Origin: Candidatus Abyssobacteria bacterium SURF_5
GTDB taxonomy: Bacteria; Abyssobacteria; SURF-5
Direction: 5' to 3'
Assembly (NCBI GenBank): GCA_003598085.1
Contig: QZKU01000032.1
Coordinates: 1-53,389 of the forward strand
DNA: 53,389 nt
The position numbers and the translations under genes are program-made. This document shows positions 1 through 53,389 of this stretch, piece by piece. Within the stretch, counting starts at the first letter, position 1, and every line of letters starts with the position of its first letter. The notes beneath the pieces were generated by a model. It was not told the DNA's origin. It made no database searches and was given only the letters and a program-made list of their open reading frames with translations.

Positions 1-299
1 TGGTTCATTCGTCTAGTTCGTCTTGTGTTTTGCGACATTTAGGACATCCATGATCCGTCTCTTCTTCTTTTTTATTGGTTGCGGCTACGCTGCGCCGTGA
101 AAATCCGTGAAAATCCGTGGTCCAAAAATGAGTTCCATGTTCCAGGTTCAAAGTTCAAAGTTGGAAGAAGAGAGATCCTTCGCGGTCGCTCAGGATGATC
201 CTGCTAAAGCAGTACTTCGCTTCGCTCAGCAATAGGCGTGTACCGGCATTCGTCTGCGGATCAACTGCCTTTTTTGATAAATCTCTTTATCGCGGAAGC
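1..299. other. intergenic region with short repeats, left edge
   Basis: I see no convincing gene. The stretch holds a 10-bp tandem repeat (CCGTGAAAAT at 95-104 and 105-114, with a third partial copy), a GTTCCA/GTTCAAA-rich run near 131-166, and two overlapping perfect short inverted repeats: CAGGAT/ATCCTG at 191-203 and CTGCT/AGCAG at 201-212. It lies downstream of the minus-strand VWA gene, so the inverted repeats could fold in its 3' end, but no T-run marks a terminator. Confidence 0.4.
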
Positions 300-2579
300 C
301 TAAAACATGGACTGTTCGAAGACGTGCTGGACCGAGGCGCGTTCGATCAGGATGAGCGCGATTTCACGTGTCTCTTTGGGAATCAGATAGAACCTTTTGT
401 TCCAGGTGTTCGACTCGATGGTGCCATAGCCTTCGAGCAGTTGTCCGTCCTGCAGGACCACTTCGAGCGGTCTTCCCCGGTTTCGCTGATTGGCTTTGCC
501 CGAACGATTGAACGGGAATCTGCTTTTCTTGCTCAAGAAGGAGATCGTTTTGATTTCCGAAAAGCTGATCACCAGCGCCTCATCGTCAGAGGAGGCGTCT
601 TTTGGAAGGAATTTGAATTCCGGCGCATCGACGTCCCATGAGATGAGGGTTCCGCGCATGCAATTCCCAGTCAGGAACTCGACGATCGCCTCCCTGGATA
701 CGGGCCGGCATTTATAGACGAACACCGCCGAACCGATCGTGATGAAGTCGCCGTTAACAATTTCCTTCGGCTGTGCGTATTGGACGCGGTTGACAAGCAC
801 CCTGCTCTGGCTCAGCGGGCGCACGAACATCGTATTCCCCGCCCTGGTCACCATCGGCACCAGAAGCGCATGCAGCTCATCGACACCGGGTTCGGTCAGC
901 GTGATATCGGCATTCTCGCTTTTTCCGATCACGATCGAGCCTCGCTTCCCAATTTTCTGCAGGTCGAAATGGCTTGCCGCCCCGTTCGTATTGTTTATTC
1001 TTTCGAGCGATCCGAACAGTCTCGGTCGGAACATAACCTGTTTCACGGTGTACAACACGCCGGCCACCAGGAGTACAACGGCCAGGAAGATCGGTACCTT
1101 CGGAAGGAGCGCAAAAAACGATTTTTCGATCGAGAAGCGGCGGGTCTTGGCGACCGGCGGGGGAGGCTCAAGAATATCCGCCGGCATTCCTTTCTCTTTT
1201 GTGGTTATGCGTACCGGGACGGAGGCGGGAAAGATTTCTGCCCGGCTGACGGAGGAAACGAAAGAGACATTGCCCCGCAGGTCGCAGTCCTCGGGCAGTT
1301 GGCAGTTATCCGCGGCCGCGAGCACCATATCGGCCACAAGTACGCCGTCCACTACGCTGAACGCGGATTGGATGCCCAGCCCGGCCGGCAGCGCAAGGTT
1401 GGTCTTCATTTCAATGGATTCGACTGGAACATTTTCCGTCGGATAAAGATGGACCCTTTGCGTGTAGCGGTTACCCGGTTTGATGGATTCAAACAGCAGC
1501 CCTTCCTCAGCCGCCAACTGCTCGAAATCTTCGGCCGTTTCGGGAGAGCCCATTTGCCCGCGCGTTGTGAGCGGCCTTATCCTGGAAGGGACATCGTATT
1601 CCGATGCCGTATCGGCGAAATCGTTGGTCGCGGAGGCAATGGTTTTCATTTCCGGCTGAATTCGCGCCTTCAGGACGATTTCAGCCGGCGAGATGCGGAG
1701 TGCTTTCTCCGCAGGCGAAGAGAACCGAATGGTGCAGGTATAGTTTCCCGGCTTCCTTGGGAAAAGGATGGAGAGGTCCTGTGACCACTCGGCGCCGTCG
1801 CACACGATCACCGGCGGGTCTATCACGACCGGGGTGCGGGACGCGCCGTCGGTTATCTCTCCGGTGACCATGAGTATTGTCCCCCAGACCGCCTTGCTAT
1901 CGGGAGTGAACGAAACCGAAAGATGTCTTTGCAGATCGGAAGTGAACAGGATCCCCATGTCTGCATCGACGGCTTCTACGCGCAGCTCCATGGGATTCCG
2001 GTTCGCCCATCCGACGAACCATTCCATGTCCGATTCGACTTCCGGCTCGATGGCGGGCGAAAACTCGAACCACTTTTCATCGGGGAGTTGTTCGAGCTGT
2101 TTCTGTTTCAGCGTTTTGAAGGTGATAGGTTCGGGAAGATCGGGCGGCGGGTTGTTTCTGTCGTCGCTGAGCCAGACAAGCACTCTGTTGCGGTCGGCGC
2201 TGTCTTCATATAACTGATGTAATTCCTGCAGGCTTCGCTGCATCGCCAGCGGCAAATTGGTGTTTACATCAACTGCCTGCAAGGGGTCTACCGCCGATGC
2301 AAGCGCCAGGATGTCCGTGCGGGAGTTGATACGTCTTCGCTCAAGGAGGTGCACGGAACTGCCGAACGTGATGATGGCTACCCTGTCTCCCGGCCGGGCG
2401 GAAGAGATTACCTTTATCGCCTCCGTTTTCGCCATCTCGATGCGGTCCGACATGCTGGTACTGATATCGATGACGATGATGACGTCCCGATACTCTTCTG
2501 AGCCGGCAACAGGCGAAGGCGCGAACATGAATATCGCGAACAGCACGAGAAGAGCTTTTGGGCAGGTACTGCGACTCAT
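300..2579 (-). CDS. VWA and FHA domain membrane protein
   Basis: This 759-residue protein has a signal peptide (about residues 1-26). A von Willebrand factor A domain follows, whose MIDAS motif DISTS (D38, S40, S42) sits right after the signal peptide. A long extracytoplasmic beta-rich region leads to one membrane helix at about 488-511 after a proline-rich stretch. The cytoplasmic tail carries an FHA-like fold at about 548-622 (GSIVIGKSENADITL), which in other proteins binds phosphothreonine. The order suggests that an external metal-dependent adhesion domain is linked across the membrane to an internal phospho-peptide reader; that link is inference. A good promoter lies upstream at 2637-2666. 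No neighbour reveals a partner, and I know no specific family name. Confidence 0.85.
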   Translation of the reverse strand: MSRSTCPKALLVLFAIFMFAPSPVAGSEEYRDVIIVIDISTSMSDRIEMAKTEAIKVISSARPGDRVAIITFGSSVHLLERRRINSRTDILALASAVDPLQAVDVNTNLPLAMQRSLQELHQLYEDSADRNRVLVWLSDDRNNPPPDLPEPITFKTLKQKQLEQLPDEKWFEFSPAIEPEVESDMEWFVGWANRNPMELRVEAVDADMGILFTSDLQRHLSVSFTPDSKAVWGTILMVTGEITDGASRTPVVIDPPVIVCDGAEWSQDLSILFPRKPGNYTCTIRFSSPAEKALRISPAEIVLKARIQPEMKTIASATNDFADTASEYDVPSRIRPLTTRGQMGSPETAEDFEQLAAEEGLLFESIKPGNRYTQRVHLYPTENVPVESIEMKTNLALPAGLGIQSAFSVVDGVLVADMVLAAADNCQLPEDCDLRGNVSFVSSVSRAEIFPASVPVRITTKEKGMPADILEPPPPVAKTRRFSIEKSFFALLPKVPIFLAVVLLVAGVLYTVKQVMFRPRLFGSLERINNTNGAASHFDLQKIGKRGSIVIGKSENADITLTEPGVDELHALLVPMVTRAGNTMFVRPLSQSRVLVNRVQYAQPKEIVNGDFITIGSAVFVYKCRPVSREAIVEFLTGNCMRGTLISWDVDAPEFKFLPKDASSDDEALVISFSEIKTISFLSKKSRFPFNRSGKANQRNRGRPLEVVLQDGQLLEGYGTIESNTWNKRFYLIPKETREIALILIERASVQHVFEQSMF

Positions 2580-2636
2580 TTTTTCTTCTATTTGGGGACG
2601 ATTGAGGCCATGGGAAAAAATTTCCTACCTATGGAG

Positions 2637-2666
2637 ATTGTATGGCAGGGACCGCACATTTGGCAA
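2637..2666 (-). promoter_or_regulatory. sigma-70-like promoter of the VWA-FHA gene
   Basis: On the minus strand the -35 is TTGCCA (2661-2666) and the -10 is TACAAT (2637-2642), 18 bp apart. Each hexamer matches consensus at 5 of 6 positions. Transcription would start near 2630, leaving a leader of about 50 nt before the start codon at 2579. Confidence 0.55.
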
Positions 2667-2807
2667 CTAAAAAGAGTTTCAGCAGTCCTCCCCCACAGAA
2701 GCCGTGCGGAAGCAGGATACGGATTTTTGGGGGAAAATCGAGTGCTCCTTTCACAGGAAATGGGTAACTGACCGGGAAATGTAAGGGACACGGCACCTTA
2801 AGGCCTT

Positions 2808-3491
2808 TCAATGTTTCTCATAATATACATCCATCAGTCCGCTCGGCTTGTATTCGCCGGCAACGAGTTTTTTTATTCGGCGCACCCGTTCGGCATTTTC
2901 CTCAGGGTGTCTCAGCACATGAAATGAATTAGGAGCAATGATCATAGCCACCAAAGATACATACTCATCTTCGGTCAGTGATTCGAATGATTTCCCGTAG
3001 TAAGATTGCGCCGCCTCCTCAAACCCTCGAATTTCTTTCTCATCCTCATGACCCAGATAGAGAGCGTTTATGGACAAAAGCAACTGATCTTCCTTGGATA
3101 TCAGTGGATCAAGGGCGAAGACTGCTATCAGTGTCTGTTTCACCTTGCGGATGCCGGGCTTGAAGTTTTCAAAATACAGTATCTTGACCAGGCCCTGGGT
3201 GAGCGTTGTTATGCCGGCGCCGGGCGTCCTGAGGTCCATCCCGTTATGTTCAAAAAAAGTCGGGTCTTCAACCGCAAGAAGGATGTCTAGTTGTCTCTGG
3301 GTCATGTCTCCTGCGCTCAGCAGAAAGCCGTTGACGGAGCCATTTGGCCGGCGCCACGATTTGGACTCCAGGTCTTTTATGATGACGTCTCTGGTATAGT
3401 CTCGCGCCATCACGACGACGATAACGTAATATGAGATTATAGACAGCGAGACTATTCCTGCGGCAGCAATCAGCAATCGAAAGGTTTTCAT
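2808..3491 (-). CDS. divergent GT51-like (monofunctional transglycosylase-like) protein
   Basis: This 227-residue protein has one N-terminal membrane helix (about 5-28) and a GT51 peptidoglycan glycosyltransferase-like domain. Motif 1 is intact (E75-D76, F, H, G, D in VEDPTFFEHNGMD). The GITTLTQ segment corresponds to the STITQQ motif, and INALYLG plus the following GFEEAAQSYYGK match motif 4. In the RKxxE motif the second conserved acid is Gln (R115-K116-V-K-Q119), so activity may be reduced or altered. The protein is about the length of MtgA and has no transpeptidase domain. No strong ribosome-binding site is visible before the ATG. A promoter with perfect TTGACA lies upstream. It could be a true but unusual glycosyltransferase or a non-catalytic relative. 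Confidence 0.8.
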   Translation of the reverse strand: MKTFRLLIAAAGIVSLSIISYYVIVVVMARDYTRDVIIKDLESKSWRRPNGSVNGFLLSAGDMTQRQLDILLAVEDPTFFEHNGMDLRTPGAGITTLTQGLVKILYFENFKPGIRKVKQTLIAVFALDPLISKEDQLLLSINALYLGHEDEKEIRGFEEAAQSYYGKSFESLTEDEYVSLVAMIIAPNSFHVLRHPEENAERVRRIKKLVAGEYKPSGLMDVYYEKH

Positions 3492-3558
3492 GTAAGTGAT
3501 TTATCTGCGGAGTTTGGGCGGACGGAACTATCAGATGCAGATCTGACTGGTAGAGCAA

Positions 3559-3587
3559 GATATATCACATTCGATAGGCGTTGTCAA
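3559..3587 (-). promoter_or_regulatory. sigma-70-like promoter of the GT51-like gene
   Basis: The minus strand reads TTGACA (3582-3587), 17 bp, TATATC (3559-3564), with TGA just before the -10 (extended -10 type). The predicted start is near 3552, about 60 nt before the coding start at 3491. Confidence 0.6.
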
Positions 3588-3709
3588 ATCTGCATTTGCG
3601 GCGTAATGTCTGATTTTCTGCATAAGAACACGCGTCTCGGTGGAATCGGTCGCTGTGTGGGTGATGGACGATCAATATACCCCGAGCCGGTTACCCGACG
3701 CCTTTTGCT

Positions 3710-4408
3710 TCATTTTCCGGAAACCGCATATTCAAGTGCTTTTCGCGCATGGATGGTGGTTGTGTCGAATAGCGGAAGGGCCGAATCTGTTTCTGAAATC
3801 AGGAGCGGGATTTCCGTGCACCCGAGGATGACGCCTTCGGCGCCACGCCCAGCGAGGCTGGATATGATCTCCCGAATTCGCAGCCGAGAAGTATCCAGAA
3901 GCCTCCCTTGGACAAGTTCTTCCATTATGATGGTATGCACATCGTCCGCGCTTGGCTCATCCGGCACCAGCGCAGTAATCCCGTGTGACGCCAGCCGGTC
4001 TCTGTAGAAGGTTTTGTTCATGGTGAACTTGGTGCCCAGAAGACCTACTTTTGTCATTTTCTTCGCCTGGATTGCTTCGGCTGTCGCGTCGATCAGATTC
4101 AAAAAAGGCAAACGGGAGGCCCTCTGGACGTCATCAAACACGATATGCATGGTATTGGTCGCGATGATGCCGAAGTCGGCGCCGGCCTTCTCCAGCGCAC
4201 GGGCCGCCGCAATCATACTTTCGGTGATTCTATCCCAGCGATCCCCGGTCCACCAATCGACGTATTGCTGAAAGCACACGCTGTAGATGATGATCTCGGG
4301 ATACGCATGATTTCCGAAGCGCCGGGTGTATTCCCGGGTGATATATTGATAATACGTCACCGTTGACTCGGGGCTAAGCCCGCCGAGAATGCCGATTTTC
4401 TTGTGCAT
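3710..4408 (-). CDS. aspartate/glutamate racemase family protein
   Basis: This 232-residue cytoplasmic enzyme begins with GILGGLSPESTVTYY, the phosphate/substrate loop of the Asp/Glu racemase superfamily. The two catalytic positions are Thr84 (in ATNTMH) and Cys197 (in LGCTEI). A Thr/Cys pair instead of Cys/Cys is the arrangement described for E. coli YgeA-type L-Asp/Glu racemase, so one-directional or L-specific racemisation is likely (family knowledge). It may supply or remove D-amino acids. It lies 52 bp downstream of the membrane-protein gene at 4461-5099 on the same strand, so the two may be co-transcribed. A GAG-type ribosome-binding site precedes the ATG. Confidence 0.88.
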   Translation of the reverse strand: MHKKIGILGGLSPESTVTYYQYITREYTRRFGNHAYPEIIIYSVCFQQYVDWWTGDRWDRITESMIAAARALEKAGADFGIIATNTMHIVFDDVQRASRLPFLNLIDATAEAIQAKKMTKVGLLGTKFTMNKTFYRDRLASHGITALVPDEPSADDVHTIIMEELVQGRLLDTSRLRIREIISSLAGRGAEGVILGCTEIPLLISETDSALPLFDTTTIHARKALEYAVSGK

Positions 4409-4460
4409 TACACTCGCCCGCGCATGAGAGAAATTCCTGGCGCTGCAACGAACTCTCCGC

Positions 4461-5099
4461 TCAGATCCATCCGAGGAACACGCCGAACACGATCAGCGCC
4501 GCGGCGTCGACCCCAAGAATGATGCTGACCGTTATCGCCTTGTTCCGCACGCTCTTCATGTCATACACCCAGAAAGCGATCAGGAAGAAATACAGGTAGC
4601 CGATCAGGAAAATGAGCCAGGGCGCGCGCACGTTCCACCACGAATAGTCCCATGTAAGCGCGTTGGCAAGATTCAGCAGGATCTCGATAAACACGCAGAT
4701 GGCGGCATCGACGCACGCGAAAAAAATTCGGTTCGGAATTCCGAAAATCCTCAGGTTCCTGTCGGCCGGCAGCATCTTGATGAAAACGATGCCCAGAATC
4801 GCGAACATGAACGAGATTTCTATGTTGAGCCCTATCAAAAGGAGATAGGCGGTACCGCCGCCCGGCGCGCCCCACACCGGGGCATGGTTCGTGAAGTGGA
4901 ATACGAGCGCATTCCAGATTTCGTTGAACCAATCGGCCCCCCAGAGCGCCAGCCCCGCAAATACCAGACTCCAGTTCCGCTTCTCGATTTCGACCGCGTA
5001 CACGTACACGATGAGCACAAAAAGCGGTATCACGTACCACTTGAACTGACTGCTATCTCTCAGAATGTCCAGCGCCTGCTGCGCTGCTTGCGTAGGCAT
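4461..5099 (-). CDS. multi-pass membrane protein of unknown function
   Basis: I do not recognise this protein. The chosen start (MPTQAAQQ, 212 residues) follows a clear AGAGGAG ribosome-binding site about 7 nt upstream; a longer in-frame version would add 63 basic residues with no such site. The sequence has about six hydrophobic segments, with charged or aromatic pairs within them (for example WGADWFNEIWN and ALTWDYSWWN). This pattern fits an integral inner-membrane protein. There is no signal for an enzyme motif. The racemase gene follows 52 bp downstream on the same strand, so the pair may form a small operon. Confidence 0.75.
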   Translation of the reverse strand: MPTQAAQQALDILRDSSQFKWYVIPLFVLIVYVYAVEIEKRNWSLVFAGLALWGADWFNEIWNALVFHFTNHAPVWGAPGGGTAYLLLIGLNIEISFMFAILGIVFIKMLPADRNLRIFGIPNRIFFACVDAAICVFIEILLNLANALTWDYSWWNVRAPWLIFLIGYLYFFLIAFWVYDMKSVRNKAITVSIILGVDAAALIVFGVFLGWI

Positions 5100-5412
5100 G
5101 CCAGTCTCCTCTCTTCTTGCTTTTCCAGTCTCCCGTGTGTTTCTGATTGTTTTCTCCCGCTGGAGCATCATATCAGGAAGCGAAGGGTCATCACAAATCT
5201 TCCGCTTCCGATCACACTTGCGTTCGCCTGCCATTTTTATTAACATAAGGCAATCATACGATAGGCGAAAGTCATAAAAAGTCATCAAAGTCGTTCGCTT
5301 GATTCCCGTTGATATCTTTCCTTCCTGTGAGCGAGAAGTTTATCTGCTCCGAAGAGGAGCAGGCAAATAGAATTTCAGGTCGTCTAATGTTTTCCTGGGG
5401 GGGGGAAAGATC
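5100..5412. other. divergent intergenic region
   Basis: This gap separates divergently read genes. I see no further gene. A perfect 7-bp inverted repeat (CTGCTCC, 5-nt loop, GGAGCAG at 5344-5362) lies about 50 bp before the plus-strand gene; it lacks a T-run, so it may be an operator rather than a terminator. A run of nine G residues at about 5399-5407 precedes the next start codon and serves as, or masks, its ribosome-binding site. Confidence 0.4.
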
Positions 5413-5814
5413 ATGACGGTCAAAGATTGGTGGAAACGGCGGAAACTTGACAAGCTAAGGGGCGTCGACGCGCTCGATCATGGCATCGTAAAAGGCGAAG
5501 GCATTCCTCTTCCGGAGAGATGGAAACAGAAAACCGAGATCAGGTACTGGAAACGGATGCCGGAGAAGGAAGCCTACGAGTTTTACATGAGTCTCCCGCC
5601 CGTCAAAGAAACTCCACGGCTGCGATCGGTTACGGAATTCAGGAAATGGAATAGCCGGCGAAAACAGATTATTGCGACCGCGGAAACTGAGTTCAGGACG
5701 CGCAACGGCATTCCCGAGAACGTCGGGCTGTCGCAGGCCGAACAGAATAAACTGAACGAATTCGCCAAACAGAGAGTGCAGCAGTTGATCGATCAGCCCG
5801 GGATGATCATCTGA
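5413..5814 (+). CDS. hypothetical protein, 133 aa, basic and charged
   Basis: I do not recognise this protein. It is 133 residues, rich in Lys, Arg, Glu and Trp, with no signal peptide or membrane helix. The N-terminus (MTVKDWWKRRKLDKLRG) is strongly basic and could bind nucleic acid or an acidic partner. The C-terminal half looks largely helical. The start follows a G-run plus GAAAG about 5-8 nt upstream. The gene lies 117 bp before the sialidase-like gene in the same direction. It is supported by a good open frame and codon use like its neighbours, but not by homology that I can name. Confidence 0.6.
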   Translation: MTVKDWWKRRKLDKLRGVDALDHGIVKGEGIPLPERWKQKTEIRYWKRMPEKEAYEFYMSLPPVKETPRLRSVTEFRKWNSRRKQIIATAETEFRTRNGIPENVGLSQAEQNKLNEFAKQRVQQLIDQPGMII

Positions 5815-5931
5815 ATTCCAACAAATCGCAGGTGAAGGATTTAACTCAGAATCCTGATCCGACAAAACGAGGGAGAACTCTGTCAACCTTGAATGTGGAA
5901 CGCGATTAATGAAATTGGGGGGAGACGCATT

Positions 5932-7308
5932 GTGAACAGGATAACAATTTTGGCGGTCTTATTAGTCTTCGCAGGTTTTACAACCCCGGCTTACACGGGG
6001 GCTTCAGAAGAAGTTCCTGCTGCAGGGAAACGGGCGACAGACGCGGAAAGCACCCTGAATGCCGCCAGCGCCGGAGCGGCCGCCGGCAACATGGTCAACA
6101 TGGAGAGGAAGAGAATGGGAAGCATTAAAGATGTCGAGCACGTGGTCGTCTATAAGGATTCGGGTCTGGCCCACGCATGCAATCAGGTCAGTATTGTCTT
6201 GCTGCAGAACGGCGAGCTCTTCCTTGGGTTCAACGAGGAGAGATATCCCATCCACGCAGACAGCGGTCAGTCGTGCTTCATCAAGTCGACGGATGGGGGA
6301 AAGACCTGGGATGCTTCCACGAAACGAGTCATCTGGCCTTATACCGAATCGCAGGGTAATTGGGACTGCGCATTTGCACAGATCGCCGACGGTACTATCC
6401 TGATGCACACTCGAGTCTGTAATTTCCTGGCTCCGCGCGGCATCAATTCTGAAGGAGACCAGGCGCTCGGTATGCCGCCCCCCGGGATGCCCGAACGCCT
6501 CAAGAGGCAGACGGGCTACGCTCTGCTGAAGTCCGGAAACAACGGCGTCACGTGGACGAGTCCCATCGAGGTAAACGCAAGCCCTATTGCGAGCTCATCG
6601 TTATCTCCCTATGCCTGCGGAGGCTCGGGAGCCGGGCACATCATCCAGCTTCCCGACGGCGGATTGCTTATGCCGTTGGGGGGAACGCTCTCATCCGCGA
6701 GCGAGCCCGGGACCGGCTCCGAAACGGACCGGTGCTTCCTGTTGAGATCGGATGATGGCGGGAATAATTGGGAATACTGGTCCACCGTCGCGTATGATTC
6801 TGCAAGCATTATCAGCTTCTCCGAGCCCGGCATGGCGCGGCTCAAGGATGGGAAACTGGTCTGCTTGATGAGGACACACCACAAGCCAAACCGGCAGGAT
6901 AACCTGTGGTTCACCTGGTCGAATGATGACGGAGTCACCTGGAGCTCACCGAAGAGAACCTCCCTGTGGGGTTACCCGGCTGACGTCATGCAGCTAAGGG
7001 ACGGCCGGGTTCTGGCAGTCTACGGGTATCGGAAGGCGCCGTACGGCGTGCGCGGCTGCATCTCGGAAGACGGTTTGACCTGGGACGTCAGCAATGAGTT
7101 TGTCATCAGGGAGGGCGGCATAGCCAAGCCGGCGACCGCCAGCGGCATCAATCCTCTTATTAATTCCCTTAACATGATGCAGTACTGGCACATCGGATAC
7201 CCGAGCGTGACCCAACTGGATGACGGAACCGTAGTCGTTGCATACCACGAGTACAGCGATGAAGCTCAGCCCATCCAGTACCTGATGTTCACGCGCTTCA
7301 AATTATAG
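5932..7308 (+). CDS. secreted sialidase/BNR-repeat protein
   Basis: This is an exo-sialidase-like six-bladed beta-propeller protein of 458 residues from a GTG start. I chose that start because GGGGGGAG lies about 8 nt upstream and the signal peptide (NRITILAVLLVFAGF...) then begins at once; an ATG at 5893 would add 13 residues and has poor spacing. Five Asp-box (BNR) motifs S-x-D-x-G-x-T-W are visible: STDGGKTW (about 119), SGNNGVTW (201), SDDGGNNW (273), SNDDGVTW (330) and SEDGLTW (378). It is probably exported. The substrate (sialic acid or another sugar) cannot be told. The enolase-superfamily gene begins 40 bp downstream, so the two are likely co-transcribed in sugar or sugar-acid use. 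Confidence 0.85.
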   Translation: MNRITILAVLLVFAGFTTPAYTGASEEVPAAGKRATDAESTLNAASAGAAAGNMVNMERKRMGSIKDVEHVVVYKDSGLAHACNQVSIVLLQNGELFLGFNEERYPIHADSGQSCFIKSTDGGKTWDASTKRVIWPYTESQGNWDCAFAQIADGTILMHTRVCNFLAPRGINSEGDQALGMPPPGMPERLKRQTGYALLKSGNNGVTWTSPIEVNASPIASSSLSPYACGGSGAGHIIQLPDGGLLMPLGGTLSSASEPGTGSETDRCFLLRSDDGGNNWEYWSTVAYDSASIISFSEPGMARLKDGKLVCLMRTHHKPNRQDNLWFTWSNDDGVTWSSPKRTSLWGYPADVMQLRDGRVLAVYGYRKAPYGVRGCISEDGLTWDVSNEFVIREGGIAKPATASGINPLINSLNMMQYWHIGYPSVTQLDDGTVVVAYHEYSDEAQPIQYLMFTRFKL

Positions 7309-7348
7309 GTTGAGGGACCGGTCACAGACCGGCAGGACGGGGGTACAG

Positions 7349-8434
7349 ATGAGAATCATCGATGTGAAGGCGACCCCACTGCGCACGCATTCCGTTTTTG
7401 TGCAGGTATTGACCGATGAAGGCGTCACCGGCATCGGCGAATGCAGTCCGATGAATCCACTCGTCTTGTCTCATTTCGTGGAGACCGCGCTGAAGCCCAT
7501 AATTCTTAATGAGGACCCCTTGGAGACCGAGAGATTATGGAACAATATGACCTTCCGCACGTATAAGCTCGGCGTGCAGGGTGTCCAGCCGGAAGCGATC
7601 GCGGGCATCGATATCGCCCTGTGGGATATCAAGGGGAAGGTGACAGGCCTGCCAATTCATACCCTGCTCGGAGGCTGCTGCCGGAAGAAGGTTCTGATGT
7701 ATGCCAGCATCGGCGGCGGCGCACACATGGCGGTCTCAGATATGGCCGCTTACGTCCAACAATTCCTCGAGAAGGGATTTAAAGCTTTCAAGATCCGGAT
7801 GGATTACGTCGGCTCGACCGCAGGGGCGCAGGATGTGGATTTAAAGAAGGATTACGAAATGTTCAAGGCGATCAGGGAGTTGATCGGCGACGATATCCCC
7901 TTGAGCTTCGACGCAAACAACGGCTATTCCGTAAGCGCCGCGATCGCACAGGGACGCAGATTCGAGGAGCTTGGTATCTATCATTACGAAGAGCCGGTTG
8001 CCCAATTTGATTATCGGGGGATAGCGCAAGTCGCCAATGCGCTGGATGTGCCGGTCTCAGCCGGCGAGCACGAATACAACCGATGGCAGTTCCGCGACCT
8101 GATCGAGCAGGCGCAGGTGGATATCATTCAGCCCGACGTGGTCAAATGCGGCGGCATCAGCGAGATGCAGAAAATCGCCGTGCTCGGTTCAGTCTACAAC
8201 AAGCATTTCGTCCCGCATCAGACACAGCCGACGATAGGAACTGCAGCAAACCTGCATGTCGTCGCCGCCCACGCCGGCGCCACCCGTCCGCAGGAATACA
8301 GCGGACAAAATCTGTATCTTGATGATCTTTTCGAGGAGCCGCTGGTGTTGGAGGACGGATATCTATACGTTCCGCAGAAGCCGGGCCTCGGGCTGGAACT
8401 GAATGCAAAGAAGATGATGGCATGTGCGCTGTGA
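7349..8434 (+). CDS. mandelate racemase/muconate lactonizing (enolase) superfamily enzyme
   Basis: This 361-residue cytoplasmic enzyme removes an alpha-proton next to a carboxylate, which typically leads to sugar-acid dehydration or epimerisation. Key residues of the mandelate racemase subgroup are visible: a base motif K148-I-R150, metal ligands D188, E214 and E240, then D263 and H290 as the second base pair. The ATG at 7349 is preceded by GGGGG at about 8 nt; a TTG at 7310 would add 13 residues without a site. The K-x-R form of the base motif differs from the usual K-x-K. The sialidase-like gene upstream and the Gfo/Idh/MocA enzyme nearby suggest uronate or sialate-type breakdown, but the substrate is inference. 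Confidence 0.88.
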   Translation: MRIIDVKATPLRTHSVFVQVLTDEGVTGIGECSPMNPLVLSHFVETALKPIILNEDPLETERLWNNMTFRTYKLGVQGVQPEAIAGIDIALWDIKGKVTGLPIHTLLGGCCRKKVLMYASIGGGAHMAVSDMAAYVQQFLEKGFKAFKIRMDYVGSTAGAQDVDLKKDYEMFKAIRELIGDDIPLSFDANNGYSVSAAIAQGRRFEELGIYHYEEPVAQFDYRGIAQVANALDVPVSAGEHEYNRWQFRDLIEQAQVDIIQPDVVKCGGISEMQKIAVLGSVYNKHFVPHQTQPTIGTAANLHVVAAHAGATRPQEYSGQNLYLDDLFEEPLVLEDGYLYVPQKPGLGLELNAKKMMACAL

Positions 8435-8567
8435 AAACTTTGTGACGTAATGGGATTACCCACAACCGAGCAAACGACATTGCTCCTGAAACCTGAGTTC
8501 ACCCGTCACAGCGCCACAGCCGAAAATTAAGGAATGACGGCAGAGAAGCTCCTGTCGCGGAGGCGTC

Positions 8568-9782
8568 CTAAGGAGACACGCCTTCCCTTTGCAGTAACTC
8601 CGCGATCCTTACCACATTCCCAGTTCTCACCGACTCTTCGGCGGCGACTCCAACGACGATCGACCAGAACCCTTCTTCCGCCGTGGCCGTATCGGTCGGC
8701 TTCCCTTCGATATTGTCAATGAATCGGATATGCTCGAAGAAACTTGCCCCGTTGTGGCCGGTTTCCTGAACATGCTGCGGATAGGACGGCGTCGTTATCC
8801 GGGCAGGCTTGTTTTCGCCGCACAGGATTTCCAGGTGCGACTTCACGCGCGGGCCGGGCATGAAGTCCTCGCTTTCGGTCGCTCGCAGGCGCCCCTCATC
8901 GCCGCACAGGATCAGCTCTTCATAGAACATCGGAGCGAACATGCACAGGTCGAATCGAGCGCGTACGCTGTTTTCATACGTGACAATCACGAAGGCGTTA
9001 TCGAGAATATCGGATTTCTCGCGTTCATACTCGAAATCGCGGAAATTCACCGCCATGCTTCCGGAGGCGAAAACTTCGGCCGGTTTCGATTGGGCGAACA
9101 AATTCAGCAGATCAAAATAATGACAGCATTTCTCCACCAGGGTTCCGCCGGAATACCTGGAGAATTTGTTCCACTGGTTCACCTTGTCGAGGAACGGGAT
9201 TCGGTGTTCGAGTATGCTGACGGTCTTGATCGCGCCGATCGATTTTCGTTCGAGCGCCTCATGGATTGCCTCGACACAGATGGCCTTGTATCGATATTGC
9301 AGCCCGATCTGCAGGACCGCGCGGTAACTTTGCGCAAGCCGGCATATCTCGTGAGCGTCCCGGATAGTGGTCGCCATCGGCTTCTCGAGCAGGATGTGCT
9401 TTTCCGCTTTGACAGCCTCCCTGAGCACGTCGATGTGCGTATAGTTGGGAGTGCATATGAACAGGCCGTCGACAGCCGGATCGTTGCATGCTTCCTCGAG
9501 AGAATCGTATGCGTACAGGCTGCCGCCGTCCGAGAGGCGAGAATACGCCTCGTTGGCGACCGCGATGCTGCGCGGGTTCGGGTCGAAGACGCCGTGGATC
9601 GTTCCCCGTCCTTCAATCAGCGTCAGCCTCATATGCTCGAGCCCCATCAAACCCGCGCCAATAATATTGAACTTGTATTTCGGTTTCTCAAGTGAGAATA
9701 GATATTTATCGCTTTCGGGCAAGTAACTGAGAATCGGATTCTTCGAGAGGAATCGGCTGCGGAATTCCTTCCCCGGTTTCAT
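8568..9782 (-). CDS. Gfo/Idh/MocA family oxidoreductase
   Basis: This 404-residue NAD(P)-dependent sugar dehydrogenase-like protein has a Rossmann motif GAGLMG at about 42-47, the hallmark EKP motif at 133-135 and the C-terminal alpha/beta dimer domain. About 35 extra residues precede the Rossmann fold. AGGAGA about 7 nt before the ATG supports the start. It converges with the enolase-superfamily gene (133 bp between stops). The family oxidises sugars, inositols or amino sugars, and the exact substrate is not readable. An extended -10-like TGG-TATAGT (9881-9886, minus strand) lies upstream, but its -35 region now falls inside the MITE-like element. Confidence 0.88.
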   Translation of the reverse strand: MKPGKEFRSRFLSKNPILSYLPESDKYLFSLEKPKYKFNIIGAGLMGLEHMRLTLIEGRGTIHGVFDPNPRSIAVANEAYSRLSDGGSLYAYDSLEEACNDPAVDGLFICTPNYTHIDVLREAVKAEKHILLEKPMATTIRDAHEICRLAQSYRAVLQIGLQYRYKAICVEAIHEALERKSIGAIKTVSILEHRIPFLDKVNQWNKFSRYSGGTLVEKCCHYFDLLNLFAQSKPAEVFASGSMAVNFRDFEYEREKSDILDNAFVIVTYENSVRARFDLCMFAPMFYEELILCGDEGRLRATESEDFMPGPRVKSHLEILCGENKPARITTPSYPQHVQETGHNGASFFEHIRFIDNIEGKPTDTATAEEGFWSIVVGVAAEESVRTGNVVRIAELLQREGVSP

Positions 9783-10275
9783 GTATTTTCTCCTGTTCTT
9801 TTTTGATTCCGCCGCGGCAGAACGTCATAAGACAAGCAGGCTTGCCGGCCAAGACGGAGGCAAAGACTTTTTGTGTGAATACTATACCATAGATTCCACT
9901 GCAGAACCCCCCTTTGGCAGGGCCGAATTCATTCGGCCAGTCTTGAATGTGCGAATAAATTCGCACCTGCCATAGCGCGGTTGAACCCGAGAGTGGGGGT
10001 TTTGCAGCAGAATCTACCATAAAGACCAGCCCTCCTTTATGCTTTCCTCCGGTAGAAATTACTTGTCTTTCGGACCAACTTCCTATAAAATATAGTTGCC
10101 CGCCAGGAAACGCTCAATAAGAAACTGAACATGACGCCTTTATACGGGGAATGTGTCATGCGTTGCAAGAGCACGCGGGAACAGGGGAAACACCTTGGTT
10201 TCACGGAAGAGCGGGATATGGGCAAATCATTCAGGTACATCGTTCAGTTGATCATGTGAAGACGAAGGAGATCAT
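9783..10275. other. divergent intergenic region holding a MITE-like element
   Basis: The gap lies between the Gfo/Idh/MocA gene (minus) and the M20 peptidase gene (plus). Most of the left half is the inverted-repeat element at 9885-10021. To its right are AT-rich candidates for a plus-strand -10 (TATAAA at 10084-10089 with TTGTCT 15 bp upstream), which are weak. No credible gene is seen at 10022-10275. Confidence 0.5.
9885..10021. mobile_element. MITE-like inverted-repeat element with 7-bp target repeat
   Basis: The 123-bp core (9892-10014) has imperfect 20-bp terminal inverted repeats (9892-9911 and 9995-10014) that match at 17 of 20 positions. It is flanked on both sides by the direct repeat TACCATA (9885-9891 and 10015-10021). 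Inside are two perfect 7-bp stems with 4-nt loops, GGCCGAA/TTCGGCC (9921-9938) and GTGCGAA/TTCGCAC (9949-9966). These are bracketed by GGCAG (9916-9920) and CTGCC (9967-9971). There is no coding capacity. This structure fits a miniature transposable element moved in trans by a transposase outside the window. A regulatory cruciform is a less likely alternative. Confidence 0.7.
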
Positions 10276-11547
10276 ATGGACTGGCATGAGGTATCCCTGC
10301 GAGCCGAAGCAGAAGAGCAGTATCTGGTTGACATTTTACGAGAGATGATCCGCATCGACACATCGGTCCCACCGGGCCGGAATTACGAAAAATTCAATGA
10401 TCTTGTCGAGCCGGAATTCAAGCGATTCGGGCTGAAGACGCAGCGGGTTCTCGTGCCGGATGATACGCCCAAAATGGCGGCTGAAAAACTTTCGGGCCCG
10501 CGCGAAAACCTGGTCGCCAGCCTGAAAAACGATTTGCCGAAAGTCTCGGTGTACGCGCATACGGATGTGGTGCCGGCGGATTCCTCGTGGACATACGATC
10601 CGTTTGGGGCCGAGGTAGTGGATGGACGGCTTTACGGACGGGGCACCGTCGATGATAAAGGTCCGATAGCATGCGTGCTGGGCGCCTTGAAGATTATTCA
10701 GGAGATGGGCCTGGCTGCCAAGTTTGATATTGATTGCCTGCTATGCACTGACGAGGAGTTTGGCGGCCACTACACGCCCGGAGCGGATTATCTTGCTCGA
10801 AACGGGTACTTCTCGAATCACATTATCTGGCTTGACCTGGGCGCTGTCGATCCTATCTACACGATGGGGACGGCCGGAAGCATTCAGATTGATGTGAGAG
10901 CGGTGGGTAAGAGCTGTCACTCCGGCATGAATTTTCTCGGCGTCAACGCGATCGAGCAGATGGTGCCGATCCTTGTGGAACTCATGGCGCTCAAGGAAGA
11001 GGTGGAACAGCGGCAGTCGCGGCTCGATGCCTTTCCGCATCCGCAGTCGCCGTTTGCTCATGGAAAGATGACGCCCATGTTCAACCTGGATATCATCCAT
11101 GCCGGAACCAAGGCCAATGTCGTCCCGGCCGAATGCGTACTCACGCTGAACCGCCGCTATATTCCCGATGAGAATCCCGACGAGGTCATCGCGGAGATCG
11201 AGGAAGCGATTGAGCGCGGTAGAAAGAAATCGAAGCTGCTGGATGTGCAACTGAAGATAACGCGGGGCTACGGTGCGGTCGAACTTGATACCGGCACTCC
11301 TGCAGTCCGTAAGATGCAGGAGGCGATAAAGGCGGTGAAAGGCTGGGAAGGGCTCCTCTTCGGGGGCATGAGCGGCTCCTCGGATCTGGCGTGCGTTGCG
11401 GATGCGCTGCAGCCGCAAAAGCTGGATGTCGCTCACTTCGGCGTGTCCCGCGCAACGGATCTTCGCGCCCACGGCGCCGATGAGTTTGTATACATTGAGG
11501 ATCTCGTGACCGTGACAAAGGAACTCGTACACTATTTCTGTTTTTAA
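10276..11547 (+). CDS. M20 family metallopeptidase (ArgE/DapE/CPG2-like)
   Basis: This 423-residue zinc-dependent peptidase or deacylase has visible metal and catalytic residues: H95 and D97 (YAHTD), D126 in GTVDDKGP, and the acid pair E160-E161 (DEE). A dimerisation domain with HSGMNFLG lies in the middle. A late glycine-rich segment (GGMSGSSD) and a final His (ATDLRAHG) complete the site. It acts in the cytoplasm on peptides, N-acyl amino acids or similar. AAGGAG 5 nt before the ATG supports the start. It stands alone between the MITE-like element and a convergent operon, so genome context does not reveal the substrate. Confidence 0.88.
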   Translation: MDWHEVSLRAEAEEQYLVDILREMIRIDTSVPPGRNYEKFNDLVEPEFKRFGLKTQRVLVPDDTPKMAAEKLSGPRENLVASLKNDLPKVSVYAHTDVVPADSSWTYDPFGAEVVDGRLYGRGTVDDKGPIACVLGALKIIQEMGLAAKFDIDCLLCTDEEFGGHYTPGADYLARNGYFSNHIIWLDLGAVDPIYTMGTAGSIQIDVRAVGKSCHSGMNFLGVNAIEQMVPILVELMALKEEVEQRQSRLDAFPHPQSPFAHGKMTPMFNLDIIHAGTKANVVPAECVLTLNRRYIPDENPDEVIAEIEEAIERGRKKSKLLDVQLKITRGYGAVELDTGTPAVRKMQEAIKAVKGWEGLLFGGMSGSSDLACVADALQPQKLDVAHFGVSRATDLRAHGADEFVYIEDLVTVTKELVHYFCF

Positions 11548-11579
11548 ACATTCCGGCTGCAAGCAAAACTCGTGGCCGT

Positions 11580-12383
11580 TCATTTTGCGGACGTGCCGCC
11601 GTCAACCGGAATGATCGCACCGTTGACGTAGGCGCCGGCCCGCGAGGCCAAATAGATCGCTATCCCGGCTATATCCGGCGGCGTTCCCAGCCGCCCCAAT
11701 GGAGCATTGGCCACGATCTCATCCCGATACGTCGCCAGCATCCAATTCGTCATTTTGGTTTCGAAGTAACCCGGAGCGATCGCATTTACCGTAATCGCCC
11801 TCGGCCCAACCTTCGCGCTCAGCACCTTCGTCATGTGATGGACCGCCGCCTTGCTGATGGAGTATGCATAATTGTCATAGCCGGACACCATGATCCCTTC
11901 CATCGAGCCGAGATTGATTATTCGTGCGGGATCGTCCGGACTGGCCGCTTTCTGCAGAAGCGGCAACAGATCGCGGGTCAGCATGAAGACGGACTTCACG
12001 TTGAGATCCATGACCTTGTCGAATCCGTCCTCGGGATACTCCTCGAGCGGTGCTCCCCATGCGGCGCCCGCATTATTCACGAGTATGTTCAGATGCTTCT
12101 CGCGTTCCACCAGTTGGCGAACCAGACGCTCCCGATCGCTTGAGAGGGAAACATCCGCCGGCAGCGCGATGCATTCGCCGAATGCGGACAACTCTTCCGC
12201 GGCCTTCTTACAGGCGTCTGCCTTGCGTGAAGAGACATACACCTTTGCCTCGTTTTCAACATACGCGCGGGCGATGACAAGCCCGAGACCTCTCGAACCG
12301 CCGGTTACCAGCGCAATCTTGTCCTTTACCGAAAACAACTCCTCTATTTTCATAAAGGCCGGGCTTTCTCCTTTTTGCTTCAT
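11580..12383 (-). CDS. SDR family oxidoreductase
   Basis: This short-chain dehydrogenase/reductase has 267 residues. The cofactor motif TGGSRGLG lies at about 27-34, NNAG in the middle, and the catalytic Y174-x-x-x-K178 (YSISK) follows a conserved Ser in the preceding strand. Near the C-terminus, residues such as PGYFETKM and the final VDGG are typical of classical SDRs that act on sugars, polyols or 3-oxoacyl groups. The start at 12383 has GGGAG about 8 nt upstream. It is the last gene of a minus-strand operon with the MBL, amidohydrolase and ATP-grasp genes; the gap to the MBL stop codon is 21 bp. The substrate is unknown. Confidence 0.87.
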   Translation of the reverse strand: MKQKGESPAFMKIEELFSVKDKIALVTGGSRGLGLVIARAYVENEAKVYVSSRKADACKKAAEELSAFGECIALPADVSLSSDRERLVRQLVEREKHLNILVNNAGAAWGAPLEEYPEDGFDKVMDLNVKSVFMLTRDLLPLLQKAASPDDPARIINLGSMEGIMVSGYDNYAYSISKAAVHHMTKVLSAKVGPRAITVNAIAPGYFETKMTNWMLATYRDEIVANAPLGRLGTPPDIAGIAIYLASRAGAYVNGAIIPVDGGTSAK

Positions 12384-12404
12384 TCCGATCTCCCTATAAC
12401 ACAA

Positions 12405-13031
12405 TCACGGCACTTCCATAAATTCGTCGAATGAGGCTGCAGCCAACGTCGGATTCGTCTTCTTCTCACGGCCGATTGTGGAGGATGGCCGGTCTCCGTA
12501 GTCGTGACCGGGGTAGACCTCGATGTCGTCGGGAAGCACCTTCAGTTTTTTGTGGAGGCTCTCAAACATCTGCTTCGTACTGCCGCCGGGCAGGTCCGTG
12601 CGGCCGCAATTGCCGACAAACAACGTGTCTCCCGTCATCAGCTTCCCGCCGGCCAGGAGGCACATGCTGCCCGGAGTATGGCCGGGCGTGTGTATGATCG
12701 TTATCTCGATGTCGCCGAGCTTCAGTTTCTGCCCGTCCTCTACTTCGATGTCGACGGGGAGATGTTTTCTCCGCAGTCCCTGCGTCTCGGCTTTGTGCGC
12801 GACGACTTTGGCTCCGGTCTTTTTTGCAAGCGCGCTGATGCCGGACGTATGGTCGGCATGGTCATGGGTGGCGAAAATCAGGCCGATCCTAAGGTTTTTC
12901 TCTTCCGCGAAACGCAGGATATCTGCAAGATTGGAGGTCGGGTCAACGACCGCCGCCTCGCCTGTTTTCTCGCTGCCGAAGACATAAGTGAAATTCGCCA
13001 TCACCCCAACCGGAATCTGCTTGAAGATCAT
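12405..13031 (-). CDS. MBL-fold metallohydrolase (glyoxalase II-like)
   Basis: This 208-residue protein has the metallo-beta-lactamase fold. The metal motif HxHxDH is H56, H58, D60 and H61 (THDHADH), H114 and H118 are in HTPGHTPGS, and D135 is in GDTLF. The GNCGRTDLPGGS and GHDYGDRPSS segments resemble hydroxyacylglutathione hydrolase and ETHE1-like persulfide dioxygenases, so it may hydrolyse a thioester or handle a sulfur or aldehyde product. It starts 106 bp after the amidohydrolase stop and 21 bp before the SDR gene, in the same operon. Confidence 0.87.
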   Translation of the reverse strand: MIFKQIPVGVMANFTYVFGSEKTGEAAVVDPTSNLADILRFAEEKNLRIGLIFATHDHADHTSGISALAKKTGAKVVAHKAETQGLRRKHLPVDIEVEDGQKLKLGDIEITIIHTPGHTPGSMCLLAGGKLMTGDTLFVGNCGRTDLPGGSTKQMFESLHKKLKVLPDDIEVYPGHDYGDRPSSTIGREKKTNPTLAAASFDEFMEVP

Positions 13032-13137
13032 GATGTTTTCCTTTCGTTTCAGGAAGCCCTTCTATGTTCCTGTAGCGACGGGAAAGGCGTGCCACCCGTT
13101 CGGAAATTTGATATCGAGAAACGCTCTCTCACTTGCT

Positions 13138-13986
13138 CTATATTGTTTCCCCTTTACCGAACAGCTTCAGCGCGGTCCGGGAGAATATCTTTTCGAGGTC
13201 CTCCCGCTTAATCCTGAGATGCGAGAAGAAATCGATGGCCTCCGCGTGAGAGATGAGGCAGTAATCGGTGCCGAACATCATGTTATCGGCGCCACAGTAA
13301 TAGATTGCATCTTGAACCTGTCTCCTCACCCATTCGCGATACTCTTCCTTATATTCGGCGGGCAAGCCGGTGATCAGGCCGGACAGGTCGGCGCAAACAT
13401 TCTCGTTTTTATAGATGACCTCCGCCGCGTCCCAAATCCAGGGATTCCCGATGTGCGCCATCACGATCTTGAGGTCAGGAAAGCGAAAAGCCAAGTCGTC
13501 GATGGTGAGCGGATGCGAGTAGCGCAGCCGCGCCATGGGGCTCACGCAGTCGCCGGTATGGAAGATGACCGGGAGCCCGTACTTGATAGCCAGTTGATAC
13601 AAGGGAACGCAGTCCTCGTCATCCGGATAGTAGTGTTGATAACCAATGTAGAACTTCAGCGCCCGGATTCTGTCTTCGGCCATATCAGCCTCGACCGACT
13701 TCAGGACGTCGGCTGTCAGGTTCTTTGGATCGGCTGAGCCGCAGACCCAGAAGCGGCCCGGATGTCTTTGGGCGAATTCATAGGAGGTTTTCGTTTGCCC
13801 GGGGACGCTCATGATCAATGCCTTGCGCACATTGCTCGCGTCCATATCCGCGAGCAGACCGTCCGGAGTGTAAGTAATCCCCGCCTTTTTCGCAATTTCC
13901 TGCGAGTGCGGCCGCTCAAAATTTATGTGCAGGTGCACATCGACTACTTTCCGAATTTCCTGATTCGTTTGCCCGGTTTCCATCAT
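13138..13986 (-). CDS. amidohydrolase family protein (TIM-barrel)
   Basis: This 282-residue protein resembles amidohydrolase_2 family enzymes such as acyl-substituted hydrolases and decarboxylases. Metal-site candidates are H18-x-H20 (DVHLH), H143 (FHTGD), H178 (MAHIGN) and D241 (FGTDY). This is the classical HxH, H, H, D set, and K111 follows strand 3. It is expected to act in the cytoplasm on a ring or carboxylate substrate. The gap to the ATP-grasp gene upstream is only about 10 bp, a strong sign of co-transcription. No specific substrate can be named. Confidence 0.87.
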   Translation of the reverse strand: MMETGQTNQEIRKVVDVHLHINFERPHSQEIAKKAGITYTPDGLLADMDASNVRKALIMSVPGQTKTSYEFAQRHPGRFWVCGSADPKNLTADVLKSVEADMAEDRIRALKFYIGYQHYYPDDEDCVPLYQLAIKYGLPVIFHTGDCVSPMARLRYSHPLTIDDLAFRFPDLKIVMAHIGNPWIWDAAEVIYKNENVCADLSGLITGLPAEYKEEYREWVRRQVQDAIYYCGADNMMFGTDYCLISHAEAIDFFSHLRIKREDLEKIFSRTALKLFGKGETI

Positions 13987-13996
13987 TGCCTCGACC

Positions 13997-15379
13997 TCAT
14001 GGATTCATGATAAGACAGGGGACAAGGAGTTCCTTGCTCCGCCTGTCAATGACCAGTTTATTGGCCGCGCGGCAGTAGAGCCCGCAGAAGCGGCCGCCGA
14101 ACACGAACTCGCCCAGATGGATCCAGCGCTCTTCCATTCTCATTTGATCGTTCCACACGGCAACCGGCATCGCCGGGATATCGATCCGCTCCTGTATCAC
14201 ATAATCATTGTTGAGCGCCGAAACCGTGAGGTCCTCCCATTCCTTCCGATTCGTCAGTGAACCGACTTTTACTCCCCTGCCTTCGTACAGATACGACGGC
14301 TTCAGCACGAAATCTTCTTGTTTCTCCTTTGCGAGTTCGGGAATCCTGATCCTTTGGCCGCCATGTTCGATCTCCTCGTCCTTGTACAGATGCGTCCATG
14401 GCACATGCGCTGCCACCAGGCGGCGCTCTTCTTCCGTGAAATACTCATAGAGCGCCGGGTTCTGAACCACTGCAAATGCCCGCTTGCTGAAGGCGACATC
14501 CGACCGGAACGAGCCGACCACACACACATTTTGGTCGACGAAGGCGCGCGCCATCGCCCTCACCTCCTCCAGTCGCTCAACGAACTCGCGCGAGACGACG
14601 CGCCGATAGATCAAGTCGATTCTCTGCCCCCGGTGAGAAAGAGAACGGCCATCATATTCAAGTTCGCGAGGGTCGGCCACAATAGTTTCATAGCCGCTCT
14701 GGCGGCAAAATTCGGCAAAACCATAGAATTCTTCTATCGTGCGCACTTCTTTCCAGTCTACGATTGCAATTCGGGGCTTCGGCGGCGCGGCCTGGCCGCT
14801 GTATTCTTTGTAGCAGGTCAAAAGCGCTTCGAGCACGCATTGGTTGATGCTGAACAACCGGAGGTTAGAGTTGCCAAAAAACTCCTTCATCGCCGGAGAA
14901 GAAAGGAAAATCCTTGCAATGCGATCCGCTCCGTCCATACCGGATGAGCCATCGGTGTTCAACTCGCTGAACCGGAGACCGGCGCCGTCGTAAAATGAGT
15001 CGAATCGCGCACATGGAATGGCCCGCCTGTATCCGGGATCGGCCTCGATCAACTCGAGTTGCTTGGCGCTGAAATTGAACTGCCGCCTTATCGCCGGCTC
15101 TTTCAGGAAAAGATGGGTTATCTTCTCCATCAGCCGGATCATCGATTCGGCGACGCCCGAGATATACTGCACCTGTTCTTCGGTTACAATAAATGGATAA
15201 AAAGCCACCAGGAGCGCCATGCCCGCGTATCGAAGATGACTTTCGGCCGCCGTCTTCTCATAATCCTGCACTTCCTTGCGCATTCGCGCAGGGTCGTGCC
15301 GGAGATAGTTGTCGAAATCGCGGTATATAGCCTCCACGTCTTCGGGAAGGCAAAGCTGGCGGCTCAACTTTGATGTCAT
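13997..15379 (-). CDS. circularly permuted ATP-grasp-like protein
   Basis: This is a 460-residue ATP-grasp-like protein in the glutathionylspermidine synthase/circularly permuted ATP-grasp group. I base this on FSELNTDGSSG in the N-terminal half and a late block rich in ATP-grasp residues (EDFVLKPSYLYEGRGV, then NNDYVIQERI). Such enzymes ligate a carboxylate to an amine or thiol with ATP. The ATG at 15379 is preceded by AAGGA at about 6 nt; a TTG five codons earlier has none. It is the first gene of the minus-strand operon and is read from the strong promoter at 15424-15452. Homologues often sit beside small peptide-like biosynthesis genes, but none is seen here. Confidence 0.75.
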   Translation of the reverse strand: MTSKLSRQLCLPEDVEAIYRDFDNYLRHDPARMRKEVQDYEKTAAESHLRYAGMALLVAFYPFIVTEEQVQYISGVAESMIRLMEKITHLFLKEPAIRRQFNFSAKQLELIEADPGYRRAIPCARFDSFYDGAGLRFSELNTDGSSGMDGADRIARIFLSSPAMKEFFGNSNLRLFSINQCVLEALLTCYKEYSGQAAPPKPRIAIVDWKEVRTIEEFYGFAEFCRQSGYETIVADPRELEYDGRSLSHRGQRIDLIYRRVVSREFVERLEEVRAMARAFVDQNVCVVGSFRSDVAFSKRAFAVVQNPALYEYFTEEERRLVAAHVPWTHLYKDEEIEHGGQRIRIPELAKEKQEDFVLKPSYLYEGRGVKVGSLTNRKEWEDLTVSALNNDYVIQERIDIPAMPVAVWNDQMRMEERWIHLGEFVFGGRFCGLYCRAANKLVIDRRSKELLVPCLIMNP

Positions 15380-15423
15380 CGGTTCCTTTCGCAAACTAAC
15401 GGTAAACCAGCGGAATTCGCTGA

Positions 15424-15452
15424 ATTATAGCAGAATCAGCATGTCTTCTCAA
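15424..15452 (-). promoter_or_regulatory. strong sigma-70 promoter of the ATP-grasp operon
   Basis: On the minus strand TTGAGA (15447-15452) is followed by 17 bp and a perfect TATAAT (15424-15429). The start would be near 15416, giving a leader of about 37 nt before the ATG at 15379. Confidence 0.75.
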
Positions 15453-15635
15453 GGAACGATGGCGGCTCTTTCTGCCCGTTCGTCGACCCCCAGAATTCCC
15501 CGCAACAATCGGATCCTCAGGCAAAACTGCGGAAAGTTTGGTGGATAATTATAAACAACCGAACAAATTGCCCTTGACCCTGGGTGAACATCAGCCTTTT
15601 TGCCCCTGATCGAAAGAACATCTGAGCCTTTCTGC

Positions 15636-15664
15636 TTGACTCGCGCTCAACTGAATGTTACAGT
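15636..15664 (+). promoter_or_regulatory. sigma-70-like promoter before the small-protein/tilS run
   Basis: TTGACT (15636-15641), 17 bp, TACAGT (15659-15664), with TGT immediately before the -10 hexamer. It would start near 15671, about 110 nt before the small gene at 15780. Confidence 0.55.
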
Positions 15665-15779
15665 GGAAATCGTCTTGCTCCGTGCGCCGGTCCTCGCTTC
15701 GAGCACTGCGCCCTGCTCCGGCAACATGCGGTCGATGTCGCGCACGTATCCATGCCGGTTACTATCGCCGGGTATCAAA

Positions 15780-16061
15780 ATGTCTGAAGCCGATCTGAAA
15801 ATAAATTCGAAGGTTCGCAAGATACTCACCGAATATAACGTTGACCTGTCGCAGCTTGGCATTAGCACGGCGTCGGGATCGGTTACGATTCGCGGTGAAT
15901 TAAGAAAACTTATGGGCGCTCAGATGAAGGATTCAGAACTCGCCAGGTTCATATGGGTGCTCGAGTCAGTCATCCTCAGAACCAAGGGCATCAAGCGCGT
16001 TACTTTTTCTTTGAAAGGCTGGAAAAAAGAGAAGGGGAAGTGGAGTAAAGAAGAAAGGTGA
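15780..16061 (+). CDS. small protein of unknown function, 93 aa
   Basis: I do not recognise this 93-residue protein. It starts MSEADLKINSKVRKIL, contains GSVTIRGELRKLMGAQ in a strand-turn-helix pattern, and ends in a Lys-rich tail (SLKGWKKEKGKWSKEER). The strand pattern VTIRGEL... with a later TKGIKRVTFSLKG loosely recalls the BON-like fold, but this is a guess. A strong ribosome-binding site is missing before the ATG. It is read from the promoter at 15636 and precedes tilS by 35 bp, so the two may be co-transcribed. Confidence 0.6.
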   Translation: MSEADLKINSKVRKILTEYNVDLSQLGISTASGSVTIRGELRKLMGAQMKDSELARFIWVLESVILRTKGIKRVTFSLKGWKKEKGKWSKEER

Positions 16062-16096
16062 ATGAAACGCCGTACTGATCGGCACGCGAATCGCAA

Positions 16097-17581
16097 ATGG
16101 CCAAAAACGCAAGATCCTCAGGGCCGCACCGTTCACCAAAAAACATGCGGGAATTCCTCAAAAATATAGAACATACAATAAATCGCCATGAGATGCTTTC
16201 GGGCGGAGAAATGGTGTTGGTGGCTTTTTCGGGTGGACCGGATTCGGTATGCCTGCTCGACGTCCTCCAGAAGCTGCAGAAGAAATATTCAATCCGCCTT
16301 GGCGTCGCTCATTTCAACCACAGGCTTCGAGGAGAAGCCTCTGAGAAGGATGCCGAGTTTGCGGAACAAGTCGCCGGCCGGAACAAACTGATGTTCATTT
16401 CCAGTTCGGCCGATGTCGCGGCTTATGCGAAAGAAAACAAATTGACGGTCGAAGATGCGGGCAGGAAGCTGCGGTATGAATTCTTTTTTCGATCGAGTCT
16501 TTCTATCGGCGCAACCAAAATCGCTCTCGGACATACCGCCGACGACCAGGCCGAAACCATCCTGATGCGACTGATCCGCGGCGCCGGGCCTGAGGGTTTG
16601 GCCGGTATCCCCCCGGCAAGGACTGCGGACGAACGGGGAAACGTCCGTATCATCCGGCCTCTCATATACACTTGGCGCAACGATTTGATTCAATACGTGC
16701 AGAAACAGAAACTTGAATACAGAACCGATGTCTCGAATGAGGAGCCGGAATATTTCCGCAACAAGGTGAGGCTGGAACTGCTCCCGCTCCTAATGAGGGA
16801 ATATAACGCCCAGATCAAGCGGCGCCTTGCCGCGACCGCCTCAGCGCTTTCAATCGAGAATGATTTTCTCTCTTCGGAGACAAGACTGCTCGCGGGGGAG
16901 GTTCTGCTCGAACGCAAGAGGGAATGGGTTCTCTTTGATGCAAAGATGCTTAGCCGATTTCACCCGGCGCTGCGCGCTCGGGTTTTCGCGCACCTGGTGA
17001 AGCTGGCGCGCCCCGCGCCGCCGATGCTGGAGGCCTTCCATTATGCCGCCGCCGATGCTCTTTTTCTTGCCGGAGGCAGGATGAACCTGCCGGGTGACAT
17101 GTTCCTCGAGCTGAATGAAGAGGTGGGGGTTGTTGCGAGCCCGAAGGCGTTGTCCGCTCCAATAAAAGGGTCTTTTCCAATCAGGCTCTCGGGCCGGCAG
17201 TACAGTAAAGAGTTAAACATTTTGGTCAAGACTTCCGTTCTCCCAAAAATCTCGTCGCCGGCGCGCCTGATACGCCAATGCTCGCGCACCCGCCAATATT
17301 TCGATCTGAAGGCAGTCCGCGCTCCTCTTGAGATAAGGGTGAAAAAGCCGGGAGACATTTTTTGGCCGCTGGGAATGGATGGCAGCAAGAAGCTCAAGGA
17401 TTTTTTCATTGACAGGAAGATCCCGCGTTTCATTCGAAACCAAATTCCGCTCCTCCTTTCCGAGGGCAGAATTATGTGGGTAATGGGATATGCCATAGAT
17501 AAACGATTTAAGCTGAAGCCGAATTCAAAATCGGCGCTTCGAGTGGATTATGAAAAACCAGCGCCTGGAACTGTTCCTTGA
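16097..17581 (+). CDS. tilS: tRNA(Ile)-lysidine synthase
   Basis: TilS adds lysine to the wobble cytidine of tRNA-Ile2 (CAU anticodon) with ATP, which converts its decoding to AUA. The N-type PP-loop SGGPDS lies at residues 45-50, with FNHRLRGEA and GHTADDQAETIL as further conserved TilS features. The C-terminal domain is present (for example PGDIFWPLGMDGSKKLKDFF and RIMWVMGYAID). The protein is 494 residues, normal for the long form. Another possible start lies at 16145; neither start has a strong ribosome-binding site. The end overlaps hpt by 32 bp. Confidence 0.93.
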   Translation: MAKNARSSGPHRSPKNMREFLKNIEHTINRHEMLSGGEMVLVAFSGGPDSVCLLDVLQKLQKKYSIRLGVAHFNHRLRGEASEKDAEFAEQVAGRNKLMFISSSADVAAYAKENKLTVEDAGRKLRYEFFFRSSLSIGATKIALGHTADDQAETILMRLIRGAGPEGLAGIPPARTADERGNVRIIRPLIYTWRNDLIQYVQKQKLEYRTDVSNEEPEYFRNKVRLELLPLLMREYNAQIKRRLAATASALSIENDFLSSETRLLAGEVLLERKREWVLFDAKMLSRFHPALRARVFAHLVKLARPAPPMLEAFHYAAADALFLAGGRMNLPGDMFLELNEEVGVVASPKALSAPIKGSFPIRLSGRQYSKELNILVKTSVLPKISSPARLIRQCSRTRQYFDLKAVRAPLEIRVKKPGDIFWPLGMDGSKKLKDFFIDRKIPRFIRNQIPLLLSEGRIMWVMGYAIDKRFKLKPNSKSALRVDYEKPAPGTVP

Positions 17582-18074
17582 ACAGCGGAAAATAGCCGAA
17601 AGGGTCGCTCAGCTCGCACAAAACATCTCTGCAGATTACCAGGACAAGGATCTGGTCCTGGTGTGTGTGCTGAAGGGGGCTTTTTTCTTCTTCGTCGATT
17701 TGATACGCCGGCTGACGGTAACTCCTCTGATCGATTTTGTTGCCGCCTCAAGTTATCATCGTCAAGGTAGCATGGGTCGGGTCAGCCTTTCCCCCGTTTT
17801 TTCCACAAGCATTCGCGGAAGAGATGTCCTGATTATAGAAGATATCATCGATACCGGCCTCACGTATCGGACTCTCACGAATTATTTCTCACTTCGCGAG
17901 CCCGCCTCATTGCGGCTCTGCACGTTGCTGGACAAGCCATCCGAGAGGCGGACGGAACTGATACAACCCGATTATGTCGGTTTCGTCGTTCCCGATCGAT
18001 TTCTGGTTGGATACGGGCTCGACTGTGACGAGCGGTATCGTGAATTGCCCGATATTCATATACTTACGACTTAG
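17550..18074 (+). CDS. hpt: hypoxanthine phosphoribosyltransferase
   Basis: This 174-residue purine salvage enzyme makes IMP or GMP from hypoxanthine or guanine and PRPP. The PRPP-binding motif IIEDIIDTG is clear at about 95-103. VLKGAFFFFVDLIRR, SSYH and the late DYVGFVVPDRFLVGYGLD segment also match the family. It overlaps the end of tilS by 32 bp, as tilS-hpt-ftsH neighbours do in many bacteria, so translational coupling is likely. Confidence 0.92.
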   Translation: MKNQRLELFLEQRKIAERVAQLAQNISADYQDKDLVLVCVLKGAFFFFVDLIRRLTVTPLIDFVAASSYHRQGSMGRVSLSPVFSTSIRGRDVLIIEDIIDTGLTYRTLTNYFSLREPASLRLCTLLDKPSERRTELIQPDYVGFVVPDRFLVGYGLDCDERYRELPDIHILTT

Positions 18075-18102
18075 AGCGATGCGACCGGCGTCCCAAAACC
18101 TA

Positions 18103-18131
18103 TTGTTATTTTTAGTGAATTGTGTTAGTAT
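18103..18131 (+). promoter_or_regulatory. probable ftsH promoter
   Basis: TTGTTA (18103-18108), 17 bp, TAGTAT (18126-18131), with TGT just before the -10 hexamer. Each hexamer matches at 4 of 6 positions. It lies in the 129-bp gap between hpt and ftsH. Confidence 0.4.
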
Positions 18132-18203
18132 TAGATGGTAAAATATGTTTCCAAAGCGATTAATAGCTTATCTTCACGCGCGAAAGGGCTGCTAAGGGGT
18201 TAG

Positions 18204-20012
18204 ATGAATAGCAATAAATATAAAACCATTGTTTTTTGGGTTCTGATGGCCGTTCTGCTGGTCACCATTCTGTTTTTCCACGAAAGCAAGCAGGCGCCGC
18301 CAACGAAAATAACGTACGCTGAATTTCTCGATTACGTACGCAATGGTCAGGTGACCGAAATAACGCTTCAGGCGAATGAATCCGGGGGTATAAATACCGG
18401 CGTTACCATCAAGGGCGAACTATCAGGAAACAAACCGTTCGAGACCTTCACGACCGATCCCGATATCCACACGATCCTCAAGGAGAACAACGTTCAATAC
18501 GCGGAAAAGCCGTATTCTCCCAGGCTGTTTCAGACGATCCTTATCCAGATTTTGCCGTTCGCCTTGATTATCCTGCTCATCTGGTACTTCGCCTATCGAC
18601 AGATGCAATCCGGGGGCAACAAGGCGCTCTCTTTCGGGAAGAGCCGCGCACGGCTGCACCAGCAGTCGCAGTCAAAAGTGAATTTCGATGATGTCGCAGG
18701 TGTCGAAGAGGCCAAACAGGAACTGCAGGAGATTATCGAGTTCCTGAAAGACCCGAAAAAGTTCACCCGGCTCGGCGGAAAAATTCCGAAGGGAGTCCTC
18801 CTGGTGGGACCGCCCGGTTCCGGGAAGACGCTGCTCGCCCGCGCGGTTGCGGGCGAGGCGAAGGTCCCGTTTTTCAGCATCAGCGGTTCCGATTTCGTCG
18901 AGATGTTCGTGGGCGTCGGCGCCGCTCGGGTGCGCGACCTGTTCGCGACAGGCATGAAGCACGCTCCTTGCATTATCTTTATTGATGAACTGGATGCCGT
19001 CGGGCGACAGCGTGGGGCTGGTTTGGGCGGCGGACATGATGAGCGCGAGCAGACACTGAATCAGTTGCTCGTCGAAATGGACGGATTCAACAGCAATGAA
19101 GGCGTCATCCTGATGGCTGCAACGAATAGGCCCGATGTCCTCGACAAGGCCCTGTTGCGACCCGGCCGGTTCGACCGTTCCATTGTGGTTGATAATCCCG
19201 ACATCTTCGGCCGCGAAGGCATTCTGAAAGTGCATACCCGGAACATCCCGATCGATCCGAGCGTAAACCTGAAGGTGCTGGCGCGTGGAACGCCCGGCTT
19301 CTCAGGGGCCGATCTCGCCAATATGGTGAACGAGGCCGCCCTCCTTGCGGCGCGCAGAAGCAAGGACAGGGTCGACATGCACGATTTTGACGAAGCCAAA
19401 GACCGCGTGCTGATGGGGCCCGAGCGCAAGAGCATGTTTATCAGCGACGAAGAGAAGAAAACTACCGCATATCATGAGGCCGGCCACGCGCTTGTCGGTT
19501 ACCTCTTGCCGGGAACCGATCCGCTCCATAAAGTGACAATCATCCCGCGGGGACAAGCGCTCGGACTGACTCAGCATCTGCCGCTGGAGGACAGGCATAC
19601 ATATTCGCGCTCCTATATACTGAACCTCATAACGATGATGATGGGCGGGCGCGCAGCCGAGGAACTTATCCTGAAGGATATTACGAACGGCGCCGGAAAC
19701 GACATCCGCAATGCGACGCATCTGGCGCGGCGAATGGTCTGCGAGTGGGGTATGAGCGACAAGCTGGGCCCCGTCTCGTTTGGTGAAAACGACGAAGTAT
19801 TCCTCGGGCGCGACATCCTGAAAGAACGCAACTTCAGCGAAGAGATCGCGGCTGCGATCGACAAGGAAGTTCGAACCGTTGTCGAAACCTGCCATGAACG
19901 AGCCACCACTCTGCTCCTGGAGAACCGGGAGAAACTCGAGAAGCTGGCTCACAAGCTGATCGAACTTGAAGTCATAGAAGGAAGCCAACTGGAAAAGATC
20001 CTCAATGAGTAG
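18204..20012 (+). CDS. ftsH: ATP-dependent zinc metalloprotease FtsH
   Basis: FtsH degrades misassembled membrane proteins and selected regulators. Two membrane helices (about 8-25 and 109-130) flank a small periplasmic domain. The AAA domain has Walker A GPPGSGKT (202-209), Walker B FIDELD (259-264) and an SRH region ([20 protein letters not shown]). The zinc motif HEAGH lies at 424-428 in the protease domain. At 602 residues it is of normal length. It ends 8 bp inside the folP start, so the two are translationally coupled. Confidence 0.95.
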
Positions 20013-21198
20013 GGTGGGTCCTCCTCGGAAGCGTCACGTCTTGTATCTTGGCGAAATCTCCGAACCACCATGCTGGCTTCCGGTCGTTGCGCGACCGCTG
20101 ATCGAGCCGATCCTGAGCAACTCTCGGATCGGCCTTTTTGTCGTCGAAAACCCGACCGAACAGCAAGTGAAGCAGATGGAAGGCACCGCCCGCGCAACCG
20201 ATGGAGTCGCCTATGTCTTCAAGGCCGGCCAATCGGAAATGTGCATCTTCATGGGTTCGCGAGAAAAAGTCTGTGCGACTCAATTCGGCGAATCGGTCGA
20301 AGGCATGCTTCACTGCGAAGATTTCGCCGGCGCCCTTGAGCAATACTCGTCAACCCGGTTCACCCTCAGGCTCCGCAGCGGAACACTTTCTCTCTCCGAG
20401 CGCACCCTTATCATGGGCATCTTGAACGTCACGCCCGATTCCTTCTCCGATGCCGGCAGATTCTACCGCTTCGATGCCGCCGTGGCCCAGGCTGAAAAAA
20501 TGGCTGAGGACGGCGCCGACATCATAGATATCGGCGGCGAATCCACGCGGCCGGGAGCCGAATCGGTTTCCGAGGAAGAGGAAGCCCGCCGCGTTATTCC
20601 TGTAATCGAATACCTAGTCAAGCGCGCAACGGTTCCCATCTCAATCGATACATGTAAAGCCGGCATCGCACGCAGAGCGCTCGATGCGGGCGCCCAAATG
20701 GTGAACGACGTTACCGCGCTGCGGTTTGATCCGCAACTGGCGGAAGTGGTCGCAGAGTATCGATGTCCCGTAATCCTGATGCACATGCTGGGTGAGCCCA
20801 AAACCATGCAGGAGAACCCGCGCTATGACGCGGTGATTCCTGAAATCATCTCGTTTCTCCAAGCGCGGATTGATTTCGCGCTCCAGCGCGGGATCGATCC
20901 GGAGCAGATTATCGTCGATCCCGGCATCGGGTTCGGCAAGACAGTCGAACACAACCTCGAAATCCTCAGGGAGCTCGCCCGGTTAAAGGCGCTCGGCAGG
21001 CCAATCCTTGTCGGCCCGTCGCGTAAATCAACAATCGGAAAGATCCTCGGCACGGGTTTCGAGGACAGGGTCGAAGGAACCGCCGCCGCAGTCACGGTCT
21101 CCATCATGGGTGGAGCCCATATCGTTCGCGTTCACGACGTGAAGCAGATGGCGCGCGTCTCGAAAATGACAGATGCTATAATAGGCTCGGTTCTTTGA
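20005..21198 (+). CDS. folP: dihydropteroate synthase with N-terminal extension
   Basis: FolP joins 4-aminobenzoate to the pterin pyrophosphate in folate synthesis. The DHPS signatures are clear: [13 protein letters not shown] at about 137-149, [16 protein letters not shown] and NDVTA. The protein is 397 residues, about 120 longer than typical, because a domain of about 125 residues precedes the barrel. That extension begins in the reading frame that overlaps ftsH and has no motif I can name; N-terminal extensions of similar size occur in some other bacterial FolP proteins. It overlaps ftsH by 8 bp. A perfect TATAAT with an extended TGC lies at its 3' end (21177-21182). Confidence 0.93.
21177..21182 (+). 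promoter_or_regulatory. possible extended -10 element before glmM
   Basis: A perfect TATAAT preceded by TGC lies in the last codons of folP, about 90 bp before glmM. No good -35 hexamer sits at the usual distance, so the call is tentative. Confidence 0.25.
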
Positions 21199-21271
21199 TT
21201 CAACCGTTTCCGAAAGTCTACCCGAAAATCAATCAAAGAACGCTTATCAGTCACAGACGGGAGCATCACAT

Positions 21272-22621
21272 ATGCGAAAACTATTCGGAACCGACGGAAT
21301 CCGCGGCGTTGCCAACGTCGAGCCGATGACGTGCGAGACCGCGCTGAAACTCGGACGCGCGGCGGGTCACGTTTTCCAGGAGAATGACCGGCGGCATCGT
21401 ATCGTGATCGGAAAAGACACGCGACTCTCGGGATATATGATCGAAAGCGCTTTGGTCGCAGGAATTTGCTCTATGGGCGTTGATGCGCTCCTGGTGGGAC
21501 CGATGCCCACGCCGGCGGTGGCTCTGATCACGCGGAGTCTTCGCGCCGACGCCGGCGTCGTCATCTCGGCTTCACACAATCCGTATGAGGATAATGGCAT
21601 CAAGTTTTTCTCCCGCAGCGGATTCAAGCTGCCCGATGAGATCGAGGAACGCATGGAATATCTCATCTCGACCGGCGAAATTGATCACATCCGCCCGACC
21701 GCCAGCAAAGTCGGCAAAGCCTTCAGAATCGACGACGCCGTCGGCCGGTATATCGAATTCGTCAAGACATCGATCCCAAAAGGGATGACTTTTGATGGGA
21801 TACGGGTGGTCGTTGACTGCGCCAATGGAGCAAGTTACAAGGTTGCCCCCATCGTCCTCTCGGAGCTTGGCGCCGACGTTATCCCCGTGAACGTCAATCC
21901 CGATGGGACCAACATTAATAAGAAATGCGGTTCGATCTACCCGGAGCAGATGTGCGCGAAAATGAAGCAGGAAAAGGCGCATGTGGGAATGGCTTTTGAT
22001 GGCGACGCCGATCGGGTGGTTCTGGCCGACGAGCACGGCGTGCAGGTCGATGGCGACCAGATCATGGCCATGTGCGCAATCGACATGATTAGAGAAGGCC
22101 GCTTGCCCCAGAACACGCTGGTAACGACGGTCATGAGCAACCTCGGGCTCGAGCACGCGCTCAAACCGGTCGGCGGCAAACTCGTTAAAACCAAGGTCGG
22201 CGACCGCTATGTTGTCGAGGAAATGCTGCGGGGCAAATACACCGTAGGAGGCGAGCAGTCGGGGCACATCGTTTTTCTCGACTATAACACCACCGGCGAC
22301 GGCATGATCAGCGCCCTGCAGGTACTTGCCCTGATGAGGAAAACAGACAAATCGCTCAACGAGCTCGCCTCGTGCATGATGCGTTTTCCGCAGGTTCTCA
22401 TCAATGTGACTGTCCAGCGCAAGGAACCCATCGACACCATCCCTCGGGTAAAGCAGGAAATCGATATGGCGAAGGACAGGCTGGGCGATTCCGGGCGCAT
22501 CCTCGTGCGGTACTCCGGTACCGAGCCGCTCGCGCGCGTCATGGTCGAGGGAAGAGATACAAACCTCATTCACGAGCTTGCGGAATCGATCGCGGCCGCC
22601 ATTCGCGCGGAATTAGGCTGA
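21272..22621 (+). CDS. glmM: phosphoglucosamine mutase
   Basis: GlmM converts glucosamine-6-phosphate to glucosamine-1-phosphate for UDP-GlcNAc and hence peptidoglycan and LPS. It starts [12 protein letters not shown], the family N-terminus. The phosphoserine motif ASHNP is present (S101), the metal loop is FDGDADR, and GEQSGH and [11 protein letters not shown] lie in the sugar- and phosphate-binding parts. The length of 449 residues is normal. A modest GGGAG-like site precedes the ATG at about 9 nt. It sits between folP and pdxJ, a common neighbourhood, though the usual cdaA-ybbR pair is missing. Confidence 0.95.
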
Positions 22622-22685
22622 GTCCGGATTCAATTCGAGTTCAAAAACACCCCAATATCAGATCAGCGAATGAAAGTGACACCAC

Positions 22686-23399
22686 ATGATACATCTCGGA
22701 GTGAACATCGATCATGTAGCAACCGTAAGACAGGCGCGGCGAGATATTGAGCCCGATCCGGTGGCGGCGGCGGTCATCTGCGAGCTTGCGGGCGCTCACG
22801 GAATAACCGTCCACCTGCGTTCCGACCGGCGCCACATTCAGGACCGCGATCTGCTCCTGCTTCGCCAGACGGTCAAGGCAAAGCTGAACATGGAAATGGG
22901 GGCGACCGACGAAATGGTGGGCATCGCGATCGACACGAAGCCCGACCAGGTGACGCTCGTGCCCGAGAAGCGCGAGGAGTTGACCACCGAAGGCGGACTT
23001 GATGTCGTCGCGAACGAGTCTGCCCTTGCCAATGCCGTAAGGCGTCTGAAGAAAGCAGGCATTCCCGTGAGCATGTTCATAGAGCCTGACTGTGCGCAGA
23101 TCGAGGCGTCGGGGCGCATCCATGCCGACGCGATCGAATTGCATACCGGCCTCTATGCAAATGCGAAGACGGAGGCTCTCCAGCAGGCGGAGCTTGAAAG
23201 ACTTGTTCACGCGGGCCGTCACGCTGTCACGATCGGCTTGCGCGTTCACGCCGGGCATGGGCTCACGTATCGCAACGTCATTCCGATCAAACAAATCCCG
23301 AAACTCCACGAGGTCAACATCGGCCACAATATCGTGGCGCGGGCGGTCCTGGTCGGACTCGACCGGGCCGTCAGAGAGATGCTCGAGTTGCTGCAATGA
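22686..23399 (+). CDS. pdxJ: pyridoxine 5'-phosphate synthase
   Basis: PdxJ condenses 1-deoxyxylulose 5-phosphate with 3-amino-2-oxopropyl phosphate to make pyridoxine 5'-phosphate in the DXP-dependent vitamin B6 route. It starts [19 protein letters not shown], a diagnostic family sequence, and has [19 protein letters not shown] and [11 protein letters not shown]. The length of 237 residues is normal. The stop overlaps the nnrD start by the ATGA 4-bp arrangement, so the two are coupled. Confidence 0.95.
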
Positions 23400-24274
23400 T
23401 CGCCCAGATCACTCTCCAGCAGGCGCGTTCCTTGCTCCCCGCCCGGCCGAGTGATTCGCACAAGGGGACATATGGCTATCTCCTTGTCATTGCCGGCTCC
23501 GTCGGGCTGACCGGTGCGGCATGCATGACGTGCGAAGCGGCGCTGCGCGCCGGCGCGGGCATGGTCACGCTCGGCGTGCCGCGATCCTTGAACCCCGCGA
23601 TGGAGGCGCGCCTGACGGAAACAATGACGCGACCGCTTGCTGAAACATCCGCTCAGAGCCTCAGCCTCTCCGCCTTTGATGAGATAGCCGAATTAGCAAA
23701 GAGAATGCACGTGATGGCGGTGGGCCCCGGCCTCTCGACTCATCCTGAGACACAACAACTCGTCCGCAAAATTGCAAGAGATATTCACCTGCCCATGGTT
23801 ATTGACGCCGACGCCCTCAACGCATTATCAGGCCGGACGGAACTGCTTTCGGCGCGCACGGAGCCGACGATCATCTGTCCGCATCCGGGCGAGTTTTCCC
23901 GCCTCGCCCAGTTGCCGATAGCGGACATACAAAACAACCGGCCGCGCCTCGCCCGAGAGTTCGCTGACCAATGGCGGGTTGAACTCGTCATAAAGGGGGC
24001 GCCATCACTTGTGGCGACCACTGACGGCCGAACGTACGTAAATACCACCGGCAACGCCGGCATGGCCACCGCCGGAAGCGGCGACGTACTGACGGGCATC
24101 CTGGCGGCGCTGTTGTGTCAGGGAGTGAAGGCCGCCGATGCCGCCGTTCTCGGCACCTATCTGCACGGGCTGGCCGGCGACGTGGCCGCCCATCGCTATT
24201 CGATGTGGGGAATGATCGCGACCGACATCACCCACTGCCTGCCCGACGCCTGGCGCAAACTCTCCTGGCGCTGA
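23396..24274 (+). CDS. nnrD: ADP/ATP-dependent NAD(P)H-hydrate dehydratase
   Basis: This enzyme repairs hydrated NAD(P)H (NAD(P)HX) using ADP or ATP. The ribokinase-like fold is shown by [26 protein letters not shown] and the C-terminal motif [20 protein letters not shown]. There is no N-terminal NAD(P)HX epimerase domain, so it is the single-domain 292-residue form. It is coupled to pdxJ by a 4-bp overlap. The acpS gene often found between pdxJ and nnr-type genes is absent. Confidence 0.93.
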
Positions 24275-24275
24275 A

Positions 24276-24354
24276 ATATGGGGACAGAGACCATATTTTT
24301 ATTGTTAATATACTATCTATACTTTTTAAAGAAACATGGTCTGTGTCCCCATAT
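24276..24354. repeat. inverted repeat resembling REP/RAYT-type elements
   Basis: Two 23-bp arms (24276-24298 and 24332-24354) form an inverted repeat with 21 of 23 positions matching around a 33-bp AT-rich loop. The core of each arm is ATATGGGGACA-x-AGACCAT. From memory, repeats with a GGGGACA...ACCAT core occur beside REP-associated tyrosine transposase genes in other bacteria, but no such gene is present here. The repeat lies directly after the nnrD stop, so it may also act as a transcription stop. Confidence 0.6.
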
Positions 24355-24445
24355 CTTATAAATACTCCATCTCTTTTATTGAAAACGATTTGACTTGGAT
24401 CACCGCATTTCTTGATATCTCGGGAGCCTTAGACACCTCCCCTTT

Positions 24446-24473
24446 TTGATTCGCCGTTCCAGCGTGGTATAAT
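24446..24473 (+). promoter_or_regulatory. extended -10 promoter of the glycan/lipid locus
   Basis: TTGATT (24446-24451), 16 bp, perfect TATAAT (24468-24473), with TGG immediately before the -10. The start would fall near 24480, giving a short leader that still holds the GGAGGG ribosome-binding site of the TTG start codon at 24495. Confidence 0.65.
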
Positions 24474-24494
24474 ATTGATTTCAGGAGGGATAGC

Positions 24495-25355
24495 TTGCCT
24501 GGACCAGTATCCATAATTATTCCCGCTCACAACGAGGAGCTGAGCATCGGGGCCGTGGTTGAAGGGGTCTCGTCCACGATGGAGGAGGCCGGAATCGAGC
24601 ACGAGATCATCGTGGTGAACGATGGCTCCAGCGACGGCACGTTAAGAGCGGCATCGACGGCGAAGGCGCGCGTGCTCGATCTAGGCGTAAATCTCGGCTA
24701 CGGCGCTGCAATAAAACAGGGACTGAAATCGGCGCGTCACGAACTGATCGCGATAACCGACGCCGACGGCACCTATCCGGTCGCCGCGCTGCCGGAAATG
24801 GTGAGTGCGATGGAAGAGGCGGACATGGTGGTCGGCGCGCGGATTGGCGCTCATGTTTCGATACCGCTTGCGAGGCGGCCGGCGAAATGGGTGCTGACGC
24901 GTCTTGCGAATTACCTGGCGGCCACCGACATCCCCGACCTCAATTCAGGCCTGCGGGTAATGCGGAAATCGGTGCTCTCGCGCTTCCTGAATATCCTGCC
25001 GCGCGGCTTCTCGTTTACGACCACGATCACGCTCGCGATGCTGTGCAACGACTACCGCATCCGGTTCCACCCGATCGATTACCACCCGCGCACCGGCAAG
25101 AGCAAGATCAAGCCGATATCCGACACCTTCGGATTTTTCCTGACCATTATCCGCACCATCATGTACTTTAATCCGTTGAAAATATTTTTGCCGATAAGCG
25201 CGGCTCTTCTTTTTGCGGCGCTTGCGGTGCTGTTGTACAGCGGCTTTGTGATGGGTCGGGTGATGGACGTGACCGTGATCGTCCTGATGTCGGTTTCAAT
25301 TCAGGTGGCGGTGATCGGCCTTCTGGCGGACTTGATAGACAAACGGAATCCGTAG
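24495..25355 (+). CDS. GT2 glycosyltransferase, polyprenyl-phosphate-sugar synthase type
   Basis: This 286-residue enzyme has a GT-A fold: SIIIPAHNEE at the start, IIVVNDGSSDGT, and the metal motif D89-A-D91 (ITDADGTYP). Two C-terminal membrane helices (about 231-255 and 258-280) match dolichyl-phosphate mannose synthase and ArnC/GtrB-like enzymes, which transfer a sugar to a lipid-phosphate carrier at the inner membrane. The TTG start has GGAGGG about 8 nt upstream. It opens the glycan/lipid-like locus. Confidence 0.88.
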   Translation: MPGPVSIIIPAHNEELSIGAVVEGVSSTMEEAGIEHEIIVVNDGSSDGTLRAASTAKARVLDLGVNLGYGAAIKQGLKSARHELIAITDADGTYPVAALPEMVSAMEEADMVVGARIGAHVSIPLARRPAKWVLTRLANYLAATDIPDLNSGLRVMRKSVLSRFLNILPRGFSFTTTITLAMLCNDYRIRFHPIDYHPRTGKSKIKPISDTFGFFLTIIRTIMYFNPLKIFLPISAALLFAALAVLLYSGFVMGRVMDVTVIVLMSVSIQVAVIGLLADLIDKRNP

Positions 25356-25394
25356 CAGGAGCGGTATCTTTGCGGCGGTTTCTGGAGAGGCTTA

Positions 25395-26303
25395 TTGAGA
25401 AAGTTTTCGACGGCGGCAAAAATACTCGTATCCGCAGCAATCCTCCTCATCCTGTTTAGAAAAGCCAACCTGCAAACGGGAATTCATTTCGTCGGCGCCA
25501 TCGACTGGTTCTTCATCTTGCCGTCGGTTGCGTTGATCGTGCTTGCGCAACTGGCGCGGGCTTACCGGCTGGCATTGATGATCTTCGGCGCCTCAGCCGA
25601 AGGAAGATTCTTTCAGGTGCTGCGTATTCAGATGGTGTCGTTTCTGCCGGGAATCGTATCTCCGGCCAAGATAGGGGAGGCGGCTAAAATCTACATGTTG
25701 CAGGCCGATACAGGAACCCGGCTTGGACGTGCGACGGCCTGTTTCGTGGCCGAACGCGTGCTTGATATGCTGCTGCTCGTGCCGCTGGCGTCTCTTGGAG
25801 TTTATTTGCTTATCGGCCCCTCCTTTTCGTTCTCGTTTCAAAAGACTTTTTTTGCGCTTGTGATCGTCCTGACGGGCACGGCCGCCTGCGTGCCACTGGG
25901 GCTTGCCTATGCAAGACGCAAGGGAGTCAGGGCCGCCGATATCTGGGATACGGCAAAGCCTTCGAAGCTGCTCGCGGCCGGCGGCATCACCATGCTCTAT
26001 TGGGGGATGGTCTTTGCAGAAGTCTGGTGTTTTTGCAGGGCCGCCCTTTTCGGCGTGACGCTCCGGCACATCTCGCTGGCTGTCCCGCCCGCTCTGCTCT
26101 CGAGTCTGCTGCCAGTCAGTTTTTCCGGCTTCGGTGTGCGGGAGGCCGCCCTTGTCTTCTTGCTCCAGCGTCCGCAATTGGGAGCGACTTACAATCAGGC
26201 GCTTCTTGTCAGTCTCATGTACATCGTTTTTGGTCTCGGGGTCCCCGCTCTTATGGGCTTGATATATTGGTGGGTTGGAAGAAGCAATGTATCACAGAAT
26301 TGA
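25395..26303 (+). CDS. LPG-synthase-TM/UPF0104-like flippase family membrane protein
   Basis: This 302-residue multi-pass membrane protein has about eight hydrophobic segments. The pattern GEAAKIYML...RATACFVAERVLDMLLLVPLA, then SSLLPVSFSGFGVREAALVFLL, is typical of the lysylphosphatidylglycerol-synthase transmembrane/YbhN (UPF0104) family. Members are linked to lipid-linked sugar or lipid flipping and modification. A TTG start follows GGAGAGG. Its end overlaps the next gene. Placement directly after a polyprenyl-type GT2 suggests that it moves the lipid-linked product; this is inference. Confidence 0.82.
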   Translation: MRKFSTAAKILVSAAILLILFRKANLQTGIHFVGAIDWFFILPSVALIVLAQLARAYRLALMIFGASAEGRFFQVLRIQMVSFLPGIVSPAKIGEAAKIYMLQADTGTRLGRATACFVAERVLDMLLLVPLASLGVYLLIGPSFSFSFQKTFFALVIVLTGTAACVPLGLAYARRKGVRAADIWDTAKPSKLLAAGGITMLYWGMVFAEVWCFCRAALFGVTLRHISLAVPPALLSSLLPVSFSGFGVREAALVFLLQRPQLGATYNQALLVSLMYIVFGLGVPALMGLIYWWVGRSNVSQN

Positions 26304-28836
26304 AGTTGGCGACAAAGAGCTGGTGTGCAACGGCCGATTTCGAGGAAAAATCTCCACACATCCGCTGGAAGGAATTCGCTCGCAAATTTCGGTCTCATCG
26401 CGCGATGATATCACAATTGTGCAGGTGCAATGGAAAATCAAGAAACCCCCTCAGCCGGCGGCCCCGCTTGAATTGCTGAAGGTGGAGCTGACCGACTTTG
26501 TTCCGCGTTCGATGTTCATCTCGGGCAGGCGCTATGAATCCGCCGCTTCCCCGCGTCCGCCCATTCGCGAGAAAGGCTTTCCCTATAATACCTACTACAA
26601 GTTCCGCATACGAACCGCTAACGAGTATGATGCCGCGCTTCATGCAAAGTTGCCGCTTGTGTGCTGGCAGGGGGAGGACTGCGCCTTCTCCATCGTGTTC
26701 CCGAAGTTCGTCGCGCTGAGCAACCGACACTGGCCTGCATTTCTGCAAGTTAGCGGGCCCGGACAGAATGCGTCGTTTTCACTGGTGCTGCCGGATCGAT
26801 TCGAGGTCCAATGCAAACCCTATGGCTGGTTCAGCGCCCAATCATCCACCGAGCGGTACACATTGAATCTTTCCAATGAGCATCTTATTGAGGTTTCGGT
26901 GGCTTTCCTCGCCGCGACCGGTTGGCCTGAATGTGTGCGCAAGGCTGCAGATTTCCTTTTTCCGGCGGAAGAGGCGGAGAAAGTGGAAACCGGCCCAATT
27001 GTCGGCCTCTTGGAGAGAACCTTGCATTTCTACGGACGGACCTGGGACAACACGAATAAGACGCATGTGCATCTGCCGATCAAGAATTTCCCCGAGTTCG
27101 AGTCAATTGAATACAAGCATTCGCACATTACCGATGATTTCACCAAACTGGTTCTGTATCGAAGGCTGATCAATGCCGGATGGCAAAACCTGCTGACGCG
27201 CGAACGGGAGCTTTTGCAGAAAATCAAGGGCGGCGATTATCTCCTCACGTCCGACGGGGATTCCATTTGGCATAGTACGACCTACTTCAACGGGAGCGTC
27301 CTCGAAGCATTCACCCACCATGGAACGGGCTTTGTGGGATTTCCCGGCGGGGTGGCGACAAATGTGCGTCGCCTGTGCGAATACGCCGCGCTTTCAGGCG
27401 ACAAAGCACTTGTGCGAATCGCCGAATCCGGAGCGCAGTGGTTGCGGCGACTCGAGCGGCAGGATGGCTCGTGGCCGGCGGTCTTTCGAAAGGACGGAGA
27501 AGAAGATGGCGGCTGCATCGCGAGCACTGCCGAATGCGCATGCGCGCTGCTGGCGGCGTACCGGCTGGTTGAGAAGCAGGAGTATCTTACAGCAGCCGAA
27601 TCGGCTGTTCGTTACATTAATCGCGATGAGAGTTTCTTTGAGTGCAGGCAGTATCTTCGCGATGTCGGCGCAAACGAGGCCGACGGCATTACTGCCGAGG
27701 CCTGCATCCACGCAAATCTGGATTTGTTTGCGGCAACCGGGGAAAGACAGTTTCTCGAGCAGGCGGAGAAATGGGGGTGCTACTCACTTCAGTGGGTGCG
27801 GCCGTTTCATCTGCATAAGGGAGATGGCCCGGCTTTTGATGGGCTCTCACGCTCGATCACTCCGCGCGTCGACGTCTGGGGAGGGCTTCTTATTGGGCGG
27901 GCCCTGATCCGGCTGGGGCGCGTGTCCGGTGAGCGGGGGTGGGAGAGCCATGCATGGAGGCTTTTTGGACAAACGGTCAACCTGCAAGAACGCGATGGTG
28001 GCTTGTGCGAGACATGGTTTTATGACTTCCCTGAGGGAATCGAGAGCATACACATAGAACCGACTTTTGTCACCGACGCCTTCGTGGAATTTATGCTGGA
28101 TGCAACAGGCGGCGAGCAAATTGCCAACGAGTTGTCATTGCGAAAGAGGCTTCTCGAGAAAAGCTTCCCGCTGCTGCAGCCGATCGCCCCGATACAGAAC
28201 CTGGTTGCTCTTTCGAAAACAGAGCCGGAATTTATCGTCGACAGAAGACTCCGGCTGGCGCCGGCATTCAGCGGCCTTATGAGCACGGGGGGCAAGCTGC
28301 GCCGTTTCCTTTATAGAAAATTTCGCACAAAGCCTTTGCGCCCGGCGCTCAAAATTGTGCCGGCGCTGAAGATCCTCCTGAGCAGACACCGCGTTCATCC
28401 GCCATCAGCGGAGCTACAGCCGGCCGATCACATCAAGATCAAACATGCACGAGCCGAACATTTCGGTATCGGCCGTCAGCGCTTCGTTTATTCATCTGAT
28501 TCTTGTACGATCATCCTGTCGATAGACGCTGCGGGAATGAATGATCGGGGTTTGCCGGGCAACGATATCGGATTTGCAATTGAAATGCTCGCCGGCGATG
28601 CTTCGGTCGAACAGGTGCGGATCGACCTGAGCGGCGATTATACGGTAAAATCCATTTCAAAAGACGGCGTGATCGTCTTCGCCGGAGGAACAGACTACAG
28701 CATGCGAATCATGGGCGGCTCGATTGACGGGTTCCTTCAACAGGAAAAGCGGCTCGCCTTCGATATCAGCTTGAGCGCGAACTGGAACTTTTTCGGAAAA
28801 TACCTGCTGCGGATGCGTGTCGAACGCATGCAGTAG
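26287..28836 (+). CDS. large protein with alpha/alpha-toroid-like core, function unknown
   Basis: I cannot name this 849-residue protein. It has no signal peptide and no membrane helix, so it is likely cytoplasmic. The N-terminal 200-250 residues look beta-rich. The middle (about 270-640) has repeated helix-pair units such as TAECACALLAAYRLVEKQEYL and TAEACIHANLDLFAATGERQFL, with acidic and aromatic residues (DGDSIWHS, QDGSWPAVF, DGGLCETWF) as in alpha/alpha-barrel glycosidases, epimerases and lyases. The C-terminus (about 720-849) is again beta-rich. ATG 26287 follows GGAAGAAG. It overlaps the flippase-like gene by 17 bp, so the genes are coupled. A cytoplasmic sugar-modifying enzyme is possible. 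Confidence 0.7.
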   Translation: MYHRIEVGDKELVCNGRFRGKISTHPLEGIRSQISVSSRDDITIVQVQWKIKKPPQPAAPLELLKVELTDFVPRSMFISGRRYESAASPRPPIREKGFPYNTYYKFRIRTANEYDAALHAKLPLVCWQGEDCAFSIVFPKFVALSNRHWPAFLQVSGPGQNASFSLVLPDRFEVQCKPYGWFSAQSSTERYTLNLSNEHLIEVSVAFLAATGWPECVRKAADFLFPAEEAEKVETGPIVGLLERTLHFYGRTWDNTNKTHVHLPIKNFPEFESIEYKHSHITDDFTKLVLYRRLINAGWQNLLTRERELLQKIKGGDYLLTSDGDSIWHSTTYFNGSVLEAFTHHGTGFVGFPGGVATNVRRLCEYAALSGDKALVRIAESGAQWLRRLERQDGSWPAVFRKDGEEDGGCIASTAECACALLAAYRLVEKQEYLTAAESAVRYINRDESFFECRQYLRDVGANEADGITAEACIHANLDLFAATGERQFLEQAEKWGCYSLQWVRPFHLHKGDGPAFDGLSRSITPRVDVWGGLLIGRALIRLGRVSGERGWESHAWRLFGQTVNLQERDGGLCETWFYDFPEGIESIHIEPTFVTDAFVEFMLDATGGEQIANELSLRKRLLEKSFPLLQPIAPIQNLVALSKTEPEFIVDRRLRLAPAFSGLMSTGGKLRRFLYRKFRTKPLRPALKIVPALKILLSRHRVHPPSAELQPADHIKIKHARAEHFGIGRQRFVYSSDSCTIILSIDAAGMNDRGLPGNDIGFAIEMLAGDASVEQVRIDLSGDYTVKSISKDGVIVFAGGTDYSMRIMGGSIDGFLQQEKRLAFDISLSANWNFFGKYLLRMRVERMQ

Positions 28837-28854
28837 TCGCTACGGATTTATTTT

Positions 28855-30036
28855 ATGATCACAGTTTTTCTTCTTGTGCTCGCGGCTGCACTTGGCGAAT
28901 ATGTTCTTTATAACCTGATCATGCTGATTGCCGGCCTCGCGCGTTCGGAGAGAAAATCGTCAGCTTTCACTCCTCCACTGAGCGTTATTATTCCGGTTCA
29001 CAATGAGGAGCGGCATATCCGGCGGAAGCTGGAGAACGTTTTGCAATCCGAGTATCCTCGTGAACGGCTCGAGGTTGTTGTGGTGGATGACGGCTCGACC
29101 GACGGCACTGCGCAGATCGTTCGGGAGTTCGAGCGGGAAGAGGTTGTTCTCATCGAAACGGCCGAGCGTAAAGGGAAAATCACCGCACAGAAAACCGGCT
29201 TTGGGCGCACATCCGCCCCAATTATAGTTATCACCGATGCCACCGTGCTCGCGCCGCCGGATGCCCTGAAAAAGCTCGCGTCTCATTTTGAAGATCCCCG
29301 CGTGGGTGCGGTCTCGACAGCAATGGTCGTACGGAATCGGCGCACCAATTATCTGACGCGAATCGCCCAGTTTCTTTTCGATCTTCAGAATGCGCAAAAA
29401 CTCGGCGAGAGTTCGCTCGACAGCGCCGGCGGACTCTTCGGCCAGTTCTCGCTGGTGCGCCGCGAAGCGATCGGCGATTTCCGGACAGATGTAATCTATG
29501 AGGACCGCGAGTTCGGGATCACGCTCAGGCGGCGCGGCTATCGATGCCGATTCGAACCCTCCGTACAAGCGAGCTATTACGCGGCCGAGTCGCTCGAGGA
29601 TTTCTCGCGTCAGAAGCAACGCAATATCGGAGCAATGACACAATCGATCTTTCGCCACAAGGACATGCTTTTCAACCCGCGCTATGGATGGTATGGATTG
29701 CTCATTTTGCCCGAGTACTCGCTCTTTCGGGTTCTGCGACCCTGCTTGATAATAGCGGGATTTGTCGGAACCTTCCTTTCCGCCCTGGCGGCGGACCCAG
29801 GCGTTCTGGTTCCGCTCCTTATCGGGATGACCGGCATGACCTTCGCATGCTATCTTGCCGGAACAATGCTGCTTGCTCCGCTCGTGCGAGAGCCGGCCCG
29901 TTTTCTGCTGGACGTGCTGACAACGGCGCCCGTCATGGTCCTCATTCTGATTCAATTCGCGATCGGCGGTATTCGGTACCTGCGGGGTGATTTTGATGCA
30001 ATGTGGCAAAGGGTAAAACGGGATCGCGCACTGTGA
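28855..30036 (+). CDS. GT2 glycosyltransferase with membrane segments
   Basis: This 393-residue processive-type GT2 protein has an N-terminal membrane helix (about 1-24), then PLSVIIPVHNEE, VVVVDDGSTDGT and the metal-region segment VITDATV, where the second Asp of the usual D-x-D is replaced. The acid EDREF and the basic motif RQKQRNIGAM correspond to later GT2 motifs. Three or more C-terminal helices follow. Similar enzymes elongate lipid-linked or surface glycans. The next gene begins within or at its stop codon (GTG at 30033 or ATG at 30039). Confidence 0.86.
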   Translation: MITVFLLVLAAALGEYVLYNLIMLIAGLARSERKSSAFTPPLSVIIPVHNEERHIRRKLENVLQSEYPRERLEVVVVDDGSTDGTAQIVREFEREEVVLIETAERKGKITAQKTGFGRTSAPIIVITDATVLAPPDALKKLASHFEDPRVGAVSTAMVVRNRRTNYLTRIAQFLFDLQNAQKLGESSLDSAGGLFGQFSLVRREAIGDFRTDVIYEDREFGITLRRRGYRCRFEPSVQASYYAAESLEDFSRQKQRNIGAMTQSIFRHKDMLFNPRYGWYGLLILPEYSLFRVLRPCLIIAGFVGTFLSALAADPGVLVPLLIGMTGMTFACYLAGTMLLAPLVREPARFLLDVLTTAPVMVLILIQFAIGGIRYLRGDFDAMWQRVKRDRAL

Positions 30037-30038
30037 GC

Positions 30039-31469
30039 ATGAACGTGCTTCTCTTAAATCCGCAGCCCGACAGCGACGTCGTAATCAGCCGCGACCACAT
30101 GGGCGGCTTCGGGTTTGAAATTAAGAGCACCAACATGATCCCGCCGCTGTCACTTGCATATTGCGCGGCCGTAATTGAGAGGGCGGGAATCAAGGTCGAG
30201 ATTCTCGATGCAGTCGCCATGCGATGGCGCCCGGCGCAGGTGCTGGATTGGATCAAGCGGCGCAACTTCAATCTGATCGCGATCAATACCGCCACCCCTT
30301 CTATTGCCGAAGATCTGGCAATTGCAAAAGAAATCAAGCTGCTCTTTCCCGAGAGCCTGCTTGCGCTGCTCGGGCCGCACGTGTCCATTTTTGCAGGCGA
30401 CGCGCTTGAGGCGTCGCAGGCGGATGTGGTTGTCAGGGGCGAGCCGGAGAATACGCTGAACGATGTCGCGCAGGCTCTTGCCTCAGGACGTCCCATTGAC
30501 GATATTGCGGGCCTGACAGTGAGAGATGAGGTTAACATCCGGCGGAACGCCGACCGCCCGCTCATTACGGACCTCGATTCGCTTCCCGTGCCGGCAAGGC
30601 ACCTGCTCCCCATGGAGAAGTACCAGTCTGCCTTTTGGGGAAAGAAGCCGTTCACAACGATGCTTACGAGCAGGGGCTGCTTCTACGGATGCTCGTACTG
30701 TCCCTACCGCATCGGGCACGGCGTCGAGTGGAGGGGGCGCTCGCCGGAGAACGTACTCGCCGAAATCCAGGAGTGCGTTCGGCGATACGGAGTGCGCGAG
30801 ATTCTTTTTCGAGATCCGCTTTTTACGGCTGATAAGGAGAGAGTCTTGCGCATCTGCGAATTGATTGCTCGACGAGATATATCGGTCGACTGGCGGTGCG
30901 AGACACGCGCCGACCTTTTAACTGAAGAGATGGTCGATGCCTTCGCGCGGGCCGGGTGTAAGGGGATCAATTTCGGAGTCGAGTCGGGAAATGAGCAGAT
31001 TCTGGCGTGCGCCGGCAGGAAGCGGATTTCCATTGACCGCCTGGCATCTGTTTTCCAGAGGTGCCGCAAGGCCGGCATCGAAACGCTCGCTTTTTTCATC
31101 ATCGGCCTGCCGGGCGAAACGACGGAGAGCGTGGACGAGACCGTCCGGCTTGCCATTGAATTGCAGCCCGATGCGGCTCAATTCACGGCGGCCACTCCCT
31201 ATCCGGAAACTCCCTACTATGAATACTTGAAACGTGAGGGTCTGCTCAAACAGGACTGGTCACTCTATACCAGCCGCGCACCGGTCGTGGGGACTCATTC
31301 GCTCACTCCCGATCAACTGCGCCGGCTCATCGCTCGCGCGTACCGCACCTTCTATTTCCGTCCACCGTACCTGCTGATGCGAATGAGGAAGCTGACATCG
31401 CCACACGAGGCGCTCAGACTCTACAAAGGGTTTCTCAGCGCACTCCGGTATGCCGGCTTGTCGCGATGA
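30039..31469 (+). CDS. B12-binding radical SAM protein
   Basis: This 476-residue protein has an N-terminal B12-binding Rossmann-like domain (MNVLLLNPQP, then DILDAVA-like strands) and a radical SAM core with the CxxxCxxC cluster motif C214-x3-C218-x2-C221 (SRGCFYGCSYC). The segment GVESGNEQIL is typical of this family. Members methylate or rearrange carbon skeletons, often in lipid, hopanoid or natural-product pathways. The ATG at 30039 and a GTG at 30033 in frame, overlapping the previous stop as GTGA, are both possible. It lies next to two glycosyltransferase genes, so it may modify a lipid or sugar product. Confidence 0.87.
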   Translation: MNVLLLNPQPDSDVVISRDHMGGFGFEIKSTNMIPPLSLAYCAAVIERAGIKVEILDAVAMRWRPAQVLDWIKRRNFNLIAINTATPSIAEDLAIAKEIKLLFPESLLALLGPHVSIFAGDALEASQADVVVRGEPENTLNDVAQALASGRPIDDIAGLTVRDEVNIRRNADRPLITDLDSLPVPARHLLPMEKYQSAFWGKKPFTTMLTSRGCFYGCSYCPYRIGHGVEWRGRSPENVLAEIQECVRRYGVREILFRDPLFTADKERVLRICELIARRDISVDWRCETRADLLTEEMVDAFARAGCKGINFGVESGNEQILACAGRKRISIDRLASVFQRCRKAGIETLAFFIIGLPGETTESVDETVRLAIELQPDAAQFTAATPYPETPYYEYLKREGLLKQDWSLYTSRAPVVGTHSLTPDQLRRLIARAYRTFYFRPPYLLMRMRKLTSPHEALRLYKGFLSALRYAGLSR

Positions 31470-31492
31470 TTTCCTTGCCTGTCCAATTTTGC

Positions 31493-31521
31493 TTGACCTT
31501 ACGCAAACGCTTGTCTATAAT
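31493..31521 (+). promoter_or_regulatory. strong sigma-70 promoter of the zinc-finger/TPR gene
   Basis: TTGACC (31493-31498), 17 bp, perfect TATAAT (31516-31521). It starts about 50 nt before the ATG at 31575, so the following genes form a separate unit from the glycosyltransferase run. Confidence 0.75.
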
Positions 31522-31574
31522 GGACTTTAGAAGATTTCCCGGCGCCGGTAGTACTAAACACACAAGGAACACGA

Positions 31575-33317
31575 ATGGGTACGGATGGAGCCAGGGCTCC
31601 CAAAGATTGGAAGGTCCAAAAAAGCGATGGTAGCCGCCTGGAGCCTGCCAACCTGAGCGTCTTAAGGCATTGGGTCGAGACCGGGCAGATCGAGGCGGAC
31701 GATCTCGTCATCAACGAAGACCTGAGCGACTGGATTCGCGCGGCCGAAGCTCTCGACCTCTTTGATCTTTTCGAGCGACAGGAGCCGGGAGACCGGTCTG
31801 GGGAATCTGCCAGGCAATCGGTGGAATTCGCTGATCTCGAAATCAAGATACCCGATTGCGCATACCATCCCGGCCAACCTGCCGCAGAAATCTGCGTCGG
31901 ATGTGGCAAATTCGTGTGCAAGGAGTGCGGCGAGCGGTTCGAGAGCAAGCTTTACTGCCGGAGATGTCTCGCCGAGAAGCAGGTGGGAGCGGAGCCGGGT
32001 CTGGCTGCAGCCGGTCCCGTAGCACAGATCATTCCCGGCGTTCGTCCGGCGCAACGGGTCAATCGGTTCTCCCTTGCCAGCGTTACCCTCTCGGTCGTCG
32101 CGATCTTGTGCTCATTCTTAATGATCAGTCCAAGATTCAGAATGGCGGCGGCTCCTGCAGTTGGGTTCATTTCCTTTCTCGCGGCGCTTCTGGGCGCCAT
32201 AGGACTTGGCAACCTGAGATCGACACAGCTTTCCTCTCGATCAAAACAGTTCGCATTGTCGGGCCTGCTCGTCGGGCTTTCGTTGCTCATTCTGTCGGTT
32301 ATGGCTATTTCACTTTCAATTCGCCAATTCCGCTCGGGTTCCGCAACATCCATCCGCGGTAATCAGTTGAATTCAATTGCCCCTCAAACCGCGCGGCGCC
32401 AGCCTATCTACTCAAAGCAGATGCAGGAGGAGCGCGATGCCAACTCGCGGCAGCTCCTCGATCAGTTGACGGACCAACTGAATGCCGGCCAGTTGGAGGG
32501 AGCGGTCAGTACTGCCAGAACCTTGGTCGGATTGTATCCGGAAACGGATGCGGCACGGATCACGCAGGAACGCCTCCCGCTGCTCGAGAACGCGCTCGAA
32601 GAGAAGCGGGTGGTGGATCAAGAGAGTCTGCGCGAAAACGAGGAACGTGCGCGCCAAAGACTCGAATATGCGTTAAAGATTTATTCAGACGGCAATCTGA
32701 ACGTCACGATCGACCTTTTGCGGAGTATCGTGGAGAATTTCCCGACTACTGAAACCGCCAAGCTGGCCGAAGCAGAATTGAAAAGAATCGAGGGGCTCCT
32801 GACTAATCAGCGCATGAAGCAAGAAGAGGAAGATGCCTCACGGCTTGCCCGACAGGCAAGGGAGCGCATGGAGATGGAGCGATATGAGGAAGCCGCCGAC
32901 ATCTATCGACGCCTCCTCAACCAATATCCCGCCACTCCGACAGCCGTGGCGGCCCGGGCTGATCTTGCGCAGGCGCAGCTTCTGCTTTCAGATGCGTCGG
33001 AAAGAGAATTTCGAAGAATTCAAAAACAGTCGCCGGACCTCTCCTATGAGGATGTTATCCCTCGACTGCAGGAATTTCTGGCGCAATACCCTTCCAGCGC
33101 CCGCTTTGAGGAAGCAAATCGGATGCTGCAGGATCATCTTACGAACAAGAGCATTGCGGACGGCCTGTACACCTTCGGCAAAACTTATCTGTCGGAGCGG
33201 AAGTACTCATTGGCGCTGGGGCGCTATGATAAGCTGATCAACGAGCATCCTCGAAGCCAATGGACCGCGCAAGCGCGCAAGGATCGAGAGCACGCGCTCG
33301 AAAAGCTTAAGGAATGA
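31575..33317 (+). CDS. GYF-like/zinc-finger/membrane/TPR-like fusion protein
   Basis: I know no single family for the whole 580-residue protein. In order it has an N-terminal GYF_2-like region (about 10-70, with W52 and charged turns), and a B-box-like zinc site (C95, H98, C107, C110, C115, C118, C128, C131). Three membrane helices follow (about 167-184, 192-213 and 227-249), and then a long helical domain (about 275-580). The last region has repeats such as ALKIYSDGNLN, RMEMERYEEAADIYRRLL and LALGRYDKLINEHP, resembling TPR/BamD-like helices. The C-terminus could scaffold a membrane complex. It has its own strong promoter and overlaps the next gene by 4 bp. Confidence 0.72.
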   Translation: MGTDGARAPKDWKVQKSDGSRLEPANLSVLRHWVETGQIEADDLVINEDLSDWIRAAEALDLFDLFERQEPGDRSGESARQSVEFADLEIKIPDCAYHPGQPAAEICVGCGKFVCKECGERFESKLYCRRCLAEKQVGAEPGLAAAGPVAQIIPGVRPAQRVNRFSLASVTLSVVAILCSFLMISPRFRMAAAPAVGFISFLAALLGAIGLGNLRSTQLSSRSKQFALSGLLVGLSLLILSVMAISLSIRQFRSGSATSIRGNQLNSIAPQTARRQPIYSKQMQEERDANSRQLLDQLTDQLNAGQLEGAVSTARTLVGLYPETDAARITQERLPLLENALEEKRVVDQESLRENEERARQRLEYALKIYSDGNLNVTIDLLRSIVENFPTTETAKLAEAELKRIEGLLTNQRMKQEEEDASRLARQARERMEMERYEEAADIYRRLLNQYPATPTAVAARADLAQAQLLLSDASEREFRRIQKQSPDLSYEDVIPRLQEFLAQYPSSARFEEANRMLQDHLTNKSIADGLYTFGKTYLSERKYSLALGRYDKLINEHPRSQWTAQARKDREHALEKLKE

Positions 33318-34879
33318 ACCTGCCAACCGCGAACACCGCAGACCCGGACGTATCGGCTCAACCACGTTCGCCGCATTCATCCGCCCCGAAACTTCTTATC
33401 ATTATCGGTCTGGTCGCAGCATGTCTTCTCATCCTCTATCATTCCCTGCACACGCCAACCTACACCATCGACAGCTATTTTTATCTGTCGAAGGCAAAAC
33501 AGTTCGCCGCCGGGGAGGGTCTCAGGACTTCATGGAACGACGGCATCGACCCGAAATATTTCCCGGGATATTCACTGGCGCTGGCATTATCCTTCTCTCT
33601 GGGAGGCGGCCATGTGCCGGTGCAACTCCTCGTCTATGTGCTGTCGGTTATTTTGTTCATCGCGATATGCAAAGAGATCGGGATGGATACCATCGAGCAA
33701 GCATTATCCTCGACTGCGTTCCTTGCGAACCCGATAGTCATCAAGTGGCATTCGCTCCCAATGGCCGAGGGGACCGCGCTGGCGTTTTCGCTCGCAGCGG
33801 TCCTGGCAATGCTTCGTTCGCTCAAGACAAGAAATTATGTGTTCTATTTCTCCGCTTGGATTCTTGCGGGATTTGCCTTAATAACGCGGGCCGAAGCGGC
33901 ATTCCTCCTGGTCGTTTTCTGTATGCTGCTGTTTCGCAGGCGCCATGAGATACCTTCATCGGCTGCCATGGGAGGCGGGCTTCTCTTTTTCCTTCCGCTC
34001 ATCCTGTATTGGGCTAAATTCAATTTCATGATGGGCTCCGCCCCTGCGTACGTGAATGAGTTCAGATACACGCTAGCCGGCGCCAATATCGTGAAGAACT
34101 TCGTTTACAACATCTATGCACCTTTCGGCCTGATGCATAAATTTTCCCTTGGGGAGGTAAATACTGTGCTTGCGCCGGCAGTTGCGACTGCAGGAGTGAT
34201 ATGGCTTCTGGTTGGCGGAATCCTATTCTTGGGCGGGTTAGTCGCTGCGGTCGCCGGACGCACGGGCTCCGTGGCGCGGGCGTCGGCTATCCTGTTCCTC
34301 CTGTTTGCCGCAATACATTCCCTCTGGTATTACCGATATGAGCGTTTCATGATGTTGGCTCTGCCATTCGCCGCTCTGGTTTGGGCATCGTCTGTCACCG
34401 TTTATGCCCGCCGCTGGAAACAGGACCGCTGGCTGCCCCTCGCTGCGCAGACTCTCATGTTGAGTACAGGTCTTGTTCTTGCGCATCATTTCAGCTCCGT
34501 TCACAGCATCTCTCTGCAAAAAGATGCCGCTCGACTCAATTTTGTCGAAATCGCGCAAGCTGTGGGCGCTTTGAACAAGCCCGAGGAAAAGCCGGTTCTC
34601 ACCGACCTCGGGCCGCACCTTGCGTATTACCTCGATGCGCAAACTTATTTGGACGACGACCACGGTAACTATTGGCAAAGGGCTTTCGCGCCGGAACGTA
34701 CCATCGAATCGCTGAAGAAGCTGGGAATCAAACTGATCGTGACACGGTTGGATTTCGATCGGTGGACAGCAGAACACCATGTCCCCCCTGAAATGAAATT
34801 GCATTTTCAAGAGATCCGCGGCGAAGTCGAAGGAGCAACCATCATCAGATATCTGCCGGCGGATGTCACCGGTTCTTGA
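33314..34879 (+). CDS. GT39/PMT-like multi-pass membrane glycosyltransferase
   Basis: This 521-residue protein has an N-terminal helix (about 27-44), a first loop with the acidic Asp of the family (TYTIDSYFYLSKAKQF), and about ten more hydrophobic segments. It ends in a soluble C-terminal domain (about 400-521). This layout is typical of GT39/PMT_2 and related GT-C transferases that use lipid-linked sugars on the periplasmic side. The start ATG overlaps the end of the preceding gene by 4 bp. Its stop overlaps the tail of the convergent epimerase gene by 14 bp. The sugar donor and acceptor are unknown. Confidence 0.8.
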   Translation: MNLPTANTADPDVSAQPRSPHSSAPKLLIIIGLVAACLLILYHSLHTPTYTIDSYFYLSKAKQFAAGEGLRTSWNDGIDPKYFPGYSLALALSFSLGGGHVPVQLLVYVLSVILFIAICKEIGMDTIEQALSSTAFLANPIVIKWHSLPMAEGTALAFSLAAVLAMLRSLKTRNYVFYFSAWILAGFALITRAEAAFLLVVFCMLLFRRRHEIPSSAAMGGGLLFFLPLILYWAKFNFMMGSAPAYVNEFRYTLAGANIVKNFVYNIYAPFGLMHKFSLGEVNTVLAPAVATAGVIWLLVGGILFLGGLVAAVAGRTGSVARASAILFLLFAAIHSLWYYRYERFMMLALPFAALVWASSVTVYARRWKQDRWLPLAAQTLMLSTGLVLAHHFSSVHSISLQKDAARLNFVEIAQAVGALNKPEEKPVLTDLGPHLAYYLDAQTYLDDDHGNYWQRAFAPERTIESLKKLGIKLIVTRLDFDRWTAEHHVPPEMKLHFQEIRGEVEGATIIRYLPADVTGS

Positions 34880-35315
34880 TCGTCCAGATATCTTCCAGTT
34901 CGCCGATTCCCTTACGCAGTTCGTCGGGGTCTTTTGCGTTATATGGCTCGGTTGGAATGTTAATGAGATAGCTCATCTCGCTGAGACCCATCTGGCCGTG
35001 CCAGACCATCGGCGGGATGATCAGAAGGACGTTCTCTCCGTCATCGCCAAGGATGAACTGATTGTATTCACCCTTCGTCGAACTCTCCGGCCTGTCATCA
35101 TAAAGCCCGATTTTCGCCGTTCCCTTCACCACATGGAAATGGTCGGTCTGCTTCCGGTGACAATGCCAGGCCTTGACAACATTGCGACGGCAACTGGCGA
35201 CATAGATCTGTCCGAATTTATTGTAATGGGGTGAATCTGACCGCAGGATTTCCGTTACGAATCCCCGGTCGTCGGCGTGGCGTACCAGCGGAATCTTTTG
35301 GACCCCTTCAATCAT
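34866..35315 (-). CDS. dTDP-sugar 3,5-epimerase/cupin family protein
   Basis: This 149-residue cupin resembles dTDP-4-dehydrorhamnose 3,5-epimerase-like proteins and FdtA/WxcM-type sugar isomerases. Visible features are DDRGFVTEILR near the start, AWHCHRKQTDHFHVVKGTAKIGL and PPMVWHGQMGL with several His residues. The start at 35315 has GGGAGGAG about 6 nt upstream; a longer in-frame version is not supported. Its own promoter lies at 35368-35396. It is convergent with the GT39-like gene, with a 14-bp overlap of stop regions. A role in making a deoxysugar for the nearby glycosyltransferases is likely but is inference. Confidence 0.82.
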   Translation of the reverse strand: MIEGVQKIPLVRHADDRGFVTEILRSDSPHYNKFGQIYVASCRRNVVKAWHCHRKQTDHFHVVKGTAKIGLYDDRPESSTKGEYNQFILGDDGENVLLIIPPMVWHGQMGLSEMSYLINIPTEPYNAKDPDELRKGIGELEDIWTIKNR

Positions 35316-35367
35316 CTCGCGCTCCTCCCACAGATGGTAGATGCAAGAAACAGGCGAATGATGTTGC

Positions 35368-35396
35368 ATTCTATCAGAGAACGTTGATGAATTCAA
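35368..35396 (-). promoter_or_regulatory. sigma-70 promoter of the epimerase gene
   Basis: The minus strand reads TTGAAT (35391-35396), 17 bp, TAGAAT (35368-35373), with TGA just before the -10 (extended -10). The predicted start is near 35361, about 46 nt before the ATG at 35315. Confidence 0.6.
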
Positions 35397-35500
35397 TCGC
35401 GCAGGAATGCTCCCCTTATTCAGCAAAATCGGTTTCTGCACGAATTCGAAGAAGCCCCTGCCCTGTGATCCCGCATTCGCAAACCAGAATTCCAATGCTT

Positions 35501-35920
35501 TCATTTGGCAGGCCAAAGTTTCTCCAGGTCTTGAGGCAGAACGGCTTTCACGTCCTCCATTTCGCCTTCAGTCACTCTGCGCGAGATGACACGGAAAACA
35601 GCCTTGACGACCTGCTCGGCGTCGATTTCCTCGTCGAACTGGCTCTTGACCCTGGAGAGAAAATCCTCCTTATGCATCTTCACAGGCGGCTTCGCCGGTT
35701 CCCATCCCTCATAATAGAATCCGCGTATCAGCATCGGCAACTGCGCCCCAAATTGGACGGCTTCCTCGAGCGTCAGGCGATCCCGCAAGGTCTGCAGTGT
35801 CGCACGCAGCGCGAGGTACGCCTTGTGCCGGTCGTCCCAGCTCAATTCAGACATGATCTCCTGTAACCAGCGATTTGTTTTATGAAAGGTCTTATCAAAT
35901 ATTTCAAGTGCCTGACTCAT
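35501..35920 (-). CDS. DUF2267 domain protein
   Basis: This 139-residue soluble protein matches the DUF2267 helical family: KTNRWLQEIMSEL, HKAYLALRATLQTLRDRLTLEEAVQFGAQLPMLIRGFYYEGW, then FLSRV and a late VFRVISRRVTEGEMEDVKAVLPQDL. The function of the family is unknown; members often lie near stress or envelope genes. A GGAGG site is visible about 10 nt before the ATG. It lies 185 bp upstream of the epimerase gene, which has its own promoter, so a shared function is not implied. Confidence 0.88.
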   Translation of the reverse strand: MSQALEIFDKTFHKTNRWLQEIMSELSWDDRHKAYLALRATLQTLRDRLTLEEAVQFGAQLPMLIRGFYYEGWEPAKPPVKMHKEDFLSRVKSQFDEEIDAEQVVKAVFRVISRRVTEGEMEDVKAVLPQDLEKLWPAK

Positions 35921-36256
35921 ACCTAAAAAACCTCCTTCCTGTGTTTGAGCAAAAAACGGGGCTCATTTCCCTCTCTTTATATATGGCAGTAAATGACTGC
36001 GAGGGAAAGATCGATTACTTATAAGCAACTGCCAGATCGACGCTCGCACCATTACAAGCGCCAGCGGTTCGAGAAGGTCTTTTCAAATGTCGATATGAAG
36101 TCTCGAACCGGCTTTTATCCGCCGTCCTCCTTTTCGACGAAACCATTTTTGGCATATGTTTTGCCATACTGTTTTAGCGGAATCAATGCTCCCCCCACGA
36201 CTCAAAAAAACGGAATTCCGGCGTTTGGGAGAAGTGAAGTGAACAGGAGGAGGCTT
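35921..36256. other. divergent intergenic region
   Basis: The gap separates the DUF2267 gene (minus) from the lipoprotein gene (plus). It holds a possible sigma-54 promoter at 36149-36164 and an inverted repeat (GCAGT/ACTGC at about 35986-35999) that faces the DUF2267 gene. I see no additional gene; an in-frame extension of the lipoprotein gene up to 35993 has no ribosome-binding site or plausible signal sequence. Confidence 0.45.
36149..36164 (+). promoter_or_regulatory. possible sigma-54 (RpoN) promoter of the lipoprotein gene
   Basis: The sequence TTGGCATATGTTTTGC has the GG-N10-GC spacing required of -24/-12 promoters (GG at 36151-36152, GC at 36163-36164). It matches TTGGCA...TTGC well. 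It also contains TGGCA/TGCCA half-sites, so an operator is the main alternative. The start would lie near 36175, about 80 nt before the ATG. Confidence 0.45.
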
Positions 36257-36661
36257 ATGAAATTGCGGAAAAAATATAAGGCTGCGGCTATTATCTTGAC
36301 CGCCCTGTTTTGTCTTGTCGCGGGCGGGTGCAGTTCAACCGGCGTCTACATAGGCGATGAGCCGCCTGTGGTGAAGACCGGTGGGCCGCCGCCTCACGCG
36401 CCGGCGCACGGATATAGAGCCAAATATGCCTATTATTACTATCCGGAGGGCCAAGTGTACTTTGACTTGAACCGTAACGTTTACTTCTACATGGACGCAG
36501 GTGCATGGCGAATGTCAGCTTCACTGCCGACTGACTTGAACCTGCAGCTGGGCAAGCATGTCAGGATCGACATGGATACCAGCAAACCCTACACATACTT
36601 CGAACAGCATAAGGTAAAGTATCCACCGGGGCAGGCAAAGAAGAAGAACGGCAAGAAATAA
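36257..36661 (+). CDS. small lipoprotein, unknown function
   Basis: This 134-residue protein has a basic N-terminus, a hydrophobic segment and a lipobox ending in Cys25 (LVAGGC), so it is likely lipid-anchored after signal peptidase II cleavage. The mature part is rich in Tyr, with YAYYYYPEGQVYFDLNRNVYFYMDAGAWRMS in the middle. Similar Tyr-rich hypothetical lipoproteins occur in Deltaproteobacteria-like genomes (memory, no name known). AGGAGG lies 5 nt before the ATG. It is a single-gene unit with a possible sigma-54 promoter upstream and a perfect terminator downstream. Confidence 0.75.
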   Translation: MKLRKKYKAAAIILTALFCLVAGGCSSTGVYIGDEPPVVKTGGPPPHAPAHGYRAKYAYYYYPEGQVYFDLNRNVYFYMDAGAWRMSASLPTDLNLQLGKHVRIDMDTSKPYTYFEQHKVKYPPGQAKKKNGKK

Positions 36662-36719
36662 GCTGATCGGCTTCCGGAACGACAATCGCTGTTGTTATTC
36701 TGATAACATTTCTGTAATG

Positions 36720-36748
36720 GGCGGACCATAAAAAAGTCCGCCTTTTTT
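36720..36748 (+). terminator. rho-independent terminator of the lipoprotein gene
   Basis: A perfect 7-bp stem (GGCGGAC at 36720-36726 and GTCCGCC at 36736-36742) with a 9-nt A-rich loop is followed by six T residues (36743-36748). It lies about 60 bp after the lipoprotein stop. The opposite strand has no T-run after the stem, so it is directional. Confidence 0.9.
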
Positions 36749-36873
36749 CTATTTGGCAAGCTCTGCTTCAACTTCTTTTCAGTTCGTGAAATGAAGGAAT
36801 CGCATAGGGGGCCGTGAATTAATCTGCAAAATGGATGGGCTTACGGTTGTGTCGCAGGGTAGGGAGTCGACTA

Positions 36874-39048
36874 TTACAATTCTTTCTTGACGGCGCGGAT
36901 GAGGCCGCCAGCGCGAAAATCTTCAATCTTGCAGTAGGAAGAGCCCATTGCTTTTGCAATCCGCTGGGCCATTGAAGGCGAACTAGCCGAATTTCGGAAG
37001 ACGGAAAACCTGCGTTCTTCGGTATCGATGACCAGTGTCTTGATTCGCTTGTCTTCGCGGATCATCTTCGCGATCGTGAATAGCTCCTCGAGGAGAGCTG
37101 CGTAGCCTGGGCCTTCATAGCATTTTTCTCTTTTCACACCGACATTGGCCTCACCGTCCGAGATCAGTACCATCAGCGGAAGCGTCTGGCTGTCGCGGCG
37201 CAGGTAATTGACCAGCAGCTCATGCGCCTTCAGGAGCCCCTGGCCCAGTGGCGTCTTTCCTCCGGCAGGAAGGTCTTCGAGCAGTTTCTTGGCGAGGTCG
37301 ATGCTGTTGGTGGGCGGCAGGAGCACCTCCGCGGAATCCCCCTTGAAAGTGACCAAGGCCACCTTATCGCGGCGCTGATAGGCATCAAGCAGCAGGCTGA
37401 TCATTGCCGCTTTGGTCTCGGTCATCAGCCGAGTCCCCATGGATCCGCTCGCGTCCACCACGAAAAGCAGGAGGCTTCCCACCTTCATCTCCCGCACCTT
37501 TTCGCGAATATCGGATTCCTCAATAACAATCGCGACCTCTTCCTTCGGCCGACCCTTCTGGTGAGGAGCGGCGGCGCGGATAGTGGCATCGAAAGCCATG
37601 TCATCGTTCCGGCGCTCCGATGTGCTGCGGATATAGCGTCCGGTTTTGCGCAACGTCTTGGTCGGCATCCGGCGCCCGCTCTTTCTCCGGTAATTCCTGT
37701 CCTTTTCCAGCAAGAGCGGCGGCACCCGAAAAACGTCGCCGACTCCAAACAGGCGCTCCTTGAAATTTTTTTCCCGAAGCTCCTGAGAGGCTCCGACAAT
37801 TTCGCTTTGCGCTCCTGGTTCGAGCTTGCCGCTGTCACCCTGCATGTCGGAATTATCGTCGTCTCCCAATCCGCATGCGGATCCGGCTGCGTCTGATTCA
37901 TCCACACTTTCGCCATTGAGCGAGGATTCGTTCGATTCGACCTCGACCAGCGAATCATCCTCCCCGGGCAGCTCTTGGCGTTGCGCCTTCAGGTCTTGCT
38001 CTTTTGCGAGTTCCTCGGCCAGCATCCGATGAAAATCCTCGAGCGTCTTCTTGGGGAGATCGGTTCTGCGCGATCGGTGCGGGAGCACCAAAGAGGCGGC
38101 GCGGCTGAGATCGTCGAGGACGGGGGTCCTTCGCTGGTTCAGTGCGGCAATCGTGCGTGCCGCCTTCTCCAGATAGATATCGGCGCGATGGCCGTCCACC
38201 TGGTTGACCAGACAGATCTGCGTGATAAATTTTCTCGTTTTCTCCGGCACCTCCACCCGGGGCAGAAAGGCAATTGCGCGCCGTATCTGTTCTCCGAGTG
38301 AAGCCTGCATCACTTCCCACTTGCAAAGGAACTGTTCCGGGGCGGAGTCAAATTGTTCTCGTCGTTTGATCAACTCAACCCGCGCTGCAATATCAGTAAT
38401 CCCCTCGACGCTGACGCACAGGCCGAACCGGTCGAGCAACTGCGGCCGCAATTCTCCCTCCTCAGGATTCATTGTCCCCACCAGCACGAATCGGGAAGGA
38501 TGATTGAATGAGATCCCCTCGCGCTCGATGATATTGGTTCCGCTGATCATGGTATCGAGCATGAGGTTCACTATGTGGTCGTCCAGAAGATTCACTTCAT
38601 CGACGTAGAGGATGTTCCGGTTTGCAGCCGCCAATAAGCCGGTTTCGATCCTCCTTTTTCCCGACCTGAGCGCAAATTCAAAATCAATCGTTCCGACGAC
38701 CCTGTCTTCTGTCGCCCCAATAGGAAGATTAATGACCTGGACCTTTCGGCTGGATATGGGAAGGGCGTCGCCGGTCGAAAATCGACGGCGGCAACTGCGG
38801 CACATGTTCTCTACGTCTCGGGGATGACAATTGAAAGGGCAGTCGGAAACTGTCTCGATCTCGGGCAGCAGATCGGCGAGTGCGCGAACCGCGGTTGATT
38901 TGGCCGTTCCTTTTTCCCCGCGAATGAGCACTCCGGAAATGGACGGATTGATCGCGTTCAGGATTAAAGCGAGCAAGAGTTGTTCCTGACCGACAATCGC
39001 GGTGAACGGGTAGACGGGTGCGGCACAAACCTTGCTGCGGCTGTTCAT
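36874..39048 (-). CDS. Mg/cobalto-chelatase-type subunit D (AAA+ and VWA domains)
   Basis: This 724-residue AAA+ protein has an N-terminal ATPase core: Walker [10 protein letters not shown] (44-52), a Cys4 site (C70, C74, C83, C86) and [12 protein letters not shown]. An acidic linker follows (about 370-420), and then a C-terminal VWA domain with MIDAS DASGSMG. This is the ChlD/BchD-type layout, used with ChlI to insert Mg2+ into protoporphyrin or, with CobN, Co2+ into a corrin ring. Unlike many D subunits, its Walker A is intact. It starts 2 bp after the ChlI-type stop, so the pair is one operon. No large subunit or pigment gene is present, so a cobaltochelatase or other VWA-AAA role is more likely than photosynthesis. 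Confidence 0.85.
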
Positions 39049-39050
39049 AA

Positions 39051-40097
39051 CTACCTGCTTAGCGTCGCGTGTTCTTTTAAAACAGCCGAAATGCGCTCGC
39101 GATCGAGAACCACTTCCTCGAAGGGCTTCCGCCGCACGCGATGCTGCAGCGCCATTTCCGCCGCCTCTTCAAGGTCCTGATACGTGACGGAGGTCCGCTG
39201 ATGAAATGCCGCTACGGTCTTGGCTGTCTTCATCATGATGATATCGGCGCGATGCCCGTCCACGCCGATCTCGATCGAGATGTGCGCGATCTTGTTGAGA
39301 ATGTCGTCCGAAATGCGCACGCGGGGAAGGATCTCCCGTGCAAAAACAATCTTCTCGCGCAGCTCGGTTTCGGCTGCCTCCCACTCGCGTAAGAATAATT
39401 TTGCGTCTTCTTCAAAGGCCACCCAACGCTTTACTACCTCAACCCGCTGCAGCGGATCTGCAATCCCCTCAATATTCACGCATAATCCGAATCTGTCCAG
39501 CAACTGCGGCCTCAACTCCCCCTCCTCCGGATTCATCGTTCCCACCAAAATGAATTCCGACGGATGCGAGTAGGAAACGCCCTCTCTCTCGATTGAATTG
39601 ACGCCCATTGCCGCCGAATCGAGCAGCACATCAACTATATGATCGTCCAGAAGATTTACCTCGTCGACGTAAAGGATCCCGCGATTCGCGTCCGCCAGAA
39701 CGCCCGGCTCGAATTTCTTTTCGCCCTTTTTGATCGCGTGCTCCAAATCCAGCGTGCCGACTACCCTGTCCTCGGTTGCGTTCACCGGCAGGTTTATCAC
39801 CCGCGTTTGCCGCTCCTCCGCCTCCAGGTTCACCTTGTTGACCGCCTTCTCCTTACACTGCAAACACATCTTGTGGATGTCCGACGGGTCACAGTGAAAT
39901 GGGCATCCCTTCACGACACTCAAAGTCGGCAGCAGAACGGCAAGCGATCTGACGGCGGTTGATTTGGCCGTCCCTTTCTCTCCGCGGATAAGAACGCCCG
40001 AGAGCTTGGGGTTGATTGCATTCAAGATGAGCGCCAGTTTCATCTTCTCCTGGCCGACAATAGCGGTGAAGGGAAAATTGAGCTTTAAATCTTTCAT
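39051..40097 (-). CDS. Mg/cobalto-chelatase-type subunit I (AAA+ ATPase)
   Basis: This AAA+ ATPase has 348 residues from the start at 40097, which has AGGA upstream and follows the expected transcription start at a usual distance. ATG 40163 would add 22 residues but lacks a ribosome-binding site. Visible features are [19 protein letters not shown], Walker [10 protein letters not shown] (39-47), a Cys4 site (C65, C69, C78, C81) and [19 protein letters not shown]. It should form hexamers with the D-like subunit that drive metal insertion. Both subunits share the same ATPase and Cys4 layout, a sign of duplication. Confidence 0.87.
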
Positions 40098-40173
40098 CGA
40101 GTCCTGCTTCCTCAATTTCTGGAATGGGTCGATTCGGCCGCCCCGCACGTCTTTCACATTCATTCAAAAGAAA

Positions 40174-40183
40174 GTTGCGCAAC
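40174..40183. promoter_or_regulatory. palindrome at the chelatase transcription start, operator candidate
   Basis: GTTGCGCAAC is a perfect 10-bp palindrome and sits inside the wider AGTTG/CAACT repeat (40173-40187). It lies immediately downstream of the -10 of the chlI-like promoter, where repressor binding would block initiation. No regulator gene is adjacent. Confidence 0.4.
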
Positions 40184-40189
40184 AACTTC

Positions 40190-40218
40190 ATTCTATCGCT
40201 TTCAGGTACAAATTGCAA
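40190..40218 (-). promoter_or_regulatory. sigma-70-like promoter of the chelatase pair
   Basis: The minus strand reads TTGCAA (40213-40218), 17 bp, TAGAAT (40190-40195). The -10 matches at 5 of 6 positions. The start would be near 40183, about 85 nt before the chosen ATG at 40097. Confidence 0.5.
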
Positions 40219-40520
40219 GGAAGCTGGAGGGGCTTTGCGCCGGCGGAAAATCCGGTTTCAGCGCCACTTCTCGCCCGCGTAACCATGTCTGCCTTAACGC
40301 AAGGCACGCCCGCGGGATCAGTCTTTATCGTCGACTGTGGAGTTGCGGCGGGCGGATGAAAAAGGTATTAACACCGCATCGCTCAACCGCACTTTTTGGT
40401 CCGCTTGCAGCGCGAAATAGGGCTCCGGTTTTTCACATGCGGGCTGCAGGTGGGAAAAGCCGCTACGCGATGAAAACAATTTCAAAAGTATCTGTCGAGA
40501 CCTGGGGCTCAGACATAGGC

Positions 40521-40742
40521 TCATTCAGGTTTGGTATCGGTGATACATCTATTCAGTTCACTGAGCACTTCGTCCGTATCGAGAGAATGCATTACCGAGC
40601 CAAATTCAATGGTCTCCAGATGAGCGCCCGGGTATGTGATACAGGTTTCGCCAAAATACTTTTCAAACACCGGCAAAGTTTCCGGAAACTCCTGGAGAAC
40701 TTCCCCGATAAGCCAGCCGGAATCGATTTTCTTTTCCATCAT
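40521..40742 (-). CDS. DUF1858 domain protein
   Basis: This 73-residue protein fits the DUF1858 family: SGWLIGEVLQEFPETLPVFEKYFGETCITYPGAHLETIEFGSVMHSL. Family members usually carry C-x-x-C in the centre; here only the first Cys is kept (C-I-T-Y). DUF1858 proteins are found near Fe-S and nitrosative-stress genes, such as hybrid-cluster protein or ScdA/YtfE-like genes. An AGG-type site lies 5-8 nt before the ATG, and a second ATG follows at once. It is on the same strand as the chelatase pair, 300-400 bp upstream of it, but that pair has its own promoter. Confidence 0.75.
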   Translation of the reverse strand: MMEKKIDSGWLIGEVLQEFPETLPVFEKYFGETCITYPGAHLETIEFGSVMHSLDTDEVLSELNRCITDTKPE

Positions 40743-40895
40743 CGTGCTACCTTTATGTATTCCTTATGCGCCACTTTTTGACAAAATTAAACATTCCTTC
40801 TCCTCTTAAACTATGATTCCACGGCGGGCGGGCTGGCTGTAAGGTTGATGACATAAGTCAGGTGTTGGGCGGGACTTGACAAAACAGGTTGTTTC

Positions 40896-41573
40896 TTGTA
40901 CTCTTATAGTAGAGTTATTTACAAAGAGATTTACACCGCCAGTCCGCCCCGGCCATGGGTTGCGGGGGATGTTAAAGCTATCTCATCCGCGTCCGCGAAA
41001 CAAGAAAACAAACATCAGATCAAAGGATCCGAGCATTTTCGCTTCTCCTGTGAAAAATGCGGTTCCTGCTGTTCGCTCTGGGTGCCGGTAACCGACGAGG
41101 ACGTCCGCAGCCTCATGAAACACACGGCTCTTCCTGCGGATAAAATCGTCCAATTCGTTGGATCTTCAAGGATTCAAGCCACCCGGGGCTCGATAATTTG
41201 GGTGCGGTTCGGCCCTGCAGAAGCTGATAAGAAGGCGATGTGTCTTCGCGAAATCGACGACACCTGCTTCTTGCTTCGGGCGAACCGGTGCATCGCCTAT
41301 GAGAGCAGGCCGGCGGTTTGCAGAGAACATCCATTCGTGCTGCGGATGGATAAGACCGGCAGGAAAATTCTCTCTGTGGAATTGAACAAAGCGGCTGAGT
41401 GTGGCCATTCGTGGCGGGGTCACCTTTCAAAGCGTGAACTGAAGAAAATACATTTCTTGAACCTCGACCGGGATACGCGGTATTGGGCGAGGGTTAACCG
41501 TTGGAATCGTCGAAAAAAGCACGGGTCGGAAAAAGAATTCCTTGAATTCCTGGGGTTAATGGACCCGGTTTAG
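40896..41573 (+). CDS. YkgJ-family cysteine cluster protein
   Basis: This 225-residue protein has the YkgJ/CxxCxxCC zinc or iron-cluster-like motif: FSCEKCGSCCSLWVPVT, then MCLREIDDTCFLLRANRCIAYESRPAVCREHPF. Such proteins are predicted to bind a metal or an Fe-S cluster; their role is unknown. In this reading frame TTG at 40896 is the only usual start codon before the motif, and its ribosome-binding site is weak. A TTGACA at 40876-40881 lies just upstream, so the true start may be further downstream with a rare codon. The gene precedes rpoB but is separated from it by 305 bp with its own promoter. Confidence 0.7.
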   Translation: MYSYSRVIYKEIYTASPPRPWVAGDVKAISSASAKQENKHQIKGSEHFRFSCEKCGSCCSLWVPVTDEDVRSLMKHTALPADKIVQFVGSSRIQATRGSIIWVRFGPAEADKKAMCLREIDDTCFLLRANRCIAYESRPAVCREHPFVLRMDKTGRKILSVELNKAAECGHSWRGHLSKRELKKIHFLNLDRDTRYWARVNRWNRRKKHGSEKEFLEFLGLMDPV

Positions 41574-41878
41574 CCTGATTCGCCTGTCGCAAATATCCGC
41601 AAGGGGCTTCTTAGCCGACAAATCTCCTGTAAGCAGGAAATTGTCATTGGTGCCGTCATTTCACGTCGTTCTAGCAGCCCGGCCGGATAAATGGCATATT
41701 ATTAAGATCTAGGGCCGTAAAAATTGGCCGAAAAAAACCGCAGTTGACTTTTCGAAAATAATGTGGTATAGTGACTTTTTGCGTAATCCATCTAGGAGCC
41801 TTGGTGTCCTTGCTCCACGAATTTTCCAGCTGAAGGATCTATTCCCACTTTAATCAATCCATTTGGGGGCATGACTTT
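41574..41878. other. rpoB upstream region
   Basis: This contains the rpoB promoter at 41744-41772 and, upstream, a stem-loop at 41617-41645 (GACAA/TTGTC around TCCTG/CAGGA) without a T-run. The rpoB leader has GGAGC/GCTCC at 41797-41818 as a weak hairpin. I see no rplJ/rplL or other ribosomal protein gene. Confidence 0.5.
41744..41772 (+). promoter_or_regulatory. strong rpoBC promoter
   Basis: TTGACT (41744-41749), 17 bp, TATAGT (41767-41772), with TGG directly before the -10 (extended -10). The leader is about 100 nt. Its presence next to rpoB shows that the gene pair can be transcribed without a ribosomal-protein operon upstream. Confidence 0.75.
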
Positions 41879-44800
41879 ATGGCAGTAAAAAAAGCCACGT
41901 CTAAGGAACGTTACACGTTCTCAAAAATTCCTGATATCATCGAACTTCCGAATCTGATCGAGGTTCAGAAGGAGTCCTACGATACTTTTCTGCAAATGGA
42001 TACCCCGCCCGACGCGCGCGTAAACGAGGGCCTGCAGGCGGTATTCACCGATGTCTTTCCCATTATCTCGCATGATGGTCTCTCCTCGCTTGAATTTGTC
42101 TCCTATTCGCTGAGTGCTCCAAAATATTCCGTCGCTGAGTGCCAAAAGCGTGGCATGACGTACGCCGCCTCGCTGAAGGCGAAAATCAGATTGGTGCTCT
42201 ACGAAGAGGATTCCACCGGCAATAAGCAGCCGATCGCAATAAAAGAGCAGGATGTTTTTGTTGGAGAGCTGCCGTTGATGACGGAGAAGGGAACATTCAT
42301 CATCAATGGCGCCGAGCGGGTGGTCGTGAGCCAGTTGCATCGCTCCCCCGGGGTCTGTTTTGAAGAAAAACAGCACCCGTCGGGACGAATGCTCTTGTCC
42401 GGGCGTATCATACCCTACCGTGGCGCCTGGGTTGAATTCGAATTCGACATTAATGATGTTCTTTACATGCATATCGATCGCCGCACCCGCATCGTTGCCA
42501 CCGCCTTTCTGCGCGCGCTCGGATACGAAAAGGACGAAGAAATCCTGCACCTGATGTACGACTTCGAAGAGGTCAGGTTGGGCCAGGTGAAAGCCATGAC
42601 GGAGGGCGCGCGTTTCGATATCGATTCGCTGATCGATCGCACGCTTGCCAAGGACGTCGTCGATCCTGCAACGGGCGAGATTATCGCCGCATCACGAGAG
42701 AAGATAACCAAGCGCACGCTGACTGCAATGCAGGAGGCCGGCATCAAAGACATCTGGCTCCTGAAGTTCAAAACGCCTAACGAGACGATGGCGCTGCTGA
42801 AAACGCTCGACGCCGACCATATTAAGACAACCAGCGATTCACTTATCGAAATGTACCGCCGCATGCGTCCAGGCGATCCGGCGACCGTCAACACCGCTAA
42901 AACCCTTTTCGAAAAGACCTTCTTTGATCCGTCCCGCTACAATCTTTCGCCGGTGGGGAGGTACAAGATCAACAGAAGATTGAATCTCGATATCCCGATG
43001 GAGACGCTGACCCTCCGGCCGGAAGACGTCATTGAGACTATCCGCTACCTCATCCGCCTGAAAAACGGAGAAGGCTCGATCGATGACATTGACCACCTCG
43101 GCAATCGCCGCGTTCGCTCGGTCGGGGAGTTGCTGGCAAATCAGATTCGCATCGGGCTCGTCCGCATGGAACGCACCATCAAGGAGCGCATGAACTTTCA
43201 GGAAATGGACGCCGTGACTCCGCAGAGTCTGATCAACCCGAAGCCGGTCAGCGCCGTTATCAAGGATTTCTTCGGACGGAGCCAGCTCTCGCACTTCATG
43301 GATCAGACCAATCCGCTGGCTGAACTCACCCACAAACGCCGCCTCAGCGCGCTCGGACCCGGCGGTCTGAGCCGGGAGCGGGCGGGCTTCGAAGTGCGCG
43401 ACGTGCATCCCACGCACTACGGCCGCATCTGCCCGGTGGAAACGCCGGAAGGGCCGAACATCGGCTTGATGGCGTCATTGAGCACATATGCCAGAATCAA
43501 CAAGTTCGGGTTCCTCGAAACGCCTTACCGTAAAGTAGAAAAAGGCCGGGTCACCGAAAAAATCGATTACCTTTCCGCCTACGAAGAAGACCGCTACGTC
43601 ATTGCGCAGGCGAATGCGCCGCTGGACAAACGCAACCGGTTCGTCAATGAATACGCCCTGTGCAGGCACCTGGGCGACTTCAAATTGATGCCGGCCGACA
43701 AGATCGACTACATGGACGTCTCGCCGAAACAACTGGTAAGCGTCGCCGCCGCGCTGGTGCCTTTCCTCGAACATGACGATGCCAACCGTGCTCTCATGGG
43801 ATCAAACATGCAGCGCCAGGCCGTTCCGCTCCTGGTCGCCGAGGCTCCCCTCGTTGGCACCGGGCTGGAAATGGTGACGGCCAAGAATTCGGGCGCAGTC
43901 ATCGTGGCCCACCACAGTGGAACCGTCGAAAGCGTCACCGCCGAACGCATCATTGTCCGGAGGCGCGGAACCGCGCCCGGCGAAAGCGTCGCCCAGGAAG
44001 ACATCTATTGGCTCCAGAAGTTTGTCCGCTCCAATCAGGGCACTTGCATTAACCAGCGTCCTATCGTGAAGGAAGGGGACAAAGTCAAGAAGGATGAGAT
44101 TATCGCAGATGGGCCTGCCACCGACGGCGGCGAGCTCGCGCTCGGCCGCAATGTGCTGGTCGCTTTCATGCCATGGGAAGGATACAACTTTGAAGACGCC
44201 ATCCTGGTGAGCGAAAAAGTCGTCAAAGAGGACATGTTCACGTCGATCCATATCGAGGAATTCGAGATCGAATCGCGCGACACCAAGCTTGGTCGCGAAG
44301 AGATCACCCGCGATATCCCCAATGTCAGCGAGGAGGCGCTCAAAGACCTGGACGAAGACGGTATCGTTCGCATTGGCGCGGAAGTCCGCTACGGCGACAT
44401 CCTGGTCGGCAAAGTCAGCCCGAAAGGCGAAACCGAGCTGGCCCCCGAGGAGAAGCTGCTGCGCGCAATCTTTGGCGAAAAGGCGGAAAACGTGCGCGAC
44501 GCCTCCCTGCGCGTCCCTCCCGGAGTGGAAGGCACCGTCATCGACGTAAAAGTGTTCTCCCGGAAAGAACGGGGACAGGGCGAAAAAGCAAAAGTCAGCG
44601 AGAAGCGCGAACAGAGAAAGATCGAAGAAAAATACGAGTATGAAATCACGCGCCTCCATGCAGAGTGCATGGAGGCTGCCAAGAAACTACTGGACGGATC
44701 CCGCGCCAGCAATGACGTCGTAGACGGAAAGACCGAAGAGGTTGTCTTCAAGCAGCGCCACATCATTCGCGCCGAGGATATTGAAAAGGCGAGCTACGCA

Positions 44801-45742
44801 CACTTGTACCAGCTCAAGGTCTCGGATAAGGACATTCAAGCCGGCCTGGAAAAGCTTCTGCTTCAGACCCAGGAAAGAGAAAATGTGCTGCTCGCTCACA
44901 AGGAGCAGTCACTCGACCTGCTGAAAAAAGGAGATGAACTCCCGCCCGGCGTCATCAAAATGGTGAAAGTATACGTTGCCGCAAAACGCAAGCTCTCGGT
45001 CGGCGATAAGATGGCCGGCCGCCATGGAAACAAGGGCGTCGTTGCCAAGATCCTCCCCGAGGAGGATATGCCCGTCCTTCCCGACGGAACGCCGGTGGAA
45101 ATCATTTTGAACCCGCTGGGCGTGCCTTCGCGGATGAACGTGGGCCAGATCCTGGAAACTCACTTGGGATGGGCAACCAAGAAACTGGATATGAGGGTCG
45201 TATCGCCCGTATTCAGCGGCGCCAATGAGCAGGAAATCCGGGCATTCCTCTCCAAGGCCGGATTACCGGAAGAGGGCAAAACCGTGCTCTCCGACGGACG
45301 CACTGGAAGGCCGTTCGACCAGGAAATCACCGTCGGCTACATTTACATCATGAAGCTGGCGCACCTCGTCGACGACAAAATCCATGCCCGCGCTATCGGA
45401 CCATATTCCCTGGTCACCCAGCAACCGCTGGGCGGAAAGGCGCAGTTTGGCGGTCAGCGATTCGGCGAAATGGAAGTGTGGGCGCTCGAGGCATACGGAG
45501 CGGCCAATATCCTCCAGGAACTGCTTACCATCAAGAGCGACGACGTCACCGGCCGCGCCAAAGCGTACGAGGCGATCGTGAAAGGACAGCAACATCTGGA
45601 GACCGGCACGCCCGAATCCTTCAACGTGCTTCTCAATGAGATGCAGGGGCTGTGCCTCGATGTTCAAAAACTGAAAAAAGTCGAAGATGGAGAGGATACC
45701 CCGCCACGCATAGTCGGACCCTTCGGCGGAGACCTCTCCTGA
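41879..45742 (+). CDS. rpoB: RNA polymerase beta subunit
   Basis: This is the 1287-residue catalytic beta subunit of RNA polymerase. It starts [14 protein letters not shown] with GGGGG about 9 nt upstream. The rifampicin region is intact ([29 protein letters not shown]), so it looks like a susceptible form. [13 protein letters not shown] and [14 protein letters not shown] are conserved catalytic and C-terminal parts. The last part binds beta-prime. No rplK-rplA-rplJ-rplL genes lie upstream. rpoC follows after 30 bp. Confidence 0.97.
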
Positions 45743-45772
45743 TATAGGATAATTTTTGAGGGGGTAGAAACC

Positions 45773-49864
<4,092 letters not shown>

Positions 49865-49880
49865 AACAAGAAGAAGGGGC

Positions 49881-49909
49881 TTGACAAGAGGCTCTCGAAT
49901 CAGTATACT
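49881..49909 (+). promoter_or_regulatory. strong str-operon promoter
   Basis: A perfect TTGACA (49881-49886), 17 bp, TATACT (49904-49909). The start would be near 49916. This drives rpsL-rpsG-fusA-tuf independently of rpoBC. Confidence 0.85.
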
Positions 49910-49946
49910 AGAAATCTGTGCCCCATGCGGGTGTAACTGTAGCCCT

Positions 49947-49972
49947 TCCCGGCATTGCACGTGCAGCCGGGA
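49947..49972 (+). promoter_or_regulatory. rpsL leader hairpin
   Basis: The leader of about 90 nt contains a stem TCCCGGC (49947-49953) paired with GCCGGGA (49966-49972). Between the arms lies the palindrome TGCACGTGCA (49956-49965). It has no T-run, so it is not a terminator. It could be a ribosomal-protein-binding or mRNA-stability structure; that role is inference. Confidence 0.45.
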
Positions 49973-50004
49973 GCGCAAAACCATTAGAGGTGGGAGAACT
50001 TACA

Positions 50005-50376
50005 TTGCCCACAATCAGTCAATTGGTGAAACAAGGGCGCTCACAGCCGAAAGTGAAAACGGCGGCGCCAGCCCTGCAGAGATGTCCCCAACGGCGCGGC
50101 GTCTGTACCAGGGTCTACACCGTGACTCCTAAAAAACCTAATTCGGCCCTCCGAAAAGTCGCCAGGGTTCGACTTACCAATGGGATCGAGATCACTGCTT
50201 ACATCCCGGGCGTAGGTCACAACCTGCAAGAGCATTCGGTTGTCCTGGTGCGGGGCGGGCGAGTTAAGGATATTCCGGGCGTTCGTTATCATATCGTGCG
50301 CGGAACTCTCGACACGATGGGTGTGCAGGATCGCCGCCGCGGACGCTCGAAATATGGAGCGAAACGTCCCAAGTAA
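50005..50376 (+). CDS. rpsL: 30S ribosomal protein S12
   Basis: S12 is a decoding-centre protein. Length is 123 residues from TTG 50005, normal for the family, with AGGTGGGAG upstream; a longer frame to 49918 adds non-homologous residues. [16 protein letters not shown] and [13 protein letters not shown] keep the Lys residues linked to streptomycin response, so it looks like the susceptible form. The C-terminus YGAKRPK is conserved. Confidence 0.96.
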
Positions 50377-50497
50377 GGACGCGAAGCCTTATTTTTTACG
50401 GCACCACGAGTTGCCCTCACGGCGCCGGGAGTTACGGGATCCCACACGAAGTGAGCAACGTACGTGATGCCGATTTTTATTGTCAGGAGATAGCCAG

Positions 50498-50968
50498 ATG
50501 CCTCGAAGGAAAGCAGCAGTAAAACGGGCGCCTCTGCCCGACCCGAAATACAATAGCCAGCTGGTTTCCAGCTTTATCAGTACCCTCATGGCGCGCGGAA
50601 AAAAAAGCATTGCTGAGGAGACCGTCTATGCCGCACTCGAAATCGCGGCTCGACGCCTGAACACCGACGTCCTGGACGTCTTTCACAAAGCGCTCAATAA
50701 CGTGAAGCCCGTTCTCGAAGTGAAATCCCGCCGCGTCGGCGGCTCTACCTATCAGGTGCCCGTCGAAGTGAGATCGGAACGGCGAACCAGCCTCGCCATG
50801 CGCTGGATCATCAGCTTCGCGCGCCAGCGAAATGAGAAGACCATGCAGGAAAAATTGGCAGGCGAGTTTATGGACGCCTATAAGGGCGAAGGATCATCAA
50901 TTAAGAAAAAAGAGGATACCCACAGGATGGCCGAAGCGAACAAGGCATTTGCCCATTATCGCTGGTAA
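50498..50968 (+). CDS. rpsG: 30S ribosomal protein S7
   Basis: S7 starts assembly of the 30S head and is the usual feedback regulator of this operon. It has 156 residues from ATG 50498, which follows AGGAGA. Features are [41 protein letters not shown] and the C-terminal [14 protein letters not shown]. The gap to rpsL is 121 bp, as in other str operons, where a regulatory RNA between S12 and S7 is known in E. coli. I cannot identify that structure here. Confidence 0.96.
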
Positions 50969-50990
50969 TCGGCTTTGACAGATATTAATT

Positions 50991-53165
50991 ATGGATAACG
51001 CAGCAGCAGGAAAAATAAACGGCAAAGGAAATACGCCAACGGTCGGCCGTGGGCGCACGCAGTCTGGTATGCCTTCACGAGATAAAATGGATCGGCGCCA
51101 TCCTCTGTCACACACGCGCAATATCGGAATCATGGCTCACATCGACGCCGGCAAGACAACGATCACCGAACGGATCCTCTACTATACCGGCCGCACGTAC
51201 AAGATGGGCGAGGTGCACGAAGGCGCCGCAGAGATGGACTGGATGGAACAGGAAAAGGAGCGGGGTATCACCATCACTTCCGCTGCGACCACCTGCTATT
51301 GGAAAAACCACCGCATCAATATCATCGATACGCCCGGCCACGTCGATTTCACGGTCGAAGTCGAACGGTCTCTGAGAGTGCTCGATGGCGCCATTGCCGT
51401 CTTTGACGGCGTTGCCGGAGTCGAACCGCAAACGGAAACAGTATGGCGGCAGGCCGATAAATACCGGGTTCCCCGCATCGCATTCGTCAACAAAATGGAC
51501 CGCGTCGGCGCAGACATGGACATGTGCGTCAAATCGATGCGTACCCGCCTGGGCGCCAAACCCGTCGCCATACAGATGCCGGTGGGCCGCGAGGAAAGCT
51601 TCTCCGGGATGGTCGACCTCGTCTCTATGAAAGCTTATCATTACGATGATGAGAGTCTCGGCGCAACATATGATGAAATCCCTGTGCCCGCCGAGCTTGC
51701 GGCTGCAGCCGAGGCCGGACACCACGCCATCATAGAGATACTGGCCGAAGAAGATGACGAAATCACCGAAAAGTACCTCGAAGGAAAAACAATACCCCAG
51801 GAGGAGATCGAGGCCGCCCTCAGACGCTGCACGCTTGCCGGAAAACTGTTCCCCGTCCTGTGCGGAGCCGCCTTCCGGAACAAAGGCATCCAAATTCTTC
51901 TCGACGCCATCATAAAATATCTGCCGGCCCCGATAGACGTATTACCGGTGCAAGGATTTTCTCCCACAAAGAAGAAGGATGAACTCCGGCACCCGAGCGA
52001 TGACGAACCTTTCGCCGCTCTCGCATTCAAGGTTATGAACGACCCGTTTGTCGGAAAGTTGACTTACTTCCGTGTCTACTCCGGAACCGCGAAAACGGGT
52101 CAGATGATTTATAACCCCGTTCGCAGAGGGAGAGAGCGCATCGGAAGACTCCTCCTGATGCATGCAAATAAGCGGCAGGACGTGACGGTGGTACGGACCG
52201 GAGATATCGTGGCGGCAGTCGGCTTTAAAGACACCACTACCGGGGATACCCTGTGCGATATCAATCATCAGATTGTCCTCGAAAGCATGAAATTCCCGCA
52301 ACCCGTCATCTCGGTCGCTATCGAACCGAAGACGAAAGCAGACCAGGAAAAATTGGCGACGGCCCTGAGGAAGTTGGCCGATGAGGATCCCACTTTTAAA
52401 GTCAAAGTGGACACGGAGACCGGCCAGACAATTATCGAGGGCATGGGGGAACTGCATCTGGAAATCATTATCGACCGCATGCTGCGTGAGTTCTCGGTCA
52501 CAGCGAATGTCGGAAAACCCCAGGTCGCATATAAAGAGAGCGTCACAAAAGCCGCGCAGGGAGAAGGAAAATTCATCAGGCAAAGCGGCGGGCGCGGACA
52601 GTACGGCCATGTCAAACTGCGGGTCGAACCGCAGGATCGCGGGAAGGGATTCGAGTTTATCAATAACGTGATCGGCGGAGCCATTCCCAAAGAATATATC
52701 ACTTCGATCGAACGAGGGGTCCAAGAAGCCCTTGAAAACGGTATTATCGCCGGATATCCAGTCGTGGACGTCAAGGTTTCGCTGCTCGATGGGTCATATC
52801 ATGAGGTTGATTCCTCCGATCTTGCATTCAGGATCGCCGGCTCAATGGCTTTTCGCGATGCCGGCTCAAAAGCCGACCCGCAGTTGCTCGAACCGATTAT
52901 GAAGGTCGAAGTCGTCGTGCCCGAAGTTTATATGGGCGACGTGCTCGGAGATATAAACTCCCGACGGGGGCGCATCGAGGGAATCGAGACCCGCGGGAAC
53001 ACGAAACTGGTGAACGCCCTCGTTCCACTGGCAGAAATGTTCGGGTACGCGACCGATCTGCGGTCGAAAACACAAGGACGGGCAACCTATACAATGCAGT
53101 TCTCTCACTATGGGATCATGCCCAAAACCTTGGCTGATTCAATTGTCGAGAGGATAACTGGATAA
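50991..53165 (+). CDS. fusA: elongation factor G
   Basis: EF-G is the translocation GTPase. G1 AHIDAGKTT, the switch II DTPGH and NKMD are present, as are the domain IV segment [12 protein letters not shown] and the C-terminal domain V. The frame from ATG 50991 encodes 724 residues. The usual family length (about 690-700) is given by ATG 51069 or 51087 ([19 protein letters not shown]), so the first 26-32 residues are probably not translated. No start has a strong ribosome-binding site. It is followed by tuf, the normal str order. Confidence 0.95.
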
Positions 53166-53209
53166 CTTCCTGAAGGAAGATATTTGGAAAGGACAGGAGG
53201 CGGCAATAC

Positions 53210-53389
53210 ATGGCCAAGCAAAAATTCGAGCGGACGAAGCCGCACGTAAATGTAGGCACCATTGGACACGTGGATCACGGGAAGACCACGTTGACATCGG
53301 CGATCACGCGGTGCCTGTCGAATAAAGGGCTTGCGGACGTAAAGAAATTCGAGGACATCGACAACGCGCCCGAAGAGCGGGAGCGGGGG
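53210..53389 (+). CDS. tuf: elongation factor Tu, 5' part (cut by window end)
   Basis: This is the first 60 codons of EF-Tu: [27 protein letters not shown] with the G1 motif GHVDHGKT. The frame is open to the end of the window. AGGAGG lies about 9 nt before the ATG at 53210. It follows fusA by 44 bp and completes the str-operon order. The rest of the gene lies outside the window. Confidence 0.95.

Follow-up and report, generated by a model that had tools for sequence, protein, structure and literature searches.

The locus analyzed here raises the question of whether eight neighboring genes of the deep-subsurface organism Candidatus Abyssobacteria bacterium SURF_5, among them glycosyltransferase, membrane protein and radical SAM genes, form one module and, if so, what this module may produce. 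The window is a stretch of 53,389 nucleotides (contig QZKU01000032.1), in which the block occupies positions 24495-35315 with all of the previously described open reading frames present (Table 1). To our knowledge, the Abyssobacteria are a lineage known from metagenomes alone.

Table 1. Genes and promoter-like sites of the block, with their positions in the window
Feature	Position	Strand	Basis
Sigma-70-like promoter, first unit	24446..24473	+	TTGATT-16-TATAAT, TG before -10; consensus scan 10/12
GT2a, predicted polyprenyl-phosphate sugar synthase type GT2, two C-terminal TM segments	24495..25355	+	PF00535, 93 bits
LPG_synthase_TM / flippase-like membrane protein	25395..26303	+	PF03706, 110 bits (cut-off 33)
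Cytosolic toroid (predicted): N-terminal beta domain, (alpha/alpha)6 toroid, C-terminal beta domain	26275..28836	+	Fold match
GT2b, membrane GT2, minimal cellulose-synthase-like type	28855..30036	+	PF00535/PF13641
B12-binding radical SAM enzyme, HpnJ/AprD4/BchE group	30003..31469	+	PF04055 and PF02310 over cut-off
Sigma-70-like promoter, second unit	31493..31521	+	TTGACC-17-TATAAT; consensus scan 11/12
GYF-like / B-box-like zinc / three-TM / TPR protein	31575..33317	+	TPR_6 and YfiO over cut-off; 3 TM
GT-C-fold glycosyltransferase (predicted), GT39/ArnT-like by fold	33314..34879	+	Fold match; DSYFY invariant
dTDP_sugar_isom cupin, 3,5-epimerase / isomerase superfamily	34866..35315	-	PF00908, 39.6 bits (cut-off 27)

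A conserved block of two units

In a second genus (JACRIR010000237.1), all eight genes were kept in the same order and orientation, and in a third (SURF_17), the last six recur on a contig that begins within the toroid gene. The surrounding neighborhood varies between the genomes, the nnrD neighbor being on another contig in one of them (G001) and not found in another (G002). Since the flanking genes are not conserved while the block persists, it can be considered a genetic module. An earlier note on this DNA, which had taken scattering of the genes in relatives as evidence against a common pathway, had called for a check of their co-occurrence; no such scattering was seen, and the recurrence of the block in two further genera between differing flanks is more than would be expected by chance. 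The carriers are only three genomes of one family, and the complete set was not found outside this family among 386 sampled genomes, which do contain relatives of the toroid and relatives of the radical SAM protein.

Adjacent genes among the first five are spaced by -34 to +39 nt, and promoter-like sites lie directly upstream of the first gene of each unit, as the earlier note had read them. The TATAAT just 5' of GT2a is kept in L031 (JACRIR010000237.1), and the promoter of the second unit recurs in each of the three genomes (TTGATT-18-TATAAT at the matching position in L031 and L030). As a conserved promoter of its own precedes the second unit, each unit could have a different function, and it might be argued that a five-gene glycan operon and a TPR/GT-C/cupin unit are separate neighbors held nearby by general synteny. 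The gap between them, which measures 105, 203 or 516 nt depending on the genome, and a PDDEXK_3 gene inserted between the GT-C and cupin genes in JACRIR010000237.1 point in the same direction. However, both units stay together although their flanks are not conserved, and the three-component core described below would be left without its GT-C enzyme if the second unit were excluded; we thus find separate functions unlikely.

A putative three-component core

Based on its sequence, GT2a is predicted to be a GT2 polyprenyl-phosphate sugar synthase, in agreement with the polyprenyl-type GT2 proposed before: its PDB relatives are ArnC, DPMS and GtrB sll0501, it has two transmembrane (TM) segments and a DAD motif, and it is 77% identical to its counterpart in JACRIR010000237.1. 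The top NCBIfam match is AglJ (115 bits), with DPhHxTase/PpgS also matched, all far beneath the cut-offs. The adjacent LPG_synthase_TM protein has six hydrophobic segments, scores over the TIGR00374 cut-off as well (51 bits) and is, judging from these matches, a flippase-like candidate; as far as we know, flippase activity is unproven for LPG_synthase_TM proteins of this type. For the third component, called GT39-like in the earlier note, no Pfam match and no PDB sequence match was obtained, but its medium-confidence model (pLDDT 65) was matched by Foldseek to ALG12, ArnT, PglB and Pmt4 (prob 1.00 and E down to 4e-5 for the first three), which points to a GT-C fold. The models of this protein and of the toroid were built on alignments of three rows, which limits the confidence in both.

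The logic of GT2a, a flippase-like protein and a GT-C enzyme fits a lipid-linked sugar made inside and used outside, as in the known GtrB/GtrA/GT-C scheme of three-component extracytoplasmic glycosylation (PMC11127046). As in such systems (GtrA/GtrB/Gtr GT-C, or pentofuranose with GT136), the candidate synthase, flippase and GT-C enzyme are encoded together, along with an auxiliary sugar isomerase candidate; unlike in them, the flippase candidate is an LPG_synthase_TM protein in place of GtrA or MATE, and the locus also encodes GT2b, the B12 radical SAM enzyme, the cytosolic toroid and the Zn/TPR protein as extra components. The AglJ match of GT2a and its LPG_synthase_TM neighbor also recall archaeal AglJ/dolichyl-phosphate hexose synthases and LPG_synthase_TM-containing glycosylation proteins, but the host is bacterial, and no AglB-type oligosaccharyltransferase was recognised within the block.

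The isomerase candidate corresponds to the sugar epimerase that had been noticed converging on the second unit: it is a minus-strand cupin, convergent with the GT-C gene, in which the Pfam domain expected of RmlC (dTDP-4-dehydrorhamnose 3,5-epimerase) was found over cut-off. Its ORF is open to 35516 with a conserved start at 35315, its identity in relatives is 83-85%, and its closest solved relative is 3ejk. As for the supposed zinc-finger/TPR fusion, the TPR part scores over cut-off, whereas the GYF_2 and zf-B_box matches are weak and beneath the Pfam cut-offs; a zinc site is supported instead by eight invariant residues (C95, H98, C107, C110, C115, C118, C128 and C131). This protein is a possible membrane scaffold.

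A cytosolic toroid protein

The protein previously described as toroid-like has 853 aa from a TTG start, or 849 aa if translation begins at the ATG codon in position 26287, and no TM or signal segment. No Pfam or NCBIfam match supported this description, and a sequence search of the PDB gave nothing under E 0.04, but the fold search did support it with low to medium confidence: the weak model (pLDDT 57) matches GH76, AGE (GlcNAc 2-epimerase) and GH127 folds, with the toroid domain reaching TM-scores by target of 0.58-0.65 to GH76 and AGE chains, consistent with an (alpha/alpha)6 toroid. While its toroid domain resembles those of GH76 mannanase, GlcNAc 2-epimerase and GH127, it differs from these in having no sequence match to them (nor to the Pfam profile of any other (alpha/alpha)6 family), in carrying its own family motifs, in being cytosolic and in its extra N- and C-terminal beta domains.

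Residues H333, D463, E468, D470 and R531 are invariant in the family; the sequence gave no catalytic assignment. The family motifs were also found in three distant genomes, and the family comprises at least two lineages besides Abyssobacteria; weak matches in G179 and G184 were not counted as members, and a search of the genome contigs with the single protein gave no relatives. In another phylum, the gene of one relative overlaps a PMT_2 GT-C gene, and that of another relative comes after an MsbA-like exporter gene. A phage origin was rejected, with no PHROG match under E 0.01. The fold and motifs suggest an undescribed family with a carbohydrate-active fold, which may have a role in the pathway.

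The B12 radical SAM enzyme and the second GT2

The radical SAM protein carries both features of the B12-binding superfamily, the cluster motif CxxxCxxC (CFYGCSYC at residue 226, cysteines invariant) and a B12-binding domain (PF02310, 51.7 bits versus a cut-off of 32.1), from which cobalamin use is predicted. Its three best-scoring NCBIfam families are HpnJ (top, 248.3 bits versus a cut-off of 577.6), AprD4 and BchE, with scores far under every equivalog cut-off. HpnJ and AprD4 act on sugars. The gene overlaps that of GT2b and is 63-68% conserved in relatives; its closest relative outside the family (G095, another phylum) has a GT2a homologue as its direct neighbor and an LPG_synthase_TM gene at a distance of about 3.5 kb, in what is a single case. 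A defence-system reading was discarded, as PADLOC gave nothing relevant beyond one weak radical SAM model.

The enzyme might instead act on the polyprenyl carrier or on a lipid of the membrane (by ring closure, C-C coupling or methylation), with the glycosyltransferases decorating that lipid. A match to TIGR04072 (lipid biosynthesis B12 radical SAM) reaches 122 bits, but is outscored by HpnJ and AprD4, with their sugar substrates, and by BchE, and the neighbors are glycan genes, with no fatty-acid or isoprenoid gene in the block. We therefore give this alternative only a small chance, even if the B12 radical SAM enzymes proposed to form ladderanes and tetraether rings have lipids as substrates (PMC13142503). 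Apart from methylases, the number of characterised B12 radical SAM enzymes is small (PMC13142503).

GT2b has four TM segments and an ED motif, is about 60% identical in both relatives and has 6yv7 as its closest solved relative. Its best score is to PgaC-type synthases (92.9 bits), far beneath the cut-off of 422.3, and with no [QR]xxRW motif, as expected of processive PgaC/cellulose synthases, it is probably non-processive. That score, as well as the occurrence of radical SAM genes of the same class near glycosyltransferase genes elsewhere, would agree with an ordinary exopolysaccharide locus, where GT2b would be the polysaccharide synthase, misrouted polymer would be removed by the toroid as a glycosidase, and the presence of the radical SAM enzyme would be incidental. 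We consider this very unlikely, given the PgaC shortfall and the missing motif, the conserved radical SAM gene overlapping GT2b, and the block itself, in which genes for outer-membrane export, a polymerase or a copolymerase were not recognised.

The resemblance to HpnI, HpnJ and HpnK, which have roles in bacteriohopanetetrol cyclitol ether synthesis (PMC5462960), is that here too a membrane GT2 adjoins an HpnJ-like B12 radical SAM enzyme. Cyclitol ether formation on a hopanoid side chain by these two proteins is nonetheless extremely improbable, since, with HpnJ as top match and HpnI matched weakly by GT2b (53 bits, cut-off 310), both scores lie far beneath the cut-offs, and the SURF_5 genome yielded no match to squalene-hopene cyclase (while controls gave matches) and no HpnH over cut-off, so that hopanoids are excluded as substrate in SURF_5, barring gaps in a 98.5% complete assembly.

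Proposed pathway

The reading that we propose, with roughly even confidence, is that the eight genes form one module, which makes a modified extracytoplasmic glycan on the three-component principle. Gene content, order, conservation, families, predicted folds and promoter-like sites are shown here; from these we infer every biochemical step, and the roles given to the toroid and to the radical SAM enzyme are the most conjectural. GT2a would act in the cytoplasm, placing a hexose on polyprenyl phosphate, and the membrane protein GT2b would add a sugar or build an acceptor. The HpnJ-like enzyme may rearrange, oxidise or methylate a sugar residue of the lipid-linked intermediate, which the toroid may trim, epimerise or bind. 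The intermediate would cross the membrane by way of the LPG_synthase_TM protein and be transferred by the GT-C enzyme to an outer-surface acceptor, with the Zn/TPR membrane protein as a putative scaffold and the cupin possibly assisting preparation of the sugar nucleotide. The sequence built, modified, flipped and used, as put forward in the earlier note, is plausible.

That note had not recognised a known pathway here, which stands for the whole set but not for its parts, as both a three-component core and the pairing of HpnJ-like enzymes with neighboring GT2 genes are of known kinds. In the literature, no paper was found that joins a cobalamin radical SAM enzyme with a flippase, polyprenyl and a glycosyltransferase. 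A more speculative proposal, which we hold to be possible if rather doubtful, is that of an undescribed pathway in which the B12 radical SAM enzyme remodels a polyprenyl-linked sugar (by ring contraction, dehydration or C-methylation) and a new cytosolic toroid family processes the intermediate before flipping and use by the GT-C enzyme. A conserved locus in which a lipid-linked sugar pathway is joined by a B12 radical SAM enzyme would offer a concrete substrate class for this group of enzymes, and would be a first point of entry to the Abyssobacteria cell surface.

Organization and conservation of the locus

The eight genes claimed for this locus in the earlier note were all found by ORF, Pfam and NCBIfam checks. 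The first five (GT2a, LPG_synthase_TM, toroid, GT2b and radical SAM) are tightly packed, with intergenic distances between -34 and +39 nt. Further along, the GT-C gene shares 4 nt with the Zn/TPR gene before it and 14 nt with the cupin gene, which is convergent with it. The promoter-like sites preceding GT2a and the Zn/TPR gene fit the sigma-70 consensus well (10/12 and 11/12 positions, respectively). The second site is kept in both relatives compared with the window, SURF_17 (QZKI01000020.1) and JACRIR010000237.1 (hereafter JACRIR), and in JACRIR a TATAAT is retained upstream of GT2a.

The window genome comprises 145 contigs and 5,103,455 bases, and Candidatus Abyssubacteria SURF_5 has been described with 145 scaffolds, 5.1 Mb and a GC content of 54.7% (PMC6121073). 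According to a genome search, this genome and the two relatives represent three genera of a single family. In JACRIR, all eight genes occur in unchanged order and orientation; the SURF_17 contig begins partway through the toroid gene, followed by the five genes downstream of it in the locus. Identity to the window is highest for the cupin (~84%), followed by GT2a (77%, measured in JACRIR), the radical SAM protein (63-68%) and GT2b (about 60%); the toroid, Zn/TPR, GT-C and LPG_synthase_TM proteins range from 39 to 52%. The genes flanking the locus are not the same in the window and in the relatives; nnrD, for instance, adjoins GT2a in the window, lies on a separate contig in one of the relatives' genomes (G001) and was not found in the other (G002). 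Since the block stays intact while its neighbors vary, we infer that it constitutes a functional module. The full eight-gene set was found in none of the 386 sampled genomes outside the family.

Several further features were observed in and around the locus (coordinates in the table). In JACRIR only, a PDDEXK_3 gene lies between the GT-C and cupin genes, and the GT-C protein of the same genome carries tandem EKWGHDATP repeats. Immediately upstream of the locus, the window contains an inverted repeat, TATGGGGACAGAGACCAT...ATGGTCTGTGTCCCCATA, an 18-mer of which has 39 copies in the window genome allowing up to two mismatches (0 in the reversed control), one copy in G001 and none in G002; this is a lineage-specific REP-like element. 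Elsewhere in the window are two tandem genes, both magnesium-chelatase-type AAA ATPase-like by eye only, with a common start, FTAIVGQE... (14 protein letters not shown).

Coordinates of features of the locus, its relatives and the surrounding sequence
Feature	Sequence	Coordinates
Inverted repeat	window	24277-24353
Tandem AAA ATPase-like genes	window	36877-40163
Second HpnJ-like radical SAM gene (L043)	G000:C17 (window genome)	2510-3901
Toroid gene, JACRIR	L031	2577-5438
GT-C gene, JACRIR	L031	10595-12292
PDDEXK_3 gene, JACRIR	L031	12349-12735
Distant toroid-family member, other lineage	L015	5473-7863
Distant toroid-family member, other lineage	L016	8577-10904
Distant toroid-family member, other lineage	L014	8525-10435

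A probable three-component glycosylation core

Among solved structures, the relatives of GT2a are ArnC, dolichyl-phosphate mannose synthase and GtrB, and among NCBIfam profiles it also resembles AglJ/PpgS. The LPG_synthase_TM protein contains a flippase-like domain scoring above the cut-off in both Pfam and NCBIfam. For the GT39-like protein, the product of the GT-C gene, Pfam and PDB sequence searches found no sequence family, and in a fold comparison its predicted model matches ALG12, ArnT, PglB and Pmt4. Together, these three proteins, with the LPG_synthase_TM protein as the candidate flippase, correspond to the parts of the three-component extracytoplasmic glycosylation system whose scheme is given in PMC11127046.

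Radical SAM enzyme, GT2b and cupin

The radical SAM protein possesses radical SAM and B12-binding domains as well as the cluster motif. Its top NCBIfam scores are to HpnJ (248 bits), AprD4 (186) and BchE (179), all far under the cut-off. Sugars are the substrates of HpnJ and AprD4. The small number of cobalamin radical SAM enzymes that PMC13142503 lists as non-methylating includes HpnJ and BchE. Hopanoids were excluded in the window genome by genome-wide profile searches. A second HpnJ-like radical SAM gene is present in the window genome, with a counterpart on contig C32 of G001, and both lie beside recombinase-like and ABC ATPase-like genes, as judged by eye.

The best relative of the radical SAM gene outside the family is in G095, a genome from another phylum whose locus was inspected because it gave the top-scoring match. 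There, the gene adjoins a homologue of GT2a (35% identical across 280 aa) and lies ~3.5 kb from an LPG_synthase_TM gene, within a broader polysaccharide region, a co-location that represents one case and not a survey. For GT2b, the nearest solved structure is 6yv7, and the processive [QR]xxRW motif is absent; for the cupin it is 3ejk, a structure deposited under the name dTDP sugar isomerase.

An undescribed toroid family

Neither a signal nor a transmembrane segment was found in the toroid protein. Its predicted model is weak overall (pLDDT 57), with several toroid helices modeled well, and in a fold search this weak model matches (alpha/alpha)6 carbohydrate-active chains. Relatives occur in three other genomes from two other lineages and have in common with it the motif types HNT, TxxxTGxAGYPGG, LRDxGxxExDG and SFxPRxxxW; these proteins form an undescribed family. 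One distant relative overlaps a PMT_2 GT-C gene, another sits after an MsbA-like ABC exporter gene, and the third is flanked by genes for a subtilase and a helicase. A link of the family to membrane glycan genes is possible, from few cases. The JACRIR toroid carries an in-frame insertion, NPPQSPFVKGGS...FPPLSKGGRGD, which looks like a translated dispersed repeat.

Proposed pathway

The earlier note had proposed that this gene set builds, modifies, flips and uses a lipid-linked sugar. The most likely reading, to which we give about an even chance of being correct, is a three-component lipid-linked sugar pathway, its core being the firmest part, to which the radical SAM enzyme would add a modification and the toroid protein may contribute a processing step.
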